NCBI GenBank assembly: GCA_020072565.1
Contig: JAIQGI010000058.1
Coordinates: 1-34,626 of the forward strand
Reading direction: 5' to 3'
Length of the DNA stretch: 34,626 nt
From: Terriglobia bacterium
GTDB taxonomy: Bacteria; Acidobacteriota; UBA6911
Part shown: piece after piece, positions 1 through 34,626 of the stretch
Position numbering within the stretch: position 1 is the stretch's first letter
Layout: every line of letters begins with the position of its first letter
The notes under the pieces: model-generated
What the model was told of the DNA's origin: nothing
The model's database searches: none
Seen by the model: only the letters and a program-made list of their open reading frames with translations
Translations under genes and position numbers: made by a program

Positions 1-69
1 CCAATCACGCAGGCTCGGCGGCAGCAGCAGGAGCTGCTCCGGACAGTAGGAACGATATGTTTTTGCCAT
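1..69 (-). CDS. IS1182-family transposase, N-terminal 23 residues
   Basis: An ATG at 67-69 opens a minus-strand frame that stays open to the window edge. Its 23 residues include YCPEQ followed by LLLLPPSLRDW, which matches the well-conserved N-terminus of IS1182-type DDE transposases (typically PEQ...LLPPSLRDWLPEDHL). The frame differs from that of the disrupted permease, whose frame hits a stop at 5-7. The ribosome site upstream is weak. The family call rests on this short motif; the catalytic DDE residues would lie outside the window. Confidence 0.6.
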   Translation of the reverse strand, partial: MAKTYRSYCPEQLLLLPPSLRDW

Positions 70-136
70 GGAACATAAGGTAAATTTCTCGAGCCCGCCG
101 ATCAATAGAAATCAGACAATTCTCGGACGGACTCCT
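1..136 (-). mobile_element. Left end of an IS1182-like insertion sequence (partial)
   Basis: The ADOP permease frame stops matching its family just after the residues LTIVGVAP. On the same strand, about 70 bp further, a new reading frame opens that looks like an IS1182-type transposase start. I infer that an insertion sequence begins near position 137 and runs off the left edge. Near the junction there is a short palindrome, TAGGAG-CGA-CTCCTA (136-150), which could be part of the terminal inverted repeat or the target. The exact boundary and the target duplication cannot be fixed because the other end is outside the window. Confidence 0.6.
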
Positions 137-889
137 AGGAGCGACTCCTACGATGGTGAGCAGTTCGCCGTTGAGCCTCATCGTTTGCCCAACAGCCGCC
201 GGATTGGCTCCAAACATGCGCTGCCAGAGGCGATAGCTGATTATCGTGGCCGAATGATTTCCGTGCAACTGATCCTCCTCAGGTACGAATGCACGGCCCG
301 CAGCCATTTTGAGCCCCAGCACATCAAAGAAGTTCGCCGAGATCGCCTTCCCCGACAGATTTTCCGATAGATCTGAATCCCATAAATCGAATCCAAACAC
401 GTCAACGGCTGCTCCTCCGGAAAAGACCTGATTGTCATTCTTGAGGTCGATATAGTCCAGGCAGGATGAAGAAGGAATGATCGCCAGCTGCTTCGGCTGG
501 AGGACAGTCAAGGGACGAAAAACGAGCTGGTCGATGATGCTGACGACAGCGGTATTGGCGCCAATCCCAAACGCCAGCACCAGCACTGCTAGAATTGTGA
601 ATCCAGGATTGTGAATCAACTGGCGCAGCGCATAACGCAAATCCTGCCGCGATTCATCAAAGAGGCGGAAGCCGCGAGATTCGCGACACTCTTCCTTTGT
701 CTGATCAACGCCGCCAAAATCACGCAAGGCTGCTCTGCGGGCTTCAAGTGGATTCATACCGGCTTTGATGTTGTCTTTGATTTGACAGGCGAGATGAAAG
801 CGCAGCTCTTCATGCATTTCCCTCTCTAGAAGATTTCTGCGCCAGAGTGCATGAAGCACAGAGATTCCCGGTAGGCGGATCATCGGCAT
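137..889 (-). pseudogene. ADOP-type permease, truncated by an IS element
   Basis: This is the N-terminal third of an acidobacterial duplicated orphan permease (FtsX/MacB-like). About 250 native residues remain, where intact relatives in this window have 876 and 888. The conserved cytoplasmic N-terminus is present (HEELRFHL, EARRAALRDFGG, DLRYALRQL), then the first membrane segment (FTILAVLVLAFGIGANTAVVSIID) and most of the MacB periplasmic domain up to LTIVGVAP. The FtsX membrane domains are lost. The likely start is ATG at 887-889, with GGGGAC just upstream and 8 bp after the PadR stop. The frame runs on to a stop at 5-7 through non-homologous residues that I read as IS sequence. Confidence 0.75.
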
Positions 890-897
890 TGTCCCCG

Positions 898-1233
898 TTA
901 TGGAGTTTCGAGTACACAATTTACTGCCGCAGACAGCCGTTCCCAGCTCTCCGTTTCATTTGCAAGCCGCCTGCGCCCTTCTTTGGTCAAACGATAATAC
1001 TTTGCTCGCCGGCTGTTTTCCGAAGCGCCCCATTCATATTCGATCCAGCCTTTCCGCTCGAGGCGATACAAAGCGGGATAGAGTGAGCCCTGGCGAACTC
1101 GCAAAACGTCTTTTGTAACCTGCTGAATGCGCAGGGAAATGCCGTAGCCATGGATCGGTTCCAAAGCAACGGTTTTAAGAATGAGCATATCGAGAGTTCC
1201 CTGCAAAAGATCCGGGTCGTGCTGTTCGGCCAT
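898..1233 (-). CDS. PadR-family transcriptional regulator (acidobacterial type)
   Basis: This 111-residue protein has the compact PadR winged helix: LLQGTLDMLILKTVALEPIHGYG (helix 1), RQGSLYPALYRLERKGWIEYEW (recognition helix and wing), and ENSRRAKYYRLTKEGRRRL. The spacing and length match the TIGR03433-like group that precedes ADOP permeases. The ATG at 1231-1233 has AAGGAGA five bases upstream. The disrupted permease gene follows after 8 bp, so the two were one operon. Members of this family usually repress their own operon in response to a small ligand; the inverted repeat just upstream fits that. Confidence 0.9.
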   Translation of the reverse strand: MAEQHDPDLLQGTLDMLILKTVALEPIHGYGISLRIQQVTKDVLRVRQGSLYPALYRLERKGWIEYEWGASENSRRAKYYRLTKEGRRRLANETESWERLSAAVNCVLETP

Positions 1234-1250
1234 CGCATTCTCCTTGATAA

Positions 1251-1283
1251 TCTAGGAGAGAATTTTATTGCCGCTCTCCTAGA
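1251..1283. promoter_or_regulatory. Perfect inverted repeat upstream of padR, probable operator
   Basis: TCTAGGAGAG at 1251-1260 is repeated as its exact reverse complement CTCTCCTAGA at 1274-1283, with a 13-bp spacer. It begins 18 bp upstream of the PadR start codon. Position and symmetry fit an autoregulatory operator; no U-run follows on either strand, so a terminator is less likely. Confidence 0.45.
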
Positions 1284-1671
1284 ATGTCAAAGATAAAAGG
1301 CGTTCGTTATCAGAAACTCCGGAGAAGGCATCGCAAGGGGAACCGGGAAGGAACGAAACCCGAACTCCTTCATCTTATTTGGACTATCCTTCCTCGGATG
1401 CACCACGGTTTCTGTCCGCCTGCATGTAAGGTCCGGCTCCGTTAGCAGACTGCAAATCCACTGCCAGCTACCTCGAGATTGGCCTGTCCCTTGCCGTCCC
1501 GGCACATGCGGGACTGTTCCCAGAATTCCCTCAACCGCACCAGGGTCCCGGCCGAAGAGTAAAGAGAAAGTGCATCCATCATTCCCCGTCGAATAAGGCG
1601 CAAACGTCGTCAATCGTGGTATGCCATCCGGAATCACTATTCACATGATCCCTGCACGTTCGGAGATTTTC
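1284..1671. other. Intergenic region without a convincing gene
   Basis: This is about 390 bp between the divergent padR and the propeller-protein gene. A minus-strand open frame of about 116 codons crosses it, but it shows no recognisable domain and no good ribosome site. A small hairpin, GTCCCG-N7-CGGGAC, lies at 1496-1514. The promoters of both flanking genes presumably lie here; I could not identify boxes with confidence. Confidence 0.4.
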
Positions 1672-4600
1672 ATGGAACAAGCCGAGTTTCATCCCAATGG
1701 TTATCTAAGGCAGCGCTATTTGGCCATTTTCCTTTATTGCATCGGATGCTTTCGGGCCCAGTGTTTGGCCCAAACTGTTCCCGATTTCACACTCCATGTT
1801 GCGATCGATGCCGCAGCGAATGCCCACATCGTGGCAGCAGATTTTAATGGGGACAAACTGGCTGACCTGGCAATTGCTGACCTCTCGGGTAACGAATACG
1901 GCGGATTGACAATAATGTTGGGCAGACGCGATAGGACATTTGAATCTCCGATGAAGGTCAATTCAGCCACCTCATCCTGGACTTTATCCGCAGCTGATTT
2001 CAATAATGACGCGAAACTGGATCTCGTGGGAGGCCATCAGATGTTGCTTGGAAACGGCGATGGAACGTTCCAGAATCCACTTGCATTCGACGGCGGCCTG
2101 TATAGGCTTGTCGCCGACCTCAATCAAGACGGCAACAGCGATCTGGTCATCTGTGGTGGCAATTCTACACAGGTAAGAGTGCTCCTTGGGAATGGGGATG
2201 GTTCGTTTCAACCTGACACAACTGTTGTTTTTCCATATGAGGTTGCCTCTTTAGCAGCTGGTGATTTTAATGGGGATCACAAGTGTGACTTGGCAGCTGT
2301 TTCCAACTACAATTACTATTTTGTACTTTTGGGAAATGGCGACGGCACCTTCCAAAATGTCATTTCCACATCCATCACCAGTTTGAACGCAACGAGCATT
2401 GCAGCCGCTGATTTCAATCAGGATGGTAGAGACGACCTCGCTTTGTTTGGCGGAACGCTCGTGATATTGATGGCGAAAGGAGACGGTACCTTCCAGGCCC
2501 CCAAGGCCTATCAGGCCAGCGACTGGTGCGTTTTCGCAGATTTCAATCATGATGGCAACATCGATATTGCCGCTTCGGGCGGTTCCTGCGTATCTGTGTA
2601 TCTAGGAAGTGTTAACGGTACATTCACCTATGTTGGAATTTATGAGCTCGGACAAAATGACGGTGGCGGTCATGGCATTGTTACTGCAGCGGCAGATTTC
2701 GATGGCGATGGAAATTGGGACCTTGCCTCACCTGCAACAGGTGGCGGCATTGCGTCGGTGCTCTTTGGCAACGGCGATGGGACCTTCCACGTACCAAGTA
2801 GCTATGGAGGTGCAGCTCCTATCAATTCGTTGGAATTGGCGGATTTTAACCATGATGGAGTGCCCGACTTTGTCATCACGGCTTCAATGAAAGGAGACCT
2901 TGCCGTCATTCTCGGAGATGGTGATGGAACATTTCAAACGGCAACTGGCCATATTCGCGTTCCAACGTTTGGGTACCAGGTCGAAGGCCTCGCAGTAGGA
3001 GATGTCGATCAGGATGGCGTGATGGATGTCGTAGGTACATCCCAGAGAAAGGTCATTGTGTTTCACGCCAATGGAAACGGTACCTTGAACGAAAGTTTTT
3101 CCTATGATTTTGGTCTCAGCTCTTTTTATCTCAGTCGGCCGGTACTTTGCGACCTGAATGGCGATGGACTGCTGGATATTGCGGTTTCCGATTTTTCAAA
3201 TAGAACGGTAAGTGTCTGGCTGGGGAATGGAGATGGAACTTTCCAGGACGCCCTCCATTTTCCATCGCAACCCGTCGGAAGTACCATGGTCGGGAGAGTT
3301 TTTACGGGATCACTCTCTAAGGGGGATTTTGACGGTGACGGCCATTTGGATTTGGTCGAAGCCTCACACTACGGAATAACAGTTATGTTGGGGAATGGGG
3401 ATGGATCGTTGAAACCACCGGTGAAGGTCCAGTCCGTGCAGGGTCAGGCGGTCAGGGTAGCGGATTTTAACGAGGACGGCAAGGACGACCTGGCTTTTAC
3501 GTATCCTCCAGCCCCCGACAGCTTCTTTGGTCCGGGTGCCTTGGCGATCATGCAGTCAATAGGCGACGGAAGGTTCGTTTCCAGAGGCAGCTATGAAACT
3601 GCCATGGGCAGGTCGAACCTCCTTGCCGAAGATATTAATTGCGACGGCAAAGCCGACATTGTGTTCTAAAGTAAACACGCTCTGGTATCTTTTCTGTATG
3701 GGAATGGAGATGGCTCATTCCAGGCTCCTTTGGATTTTGGAGAGAACGGAGATAGAGGTTATTACATTCTCAACAAAGCCGGCGACATAGACCGCGACGG
3801 CGCACCCGATTTATGGCTGGTCGGCGAATCGGGGCGTTCCGTTTTGATATTGATGAATGAGGAGCTTCGCGCAGCCGGGGCTTCTGCTTCTCTGACCGTG
3901 CCTCCTGGCGGTATTGCCGCTATTTCAACCATCAGTGATGCCGACTTGCCTCGAGTTGGCTATGCCACAGCAGCTCTGAACTCGGATAGCCCGGCCGTTG
4001 GGATCGCGGTGCTCCGCACAAGTCGTGATGATGTGGTGGTTAGTGAAGCTGCGGTCCCGCAATCGCCCCCTACTACCGACGCACTTGTTTTTATCGAATA
4101 TCGCGTTGGCGTCCCTGCATTGCCGGGTCGCCTCGATTCGGGTATCATCGACATAAACACGGGCCTTGCGGTGGTCAATTGCACCTCGAGCGTAGCCGAT
4201 GTGACTTACACTTTACGCGATAGCGCCGGGAATGTCCTCGCCATGGGGCATGGAAAAACCGCTGGCAAAGCTCATTTTGCTCTCTTTATAGATCAGATCC
4301 ACGACTTAGCTCCCGATTTCAATCTTCCATCGGATTTTGCTACTACGACACAGTTTGCTACTCTGGAGATCTCCAGCGATCAACCACTTTCAATCCTGGC
4401 ACTGCGGCAGACCATTAATCAGAGGGGAGATATTCTCTACACGACCACTCCCATTGCCGATCGCACCCTGGCTCCCGAGAGTGTCCCAATTTACTTCCCG
4501 CAGTTTGTCGATGGTGGAGGTTATACTTCGACAATCATGTTGTTCAGTACGTCCAATGAAACCCAGCATGGCACTATTGAGATCCTGGACGACAACGGCC

Positions 4601-5316
4601 TGCCCCTGCCAACCAAAGAAGCCGGAGGGGAGAACCAGGCGTCCCTAAGGTATGAACTGTCTCCCTATGGCCTGTTGCGGTATCAAACGGATGGATCGGC
4701 CGCGACCGTTAAAAGCGGATGGGTGAAACTTGTACCTGATGCCGGCACCACGGCGCCCGTCGGCATTGGAGTGTTCGGTTATAATCCAGCCGGGGTTCTA
4801 GTGACTGAATCGGGCGTGCCGGCGAGCGGAGCTGTCACGCATGCTCGCATCCACGTTGATCTTTCAGGTGGGCACGATACTGGCTTGGCTCTTGTTAACC
4901 TTGTGACGGAGAGCGCAACCGTCACAGTCGAGGCGTTTCAGAGCGATGGCTCCACTCGAGTCGCGACCAGCAGTGGCACCATCCGCTTGGTCGGCGAAGG
5001 ACACATGGCGAAATTCGCTGATCAACTCATCCAGAACCTGCCCGAAGGATTCACGGGCGTGCTGGACGTAAATTCATCAGCTCCGTTTGCAGCGCTTACC
5101 GTGCGTTCGCTCTATAATCAACGCCACGATTTCCTCTTGACTACTTTCCCGATAGCCCAGCCGTATCAGCGAGGAGTCTCGCAGCTCCTTTTCCCTCAAA
5201 TTGCTGCTGGAGGCGGCTTCAAAACTCAGTTCATTTGGATCAGTCCTGGAGCAGGCTCGGTCGGGACAATCAGCTTTCACGGCCATGATGGGAAGCCGCT
5301 TGCAGTGCTAAAATGA
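1672..5316 (+). pseudogene. Secreted FG-GAP/VCBS repeat protein with an internal stop
   Basis: One continuous reading frame from 1672 to 5316 is broken only by TAA at 3667-3669. The start at ATG 1672 has GGAG seven bases upstream and gives a signal peptide (hydrophobic YLAIFLYCIG, then CLAQ). Residues after that form about 14 FG-GAP/VCBS repeats of the pattern DFNxDGxxDLxx...LGNGDGTFQ; the Asp-rich loops bind calcium in such beta-propellers. The stop lies inside repeat 13, and the downstream frame continues it (SFLYGNGDGSFQAP). The C-terminal half has a module that recurs twice (INQRGDILYTTTPIA...FPQ...GGGYTST and YNQRHDFLLTTFPIA...FPQ...GGGFKTQ). The second copy ends abruptly at K-stop, so the 3' end also looks cut. 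Likely a former surface or secreted binding protein. Confidence 0.7.
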
Positions 5317-5650
5317 GGGAAAGTGCAATGTGGAAAACGGGGACAACTGCAGTTCCTGCATCCAGACTACTGAGAGTGCATTGCTGCGAAATAGGGTAGT
5401 GTCTACGTTTTCCACCACTTCTATTTCGACCTCCGTCTCTGCATCCAGCAGCCGGAGCTGAGGCCCACGGCCACCTGGCCGAATAGTCGGCATCCCGGAC
5501 CAGTGATCTGGTCACCGCGCTAGGAGCGCACCACGGCGGCACCACGCAGTACGTTTTGCGTTACTACACACGCCACTACACACGGAGGCAGCTTTTTGGC
5601 CGCCCATGCCCGTAAGCATTTGATTCTAAAGGAACGGATTTTAGGAAAGG
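5317..5650. other. Non-coding host flank between the propeller gene and the attachment site
   Basis: No credible gene is present. The stretch holds the REPIN-like inverted repeat (5331-5414), a perfect hairpin GACCAG-TGAT-CTGGTC (5498-5513), and a direct repeat of ACTACACAC (5563-5571 and 5575-5583). Open frames here are short and carry no known motif. Confidence 0.5.
5331..5414. repeat. REPIN/MITE-like element with terminal inverted repeats
   Basis: The ends are inverted: TGGAAAACGGGGACA (5331-5345) and TGTCTACGTTTTCCA (5400-5414), matching at 13 of 15 positions, with about 54 bp between them. GGAAAACGGGGACA-type ends resemble those of REP-associated (RAYT) or small MITE elements. It starts 15 bp after the stop of the propeller gene, whose last domain seems cut. 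The family assignment is by resemblance only. Confidence 0.45.
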
Positions 5651-5697
5651 TGGTCGGGGCGACTGGATTCGAACCAGCGACCTTACGGTCCCGAACC
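5651..5697 (-). other. Prophage attachment core: 3' half of tRNA-Pro(CGG)
   Basis: On the minus strand this reads as the 3' part of a tRNA: anticodon loop TTCGGGA (anticodon CGG, proline), CCGTA anticodon 3' strand, variable loop, T arm GCTGG-TTCGAAT-CCAGT, acceptor strand CGCCCCG, then ACCA. The 5' side is not tRNA: the bases before the loop (TCTGG) do not pair properly with CCGTA, and no CGGGGCG acceptor 5' strand or D arm lies at the expected distance. This is the classic scar left when a phage integrates at a tRNA 3' end, and the integrase gene lies 135 bp away. The intact tRNA is predicted at the far end of the prophage, outside the window. Confidence 0.8.
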
Positions 5698-5800
5698 AGA
5701 TTCCTACCTTTTCCAGTCCAGTCTACCCCATCGCGACCCAATAAACATCAGGTTTCATCAGCTTATAATGTGCCTGAAATCGGTCGCGTTTTCATCGGAA

Positions 5801-5819
5801 TTGTCAGAAATTTGTCAGA
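5801..5819. promoter_or_regulatory. Direct repeats, possible integrase/excisionase arm sites
   Basis: TTGTCAGA occurs at 5801-5808 and 5812-5819, an 11-bp period, about one helical turn. The pair lies between the attachment core and the integrase stop codon, where arm-type binding sites of tyrosine integrases or Xis are commonly found. Inferred from position and spacing only. Confidence 0.35.
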
Positions 5820-5832
5820 CAACCCGATTACG

Positions 5833-7038
5833 CTACGCATCCTTCTTGTCCTCAAACTTCGCTGCTTCCTTGCGACGTTCCGCCTCGCGGGCAGCGAGCT
5901 TCGCCACGTGGCGACCTACTTTCTCCACGGCATCGATCAGGTCTTCGTCGCTCGTGATGTTGTAGCGTTCGAAGATCGATCTTGACCTGTGCCCGGTGAT
6001 CAACATGGCGACTTTCTCGCTGATTCCGGCGCGAACGAGGTTCCGTGCAGCAGTGCGTCGAAAATCGTGAAAGATCTTGTCGGAAACCTTTGCTTGCTCA
6101 CAAGCGCCCTTCCAACTCTTGCGAAACTCTCCAATCTTTCGCCATGAGCCTGGAATCCCCCGTCCGTGCTTCCTGAAGAAAACATACGGACAGATGAAGA
6201 CCTCACCGGAAGGCATCTTGATCTTACGTTTCTCTGCTCGGCGCTTAATGATCTCCCAGAGTTCACCTTGAAGCGGGATCTTCCTCGGCTTGCCGTTCTT
6301 TGAAAAGCGCCCGGGGAGCTTGAGCAGCCGGCCATCTGTGTCGATCATGTCCCAGCGGAGATTGCTGACCTCGCCTTTTCGCCAGCCGCACAGGAAGTCG
6401 AAGTGGACGTAATCACGCAGATCTTCGGGCAAGTACTTGTGGACCTCCAGGAACTCGCCGTACTCGAAGAATCCCTGTCGGGCGTTTTGCTCGTCAAGAC
6501 AGGTGATTCTCGGCGCCTCGCCGATTTTCTTGACCCCAAATGAGAGCGCCTGTCCTAGAATCTGCGTGTAGCGATTGATGGTGGCGGGCTCGTATGGCTT
6601 GCACTGTTCCCCGCACTTGTGAAGCTCTCGTTCTTCTGGGGACAGCCGGCGCAGTCTGCTACAGGTCTTTTGGAGGGCTGCAATCCATTTGTCGATAGCC
6701 GTATCGGTCAGGCTTTTTGCCCTCAGCGTCCCGAGGCTCTCGCGGATCACCTTGAAATGCGAGGCGACTTGCGGGCGATACTTGTGTCGGATTCGATAGT
6801 TGGCTTCGAGGTCGTCGAGTAGTTCGTTGACCGTGACTTTCTCTGATGACGGGCCAACGAACTTCCGGGCGCCGATCTCATCAGCGAACACCTGCTTCAG
6901 TCGGTTGCGGAGATATTTCTGCGCCTTCTTTTCTTCGATTTCTCCCGTTGACTCTCTGATGCGCTTGCCGTGCAGGTTGTAAGAACACCAGTAGTGCGGG
7001 CTCTTCTTTTCCCGGTAGACGAACCCATCGCCCCACAT
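5833..7038 (-). CDS. int: Phage tyrosine integrase
   Basis: This 401-residue site-specific recombinase would insert and excise the prophage at tRNA-Pro. The catalytic set is visible: Arg about 220 in CGWRKGE, a Lys in the GKPRK turn near 250, HDFRRTA (His 324, Arg 327), TGHRS (His 350) and Tyr 359 in FERYN. An N-terminal arm-binding part (VYREKKSPHYWCSYNLHGKRI) and a SAM-like core-binding region (about 65-175) precede it. The core-binding region contains an unusual three-Cys stretch (CSRLRR...HKCGEQC). The start at ATG 7036-7038 has GGGAG upstream. It is the last gene of the early operon and the one next to the attachment core, as expected for a temperate phage. Confidence 0.95.
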   Translation of the reverse strand: MWGDGFVYREKKSPHYWCSYNLHGKRIRESTGEIEEKKAQKYLRNRLKQVFADEIGARKFVGPSSEKVTVNELLDDLEANYRIRHKYRPQVASHFKVIRESLGTLRAKSLTDTAIDKWIAALQKTCSRLRRLSPEERELHKCGEQCKPYEPATINRYTQILGQALSFGVKKIGEAPRITCLDEQNARQGFFEYGEFLEVHKYLPEDLRDYVHFDFLCGWRKGEVSNLRWDMIDTDGRLLKLPGRFSKNGKPRKIPLQGELWEIIKRRAEKRKIKMPSGEVFICPYVFFRKHGRGIPGSWRKIGEFRKSWKGACEQAKVSDKIFHDFRRTAARNLVRAGISEKVAMLITGHRSRSIFERYNITSDEDLIDAVEKVGRHVAKLAAREAERRKEAAKFEDKKDA

Positions 7039-7050
7039 AAGCCCTGCTCC

Positions 7051-7362
7051 CTAGCTCTCGTTGGCAATCGAATCTTTGATGTACTTCTCGATCCCGCGCA
7101 GCGAAAATTTGACCTTGCGGCCCAGCCGCACAACAAACGGCAACGTGTTGGTGCGAGTGTACAGCCAATCCTTGGATACTCCAAGTTTCTCTGCAGCACC
7201 TTCCGCATCCAGCAGCTCGTCGTTGAATTCTTGTGTCTTTTCTGCGCCCAGGAGCCGAGCAGCCAGCGTTGACTGTGCCGCTGCCATTTGAGCTATGAGC
7301 GCCGGGACGGTTTCCAGCGGAAGTTTTAACAATCGGTCCTGATCTAATACGTTCGTCGGCAT
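7051..7362 (-). CDS. Excisionase-like helix-turn-helix protein
   Basis: A 103-residue protein with a C-terminal MerR/HTH_17-type DNA-binding domain: LLDAEGAAEKLGVSKDWLYTRT, then LPFVVRLGRKVKFSLRGIEKYI. This arrangement is typical of phage excisionases and small regulators that bend DNA at attachment arms. The N-terminal 50 residues look helical. I chose the ATG at 7360-7362, because GGGAG lies eight bases upstream; an upstream ATG at 7377 lacks a clear ribosome site. It ends 12 bp before integrase, which supports the Xis role. A control role on the integrase promoter is an alternative. Confidence 0.75.
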   Translation of the reverse strand: MPTNVLDQDRLLKLPLETVPALIAQMAAAQSTLAARLLGAEKTQEFNDELLDAEGAAEKLGVSKDWLYTRTNTLPFVVRLGRKVKFSLRGIEKYIKDSIANES

Positions 7363-7378
7363 GCTACTTGCTCCCATC

Positions 7379-7885
7379 TCAAAGTTGTTTTATCCACTCA
7401 CAAGGCCCTGCGCTGTAGGGCAGGTACAACGGATGACAGGGCTCGCCGCTTTTGGCCAGCCTCAAAACGTGCAGCGGCTTGCCCAGGTGCCGCAGCATTG
7501 TGGTTACAAAATCCGATCTGCCGGCCTGGGCGCCATGATTGCCCCAGGCACAGATGATCAGATCCGCATCAAACGCGCACCTGACCAGGAACTCGTCATT
7601 TTGCGGTCCAACAGGGTCAACGACAGATCTGAGGGCGCGCGGATCGGTTGCTCTCAGAGCGAAGAGATTTGTGACGATTAGGCGATCGAAGCCCCAGGCG
7701 GCCACCCGCCTCTGGCAGCGCTCGACGGTCGGACCGTTTGCGTACTCATTTGCGGTGCTCGGATTCAGCATCACGAAATTCACGGCTCGGCCGGCCTCGC
7801 CCCAATGGCGTGTGAGCGTGTATCGATAGATCCGGTCCTTGCTGAAATTCGCCCTCGAGCGGCAGAACAGGGTTGACGGTTTCAT
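7379..7885 (-). CDS. DUF1643 family protein
   Basis: This 168-residue protein shows the DUF1643 signature: FVMLNPSTANEYANGPTVERC, then WGFDRLIVTNLFALRATDPRAL and a later LIICAWGNHG. The family is frequent in phages and mobile elements; its biochemical role is not established. The ATG at 7883-7885 has AAGGAAG nine bases upstream and overlaps the stop of the preceding gene (ATGA), so the two are translationally coupled. The frame extends further upstream without family similarity, so a longer start is unlikely. It sits in the early operon between the recombination genes and excisionase. Confidence 0.8.
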   Translation of the reverse strand: MKPSTLFCRSRANFSKDRIYRYTLTRHWGEAGRAVNFVMLNPSTANEYANGPTVERCQRRVAAWGFDRLIVTNLFALRATDPRALRSVVDPVGPQNDEFLVRCAFDADLIICAWGNHGAQAGRSDFVTTMLRHLGKPLHVLRLAKSGEPCHPLYLPYSAGPCEWIKQL

Positions 7886-8121
7886 TTGCCACTCTTCCTT
7901 GGAAACGGGATGACCTCCCCCGGCGTCGAGATCTTGCGCCGGTGCTGCTCCATCATTTCGCAGGTGAGTTCGAAGATGTACTCGGCAAGCGAGGACGCGC
8001 TGAACAGGTTTGCACCACCGCCGCCGTTCATGGCAAGCACGGCGGCATTCCGGGCTTCCGCAAAGTACTTGTCCCATCGCTCGGGGTTTTCAGCTATGTA
8101 CCGCTTCAACTCTTCGTCCAT
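7882..8121 (-). CDS. Small phage protein, unknown function
   Basis: A 79-residue, mixed-charge protein predicted to be mostly helical (MDEELKRYIAENPERWDKYFAEAR), with a Gly-rich stretch (MNGGGGANLF) in the middle and a basic tail. AAGGAAC lies just before the ATG, and the stop overlaps the DUF1643 start by 4 bp. I recognise no domain. Its place in a tight early operon and its good ribosome site support a real gene. Confidence 0.65.
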   Translation of the reverse strand: MDEELKRYIAENPERWDKYFAEARNAAVLAMNGGGGANLFSASSLAEYIFELTCEMMEQHRRKISTPGEVIPFPRKSGK

Positions 8122-8174
8122 GTGCGTTCCTTTTGGGCAAGTCCCGGAACAACCGGAGACTTGCCCAAAGCTCG

Positions 8175-9341
8175 TCAGTGCGAACCGGCATGATCGGCAG
8201 GGCCTGATTTCGGCGCATCACCGTTGCGACGGGGCATCATCAATGGAGCCTGCTGCGGCACATCATGCGATTCAAAATCGTCATCTTCAGTTGCGGGGTA
8301 GCCGGCGCCAAACTCGGCCTCCATCGCAGCCGCAATCACGGGCGGCAGCTCGATGTTGTCCGCCTGCGGATCGATCACGTCCATGGCAGGAGGCAGCTCC
8401 TTCGGCGCCGGTCTGACCGGCAGCTCTCCGCGGAAGTTTCGAACGTGCTCCAAGAGGTTCTTGCGAAGTGTAGCGGCATCCTTGTCTGGGAACTCAAGGT
8501 GAACGCCATACTGAGTCGCCGGCTTGCCGTTGTGCGACGTTCGGTACGGTCGGACGATCATCTTGAGAGGGATTCCGGCAATGTGTCCGTCCGTCAGCCC
8601 TCGGAACATCTCAATATTCGAGTGAAGCTGGGAGACCGACCTGAATCCGGTCGTATCGAAATACGCACTGCCTCCGAAGCTTACCCTGGAAAGCAATTGA
8701 AACAACAGGCGGCCATGCGGCTTGCATGGCGGCGGGTTGTCGTCGTTGGCTTGCGCATACGGACAGCCCATCACCCGGCACTGGTTGATGACAGGGAAGT
8801 AACGCTCGCCGGCCCTCTTCGCCTCCTCGGCCAGCCGCTTCTCTTCTTCAGTCCGGGCCGCCGATAAAACACGCATAGCGTTCATGCCGTCGCCGAAGCA
8901 CTTGCGTTCGGCTGCCGTCCACATTTCGTAGGCGTACTCGAACGGTTCTTCCCGGAAGAAGACAATGTCGATCTCCGTGGGCGTCGGCCCGTGTGCTTCG
9001 ATAGCGTCAAAGTCGGGCTCGAACATACCTTGGGGGCTGATCCTGGTAAAAATGAAGTATGGGAGCTTTTGCGGATACCGGCGCTCGGGAGCTTTGTCTC
9101 TGGCAGTCTTGTAGAACGCCCTGGCCTCTTCCTTGGTGGCAAATCGTGCGATCTTGTCCTTCTCATGCTGGACGCACCAGTTGCCCTTCGCGTCGATCCA
9201 GACAAGAACGCTTCGCCCCTTCGGGACTCCGATGCCGACTTTGATGACTCGGGGCTCGCGGATGATGGGCGTGCCGTCAAGCTCGTGGGTCAGCCCATAC
9301 ATCCTGTTTTTGGCGGGTCTTGCTGAGAGATTGGTTGCCAT
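8175..9341 (-). CDS. Gp3-like phage protein (recombination directionality factor-like)
   Basis: A 388-residue early protein. The middle contains a Cys cluster and downstream block, NQCRVMGCPYAQ...PPCKPHGRLLF, then SFGGSAYFDTTGFRSVSQLHSNIEMF and HIAGIPLKMIVRPY. I recognise this as the Gp3-like family, named after the recombination directionality factor of serine-integrase phages. Such proteins also occur in phages with tyrosine integrases, where the role is unclear; metal binding or DNA binding is plausible. The C-terminal 90 residues look disordered and acidic (EDDDFESHD). The start has GAGGAG just upstream. It lies in the recombination operon with a nuclease and a coiled-coil protein. The exact function is uncertain. 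Confidence 0.6.
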   Translation of the reverse strand: MATNLSARPAKNRMYGLTHELDGTPIIREPRVIKVGIGVPKGRSVLVWIDAKGNWCVQHEKDKIARFATKEEARAFYKTARDKAPERRYPQKLPYFIFTRISPQGMFEPDFDAIEAHGPTPTEIDIVFFREEPFEYAYEMWTAAERKCFGDGMNAMRVLSAARTEEEKRLAEEAKRAGERYFPVINQCRVMGCPYAQANDDNPPPCKPHGRLLFQLLSRVSFGGSAYFDTTGFRSVSQLHSNIEMFRGLTDGHIAGIPLKMIVRPYRTSHNGKPATQYGVHLEFPDKDAATLRKNLLEHVRNFRGELPVRPAPKELPPAMDVIDPQADNIELPPVIAAAMEAEFGAGYPATEDDDFESHDVPQQAPLMMPRRNGDAPKSGPADHAGSH

Positions 9342-9375
9342 CCTTCTCCTCGCTGATAAACGATTGCAAGCGGGA

Positions 9376-10113
9376 TTACTGAGCCTTTTTGAATCCGATG
9401 CTGGTTTCCCTGACGGCCCTCACTCCGGGGATGTTGAAGGCGGATTTCGATTGCGTGGCCAGTTTGTTCAGGAGGGTCATGTTCGGCTGGACCAGTTCGG
9501 CCATGACTTGACCGTCTGCCACGGCGCGGCAAAGAAAGCGCAGGTCGGTCACCTCTGCCTTCCAACGGCCGGAAGATGTGACGCCCTCGACCTTTGGCGC
9601 TGCCGGAAGCACCGGCGCCGGAACGTTCAGTTCCATGTTGAGCGTCGCCTCGACCTCTTCCACCGAAGCTCCGGCCTTCTCTGCCTGGATGGCCAGCAGG
9701 AGCTTGGCTTCGTCGGCTGCCTTCCTGGCAGCCTCCTCGGCCTGGCGCTGACGCTCGGCTGCGATCCGATCCTGCTCGTCTTTCCAGGTGCGGGCCGCCT
9801 TGCGCAAATAATCGAGGCCACGTTGGACCGGCTCCAGGAAGCTCTTTTCCATGTCGCACAGCTTCTTGTGCAGCGCATAGGCATCGGCTTTCAGCGGGCC
9901 AAAGGTCTTTTTGATCCGGTCCTCGATCGTTACTCCCGCCTGCCCGAGTTCAACGGCCCTCTGGTAGCTCTCGTGATCCACGATCACAAGGGCGGTCGCG
10001 CGTCCTGACCAATCCGTCGCTTCCCGTTTCACCAACTCCTTCACGTCTTCCTTCTTGACCGTTTCCTGCACGCCCTCTGTTCCGGGCGCAGGAAACTGAA
10101 CGATGTTGTTCAT
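9376..10113 (-). CDS. Coiled-coil phage protein of the recombination cluster
   Basis: A 245-residue protein. Residues about 60-160 are a long charged coiled coil (TWKDEQDRIAAERQRQAEEAARKAADE). The C-terminal part holds the block GRWKAEVTDLRFLCRAVADG and ends with IPGVRAVRETSIGF, which I recognise from phage proteins usually encoded beside RecB-like nucleases and annealing proteins. No enzymatic motif is visible. The ATG at 10111-10113 overlaps the stop of the nuclease gene (ATGA) and has GGGAGGG upstream. A structural or accessory role in recombination or replication is inferred from context. Confidence 0.6.
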   Translation of the reverse strand: MNNIVQFPAPGTEGVQETVKKEDVKELVKREATDWSGRATALVIVDHESYQRAVELGQAGVTIEDRIKKTFGPLKADAYALHKKLCDMEKSFLEPVQRGLDYLRKAARTWKDEQDRIAAERQRQAEEAARKAADEAKLLLAIQAEKAGASVEEVEATLNMELNVPAPVLPAAPKVEGVTSSGRWKAEVTDLRFLCRAVADGQVMAELVQPNMTLLNKLATQSKSAFNIPGVRAVRETSIGFKKAQ

Positions 10114-10703
10114 GCTGCCCTCCCGTGTTTAGCCTTCCATCGCAACACGTTCATTAAGCTCACGAACGTGCTCCAGTCTTCCGCCGCCTCGCTGTGCGGC
10201 AACTCCCGAAGGTCGTACTTGCCCTCTTTCTTCAACCGCAGAACTGCCCTGCGATAGCACTCGGGCTGATCCAACAGGTGCGAGTAAGCCGCCAGCTGTA
10301 TGCCCCAACATGCCTCCGGTACCCCGCTTTTCAGATCGAGCACCACCGGGACCAGTTCGCCGTCGAGATGCATCAGACCCCATCGGTCTATTGTTCCCGC
10401 ATACCGGAACACCCGATGCCAGCGCCTGTCCTCGACGCCTTCCCAGGCAAACTCGACTTCCGCCTTGAAGCGCCTGTAGGCTTCCACGTACGGCAGGATG
10501 CGCGGATCGACGCTCGACTCATCCAGACACCCCTGGTCGTCATACTCGCAGGCCATGTGAACGGCCTGCCCTCGCAAACGGTGAAACTCGGTGAAGTGCG
10601 AAGTGTCCACCAGCCCAGACCGCTCGATCACCTGAGTCACGCTGATGAGCACCTCCCCGGTTGGCAGCGAGTACTCGTGTTTTTCCGGATTGAAGTTAAG
10701 CAC
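10110..10703 (-). CDS. PD-(D/E)XK nuclease, RecB/Cas4-like
   Basis: A 197-residue nuclease of the RecB/Cas4-like group. The RG-x3-H motif (RGQAVHM, His 49), Asp 106 in AGTIDR, the D-x-K pair in VVLDLKSG (Asp 123, Lys 125) and the QxxxY motif (Gln 136, Tyr 140) are all present, so it should be active and metal-dependent. I start it at GTG 10701-10703, which has an ideal AGGAGG six bases upstream. The frame is open further upstream, but that part lies across the promoter and operator. It is the first gene of the leftward early operon and is coupled to the coiled-coil gene by ATGA overlap. Its likely role is DNA end-processing for phage recombination. Confidence 0.85.
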   Translation of the reverse strand: MLNFNPEKHEYSLPTGEVLISVTQVIERSGLVDTSHFTEFHRLRGQAVHMACEYDDQGCLDESSVDPRILPYVEAYRRFKAEVEFAWEGVEDRRWHRVFRYAGTIDRWGLMHLDGELVPVVLDLKSGVPEACWGIQLAAYSHLLDQPECYRRAVLRLKKEGKYDLRELPHSEAAEDWSTFVSLMNVLRWKAKHGRAA

Positions 10704-10728
10704 CTGAAACCTCCTGATCTGGGCACAT

Positions 10729-10756
10729 TCTATATCAAAAGACAATGCATTGTCAA
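10729..10756 (-). promoter_or_regulatory. Early leftward promoter overlapping a palindromic operator
   Basis: On the minus strand there is TTGACA (10751-10756), a 16-bp spacer and TATAGA (10729-10734), the latter preceded by TG as in an extended -10. Transcription would start near 10722, about 20 bp before the GTG of the nuclease gene. A perfect 14-bp palindrome GACAATGCATTGTC (10741-10754) covers part of the -35 box and the spacer, so a dimeric repressor bound there would block polymerase. The divergent repressor gene is the natural candidate. Confidence 0.75.
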
Positions 10757-10900
10757 TCAATAATAGACACACCTCCCATAAAAGTGCCACGCATCGCCAC
10801 GCGACGGCCATTCATTACTTGTTGATGGCGCACATAATAAATATTTAAATTTATATGTCAAGAACATTCTCAAAAAAATCGCCGGAATGCTAAAGAAATC

Positions 10901-10929
10901 TTTTCATCCGTCCGAACTTAGGTTAAATT
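10901..10929 (+). promoter_or_regulatory. Possible repressor promoter, leaderless transcript
   Basis: TTTTCA (10901-10906), a 17-bp spacer and TAAATT (10924-10929) lie just before the repressor ATG at 10937. No Shine-Dalgarno sequence precedes that ATG, so transcription may start at or very near it, as for some phage repressors. Each box matches consensus at 4 of 6 bases. Confidence 0.35.
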
Positions 10930-10936
10930 GCGGCAT

Positions 10937-11440
10937 ATGAAGACATTAGGAGAATTCCTAGATGAGAAAGTTCAGACAGGCGGGTGGGGCGCCCAGGAAG
11001 CCCTCGCGGAAAAACTGAAGCTTTCATCCTCGGCTATCAGCGGTTGGAAGCGTGGCAAAAAACCTGGGTTCGGCGACTGTCTTCGCATCGCCCAGGCCTT
11101 CGCCAATGATCCCGTGATTCAGGGCGACCCGCTCGTAGTCTTCGCGATGACCAACCAGCCGGAATCTGCAGAACTCTACCGCAGTTTCTTTCCATCAACC
11201 GAACACACCAAGACCGTTCGCGATGCAGAATGCGTTTGCTCCAAAAACAGCAAGCGTCACAGCCTGCATGCCAGGTTGGAAGAGATTCTGGACGGTCGAC
11301 TCGGCTACGCCATCGCCGCCAATATCGAGGCTCTGTACAAACTACATTCCCTGCCACCTGCCAGTGATGAGCCGGTAGGCCATGGCCCCTACTACCCAGG
11401 AACCAGAGTGCGGAAACGGCGGGGGCGGCGCTTAACCTGA
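10937..11440 (+). CDS. Phage repressor-like helix-turn-helix protein
   Basis: A 167-residue protein with an N-terminal Xre/Cro-type helix-turn-helix (residues about 1-60): ALAEKLKLSSSAISGWKRGKKPGFGDCLRIAQAF. The rest is basic with two Cys-x-Cys residues (AECVCSK); no peptidase or dimerisation domain of the LexA/CI type is recognisable, so control may differ from the SOS-cleaved repressors. It is divergent from the early operon and separated from it by the promoter-operator region. I infer it keeps the early promoter off in the lysogen. The ATG at 10937 gives the usual start of the HTH; a TTG at 10928 in frame is less likely. Confidence 0.75.
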   Translation: MKTLGEFLDEKVQTGGWGAQEALAEKLKLSSSAISGWKRGKKPGFGDCLRIAQAFANDPVIQGDPLVVFAMTNQPESAELYRSFFPSTEHTKTVRDAECVCSKNSKRHSLHARLEEILDGRLGYAIAANIEALYKLHSLPPASDEPVGHGPYYPGTRVRKRRGRRLT

Positions 11441-11860
11441 CGCGGCGCTCGTCGTGCGAGGACTATCGGTCCTGCCGGTCCTGCGCTTATCGGGTCGCTC
11501 TTCCTCTGGAAGACGTATGAGAGTGCCACAAAAGCAGCATATATAGAGGCGCGGCGGCAATTCATGAAAGCAGTGCTTCTTGCATCCATTAACTGGAGGT
11601 AGGCGATCCATCCTATCAAAATCCTTTCGATTCCTTTCTGGTTCATAATTTGAAACTTACATATACCAAGAACGCAAAATAGAAGGTACTGCCTACCGGA
11701 AATCCTGGAGTATTATGGGGCAGTGGCCTGGAAATTGGGTGGAATGACAATGGAAACAGCTCTATTTATTTTCATGGCAGCAGTTATGTCTGCCGCAAGC
11801 CTCGCTTGAACTCGGACATTTCCAGGATCTCTTGTCAATTATTCGATGTGATCGCATAAT
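11441..11860. other. Junction region between phage repressor and host-like block
   Basis: About 420 bp with no convincing gene. A plus-strand frame ending at a TGA near 11808 encodes a membrane-like peptide tail (GMTMETALFIFMAAV), but it has no start with a ribosome site. This may be the remnant of a larger gene. A short minus-strand frame (11392-11646) runs across the repressor end and shows no domain. The change from phage to host-type content happens in here; no flanking direct repeat or IS end was found. Confidence 0.35.
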
Positions 11861-13030
11861 TTGATTGTGTGGTTCCTGAGGTACGCAGAAGAGCACGTGC
11901 GCCGCTCGGCGCGAACACGGCCGGTCCTGGTTCTCACCGGCGCCCGCCAGACTGGAAAGACCTCGACCCTTCGGCGGCTGTTCCCGAATTACGGCTTCAC
12001 TTCCCTCGATCTGCCGACGGAAGCCGAGCAAGCCGAGAAAGAGCCGGAGGCTTTCCTTCAACGGCACCCAGCGCCCGCCATCATAGACGAGGCGCAGCAC
12101 GCCCCCGCTCTATTCCACCATCTCAAGGTGGCGGTGGCGCAGAAACGGAACCGCCACGCGCAGTACCTTCTCACCAGCTCGCAGAAGTTCACGCTTATGA
12201 AGGGCGCGTCGGAATCACTCGCCGGGCGCGTGGACGTTATCGAACTGGAGACATTATCTCTGGCGGAAATCCTTGCGGCTACGCCAGGATTCAGGCAGGA
12301 AGCCGCAATTGCTGTGCGCGGCGGCTTCCCGGAATTGCACGCCAACCCGGAAATCGATTCCGTGGCCTTCTACAATTCCTATCTGGCAACGTATCTGGAG
12401 CGCGATGTGCGCTCGCTCGCAAACGTCACGAGTCTGCGCGACTTCGAACGCTTTTTGCGCGCCTGTGCCTTGCGCTCAGCCAATCTGCTGAACAAGGCCG
12501 ACCTGGCGCGCGACGTGGGGATTGCGCCCTCCACCGCCAATCTTTGGTTGTCCTCGCTTGAGGCATCTGGACAGGTAGTATTGCTGGAGCCGTGGTTTTC
12601 AAGCCACACCAAGTCGCTTGTAAAGCGCCCAAAGCTCTACTTGGCGGATACTGGCCTGCTCTGTGCCTTGCTGAACATCCGCTCGGAGGAAGCCCTGGCC
12701 CAGTCACCCTGGGCCGGCGCGGTATGGGAGACGTTTGTCTTTGCCCAGTTACGGCACCGAGAACGCCGCGCCGGACGTGCCGGCAGCTTGTTCTACTGGC
12801 GCGATCGCACGCGCGAGGTAGACTTCGTCGTGGATGCCGGCGGTCGCCTGGAGCTTTTCGAAGCAAAATGGACCGAGTTGCCGGCTCAATCCGATACTAT
12901 CAACCTTGCCTTCATGCGTGATGCTGTGGGCAAGGCACGGATTGCGGAGGCGTCCATTGTCTGCCGCGCGCCGAACAGTTATTCCGTCGCCAACGGATTC
13001 AAGGCCGTGCCCATTGTGGAACTCTATTAG
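11861..13030 (+). CDS. AAA_14/DUF4143 family ATPase
   Basis: A 389-residue ATPase. Walker A is GARQTGKT (about 27-34), Walker B is AIIDEAQ (about 73-79), and LLTSSQKF is the sensor-like strand. The second half is the DUF4143 domain: YLERDVRSL, a winged-helix-like stretch (LARDVGIAPSTANLWLSSLE), KLYLADTGLLCALL, WETFVFAQL and a nuclease-like fold end (YWRDRTREVDFVVDAGGRLELFEAKW) with Asp, Glu and Lys in PD-(D/E)XK-like spacing. The function of this family is not established. The start is odd: no ATG is available, only TTG (11861) or GTG (11867), and no ribosome site is visible. Intact otherwise; it is monocistronic and ends 217 bp before the next padR. Confidence 0.8.
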   Translation: MIVWFLRYAEEHVRRSARTRPVLVLTGARQTGKTSTLRRLFPNYGFTSLDLPTEAEQAEKEPEAFLQRHPAPAIIDEAQHAPALFHHLKVAVAQKRNRHAQYLLTSSQKFTLMKGASESLAGRVDVIELETLSLAEILAATPGFRQEAAIAVRGGFPELHANPEIDSVAFYNSYLATYLERDVRSLANVTSLRDFERFLRACALRSANLLNKADLARDVGIAPSTANLWLSSLEASGQVVLLEPWFSSHTKSLVKRPKLYLADTGLLCALLNIRSEEALAQSPWAGAVWETFVFAQLRHRERRAGRAGSLFYWRDRTREVDFVVDAGGRLELFEAKWTELPAQSDTINLAFMRDAVGKARIAEASIVCRAPNSYSVANGFKAVPIVELY

Positions 13031-13101
13031 CGAATTAGCGCGCTCCTCATATCCCGTAGCCAAGCGGTCGCTCGCAGTTGGCGACTAGGAGGGAGCAAGA
13101 C

Positions 13102-13218
13102 ATGGAGGAAAGTGCTCCTGTGTACGTTAAGATATTCTTCCGAACCGCACTACTTTTCGAAAACAGGCAATCAATGGGCCTTAAAAGATCAAATTCTCTC
13201 ACTTTTCTCTTCAGGTAG
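13102..13218 (+). CDS. Possible 38-residue peptide
   Basis: An ATG at 13102 is preceded by AGGAGGG at good spacing (about eight bases), and the frame runs 38 codons to TAG at 13216-13218, 29 bp before padR. The peptide is [13 protein letters not shown] followed by a basic, Ser/Leu-rich tail; I recognise nothing in it. The strong ribosome site is the main support. It could instead be a leader peptide of the padR-ADOP operon, or chance. Confidence 0.3.
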
Positions 13219-13247
13219 ATAATCTTTTGGAGTATGCTATTTTCACT

Positions 13248-13601
13248 ATGCCAAAGAAGGGAACCTCCCCAATACAGGGGGAAATACTGCAAGGCACTCT
13301 GGACCTGCTGGTACTGCAAACGCTCGTGATGGGTCCCGCTCACGGCCATACCATTGCCCATGCCATCGAGCATCGGTCGGGAAACGTCCTCCAGGTCGAA
13401 CACGGATCTCTATACCCGGCGCTGCATCGCCTCGAAGTTCGGGAGTGGATCGCCTCCTTTTGGGGCACCTCGGAAAATAATCGCAAGGCCAGGTATTACC
13501 GGCTGACGACTGCAGGTCGCAAACAACTGTCGGAACAGGTGAGCCGCTGGGATCAACTGGTTCAGGCCATCAATCGCATTATCCGGCCGGCCATGGAGTA
13601 A
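13248..13601 (+). CDS. PadR-family transcriptional regulator (acidobacterial type)
   Basis: A 117-residue PadR winged-helix protein: [30 protein letters not shown], then [23 protein letters not shown] and [19 protein letters not shown]. Compared with its homologues, the ATG at 13248 gives the expected N-terminus; a TTG at 13227 would add seven residues. No clear Shine-Dalgarno is at the expected distance from the ATG, so the transcript may be leaderless. The permease gene follows after 4 bp, making a two-gene operon in which it is likely the repressor. Of the three regulators here, this one has HGHT where the others have HGYG or HGYA. Confidence 0.9.
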
Positions 13602-13605
13602 CGCC

Positions 13606-16236
13606 ATGGGTTGGACACGATTTTTCAGGCGCGGATTTTGGGATAAAGAGCGCTCACGCGAGATTCAGTCGTACATCGAAATCGAGACAGACGAAAACAT
13701 CGCCCGGGGCATGTCTCCGGAAGAGGCACGCTATGCCGCACACAAGAAGTTCGGCAACGTGGCTTCCGTCCGTGAGGAGATCTATCACATGAATACGATC
13801 GGCTTCCTCGAATCGCTATGGCAGGATCTACGCTATACCTTCCGCTCCTTGCGCCGCAATCGCGGCTTCGCGGCGACCGCCATCATAACGCTGGCGCTTG
13901 GCATCGGCGCCAACACGACCGTTTTCAGCGCCTTGGATGCCGCCATGTTCCGCCCCTTGCCGTACCGGGACCCAAGCAGGCTGGTCACGATCGCGTGGGT
14001 CGCGGCGCGCGGCTCAGCAGAGCAGGTGACTTATCTCGGCGGCGCGTCACTGCAGGAAATGGAGGACTGGCGCGCGCAGAAACAGATCTTTGGCGGCGTC
14101 GAGCCTTTTTCTCTGCCCCCATCAACGGGAGTGGAGGAGCCGGTTGCCATGGTGTATATCTCGGCCGGCATGCTGGACCTGTTAGGTGTCCAGCCGAGGC
14201 TCGGCCGCGGCTTTCTCCCGGAAGAAGGGCTACCGGGCAGAGATCAGGTTGCATTGCTCAGCCACTCGTATTGGCTGCGGGAGTTCGATAGCGATCCTGC
14301 CATTCTTGGCAAGACAATCAGGCTCGATGGTCGTGTCTACACGATTGTGGGAGTTATGCCGAGCAATTTTCAATTTCCCCCCGGTTCAAAGCCGAATGCC
14401 TGGGCGCCGTGGACAGAGAAGGTTGAAAGCAATCCGTCCATTATCGCCCGTCTCCGTCCCGGCCTCAGCAACGAGCAAGCCGAACGGGAAACGGCACTCG
14501 TCTCGGACCGAATTCACTACAGCGGTCGCGTGCCGCGGGCAAAGATGACCCCGGAATTCTTGCCGGTTAGCGACCGCCTGAATTCTTGGCTCGGGTTCAA
14601 CAGGAACACCCGGACCGCGCTTCTTATCATGATGGGGGCCGTCGGTTTTGTTCTACTGATTGCGTGCGCCAACGTTGCCAACTTGTTGCTTTCCCGCAGC
14701 GCTAAGCTCCAGCGCGAGGTTGCTATTCGGTCAGCAATAGGCGCAAGTCGCGGCCGTCTGGTGCGCCACTTCCTGGTCGAGAGTATGGTTCTTGCCGCGG
14801 CCGGCGCTCTGGCTGCCGTTCTACTAACCTGGTGGTTGACCCATGCCATTCCCACCTTGCTGCCTGCGGACCTCAGGCGGCTGTTTGCCACCTACGAATT
14901 GGCCCTGAGCAAGAGAGTGTTTGCGTTCACTGTCGCCGTGACAGTGTTGACGTGCTTGTTAAGCGGTCTGATTCCGGCGTTCAGAACCGCGCACGGAGGG
15001 GTGATCGGAGGCTTGATTGGAACAGGACGCACCGCAGGCGTCACTCGTGCCACCCGGAGGCTTCACATTGGCTTGCAGAGCCTTCAGGTGGGCCTTGCGC
15101 TCGTTCTCCTCTGCGGTGCAGGGCTCATGGCCAACAGCTTCGTGCGCATGACTCTCACAGACAGCTGCTTTGACACACGAAATTTGTGCCTCGTCAGGGT
15201 ATCTCTTCCTCAAAGTTATCCGAAGGGGCCGGAGCGGCAGGCGTTTTATGACCAACTTCTGTCAATTGTGAAAACCCTACCTGCGGTGCAGTCGGCTATA
15301 TTGGCAGCGGGAACGCCCACAAGTCTGGGATTCGGAACCCGCAAGTTGTTCGCTGAAGATGCCCTGGGCGCCGGTGCAGAACCCTGGGGCGGGGATCTGC
15401 TCTTCGTTGGAGCAGATTACTTCTCTACACTCCGAATTCCTATGGTTGCCGGTCGTGATTTTGGACCGGAAGACGGGCCTTCATCACCTCTGGTCGCCGT
15501 GATCGATCGCCGGACCGCCGAGCATTATTGGCCCGGACAAAGCGCTCTGGGCCGGCGCATTCGTGCGGGCTCTGGGGCTCCATGGGTTACGGTTGTCGGC
15601 GTCGTTGCATCGGTCAAGACGCCGTCGTTCACCAGTCCGAAAGGGGTACAGATTTACAAACCCATTTCCCAAGGGAATGGGGTGGTGGGCAGCAACCTGA
15701 TTATTCGGACTGCCGGTGACCCGAGACCGGTCCTGGCCGAGGTACGCGCCAGGATTGCCGATTTCAATCCTGGCGCCACGGTCCGGACCGCGGCCACTTT
15801 TGATGAGTTGTACGAAACCATGGATGCCGAGGCTGCCGCAACCCCGCGCTTCTACCTCATCCTGATGTCCATATTCGCGGGAGTGGCGCTGGCGACCGCC
15901 GCAGTGGGCATCTACGGCGTGCTTTCCTATTCGGTGGCCCAGCGTTCTTCGGAGATAGGCGTCCGCATGGCCCTCGGAGCGACCGCGCATGACGTCCACC
16001 GGCTTGTTGTACGCAGCATTCTGTTGCCTGTCGGAGCGGGCATCGTCGGCGGCGTAATTGTATCCCTTTGGCTCACCCGGCTGCTGCGCTCCCTTCTCTA
16101 TCAAATCACGCCCCATGATCCCCTAACGATCGTCCTGGTTGCTACATTTCTGCTGCTCGTGTCACTGGCCGCAAGCTACCTGCCATCCCGGCGAGCGACG
16201 AGAATCGATCCCATGACCGCCCTGCGAATCGAATGA
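13606..16236 (+). CDS. ADOP-type permease (FtsX/MacB-like)
   Basis: An intact 876-residue acidobacterial duplicated orphan permease. Residues 1-85 are a cytoplasmic domain (RSREIQSYIEIETDENIARGMSPEEARYAA). A first membrane segment starts near 88 (AATAIITLALGIGANTTVF), followed by a MacB-type periplasmic domain to about 330. The first FtsX domain (about 338-450) includes LLIACANVANLLLSRSA and EVAIRSAIGASRGRL. A second periplasmic domain (about 500-740) and a second FtsX domain (EIGVRMALGATAHDV, ending RRATRIDPMTALRIE) complete the duplication. There is no ATPase gene nearby, as usual for these orphans. It probably moves a substrate or reshapes the envelope with a separate ATPase; the substrate is unknown. 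It forms one operon with the padR just upstream. Confidence 0.92.
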   Translation: MGWTRFFRRGFWDKERSREIQSYIEIETDENIARGMSPEEARYAAHKKFGNVASVREEIYHMNTIGFLESLWQDLRYTFRSLRRNRGFAATAIITLALGIGANTTVFSALDAAMFRPLPYRDPSRLVTIAWVAARGSAEQVTYLGGASLQEMEDWRAQKQIFGGVEPFSLPPSTGVEEPVAMVYISAGMLDLLGVQPRLGRGFLPEEGLPGRDQVALLSHSYWLREFDSDPAILGKTIRLDGRVYTIVGVMPSNFQFPPGSKPNAWAPWTEKVESNPSIIARLRPGLSNEQAERETALVSDRIHYSGRVPRAKMTPEFLPVSDRLNSWLGFNRNTRTALLIMMGAVGFVLLIACANVANLLLSRSAKLQREVAIRSAIGASRGRLVRHFLVESMVLAAAGALAAVLLTWWLTHAIPTLLPADLRRLFATYELALSKRVFAFTVAVTVLTCLLSGLIPAFRTAHGGVIGGLIGTGRTAGVTRATRRLHIGLQSLQVGLALVLLCGAGLMANSFVRMTLTDSCFDTRNLCLVRVSLPQSYPKGPERQAFYDQLLSIVKTLPAVQSAILAAGTPTSLGFGTRKLFAEDALGAGAEPWGGDLLFVGADYFSTLRIPMVAGRDFGPEDGPSSPLVAVIDRRTAEHYWPGQSALGRRIRAGSGAPWVTVVGVVASVKTPSFTSPKGVQIYKPISQGNGVVGSNLIIRTAGDPRPVLAEVRARIADFNPGATVRTAATFDELYETMDAEAAATPRFYLILMSIFAGVALATAAVGIYGVLSYSVAQRSSEIGVRMALGATAHDVHRLVVRSILLPVGAGIVGGVIVSLWLTRLLRSLLYQITPHDPLTIVLVATFLLLVSLAASYLPSRRATRIDPMTALRIE

Positions 16237-16275
16237 TCACCGCTGCATTCTGAAGACTGAAAACAGGCTGCTGGC

Positions 16276-16288
16276 GCTCCTTTGGAGC
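16276..16288. terminator. Small hairpin between convergent permease genes
   Basis: GCTCC-TTT-GGAGC lies in the 78-bp gap between the two convergent ADOP genes (stops at 16236 and 16315). The stem is only 5 bp and no strong T-run follows on either side, so termination would be weak. Confidence 0.25.
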
Positions 16289-16314
16289 TTAAGTACTTGG
16301 TAATGATCGGCACT

Positions 16315-18981
16315 TCATTCGTTCCGTAACAGATGGGTTGGATTGATACGCGCTGCACGTCGAGCCGGTAGCAGCCCGGCCACAGCACCGACTAGAACGA
16401 GTACGGCAACCGCCGCTGCCAGTGTTATTGGATCGGTAGGGCGAAGACCGAAAAGCAATGATCCGACAATGTGCGCCGACCACAGATTAAGCACGGTGCC
16501 TAACGCAACTCCAGCGCCGATGAGCATGCCAACGCGCCCAAGCATCATTCCGACTACACGAGCAGGGGTGGCACCTAGAGTCATCCGAATCCCGATCTCA
16601 AAGCGGCGACGAATCACCGCATAGGCGGTCACGCCGTATACCCCGAGCCCTGCAAGGAGCAGAGCGAGAAATCCGAAAAAGCCGGACAGCATCGCGATCA
16701 GGCGTTCCTGGGCGAGCGACGCATCCATGATGTCGGCGAGCGGTCGAAAGCTGACCGTGAGGTCGGGGTAGGCCCTGTCAATGGCCGCAGCAATGTCTCG
16801 CACATGTGATCTCGGTAATCCACTTGCCATGCGCACGCCGATCTTGATTGATAATCGCGGATTGGGCCTCAGTGGGAAATAAATCGTTGGTGGTGCTGGC
16901 TCGCGCAATGACGCATATACTGCATCCTTCACCAGTCCAATGATTTGAACAGGCTTTTTATATGGAACAATTGTTCGTCCCACCGGAATGATACCGCTGA
17001 AGAATTTCCGTGCGAAGGCTTCGTTGACGATCGCAACGGACGGCTCATCCAGCCGATCAGAACCGGCAAAATCACGCCCCGCGATAATTGACGTCCCGTA
17101 AGTCGTGAACCAGCCTGGGCTGACGGAATTAAAATTAACACGAAGGTCGGCTTCCGTTAATCCAGGTTCTCCAGGCACCGCCTCGAGGATGGTCATAACG
17201 TTGATACCGTTTACTGGCTCTTGGGTCGAGGCAGCCACCTGAGCAACGCCCGGAACGCCGGCAACCGCTCTAGACAGACGATCGACCTCCACCGTCTTGG
17301 TACTTCTCCCCTGTGAGCCGATGTTGACGATCAGCACGCGATCCTGATCGAATCCGGGATCAAGTGTGACGAGCGCCAGAAATGTCCTGATGAATAGGCC
17401 AGCGACAAAGACAAGCACGAGTGAAAGCGCCATCTGAACGACCACCAACGCACTGCCCAATTCGAAGCGTCGATTGCTGGACAGGCAGTATCCTTCTTCC
17501 TTGAGCACTTCATTCGGCTGCGTGCGTGAAGCTCGAAGCGCCGGAATTGTGCCGAACAGCAGAGTGGCGACTCCCGTCACCACTGCCGAGAATCCAAGCA
17601 GACGCCAATCCAGGGGCAGATAAAGAGAAAGCCCTCCTGCCATGACGGATAGCTGCTGTACGAGCCACTGGCCGCACAATTTTGCGCAGCTGAGTCCCAG
17701 CACGGCACCGCCGCAGGAGAGCAGCAGGCTCTCAACCACGAGCTGGCGGGCTAGCCGCAGTCGCGAAGCTCCCAGCGCCCGCCGCACGCTCAACTCATGC
17801 CGGCGCGCCGCAGTGCGTGCCAGAAGCAGATTCGCGATGTTGGTACACGCGATAAGCAGCACCAAACCGGAAACAGCCATCAGGATGCAGAGTGGCCGCT
17901 CGTACCTGCTGCGCCACCATGATGGTTCTCTCGCAGCCGATCGCAGCGTGAAAGGCTCCTTGAGATAGTCCTGCACATATCTTTCGGCCGGATTGCCTGG
18001 CAGCGTCATCTCCCGAATTTGGGGCTGCACGGCACGTAGAGCAACCGTTGCGGCTTCCTCAGTCTGATCGGGTTTGCGTCGAACCAGGATGTTCAGCCAC
18101 CATGCGGTCCGACCGTCATGCCAGCTGTCTTGGCCGCGGATCAGCGGCTCCGTCCCGATCGGGACGATGACATCAAATGATCCTCCAGCTTCCAGGCCGA
18201 AGAAGCCGGGTGGCGTGACACCGACGATGGTGAGAGGAATGCGATCTAGTCGAAGTGTTCGCCCGATAACATCCGAAGATCCGCCGAATTGCCCCTGCCA
18301 GAATCGGTAGCTGAGAACCGCAACCGGTCCGTCTCGCCCGCCTCCCCTCTGATCGTCCGCTTCGTTGAAGGTGCGGCCGAGGATCGCCGGGACACCGAGT
18401 ACGTCAAAGAACCGGCCGCTGGCAAAAATGCCGCTGATGAATTCAGGCTGATTTCCACTCTTCAGGTTCAATTCGGCTCTAGACCAGGCCACGGCGCCGT
18501 CGAAGAGTTGCGGCCGGTCCCGAATCTGCTCCCAGATGGGATTCGTCCAAGGCCCCCCCTTGCGTTCAATGAGCATGAGTCTGCTCGGATCGCGCACGGA
18601 AAGCGGCCGCAGGCAGAGGCTGTCGAGGATCGAGAAGATCGCTGCATTCGCACCGACCCCCAGTGCGAGCGAGAGGATAGCAACTGCCGCAAATCCTGGA
18701 GACCGGCGAAACTGACGAACGGCGCAATGGACATCTTTTGACAGATCCGAAAGCAAGCGGAAACCATACGCATCGCGATATTCCTCTCTGGCTTGGTCGA
18801 GCCCTCCCAGGGAGATCCTGGCTTGTCTCATTGCTTCTTCTTTTGACATGCCCTGATGCACGTTCTCTTCGGTGAGCATCTCTAGGTGAAGCTGCAGTTC
18901 ATCCTTCAATCGCTCTTCCAGGTCCGGTTGCCTGAAGGACGCGCCAAGTCGTGACATGAGTGATCTGAGACGAGTCAGCAC
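16315..18981 (-). CDS. ADOP-type permease (FtsX/MacB-like)
   Basis: An intact 888-residue permease with the same duplicated layout as the convergent gene at 13606: cytoplasmic N-terminus (LKDELQLHLEMLTEENVHQGMSKEEAMRQA), first membrane segment (VAILSLALGVGANAAIFSILD), periplasmic domain containing LTIVGVTPPGFFGL, FtsX domain (LLIACTNIANLLLARTAARRHE, SVRRALGASRLRLA), a second periplasmic domain, and a last FtsX domain (EIGIRMTLGATPARVVG, ending RRAARINPTHLLRNE). I start it at GTG 18979-18981, with GAGGAG seven bases upstream; a TTG at 18996 overlapping the padR stop lacks this. It is co-transcribed with the padR upstream. The substrate is unknown. Confidence 0.92.
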   Translation of the reverse strand: MLTRLRSLMSRLGASFRQPDLEERLKDELQLHLEMLTEENVHQGMSKEEAMRQARISLGGLDQAREEYRDAYGFRLLSDLSKDVHCAVRQFRRSPGFAAVAILSLALGVGANAAIFSILDSLCLRPLSVRDPSRLMLIERKGGPWTNPIWEQIRDRPQLFDGAVAWSRAELNLKSGNQPEFISGIFASGRFFDVLGVPAILGRTFNEADDQRGGGRDGPVAVLSYRFWQGQFGGSSDVIGRTLRLDRIPLTIVGVTPPGFFGLEAGGSFDVIVPIGTEPLIRGQDSWHDGRTAWWLNILVRRKPDQTEEAATVALRAVQPQIREMTLPGNPAERYVQDYLKEPFTLRSAAREPSWWRSRYERPLCILMAVSGLVLLIACTNIANLLLARTAARRHELSVRRALGASRLRLARQLVVESLLLSCGGAVLGLSCAKLCGQWLVQQLSVMAGGLSLYLPLDWRLLGFSAVVTGVATLLFGTIPALRASRTQPNEVLKEEGYCLSSNRRFELGSALVVVQMALSLVLVFVAGLFIRTFLALVTLDPGFDQDRVLIVNIGSQGRSTKTVEVDRLSRAVAGVPGVAQVAASTQEPVNGINVMTILEAVPGEPGLTEADLRVNFNSVSPGWFTTYGTSIIAGRDFAGSDRLDEPSVAIVNEAFARKFFSGIIPVGRTIVPYKKPVQIIGLVKDAVYASLREPAPPTIYFPLRPNPRLSIKIGVRMASGLPRSHVRDIAAAIDRAYPDLTVSFRPLADIMDASLAQERLIAMLSGFFGFLALLLAGLGVYGVTAYAVIRRRFEIGIRMTLGATPARVVGMMLGRVGMLIGAGVALGTVLNLWSAHIVGSLLFGLRPTDPITLAAAVAVLVLVGAVAGLLPARRAARINPTHLLRNE

Positions 18982-18992
18982 AAAACAGCTCC

Positions 18993-19331
18993 TCAAAACG
19001 ATCCCGCCAGTACACGATTGATGATTTCTGCCATTTGCTCCCAGTTGCCGGCCTCTTCGATGAGCCTTTTGCGACCGGACCTCGTGATCGAGTAGTAACG
19101 CGCCTTGCGATTGTTCTCAGTCGTACCCCATTTCGAGCTGATCCAGCCGTTGTGTTCGAGGCGGAGCAGGGCGGGGTAAAGCGTTCCTTGGTTCAAACGC
19201 AGCAACTCGCAGGACACCTGATGAATGCGGCCCGCAATCGCATACCCGTGCAGGGGACCCAGAGCCTCAAGTGTCTTTAACACGAGCAGATCCAACGTCC
19301 CATACATCACTTCAGATTTCGGCAGCGCCAT
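18993..19331 (-). CDS. PadR-family transcriptional regulator (acidobacterial type)
   Basis: A 112-residue PadR protein: [32 protein letters not shown], then NQGTLYPALLRLEHNGWISSKWG and [19 protein letters not shown]. The ATG at 19329-19331 has GGAGG six bases upstream. The permease start lies 11 bp after its stop, so they form one operon. The thioredoxin-TIGR03435 gene is 113 bp upstream on the same strand and may be read into it. Likely a repressor of the permease; no palindrome as clear as that of the padR at 898-1233 was found here. Confidence 0.9.
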   Translation of the reverse strand: MALPKSEVMYGTLDLLVLKTLEALGPLHGYAIAGRIHQVSCELLRLNQGTLYPALLRLEHNGWISSKWGTTENNRKARYYSITRSGRKRLIEEAGNWEQMAEIINRVLAGSF

Positions 19332-19444
19332 TTTTTCCTCCAACTGCCATTATCTTCTTTTGCCCTCAGGATCGACACAAAAAGCGAGATACGCGTCCGA
19401 CACGAACTGTGGAGCGCGCCACCATTTAGACGCTGGGCCTCCAA

Positions 19445-20671
19445 CTACTTCTTCTCTACAATAACCATCTCTACCGGTCGCTTTGCGGGCAACAGCTCTA
19501 ACCGCAATTGTTGACGCACAGCCTCGATGATCGACATCGGATTCTTGCCGTCATAAAGAAGATCCCAGTCAAATTTCCCTTGAAGGTGGGTTTCATCGAT
19601 TACAGGCGTTTTGATCACACTCTCAATCTGGGCAATCAATTGGCTAGGACCCGCACCTGAAGCTGCAAGCACACCTTCGTCCGCGCTGGCGTGGAAACTC
19701 TTCGCCCTTGTGGATTGCAGGCTGCCCGTCAGCTCGTTCGGTGCAGTGAGGACAAAGGCATCCATTTCACGAGTGACGCGCTCAACCTTAATCCCCAGTG
19801 CAGATTCCAGGGCACTGACGACCAGATCTCTGAGGGCCTGACTCTTGTCATCCTGCATGACGGCTGTGACATCGTATCGTTGCCCCTGCATCTCAGCCGG
19901 GGTAGACAGGTGAGTTGGATTTACCCGGAACAAGGACTGCAAAAGCGAATTCAATTCCGCACCGGTGGCTGTAATCCTATTCGGAGCCATGATCGTTGTG
20001 GAAGTCGCCTCCTTGGAAGGCCGAATGCTTAGATTAAGAATTGCCGGCTCACTGTCAGGCGCCTTTATGGCATCAGGCGAGCTGATTCCTCCTGGCTTGG
20101 GTGCGGTGACTGGATTGCGAACATCGGTATCCGATGAAAGACTGCTACCACTAATGAGTCCGTTTAGCATCTCCTCATTTAAGTTCTCCCCTTCCCGGGT
20201 GCCGGTCATGATGGCAAAGATCTTGCCCTTTTGATCTACGACAACGGTCCGCGGGATACCGGACACCCCAAATGCCTTGAATGTCGATTTGTTCAGGTCG
20301 AGTCCCACCCAGCCCCTCACCACCCTGCGATTGAGAAATGGGGCAACCACTTCTTCGGGTTCGTCAGTGATGGAAATGAACTGGGCCTGCTTGTCGCCAA
20401 ACTTCTCGGCCAGTTGGTTCAGATGTGGCTGCTGGGCGATGCACGGCGCACACCAAGTCGCCCAAAACTCAACTACAACCACTTTGCCTCGCAACCCTTG
20501 CCAATTCGGCTTGGCTTCCGGTGGAGCTTGGAGAATCTTCGCCAGCACGATTTCCGGCGCGGTAGAACCTGGCTGCAGATTCGCAGACTGCCCCACGCTC
20601 CTTCCAGCGATCAACATGGAGCCCATTAAAAAGAGAACCAGAATCCAAACGTTGAATAGCTTCCTGTTCAT
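19445..20671 (-). CDS. Thioredoxin-like protein fused to a TIGR03435-like domain
   Basis: A 408-residue exported protein. An N-terminal signal or anchor (VWILVLFLMGSMLIAGRSVG) is followed by a TlpA/ResA-type thioredoxin domain (about 35-190) with WCAPC (Cys 74, Cys 77) and the cis-Pro loop GIPRTVVVD. The C-terminal half (about 210-408) is the acidobacterial TIGR03435-type domain: ITATGAELNSLLQSLF, YDVTAVMQDDKS, LGIKVERVTREMDAFVLT, near-end FDWDLLYDG and RQQLRLELLPAKRPVEMVIVEK. The thioredoxin part should act as a periplasmic thiol reductant or isomerase; the role of the second domain is unknown. The ATG at 20669-20671 has GGAG five bases upstream. It lies upstream of a padR-permease pair on the same strand. 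Confidence 0.88.
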   Translation of the reverse strand: MNRKLFNVWILVLFLMGSMLIAGRSVGQSANLQPGSTAPEIVLAKILQAPPEAKPNWQGLRGKVVVVEFWATWCAPCIAQQPHLNQLAEKFGDKQAQFISITDEPEEVVAPFLNRRVVRGWVGLDLNKSTFKAFGVSGIPRTVVVDQKGKIFAIMTGTREGENLNEEMLNGLISGSSLSSDTDVRNPVTAPKPGGISSPDAIKAPDSEPAILNLSIRPSKEATSTTIMAPNRITATGAELNSLLQSLFRVNPTHLSTPAEMQGQRYDVTAVMQDDKSQALRDLVVSALESALGIKVERVTREMDAFVLTAPNELTGSLQSTRAKSFHASADEGVLAASGAGPSQLIAQIESVIKTPVIDETHLQGKFDWDLLYDGKNPMSIIEAVRQQLRLELLPAKRPVEMVIVEKK

Positions 20672-20970
20672 ATCGTCTCCAATCCAAGCAGGATGGCTCG
20701 TGGAAGGATGATTAAGTCTTCCCGCCAATCTCAGCGTGTTTGTGCGATCTCCCCTATTTCATTGGCCCGGCAACTGGAGAATATCTCTACTCCTGTGGCC
20801 TGTCAACTGGAAAATCATTCTTGTCGTTGTTTAGGTGGTCGTGGATTTTGATAAGTCTGAACAAACTAGCTCTGCCGGATTTTGAACAGTGGATTCAGGA
20901 TGCGCCGAAATCGCACCGAACCATTGGGTGCGTCCGTGGTAACGCCGGACGTATGTTCAGAGAAGGTTGG
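20672..20970. other. Spacer between host-like block and phage late operon
   Basis: About 300 bp without a supported gene. It should hold the promoter of the thioredoxin-TIGR03435 gene. CAACTGGA occurs twice (20771-20778 and 20804-20811), and a second hairpin CGTCCG-N9-CGGACG lies at 20931-20951, just beyond the late terminator. No IS end or attachment-like sequence was seen. Confidence 0.35.
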
Positions 20971-21000
20971 AAGGGCCGCCGGCCGGAGCTGGCGGCCCTT
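20971..21000 (-). terminator. Terminator hairpin at the end of the phage late operon
   Basis: AAGGGCCGCC (20971-20980) and GGCGGCCCTT (20991-21000) form a perfect 10-bp stem with a 10-nt loop. It begins 7 bp after the stop of the last late gene, read on the minus strand. The T-rich tail is modest (CTTCCAACCTT), so Rho-independent action is likely but not certain. Confidence 0.6.
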
Positions 21001-21006
21001 GATGTT

Positions 21007-21330
21007 CTATGGGCTGATTTCCACCCTGACCTGCCCTGGAGGGCTCAGGGTCTTGACCGTAACCGACACTGGCGAGCCATCCAAGGCAGCGCCCACCACG
21101 TTCGACACACTGCTTACCTGAGCGTTCACCGTGGCGAATTTTCCCTGGAAAACGGCTTGGTTTAGGCCGTAGATGATTACCCGAACCTTGCCGTTGACTG
21201 GCGCCTGCGCGATCTGTTTCTGGACGGTGTCAACCAAAGCGACGGTTCCTGTCGTGTCCAGATCGAATTGCAGGCTGGCCACCGGTTTGTCAACATACAG
21301 GAATACCATCATGAGAAAGACCGCCTTCAT
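21007..21330 (-). CDS. Cohesin-like domain protein
   Basis: A 107-residue protein that looks like most of a cohesin-type beta-sandwich: PVASLQFDLDTTG near the N-terminus, then NGKVRVIIYGLNQAVFQGKFATVNAQV, then a final strand pair (GSPVSVTVKTLSPPGQVRVEI). The block VRVIxxGLNQ...GxxAxVxxQV is what I know from cohesin modules of acidobacterial extracellular proteins, which pair with dockerins. The N-terminal 15 residues are hydrophobic (AVFLMMVFLYV) but may be a strand rather than a signal. The ATG at 21328-21330 overlaps the stop of the FN3 gene (ATGA). It is the last gene before the late terminator. The call rests on pattern recognition; a generic Ig-like fold is the alternative. Confidence 0.5.
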   Translation of the reverse strand: MKAVFLMMVFLYVDKPVASLQFDLDTTGTVALVDTVQKQIAQAPVNGKVRVIIYGLNQAVFQGKFATVNAQVSSVSNVVGAALDGSPVSVTVKTLSPPGQVRVEISP

Positions 21331-21599
21331 TGGGTTACCGATACGTTCACCACGATCGAGATGGACAATCCGCCGACCTTCGAGCACGGGGCCGGCGTCT
21401 TCACCGGATCTGATTGGGGGCCTTCGCCCCACACGTTAACGGCCGAAACCGCAAATGTATGCGCTTCGGGCGTGATGTCCACCTCGAATTTCGGTTCCTG
21501 CGTGTTTGCTACCTGCGCACCGTCCATGTAAACATTGTACCCAGTAACCTGCTCTTCTGCCGCATTGGCAGGCCAGCTCAATTGCGCCCTTGTTGCCAT
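21327..21599 (-). CDS. Small fibronectin type III protein
   Basis: A 90-residue protein made of a single FN3 fold: AQLSWPANAAEEQVTGYNVYMDG, FEVDITPEAHTFAVSAVNVWGEGPQSDPV. No signal peptide is visible. The ATG at 21597-21599 has AAGGA nine bases upstream; a GTG three codons earlier sits too close to that site. It lies 21 bp after the FN3-dockerin gene and is coupled to the cohesin-like gene by a 4-bp overlap. FN3 domains occur on many phage tails and lysis-region proteins, where they may hold carbohydrate; here it may be a spacer or decoration. Confidence 0.65.
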   Translation of the reverse strand: MATRAQLSWPANAAEEQVTGYNVYMDGAQVANTQEPKFEVDITPEAHTFAVSAVNVWGEGPQSDPVKTPAPCSKVGGLSISIVVNVSVTQ

Positions 21600-21620
21600 C
21601 AAACACACTCCTTGCTTTTG

Positions 21621-22103
21621 TTATTTACACCCTGTGATCCCGAGGATCACAGAGACCAAGATCTGCACGTCGAGCACGTTGGTCCCGCCATCTCCGTTCA
21701 TATCGCCGCTTACCATTGGGGACAGCGGCTTCACGCCAAGGATGGCATTGATGAGTGCCTGCAGGTCCATTATGTTCACCGCGCCATCAAGGTTCAGATC
21801 GCACCTTGAGGGCGCCGTGATAGTCGTAGAAACCTCATTCGAGAAGCCGCTCTCCAGGCCGGCTGTGTTGTATGCCGTCACCGCGAAATAGTAGGTGCCT
21901 AGTGACAGGCCGGTCACGGTGAAGGTGGTCTGCTTGCCCAGGGAGATCGGCGCGCCATATGTCCTCGGCGACGTGCCGTAGTAAACCTTGTAGCCGGCCA
22001 GATCGGTTTCGCTGTTTGGATCCCAGGCCAGGGTCACATCCGCCGCCAGGAGCGGTGCCGGGGCCAGCCACATCAAAAGGATCAATACCCTTTTCCAGCG
22101 CAC
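21621..22103 (-). CDS. Exported FN3 protein with C-terminal dockerin type I
   Basis: A 160-residue protein: signal peptide (LILLMWLAPAPLLAA, about 1-21), FN3 domain (VTLAWDPNSETDLAGYKVYYG to SNEVSTT, about 22-95), and a dockerin at about 101-159. The dockerin has two calcium-binding F-hand repeats: CDLNLDGAVNIMDLQALINAIL (ligands Asp 102, Asn 104, Asp 106, Asp 113) and DMNGDGGTNVLDVQILVSVIL (Asp 134, Asn 136, Asp 138, Asp 145). Cys 101 and Cys 159 could close the ends. The GTG start at 22101-22103 has GAGGG seven bases upstream and is 9 bp after the metallophosphoesterase. The dockerin would bind a cohesin; a cohesin-like protein is encoded two genes downstream. Confidence 0.85.
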   Translation of the reverse strand: MRWKRVLILLMWLAPAPLLAADVTLAWDPNSETDLAGYKVYYGTSPRTYGAPISLGKQTTFTVTGLSLGTYYFAVTAYNTAGLESGFSNEVSTTITAPSRCDLNLDGAVNIMDLQALINAILGVKPLSPMVSGDMNGDGGTNVLDVQILVSVILGITGCK

Positions 22104-22112
22104 TTCCAGCCC

Positions 22113-22907
22113 TCAGTTGACAAACAATGTGCAATTGAAGAACGCCTTCAACGTGGTTCGGTCGCCGTTGACGATCTCGACAATCGGGTGCTGCTCGACT
22201 GAGAAGCAGTCGCTCTTCCTGTCCTTGTAGACAATCGAGAACCCAAGCTGCCAATTCGGGTGATCGACGTAAGCCGGGTTTCGGTCGCAGAGACAGAAGT
22301 TTTCGTAGGCAACCACATCCCGGTCCCACAGCCGCTTGAAAGACGACCCGCCCCGGTGCGTGTGGTTTTGAATCAGCGAGATGCCCTTACTGTCCAGGAG
22401 ATTCTTCGCCGTGTACCCGCTGTGTTTCGATACGGCGTCAAAATGTCCGATCAGCAGCTTGCCCCACTGCCAGCTCGTCTCTTTGTTGCCTGAGTAAACG
22501 CATTCAATCCTGTGCTGGTCCAGCTCCAGTTGCTCCTGCAGCGTCATGCCCTTTAATCCGTGCAGCTCGCGGGCATTGCTGGCAATAAAGACGGCCCACC
22601 TGTGCTCGTGATTCCCGAACACGTACACGATGCGCGCCCTCTGAAACCGCTTGCGAAGGCGCGCGAGGAAATCTCGGGTGAGATTCAACTCTGAAGAGAG
22701 CTTGGCCTTATCGTGGCACGCCGGGTTTTTGTCAAATTTTGATATGTCCCAGCAATCTGTTGCATCTCCGTTGATCACAACCAGGTTCGGGGCCAGTTCT
22801 TCTGCAATGCCCAGCGCCACTTCGATGGCCCTGTCATTCTGCCAAGGGAAATGAAGATCTCCGAGAACGAAGGCAGTCTCGTAATCGGCAGACGTGTGAC
22901 GTTTAAT
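22113..22907 (-). CDS. Calcineurin-like metallophosphoesterase
   Basis: Metal-binding motifs of the calcineurin-like fold occur in order: GDLHFPW (D-x-H), INGDATD (GD), YVFGNHEHRW (GNHE), IGHFDA (H) and QNHTHRGG (H-x-H). The first motif lies upstream of any in-frame ATG or GTG, so the gene must start before 22880. The best candidate is ATT at 22905-22907, spaced six bases from AGGGGG, giving 264 residues; the first in-frame GTG (22820) would lose the D-x-H motif. The substrate is unknown; phage members act on cyclic nucleotides, nucleic acid ends or phosphoproteins. It lies between lysis genes and the dockerin gene in the late operon. Confidence 0.75.
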   Translation of the reverse strand: MKRHTSADYETAFVLGDLHFPWQNDRAIEVALGIAEELAPNLVVINGDATDCWDISKFDKNPACHDKAKLSSELNLTRDFLARLRKRFQRARIVYVFGNHEHRWAVFIASNARELHGLKGMTLQEQLELDQHRIECVYSGNKETSWQWGKLLIGHFDAVSKHSGYTAKNLLDSKGISLIQNHTHRGGSSFKRLWDRDVVAYENFCLCDRNPAYVDHPNWQLGFSIVYKDRKSDCFSVEQHPIVEIVNGDRTTLKAFFNCTLFVN

Positions 22908-22995
22908 GCGGCACCCCCTTTGACGTATTGGCAGGCCTGGCGGGGGCAGTGGGGCAATGCCCCGCCGTTGCCACTGGAAGATTGAGCGGTCTGCC

Positions 22996-23460
22996 TTATC
23001 GTCTTAACTGGACGGAAAACGCGAGGGCCGGCGCTCGGCTGGCAACGGGCGACGCAGCCGAAGTCGCAGCCGGTGAGCCATGGTTGAACGTGTTCGCATA
23101 AGCGCGGCCCGCGAAATAGGCCGTGGCAACGGCCAGGGCTATGTTGATGGGTTTTGCGGAGCGTGGGAAGTAGTGCCGGATGGTATAGGCTACGAAGATG
23201 CTGCCGCCGGCAATCCCAAGTCTCTGAGCTGGGGTGATCGTATACTCACGCCCAATGAGCGTAAAATGCCAGTCGGTTTTCGCGTCGGCTACGTTCGAAA
23301 GCAGAAAGGCCGCCGGCGCGATATTGTTCGGATCGCTGATCACGTCCCACACGCCGCCGGTGTTCGATTGAGACGGTGCCGGTTGATTCTGGTCCTGTGC
23401 CATCAAGGGTAGCGCACACAGAATGCATGCGATGATCAGCACGAAGATACTTCTTTTCAT
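22996..23460 (-). CDS. Exported membrane protein of the lysis region, unknown
   Basis: A 154-residue protein with a signal peptide (SIFVLIIACILCALPLMAQ) and two further hydrophobic stretches (RLGIAGGSIFVAYTI and NIALAVATAYFAGRAYA), joined by a Gln/Pro-rich linker. The ATG at 23458-23460 overlaps the stop of the holin-like gene (ATGA). I recognise no family. Its place after a holin-like gene suggests a lysis accessory or membrane protein of the phage. Confidence 0.6.
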   Translation of the reverse strand: MKRSIFVLIIACILCALPLMAQDQNQPAPSQSNTGGVWDVISDPNNIAPAAFLLSNVADAKTDWHFTLIGREYTITPAQRLGIAGGSIFVAYTIRHYFPRSAKPINIALAVATAYFAGRAYANTFNHGSPAATSAASPVASRAPALAFSVQLRR

Positions 23461-23708
23461 TCCTGACCTCCTTCGGTCTTCGTTTTGATGACGGCTCCAT
23501 GGGCGCCGTCGTTGTGGTTGTTGGTTACCAGGGCGATCAGCGCCCCGAGAATTCCCGAAAACGCATCCTCGATGCGAATGACGATTTCCTGGGAAACGTT
23601 CCAATGGGCGAGAAGCACGATGGTCGCGCCAGCGGCGACAAAAAGAACCGCAAGCATTACCTTGTCGAAATTCGAGCCCAGCAGCCCGCGCCAGCTGAAA
23701 TCCTGCAT
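23457..23708 (-). CDS. Holin-like small membrane protein
   Basis: An 83-residue protein with two membrane segments (KVMLAVLFVAAGATIVLLAHW and FSGILGALIALVT) and a short charged C-terminus (KTKTEGGQE). The ATG at 23706-23708 has GGAGG five bases upstream. Size, topology and position downstream of the lysozyme and the anchored helical protein fit a holin, though no sequence family is recognised. A second candidate, at 25048-25299, has one membrane segment. Confidence 0.5.
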   Translation of the reverse strand: MQDFSWRGLLGSNFDKVMLAVLFVAAGATIVLLAHWNVSQEIVIRIEDAFSGILGALIALVTNNHNDGAHGAVIKTKTEGGQE

Positions 23709-23791
23709 GTCGACCTCCGCTCAAGATAGAAATCCCCACATAACGGCCTGACAGGGCCGCTCCCAGGAGGGCGAGTGGTATGGGTTATCTC

Positions 23792-24526
23792 TTAAAATGC
23801 CCGTGCGATCGTGGCCAGCAGTTGTGCGAGAAGCAGCAGTTTCTGATACTTTGAAGAAGTCGCAGCGATCCTGTCGATGCTTGCGGCAATCGACGGCGCC
23901 GACTGGGATGCTTTTTCGATGTTCCCGGCCGTTGCGTCAGCATGCGCGGTGGTCGCCGCGATGTTCTTCAGGATCTCCAGCCATTGCGGGTCGGCAAGCA
24001 GGGCATTGATCTCGTCAATCGACACGCTGCCCTTTGCCGCGATCGTCTGCACTGAGGCTGTAACCGCCTGCATGGAAACGCCCAGCGTTTTCGCTGTCTC
24101 CGCCAGGCTCGGCAGAAGCCCGTCGTTGAGGTTTCTGTCCGTGTTTCGCACCAGCGCCGTAAGCGCCTGCGCGCTAGCATCGAAACTGCCCATGGCCGCG
24201 CCCAGGCCCTTCAGGTTCTCCTTCACGAGCGGAATGAGAACCTTGTTGATGTCCTTTGCGGTCCCATTCAACACGGCCGCCGTTTGCCAGCCGGCTTCGA
24301 GCGCCTTTTGATTCCGCGGACTCTCAAGGATCACCTTCTGCTTTTCCGCGTAATCAGCAGCTAGCTTCGCGGTGCGCTCAACCTGGCCTACGGCACCGTC
24401 CGCCTTGACGACGGCGCTGTCGGCTCTCAGCAGGAGACAGTGAACGTCCCGAGTCACCACAAAAGCGCAGATCATCAGAGAAGCCGCCAGGGCGCATAGG
24501 AAAACCGCCTTGATCGTGTTAAGCAT
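23792..24526 (-). CDS. Membrane-anchored helical protein of the lysis cassette
   Basis: A 244-residue protein. One membrane helix near the N-terminus (VFLCALAASLMICAFVV) is followed by a long, mostly alpha-helical domain rich in Ala, Thr and Ser (VGQVERTAKLAADYAEKQK, ASVQTIAAKGSVSIDEINAL) with the look of helical-bundle proteins; its C-terminus is hydrophobic (LLLLAQLLATIARAF). No enzymatic motif is seen. The ATG at 24524-24526 overlaps the lysozyme stop by 8 bp and has AGGAG eight bases upstream. It could be a spanin-like membrane-connecting protein or another lysis accessory; this is inference. Confidence 0.55.
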   Translation of the reverse strand: MLNTIKAVFLCALAASLMICAFVVTRDVHCLLLRADSAVVKADGAVGQVERTAKLAADYAEKQKVILESPRNQKALEAGWQTAAVLNGTAKDINKVLIPLVKENLKGLGAAMGSFDASAQALTALVRNTDRNLNDGLLPSLAETAKTLGVSMQAVTASVQTIAAKGSVSIDEINALLADPQWLEILKNIAATTAHADATAGNIEKASQSAPSIAASIDRIAATSSKYQKLLLLAQLLATIARAF

Positions 24527-25055
24527 GCGCCAGCTCCTGGTACATGCGGGCGTACCTGAGAACGTCCGCACTGTAATTGGCGTGGGCCGTGTATGTGTCC
24601 ACGTCCATCTTCTGCGCCAAAGCCTGGAGCACCTTTCCCTCGCCGCAGTTGTAGCCGGCAATGCTCGCGCGCTCCAGGTCTGGCACCCGCAGGGACTTCC
24701 TGCGCGCCAGTATCTGAATTGCTTGGCGCTTCTTTGCCAGCACCTCCGCGGCAAACAATCCGTTCAGGCGCGGGTCTTTCCACTTCTCGCCGGTGCAGAA
24801 CTCTGGGAAGCTGCGGTCGTCGATTTGAAACAAGCCGCGGCCGTGCCCGTTGTTGCCGACGTCATCGGCCGGATTGTCGGGCGTGCCGAAGACATCTTTC
24901 AGGAGCTTCGACTTGCCGCCCAGGGTTTCCCTCATCAGGATTCCGCCCATAATCCCCTCGCGATGCTGGTAAAGCTCGGCCCCCTCAACGAGGATCGCGC
25001 GATAGGTCGCAAGGATGTGTTTCAACAACGCTATTTCCTGTTCAGTGTTAAGCAT
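24519..25055 (-). CDS. Goose-type lysozyme-like endolysin
   Basis: A 178-residue muramidase-type enzyme. The region MGGILMRETLGG holds the probable catalytic Glu 43, and GNNGHGRGLFQIDDRSFPEF matches the GHGxGLxQID block of goose-type lysozymes and related GH23 transglycosylases. The end contains AGYNCGEGKVLQAL, the conserved A-GYN-G helix of this fold. It would cleave peptidoglycan at the end of infection. No signal peptide is evident, so a holin is expected. The ATG at 25053-25055 has GGGGAT six bases upstream and overlaps the preceding stop by 8 bp. Confidence 0.85.
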   Translation of the reverse strand: MLNTEQEIALLKHILATYRAILVEGAELYQHREGIMGGILMRETLGGKSKLLKDVFGTPDNPADDVGNNGHGRGLFQIDDRSFPEFCTGEKWKDPRLNGLFAAEVLAKKRQAIQILARRKSLRVPDLERASIAGYNCGEGKVLQALAQKMDVDTYTAHANYSADVLRYARMYQELAHA

Positions 25056-25299
25056 CTGGCATCCCCAAGAGTTTTTTGATGTCCGTCCGTACCTCATTCA
25101 GGCCGACTTTGATTTCGTCGAGTTGAGGCTGCAGCACGTCCTTGCGCACAAACAGCTCGGGACATTGGCTCTGGCATTTCTCCACATCTTCCAGCCTCTT
25201 ACTCGTGCGGCCATAGCCGCCGGCCAGTACTACTGCGTTCAGCAGGCTCGTGAAAACAAACGTCACGACCGCCTCCAGGTGTTCTGTTATCCACGTCAT
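25048..25299 (-). CDS. Small membrane protein with a coiled-coil tail
   Basis: An 83-residue protein with one membrane segment near the N-terminus (VVTFVFTSLLNAVVLAGGY) and a helical C-terminal tail (VLQPQLDEIKVGLNEVRTDIKKLLG). Two Cys occur in CQSQC. The layout resembles XhlA-type or Rz-type lysis partners, or a class III holin. GGGGAC lies five bases before the ATG. It is the first gene of the lysis block, coupled to the endolysin. Confidence 0.5.
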   Translation of the reverse strand: MTWITEHLEAVVTFVFTSLLNAVVLAGGYGRTSKRLEDVEKCQSQCPELFVRKDVLQPQLDEIKVGLNEVRTDIKKLLGMPDA

Positions 25300-25396
25300 T
25301 GCCGTCCCCTATTTCGGATACGGGGATCACGTAGACAGAAGGCTCCCCCTCCCGATCATCGCGTTCGACTCCCCCTCGCTGGAATGGTTGCTATTG

Positions 25397-25431
25397 CCTT
25401 CCCGCACCGCACCTGGCAGGCCCGGGAAAGG
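25397..25431. terminator. Imperfect hairpin between tail and lysis genes
   Basis: CCTTCCCG (25397-25404) and CGGGAAAGG (from about 25423) can pair with one bulged base across an 18-nt loop, in the 144-bp gap between the small tail protein and the lysis block. No clear T-run is present. It may be a weak terminator or an mRNA structure. Confidence 0.25.
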
Positions 25432-25443
25432 CGTTGAGGTGTG

Positions 25444-25830
25444 TTATGATTTGTGAGTTCCCAGCAGCCGAATAAAGAAACTCCAGAAGCTCGGCCATGT
25501 GACGATTGTCTCGGTCAGACCGTGGCTCTTGTATCCGTCTCCCCGCAAGAGAATTGACTCGGCCGAGATGTGATCGCTGACTAGATACATCTGGCCGCTC
25601 TGCACGAGTTCGGCGTGCTGCAGGGTCGCGTTGGACGCGATCTTGGCTGTCGTTGGCAGGTAGTTGAGTATCGGCGAGTCGCGGCCCTGAATGATGTCGC
25701 AAAAGATCGACTCGGAAACGACGCGATACTCGGTCAGCTGCATCTGCCCTGTGTCGAGTAGCTCGGCGTGGAGCTGCCCGACGTTGGACTCGACCTTGAG
25801 GGCCCTGAACGTAGCGTCTTTGATAGACAT
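25444..25830 (-). CDS. Small phage tail-region protein, unknown
   Basis: A 128-residue protein with no family I recognise. A repeated pattern is visible: VESNVGQLHAELLDTGQMQLTEYRVVSESIF and IASNATLQHAELVQSGQMYLVSDHISAESIL, so the protein is an internal duplication of about 50 residues. The ATG at 25828-25830 overlaps the stop of the upstream gene. The phrase ISQHGVSESIYSD in the large tail protein upstream resembles part of the same pattern, so this may be a short repeat shared among tail-tip proteins. A tail or fibre component is inferred from context. Confidence 0.55.
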   Translation of the reverse strand: MSIKDATFRALKVESNVGQLHAELLDTGQMQLTEYRVVSESIFCDIIQGRDSPILNYLPTTAKIASNATLQHAELVQSGQMYLVSDHISAESILLRGDGYKSHGLTETIVTWPSFWSFFIRLLGTHKS

Positions 25831-26621
25831 CACGCAATCCTGAGAGCGAGTCGGATGTTGTTCGCGGTCGGAATGCCGGAGACCTTGAACGTGCCGTAAG
25901 TTCCGGCGTCAATCGGCACCACGATCTCGGAACCGGCCAGCAGGTCGCTGTCGCAGAGCATCTGCTGGTACATGCGACCGGCGAGGAAATAGTCGTTGCT
26001 GCCTCCCGATTTCACAACCAGGTTGGCCGCGGTAAAGATAAAGCCGCCGCTCGGACTTTTCGTGCCAATGCTGCCCTCGCTGTAGCACAGCAGCGCGCAG
26101 ATGCGGGTTACCCTAGCCGCGGCCGCATTATCTATCGCCGAGAGCGCGAATATATTAGAGACCGGCTGCACCCCATCCGCGGTTGTCCGATGGTTGGACG
26201 CGTAAGCCCACTGCGTATGGATGTTCTGCGCCTCCGGACTGAGATCCAGGATTCCGCCGCGTGCAGCTTCAGGCTGCGCCAGCCTGAGCGATTCGATGTG
26301 AAAATGAAACTGGCCGGTGAAGAGGCGGAAGATGTTTCCCCCGGCCTCGATCTGAATTCGGCCCGTCTCTATCGTCACCCCGGACGAGTTGCGCACCCGG
26401 CATTCCAGGTTGGTCGCCGCGATGCGCGTCAGCAGCACGTCGATCCAGCGCCCGGAAGCGTCGGCGGGCGACTGAAATAGTCCCGAAGACGGCTCCGTCC
26501 ATGCCGGATCGTTCTGGTTGAGCACCTCGTCGCGGAAGGCTGCAATGGCGTCGCTGACGTCTGTGATCAGGCCGGTTTCTTTATAACGGAACGAGCTTGC
26601 CAAGTAGGTTGGCACTGCCAT
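25830..26621 (-). CDS. Tail-tip protein, paralogue 2
   Basis: A 263-residue protein that is clearly related to its neighbour at 26634-27419. Both begin MAVP, share SSFRY-ET, AWTEP, FxSPxDAxGR, FTGQFHxxI and DLSPE in the same order, and end with a similar strand series (VPIDAGTYGTFKVSG against VPIDVGTVGTFKVVG). No known domain is recognised; the length and beta-rich look fit a tail spike or receptor-binding protein. GGAGG lies six bases before the ATG. The two genes are 12 bp apart. Confidence 0.65.
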   Translation of the reverse strand: MAVPTYLASSFRYKETGLITDVSDAIAAFRDEVLNQNDPAWTEPSSGLFQSPADASGRWIDVLLTRIAATNLECRVRNSSGVTIETGRIQIEAGGNIFRLFTGQFHFHIESLRLAQPEAARGGILDLSPEAQNIHTQWAYASNHRTTADGVQPVSNIFALSAIDNAAAARVTRICALLCYSEGSIGTKSPSGGFIFTAANLVVKSGGSNDYFLAGRMYQQMLCDSDLLAGSEIVVPIDAGTYGTFKVSGIPTANNIRLALRIA

Positions 26622-26633
26622 GCTTTCCTCCGA

Positions 26634-27419
26634 TCACCCTTTGCGTATGCACATCTTCGAGCCGTTATATGCCACGCGCCCTACCACCTTGAAGGTCCCG
26701 ACCGTCCCGACGTCGATCGGGACCTGAATCTCAGCGCCGAAGGCCAGCCCGTCGTCGCAGCGCAGACATTGAAATATGCGCCCGATCCATCTGTTGTTGC
26801 CGGCGCCGAAGATCGAAGTTTCGATCATGATCGGATCGTAAACATAGGCGCCGGAGACAGTCTTTGTGGCGCGCGTGTTGGCGACCGGAAGGTTGGATCC
26901 CGAGGCCCGTCCGGTCGCCGTCGCCGTCGCGTTACTCATCATGTACCAGATATACCAATTCTGGTTTCCGACCGTGCCCGTTGTATCCCTGTGCCCGCAG
27001 CCGACCGTTGAATAGTTCGGCAGCGTCAATGTTTCCGGACTCAGGTCGATCAGCGCGCCTCCCCCGCACTCCGGAGTGGCGCGCGCCGAGTTGATGAACG
27101 CATGAAACTGCCCCGTGAAGTACTGGACCGACGTGCCGCCGACGTCGACGTCGATTGCCCGGTCGGAAATCGTCACGCCGAACATATCCACGATCTTTAT
27201 GCCGAGGCGCGTGGCTGAAATCGTGGACAGTATGACGGTGAAGAACCGCCCCTGGGCGTCCGGCGGTGACTTGAAATTGTTCGCGACCGGCTCCGTCCAA
27301 GCTGGAACACCGTTAGTGACCACTTCGGTGCGGAAATCGGTGATGCATGTCGCTACATTGGCAACGGCCGCCGTCTCGAGATAACGAAAACTGCTATTCA
27401 TAAAGGCTGGAACAGCCAT
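26634..27419 (-). CDS. Tail-tip protein, paralogue 1
   Basis: A 261-residue homologue of the next gene. Divergence is concentrated in the middle (the stretch after DLSPE) while the N-terminal block and last 30 residues are kept. That pattern suits two receptor-binding or decoration proteins with one conserved attachment end. AAGGA lies eight bases before the ATG, inside the end of the tail hub gene, whose stop is 1 bp further upstream. No catalytic motif is seen. Confidence 0.65.
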   Translation of the reverse strand: MAVPAFMNSSFRYLETAAVANVATCITDFRTEVVTNGVPAWTEPVANNFKSPPDAQGRFFTVILSTISATRLGIKIVDMFGVTISDRAIDVDVGGTSVQYFTGQFHAFINSARATPECGGGALIDLSPETLTLPNYSTVGCGHRDTTGTVGNQNWYIWYMMSNATATATGRASGSNLPVANTRATKTVSGAYVYDPIMIETSIFGAGNNRWIGRIFQCLRCDDGLAFGAEIQVPIDVGTVGTFKVVGRVAYNGSKMCIRKG

Positions 27420-27420
27420 C

Positions 27421-30400
27421 TCAGTATCCTTTCAACGACGGCACGAGGTCGAACACCTCCTCGTCTCCGTTGTAGATAAGCCCCAGGTAGCTGCGTTTGC
27501 CCGCCCCCAGTGCGATTTCGTACTCCACGTCGCCGACGTTGAATCCGGCACCCAGTGTCAGATGATGCCCGCCGACATCATCCTGCGTCACGATCACGAG
27601 GATCGGTTGCCCGTGTGTCGCCCCTGCCGGCGCGGAGAGCGAACAGTCTTGCGTCAGCAGGATCGAAAACACGCAGCCGAGTTTGGCGTCGATCTGCAGC
27701 ACCGGCCCGTCTTTGACCGGGATCGTCCCGCCCGGCTGGGTGTCTGCCGGCGAGAAATCCGTGTGGTAGTCGTCATCGGAAAAGCTGTAACCGTTGCCGA
27801 AGACGATCCGCGCCTGCATGTGCTCGATCGGAACGTCGCCAGGCACAGGAATCGGGTCGGAGATAAACGTCTGCGTTTTCTTGTCTCCGCCGTCGACCTT
27901 CCAGCTGTTGATGATCGACCAGCCGTGCGTAGGCAGCGCCCCGAAGTAGCCGTGCCGATTCCAGCTCCAGGGACCATGCACGATCTTGACGCGCACATCC
28001 TGATACCAACCGTCAGGCCCCGGCTCCTCGAGACACCGGAATCCGAACAGGCCGGGAATCTGATTGCCCTGCAGCGCCGGGATCGTGCCCCACATGCAAT
28101 GTTGGAGATCCCACAGCGCATTGCCTGCAGATTTCCTCATGGCCGCCACGTAACTATCCGAATAGATCGACTCGGAGACCCCGTGCTGGCTTATCTGCAG
28201 AATGTCGGTGCCGGCATTGATATTGTTGAGGTGCAGCTGCGCCTTGTTGCTTTCGATCTTGCCGAACAAGGCCCAAGGCGAAGCGCCGCTCTCGCTGGTC
28301 CCCTTGCCGCGGACATCCAGGAGCAGCAGGTCGCCTTCGACAGCGTCACCCCAGCCGGAGGTGTCTTTCTCAAGCACTCCGGTCGTCGGATTGAACCGAT
28401 GCGCCGTGCCCGAGCCGTCGAAGGCCACGTGGCACTCGCCCTCATCTGAACTCACCTCGTCGTCAAACGGATTCCATCCCGCCGACGATGCGTCCTTGAC
28501 TTGGAAGAATACAAAGAGGATTACGTTGCCGTTTTCCTCTGGCCGCGAGACCGAAACAACAACCGTGTTCGGCAGCGGACCCGGCGCAACGGAGCCGGTC
28601 CACTTCGCCGGCGGGCCGATGTCCGCGCGCGCCTCGTCTCCGGTTTCGGCGTAGTCGCGAACATACCGGGGAACGTCGTTGCCGTCGCTCCAGACCGAAA
28701 ATCCGGCCGCGTTCTTGAACCTCCAGGCGTAATACCAGCGCCCGCTCGCGAGCCCCTTCATCGCATAGTTGCGCCCGGCGTAGCTGGCTTTGAGCCCGGT
28801 GATGACCAGACTCGCAATGCCATCGTGCACCAGTGTTCCGCCCTCGGCGGGCGTCCGAAGGTCTGCGGTCTCCGGCTTCTCACCGTTGAGGAAACATTTG
28901 GCCCGGAACTCGGCCTCGGTGATGTCGGCGTTCCACTTCTTCATCAAGCAACCGACAAGCACGTTCATGCCGTTGACGATCGAATTCGTCCATGGCTCGT
29001 CGGGCACGTGCGGCTCGCCGCCGGTCGGGGGCGGAGGTATCGTTTTCGGATCGTAGGGGTAGACGCTGTCGGGCCAATCGTCGCTGACATCCTCCGAGCA
29101 TTCGATCGTCATCATGTGGGTGCCCGCCACGGCGTCCACATCATGCTGGATCGACTCGACAAAGAAGTCTTCGTCGACAAAGAGCCCGACCTTTTCGCCG
29201 GCCTCCACGTGGATCTTGTCGCTGATCTCACGCGCCTGCGCTTCGAGCAGATTCTCAACGCTCCGGTGCCCCCGCAACGTGATCGTCACTATCGGACGGA
29301 CGTTTTTGTAGAGCGCAAGCAGGTGGTCGCAGAAATCCTGCGCTTCCTGCACGTTCGTCAAGTACCTGCCTGGAAACGGATAGGTTCTGTCGACCTTCGC
29401 GTTTTCCCTGGCTCTCACCGTCGCGCCGTCGCCTGCAACCACCATCGTCCCGTGCGCTCTGAGCAGAGTCACGTAGGCGGTCACGAGGTTGTTGTTGGTG
29501 ATCTCCAGGTCCATCGTCATGCCCGTCTTGTCGGGCGGCACGATGTCGACTCCTTCCGTCAGCTCCGTTCCGCTGCCGTCAGAATTCGCATACGCCTGGT
29601 AGTCGATCATCCCCCATTCGTCCACGCCGATGTTCTGGCCCGAAGGGGTAAACTCGGCCGTGATCTTGCGCGTTTCCCCGGGCGCCAGCGCGAGCGCGTC
29701 ACCTCCCTTGTTGTTGGACAGGTCGACGTAGGTCCAGATAACCTGCTCTTCGGAGATATTGAACGTGTTGAGGCGGGACTCGATCACGTTGTAGACGTCG
29801 CGGGCATTGTCGGCCATCGTGATCTGCGAATAGCGGACTGCTCCAGGCACGTTCTGGTCGGTCCAGGTAACCGCCGGCACGTGCCCGGCTCTATGCCCCC
29901 GATCCTCGAAAACGAATTTGCCATCATGCGATTCGCGGACAAAGCCGGCCTCGTTCTCCTCGAGGTCGCGGGCCGCCTGAAACGCCGGCACCTTGCTTTG
30001 GGTCCACCAGCGCGAGATCGTCGAGCGGCCCGTGTCAAGCAGCCGGTCGCCGGCGGGAAAGTTCGCGGCATCCAGAACCGCGGTCATGGCGGCTCCCGTT
30101 GCAATGCCTTGATGCATGGGCACCGTAACGAGACACTCCGATAGCCGTGTCAGAATACCGACTCCACGGATCGAGGCCGTTGCGCCGTTGATGTGGTCCC
30201 CGGGCTCGGGTGTGATCGAGTCGAGGTCGCCCTGGAACATCACCCGTTCCGCGTTCCCGTTGACGCTCATCGTCACGCGCATCAGCATTCCAGGCAAGGT
30301 CTTCCCGAAAAACGGGCTGGCTGGATTGTACTTGCTGAAATACGAGGTCTTGTTGCGGACGCTCAGCGTACAGGTCCCAGCCGTCGAGCGACCCGTCAGC

Positions 30401-30516
30401 TGAGATCCGAGGTCGCGCCCATACCGCCACTGCGCACGGTAGACGTACTCGGTGACATCGACCAGATTTCCGTCGCCGTGGATGTCGAGGTAGTATTTGT
30501 AGCTGGCCGCGCCCAT
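27421..30516 (-). CDS. Large tail hub / fibre protein
   Basis: A 1031-residue tail protein. The first 480 residues resemble the hub-like proteins that follow the tape measure in siphoviruses (NLVDVTEYVYRAQWRYGRDLG, TCTLSVRNKTSYFSKYNPASP, VRPIVTITLRGHRSVENL). A Pro-rich linker (TIPPPPTGGEPH, near 530) leads to a C-terminal half that is variable and beta-rich. The last 100 residues (CSLSAPAGATHGQPILVIVTQDD, YLGLIYNGDEEVFDLV) look like the fibre-tip module common in tail fibres. Start is ATG 30514-30516 with AAGGGA about nine bases upstream. It lies between the tape measure and the two tail-tip paralogues. It probably forms the baseplate hub and central fibre. Confidence 0.75.
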   Translation of the reverse strand: MGAASYKYYLDIHGDGNLVDVTEYVYRAQWRYGRDLGSQLTGRSTAGTCTLSVRNKTSYFSKYNPASPFFGKTLPGMLMRVTMSVNGNAERVMFQGDLDSITPEPGDHINGATASIRGVGILTRLSECLVTVPMHQGIATGAAMTAVLDAANFPAGDRLLDTGRSTISRWWTQSKVPAFQAARDLEENEAGFVRESHDGKFVFEDRGHRAGHVPAVTWTDQNVPGAVRYSQITMADNARDVYNVIESRLNTFNISEEQVIWTYVDLSNNKGGDALALAPGETRKITAEFTPSGQNIGVDEWGMIDYQAYANSDGSGTELTEGVDIVPPDKTGMTMDLEITNNNLVTAYVTLLRAHGTMVVAGDGATVRARENAKVDRTYPFPGRYLTNVQEAQDFCDHLLALYKNVRPIVTITLRGHRSVENLLEAQAREISDKIHVEAGEKVGLFVDEDFFVESIQHDVDAVAGTHMMTIECSEDVSDDWPDSVYPYDPKTIPPPPTGGEPHVPDEPWTNSIVNGMNVLVGCLMKKWNADITEAEFRAKCFLNGEKPETADLRTPAEGGTLVHDGIASLVITGLKASYAGRNYAMKGLASGRWYYAWRFKNAAGFSVWSDGNDVPRYVRDYAETGDEARADIGPPAKWTGSVAPGPLPNTVVVSVSRPEENGNVILFVFFQVKDASSAGWNPFDDEVSSDEGECHVAFDGSGTAHRFNPTTGVLEKDTSGWGDAVEGDLLLLDVRGKGTSESGASPWALFGKIESNKAQLHLNNINAGTDILQISQHGVSESIYSDSYVAAMRKSAGNALWDLQHCMWGTIPALQGNQIPGLFGFRCLEEPGPDGWYQDVRVKIVHGPWSWNRHGYFGALPTHGWSIINSWKVDGGDKKTQTFISDPIPVPGDVPIEHMQARIVFGNGYSFSDDDYHTDFSPADTQPGGTIPVKDGPVLQIDAKLGCVFSILLTQDCSLSAPAGATHGQPILVIVTQDDVGGHHLTLGAGFNVGDVEYEIALGAGKRSYLGLIYNGDEEVFDLVPSLKGY

Positions 30517-30535
30517 GCACAATCCCTTGGAAACA

Positions 30536-30561
30536 AAAGGCCCGGAGCGATCCGGGCCTTT
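30536..30561 (-). terminator. Strong hairpin with T-run between tape measure and hub genes
   Basis: AAAGGCCCGG (30536-30545) and CCGGGCCTTT (30552-30561) make a perfect 10-bp stem with a 6-nt loop. On the minus strand it is followed by TTTTG then TTTCC, a good intrinsic terminator. It lies 11 bp after the tape-measure stop and 19 bp before the hub start codon, in the middle of the late operon. Confidence 0.7.
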
Positions 30562-30572
30562 CACTCGTTGAA

Positions 30573-33500
30573 CTAGCCCCGCATGTAGGCGAAGCCGCCG
30601 TTGCGCCAAGTGCGCGTCACGGCATCGGCGACCCTGCGATCGAGGTCGTCATTCCCAAAAATGTCGCCGTTGATGTTCACGACCACGGGTGGCATATCGC
30701 CACGGCCTCCATTGTCCAGGTTGTCCCGCAAGGCATTCTCGGTCCCGGCTCCAGGCACCGTACCAGTGTTGCCACCGTTCGGCTGTGCAACAGTGGTGTA
30801 GGTTCTGAGGTTTTTGAGCATCACATCGATCTCAGCCACGACCGAAGAAGCCGCCGCCGAAATCGCGTCAGCGATTTTGTTACCGACCCTGTCGAACTCA
30901 TCCGTCACGGCATCGGTCAACCGGGTGATCTCCGAGGTGGTCTTCGTCTCGGCATCGGCCAGGTCGCCCAGGAGCCCCTTGATCTGCTCCTGGTAAGCGG
31001 CATCCATCGCGGCTTTTGTCTGAGCCAGCAGGTTGTCGCTGATCGTATTGAACCCTTCGCCGTATCGCTCCACTGCAGTTTTTCCGGCGCTGCCTCCGTA
31101 CTGAAGCAATGCCTGCCGCATCGGATCGGTGAGCTTGCCGCTGCTCTGGAAGCCGGAGACCAGCTGATCCCAGTTGGACATGCCGCCGATCACGGGAGCC
31201 AGGGCTTTGAACTTCGCCGGGTCCAACCCGGTCGCGGTCAGGGCGTCAACGACGGACTGGTCGAAATTGCCCGCGAGGATCTTCTCGACCGCATTCTGCT
31301 GCGGCGCCAGGTCCTGCAGCTTCTTCTTGAGTTCGATGATGAAATCAAGAGACCTATGCAGCCCGGGCAGCGCTGCCGCCTGGTTGATCACTTCCAGATT
31401 GCCGCCGAACCTCTCGAACATATCGAGGATGCCCGGCATGATCTCGCCCGTCTCCTTGAAGTGCTCGACCATGTCGGTCCAGCTCTTGTCGGTTTGGGTG
31501 AGATCCGCGAAATCCTTAAACCTGTCGAGGTTCCCGCCCAGCTTCTGAATCTGAGCGGTGAGCTCGTCCGTAATGTGACCCGTAGCCACGAACTGGTCGT
31601 ACATCGACTTCGTCTGCGGCACGAGGCTTTTGACCGCAGTCTGGAGATTCTGGAGGTCGGTCACCGCCTTGCTCGGAGCAAGAAGCAACTCGCTCCAGTT
31701 CGGCAGCGCCTTATTGAGAGCCTCGGAGTTTTTGAACGCCTTGGCAAACTCCTCGTTGAGTTTGGTCCAATCGCCCGTGGTCTGCCCGAGTTCGAAAGCG
31801 GCCCGAAAATTGAACGTCCCCCACAAAGTCTTGACGGCTTCGAGCGACTTCAGGAAAGCGTCGACTTTCCCTTGCGCCTGCGCCATCGGATACAGAGTCT
31901 CGACCAGGAACTTCGGCGTCGAAGAGATGTCCTTTCGGACGCCGTAGGCCGTCGACTCGCTGAGCCCGAGGCCCTGATAGTAGGACGCGAACTCGTCTTT
32001 GGTCATGTTGATGCCGCCAAAGTCGCGCGCCACTTCCATCGACCCCGCAACCTCCGCCGTTTTGCCCTTGATGGCATTGACCAGCGCAGGGAGTCCCTTT
32101 GCCAGCGCGGCCGCCGCGGCCCCGATCGCCATACCGACCGGTCCGCCTTGCGCCAGGCCGGCCATAGCACCGCCGCCGATTCCCTCGACCCATCCGGCGG
32201 CCCCGCCACGGTTCAGACTGTCCATAGCGAGCATCATGCCGCCGGCAGTCATAGCACCGCCGACCGCGCCGCCGATCCCCTTGCCGTTGATCCCGCCTTT
32301 CGGGAGCCCGAAAAGCCCTCCGCCAGAACTGCCCTTGCCCATCATCGCGAGCGTAGGGCCGACGAAATCCGGTGGATAAGACGACGCCGCGACCCCGCCG
32401 GACTTGAACAGACCGGAGATCGCGTCAGCCAGCGACTTGCCGATCCGCTTCATCTGATCCTTCACCGGAGCGAGCAGTCCATCGAACAGAATCCGAAGCA
32501 GGCTTTTCGCGGAATCCTTCGCGATCCGCCCCATGGTCGTCCAGAAACCTTTCCACTCGACGATGGAATCGGCCATCCCCTTCGTCCAATCGTTAAAGAT
32601 GGTCGACACCTCCTCCGCCACCTGAGTTTTGGTCTCCTTGGCTCGGCCAACCATGGTGCGGTTGAACTCGGCCCAGTTTTTGTCGAGCTGCGATTCGGTC
32701 GGCAGCTTGACTAGACCGTTGAGCGGATTCTTGATCGTCGACCGGCCGATTTCCTCCTGGTTCTTGTACATCAGCTCTCGGATCCCGGACGCCGTGTCGG
32801 CCAGCTGTGCCGGAGTGATGGACTTAAGGCCCTCATGCCAGGACTTCATGGCATCGTCCGCCTTCTTCCAGATCAAAGCTGAGTTGTATAGCTCCTGATC
32901 CACCTTGGACAGCGGCTCCTGAAAATCCTTCTGCGCTTCAGTCGCCTTGACAATCTCCTGCCAATGCGCCTGCGCGTACTGGTCAACGGTAGCGCCCACC
33001 GCCTTGTACTTCTCGAACTCCGCCGTGATTGCCGACATCGGCTTGATTTCTTTGAGCCATTGCTCCTGGAGTTTCTTCTCGTCCTCCGTAAGCTGATGCA
33101 CAGAGGCGGCCGCCGCTGTATGCGACTCGGTCTGCTTTTTGGCCAGCTTCTCGATCTTGTCGTAGGCATCGAGCATCGGCTTGATGCGGTCGATGTACTT
33201 CTGAGGGTCTTCCCAGCCCGACCTTTTCAGGATGTCGATGCCGTATTGCGCCTCGTCCTTGCCAAGGTTCAGGCTGCGCGCCCGTTTCTCAAGTGCCTCC
33301 GCTTCTTTGCGAAGCGCCTCTTGAGACAATTGCTGCATCTCTTTGACGCGGCCTTGGAACAAACCCAGTTTGTCCCATAACTTGGTCAACGCCTCATCGG
33401 CCCCGGTCAGGTCGGCAATCCAGCGACCTATGTTCCAGCCCAGGATTGCAGCGCCGGCAACAGAAGCGGCTTTCCCGAACAGGCCCATGTTGCTGGCGGC

Positions 33501-34626
33501 CCCGGAGATAGCCGTTTTGAAGTTGTCCCAATCCTTGATAACCGATGCGATCTTGAGCCCAGCCAAAGCCACCCCGAATGAGGTCAACGCTATCGTGTAC
33601 GCGTTTATCGGGGCTGCCCCGCCCTCTAAGAATCCATTGAGATCCCTAATGGCATTTGCGAATGAGCCGGTATCAGGAAGAAGGCTCTTGAACGTCTTAC
33701 CGAGGTTTGTCCAGAGAGCTTCGAGCTGATCTTTCAACGTCGCGGTTTGCTTCTTGAAGGCTTCGTCCGTCAGGCCGGCGGCGTTCGCCATGTCTTTCAG
33801 GTACTCGGTGTACGTGCCAGCCTGTTCTCCCGTGAGGGCGAGGGCAGCCCGCAAGGCCCGGACACTGCCGAAAAAGGTAGCGATCGCCTCGTCGTTGCCT
33901 TTCGAAGCTTTTGCCAGGTCTCCCAGCGCGCCAGCCAGTCCTTTTGTCTTCAGAGCCGCAGCGTCGATCTCGACGTGTAGCTCTTTGGCGAGCTTCTTGG
34001 CCTGTGCGGACGGATTCAGAAACGCAAGCAACGCCTGGTTCAAACTGGTCGTCGTGATCTGCGCACTCAAACCCATCTGGGTCATCGTGGCAAATGCCGC
34101 GCCCAGCTGTCCCAGGTCGACTTTCAGGGCCGCCGCAGTCGGGATCACCATGCCCAGCGAATGAGCCAGCTCGTCGCCTGTGGTCTTCCCTTTGCGGACC
34201 ATTTGGAAAAGGATGTCGCTGACGCGTGTCGTCTCTTCGACCTTCAAGCCGTAGGCGTTGATGACCGTAGTCAAGAGATCCACCGACGTGTACGTGTCGG
34301 TCACGGCAGCCTTGGCGAACTTGGCTGCATCCTCGACAAACTTCACCGATTTCGAAGGATCGATGTTGGCAGACAATGCCAGGTACATGCCCTTGGCAAG
34401 CTCGGCGGTTGTCCCGAATTCAGCCGAGACGTTTTTCAGCTGATCGTACAGCGCGCCGGCGTTGACCTTTGTTTCGTCGAGCAAGGTTCGGACATTGGCC
34501 CAGACCTTCTCGCCCTCCATGGCGGATTGCGTCCACTCCCGGATTTGGTTACCGACGGCCAGGGCGCCGAACGTCAGGCCCAGTCCACCCACGATGCCCT
34601 TGACCGTGTTCAACACGGACCCGAAC
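30573..34626 (-). CDS. Phage tail tape measure protein (N-terminus outside window)
   Basis: At least 1350 residues, open to the right edge, so the true start is not seen. The first 350 residues carry the TP901-type tape-measure core: VRTLLDETKVNAGALYDQL, LAKGMYLALSANI, TTVINAYGLKVEETTRVSDILF, TGDELAHSLGMVIPTAAAL. A long Gly/Ala-rich hydrophobic stretch (around residues 780-840 from the window edge) may be the membrane-insertion segment. The C-terminal residues VVVNINGDIFGNDDLDRRVADAV are typical of the family. It sets tail length, and by the usual 0.15 nm per residue the tail would be about 0.2 micrometre. No sheath or tube gene is in view. Confidence 0.9.
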   Translation of the reverse strand, partial: FGSVLNTVKGIVGGLGLTFGALAVGNQIREWTQSAMEGEKVWANVRTLLDETKVNAGALYDQLKNVSAEFGTTAELAKGMYLALSANIDPSKSVKFVEDAAKFAKAAVTDTYTSVDLLTTVINAYGLKVEETTRVSDILFQMVRKGKTTGDELAHSLGMVIPTAAALKVDLGQLGAAFATMTQMGLSAQITTTSLNQALLAFLNPSAQAKKLAKELHVEIDAAALKTKGLAGALGDLAKASKGNDEAIATFFGSVRALRAALALTGEQAGTYTEYLKDMANAAGLTDEAFKKQTATLKDQLEALWTNLGKTFKSLLPDTGSFANAIRDLNGFLEGGAAPINAYTIALTSFGVALAGLKIASVIKDWDNFKTAISGAASNMGLFGKAASVAGAAILGWNIGRWIADLTGADEALTKLWDKLGLFQGRVKEMQQLSQEALRKEAEALEKRARSLNLGKDEAQYGIDILKRSGWEDPQKYIDRIKPMLDAYDKIEKLAKKQTESHTAAAASVHQLTEDEKKLQEQWLKEIKPMSAITAEFEKYKAVGATVDQYAQAHWQEIVKATEAQKDFQEPLSKVDQELYNSALIWKKADDAMKSWHEGLKSITPAQLADTASGIRELMYKNQEEIGRSTIKNPLNGLVKLPTESQLDKNWAEFNRTMVGRAKETKTQVAEEVSTIFNDWTKGMADSIVEWKGFWTTMGRIAKDSAKSLLRILFDGLLAPVKDQMKRIGKSLADAISGLFKSGGVAASSYPPDFVGPTLAMMGKGSSGGGLFGLPKGGINGKGIGGAVGGAMTAGGMMLAMDSLNRGGAAGWVEGIGGGAMAGLAQGGPVGMAIGAAAAALAKGLPALVNAIKGKTAEVAGSMEVARDFGGINMTKDEFASYYQGLGLSESTAYGVRKDISSTPKFLVETLYPMAQAQGKVDAFLKSLEAVKTLWGTFNFRAAFELGQTTGDWTKLNEEFAKAFKNSEALNKALPNWSELLLAPSKAVTDLQNLQTAVKSLVPQTKSMYDQFVATGHITDELTAQIQKLGGNLDRFKDFADLTQTDKSWTDMVEHFKETGEIMPGILDMFERFGGNLEVINQAAALPGLHRSLDFIIELKKKLQDLAPQQNAVEKILAGNFDQSVVDALTATGLDPAKFKALAPVIGGMSNWDQLVSGFQSSGKLTDPMRQALLQYGGSAGKTAVERYGEGFNTISDNLLAQTKAAMDAAYQEQIKGLLGDLADAETKTTSEITRLTDAVTDEFDRVGNKIADAISAAASSVVAEIDVMLKNLRTYTTVAQPNGGNTGTVPGAGTENALRDNLDNGGRGDMPPVVVNINGDIFGNDDLDRRVADAVTRTWRNGGFAYMRG

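Follow-up and report, generated by a model that had tools for sequence, protein, structure and literature searches.

Here we report that a prophage of a soil Acidobacterium carries, side by side on the minus strand at 21007-22103, genes for an FN3-dockerin protein, a small FN3 protein and a cohesin-like protein of 107 aa, and we see about an even chance that this trio is a phage-borne, host-derived cohesin-dockerin cassette, which would be made late and whose products are predicted to bind each other in a calcium-dependent manner outside the cell or at lysis. The window analysed, 34,626 nucleotides, is the whole of contig C58 of a 7.46-Mb genome, with the prophage inside it, and its genes have close relatives in Acidobacteria. 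Cohesin-dockerin pairs are among the strongest known non-covalent protein links, those described from bacteria and archaea bind tightly, and little is known of what they do when not part of a cellulosome. To our knowledge no phage cohesin-dockerin pair has been described before, and the open-access literature yielded none, in agreement with the earlier note on this DNA, whose author knew of no phage system of such a kind. A dockerin-like gene has been noted in vibriophage VvAW1 (PMC3558961), dockerins have been counted in Acidobacterial genomes (PMC5900883), and many bacteria and archaea have non-cellulosomal cohesins and dockerins, according to a passage of PMC9012536 that cites Peer et al. 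(2009).

The minus-strand late operon ends with these three genes, and their late position, coordinates, strand and overlap are exactly as the earlier note gave them. The first gene (21621-22103, GTG start) encodes the FN3 and dockerin protein of 160 aa, the second (21327-21599) the single-domain FN3-like protein of 90 aa and the third (21007-21330) the 107-aa protein, the stop of the second and the start of the third overlapping by 4 bp (ATGA at 21327-21330). The operon terminator that had been proposed after the trio is there as a strong intrinsic-terminator-like hairpin on the same strand (20971-21000; 13-pair stem, -27.6 kcal/mol, z -5.2). Upstream of the trio by 9 bp lies a phage metallophosphoesterase gene (22113-22820, minus; PHROG 221 at E 3e-22, Pfam Metallophos over its cut-off); the claim that the trio follows an endolysin and a metallophosphoesterase therefore holds for the latter, while the former is a putative SLT-type lysin (24519-25097, minus) that reached 17.3 bits in Pfam SLT against a cut-off of 21.3. 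A tail tape-measure gene (30573-34616, minus; PHROG 991 at E 4e-45, Pfam PhageMin_Tail) gives the late-operon context, and an integrase gene (5833-7038, minus; PHROG 1 at E 3e-45, Pfam Phage_integrase) that of a temperate phage.

The first protein is, as had been read before, an exported FN3-dockerin with complete calcium ligands. Pfam gives it Dockerin_1 (PF00404) at 38.9 bits versus a cut-off of 22.9 (E 1e-9) and fn3 at 29.3 bits versus a cut-off of 25, an evident signal peptide judged by eye spans residues 1-20 (LAPAPLLA before AD), and in both dockerin repeats, DLNLDGAVNIMD and DMNGDGGTNVLD, Asp or Asn occupies calcium ligand positions 1, 3, 5, 9 and 12. With this score and two such loops it is a type I dockerin, and cohesin binding is predicted. 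The single FN3 domain ascribed to the second gene was matched by fn3, but at 17.2 bits, under the Pfam cut-off, and this protein has no evident signal peptide.

The homology of the 107-aa protein to host cohesins is well supported by sequence comparison, although it is called cohesin-like here, and not cohesin, because it had no Pfam match at E up to 1; the profile searches thus recovered Dockerin_1 for the first gene but, for the third, did not reach the cut-off of Cohesin (PF00963), and PHROGs gave no useful match. Aligned with the nearer host cohesin, a domain over Pfam's Cohesin cut-off, the protein gave a Smith-Waterman score of 88 versus 31.4 +/- 5.6 for shuffles (Z 10.2; 0 of 5000 shuffles), and the same procedure gave Z 7.4 with a second host cohesin and Z 7.1-8.8 with four further cohesin relatives. 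In hhalign its family matched the near cohesin subfamily with a probability of 93.8% (E 1.8e-7) but the broad host cohesin set with only 3%, and the broad profile gave the protein 9.9 bits, a weak test in which 2 of 2000 shuffles did as well; the signal stems from the nearest cohesin subfamily, not from the broad set. Descent shared with that subfamily is therefore well supported by the Z of 10.2, the shuffles and the hhalign probability, and of the earlier claim of a cohesin-like third gene the homology stands, while the protein is abbreviated and escapes the Pfam model. It is ~30 residues shorter than the host cohesin domain (about 130 aa), lacking part of the N-terminus and two loops, and has no clear signal peptide.

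Structural comparison points the same way with less force. Cohesins were the best matches in a PDB search with the 107-aa family profile, and the AlphaFold model is all-beta with a pLDDT of 60.6, which is moderate to weak confidence. The best rows of its structural search were cohesins at Z 5.0-5.8 and rmsd 2.7-3.3 (top row 6kgc, Z 5.8, rmsd 2.7 over 86 residues), where a Z below 8 may arise by chance and where the match is partly circular because the input alignment contained cohesins; Foldseek by itself returned nothing below E 0.001. In so far as the model resembles cohesins best, the outcome in which no cohesin fold is predicted, raised in the earlier note, did not occur.

All three genes recur, at 78-98% identity, in the IMG/VR phage 3300039307_000398 and in another prophage of this genome, on contig C21, the FN3 gene being 87-98% identical in these two, so that the trio is present in related prophages and not confined to host debris. 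Searches elsewhere were less productive: 100 related genomes gave weak matches only, own genome apart, a profile scan of genome contigs with the 107-aa family gave no match, and scans via the metallophosphoesterase and FN3 genes returned the known IMG/VR phage only, plus one distant metallophosphoesterase. In the three related phages all frames are intact, and dN/dS is 0.21-0.26 for the FN3-dockerin gene, 0.02-0.05 for the FN3 gene and 0.14-0.21 for the 107-aa gene, values which indicate that the trio is under purifying selection; kept in three phage genomes at dN/dS 0.02-0.26, it is more than a chance assemblage. Selection of this kind bears directly on the view that the genes are captured host passengers, with the 107-aa protein a cohesin in decay and devoid of binding function. 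The shortening of that protein and its failure in the Pfam cohesin model are what such decay predicts, but the constraint on the 107-aa and FN3 genes, the intact frames and the independent cohesin-dockerin pairings in other phages described below speak against it, and we hold it to be improbable.

The position of the trio within these phages is less uniform. In two of them, that of the window and the IMG/VR one, it comes right after the metallophosphoesterase gene, ~10 bp away at most and on the same strand, and promoter-like sites at the trio do not exceed chance expectation in either. In the C21 prophage (L062) the gap is 2.6 kb and holds two genes without a Pfam match (14525-17125), one of them on the opposite strand, so late expression of the trio is doubtful there. 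These observations pull in both directions on whether the trio is lysogenic-conversion cargo (a moron), a surface-assembly trait of the lysogen and not a lytic-phase function: its place at the operon end, its integrity in C21 despite that separation and the existence of equivalents on host chromosomes agree with cargo, but the close same-strand spacing and the lack of any promoter-like site above chance in the other two phages do not, and we rate this reading as unlikely.

Other features of these phages were recorded in passing. A PadR-type regulator and a MacB/FtsX permease gene separate the early genes from the late operon both in the window (13227-16236) and in the C21 prophage (6713-9725), an ATPase that by eye looks DUF4143-type is common to the three phages (window 11861-13030, C21 prophage 5380-6543, IMG/VR phage 15292-16479), and downstream of the trio the IMG/VR phage (L009) encodes, by eye, an 814-aa SMC-like ATPase and a 475-aa restriction/defence-like protein (10800-14972).

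At least two phage lineages unrelated to the window phage carry, as judged from their genes, their own version of the cohesin-dockerin pair. Viral contigs were chosen because they resembled dockerins or the FN3-dockerin protein, blind to cohesin content, and four more of them encode an FN3-dockerin (L016, L029, L030 and L032). A cohesin-type gene stands next or next but one to it in 3/3 of the contigs with sequence beyond it, the sequence of L032 stopping 163 bases past the dockerin gene. With the Pfam cut-off at 24.1 bits, the cohesin of L016 scores 32.0 (locus between tail genes and holin) and that of L030 25.1 (upstream of terminase and portal genes), both over it, and the cohesin-like gene of L029 falls just under at 21.3 (E 3.3e-4; upstream of terminase), being 29% identical to the L016 gene over 193 residues. 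Folded without an alignment, the L016 protein matched cohesins best, with Z up to 8.5 (1anu). A Pfam Cohesin scan of 48 viral contigs found a clear match in L016, L029 and L030 only, and in 0/43 of the others surveyed (L008 and L032 left out), and the chance of such a coincidence of cohesin with FN3-dockerin is ~1 in 15,000 (hypergeometric, three contigs versus 43). FN3 as the sole explanation of the association was considered and rejected, since cohesin was absent from those viral contigs that had FN3 without a dockerin. By eye, the second gene of L016 and L029 is a cohesin with a C-terminal FN3-like region, so that the two phages have the domain set of the window, cut differently. GenBank phages gave no match for the FN3-dockerin of the window, the 107-aa protein or the L016 cohesin, and unannotated metagenomic phage records there held dockerin or FN3 fragments only.

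Dockerins also occur in other settings in this viral sequence. An exported 208-aa protein of L070 (7536-8162) joins a dockerin to a possible cohesin-like domain (Z up to 6.7). Large proteins of 800-1450 aa with a C-terminal type I dockerin are encoded by many IMG/VR contigs (L045 4440-8210, L073 5820-8210, L075, L078, L079, L080, L083, L087 and L093-L097), in which the Pfam Cohesin scan found no clear cohesin; that of L045 looks by eye like a tail or baseplate protein. Dockerin domains are present on phage endolysins, namely L088 7329-8357, with a match to PHROG endolysins, and L077 2182-3219, which looks alike, and L072 7542-8186 combines CHAP with Dockerin_1.

The same pair resides on Acidobacterial chromosomes, which is why it is not to be taken for a phage invention. 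In L192, of the same family, there is a 4-bp overlap between the FN3-dockerin gene and a cohesin-FN3 gene, with an FN3 gene after them, and in L186 and L191, of the same phylum, a cohesin gene comes directly after the FN3-dockerin gene. The chromosome of the host itself has an FN3-dockerin gene ~5 kb from two cohesin genes, its contig C7 encodes two large secreted proteins with N-terminal domains over Pfam's Cohesin cut-off, and the genome encodes at least four other dockerin proteins. The presence of this gene pair on Acidobacterial chromosomes, in one case likewise with a 4-bp overlap, makes the phage set look host-derived. In the FN3-dockerin tree phage and host copies are interleaved, and its well-supported branches require a minimum of two host-phage transitions.

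A host so equipped also offers binding partners of its own, and the serious main rival to mutual binding is accordingly that the phage proteins dock onto them, the dockerin on host surface cohesins and the cohesin-like protein capturing host dockerins. The host surface would thereby be modified or occupied, as in superinfection exclusion or the blocking of host assemblies. The Pfam-positive cohesins and other dockerins in the same genome, the identity of 63-65% between the phage FN3-dockerin and that of the host chromosome, and the relationship of both phage proteins to the host cohesin-dockerin system would all be expected under such docking, which we regard as possible but tentative. On the other hand, a phage aiming solely at the host would need one half, and the two genes lie side by side in unrelated phages and on host chromosomes, which mutual binding therefore fits better.

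If the products of the trio do bind each other, the phage would make, late in infection, a secreted dockerin protein together with the small FN3 and cohesin-like proteins. The latter two are taken to be cytoplasmic before lysis for want of a clear signal peptide in either; that the dockerin is exported yet its two partner proteins are not evidently so counts against mutual binding. The dockerin and the cohesin-like protein would then come together in the extracellular space or during lysis, and may join in a calcium-dependent way. The joined pair may link proteins with FN3 domains to polysaccharide, virions or the cell envelope, and could hold virions or debris in place or alter the surface of neighbouring cells. 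Of the calcium-dependent adhesive pair suggested in the earlier note, the phage-encoded dockerin with a cohesin-like partner and the late position are borne out, and the abbreviated 107-aa protein, failing Pfam, weakens it. A further and more speculative proposal, which we would not expect to hold in full, is that several tailed-phage lineages independently took the host pair and use it as an adhesive in two parts that is switched by calcium. One half would be exported to the envelope before lysis and the other released or carried with virions, and progeny would thereby be tethered to polysaccharide, neighbouring cells or the debris of the host.

Set against known systems, the trio appears to be a phage form of the cohesin-dockerin pairs otherwise described in bacteria and archaea (PF00963/PF00404). 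It shares with them a type I dockerin with two calcium loops, a cohesin-homologous partner and FN3 modules, and differs in being phage-encoded, in its very small single-domain proteins, in its abbreviated cohesin and in having no scaffoldin, enzyme or S-layer module. With one cohesin-like domain and no enzyme or scaffoldin domain by Pfam and PHROGs, it is not a cellulosome. The Acidobacterial chromosomal pairs (L192, L186, L191 and C7 of the host) are alike in domains and order, L192 down to the overlap, and their nearest dockerin proteins are 62-65% identical to that of the phage, but the chromosomal copies sit among host genes, and the host cohesin proteins are exported and mostly 600-1900 aa (187 aa in L191), whereas the phage versions have 107-229 aa. 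We know of no Ig-like or FN3 virion decoration that uses a cohesin-dockerin pair. Such decorations (T4 Hoc, PMC10385173) resemble the trio as small phage-made beta-sandwich domains thought to contact surfaces, but they are attached to virion proteins by fusion or by binding, while a place on the virion is only one possibility for the trio.

With both halves within about 1.1 kb, under selection and beside late genes, the trio offers a minimal testable system. A selected pair in such a place suggests that the cohesin-dockerin link is of use in the phage life cycle, and its recurrence in unrelated phages, together with the matching host operons, points to a common extracellular function in soil bacteria.
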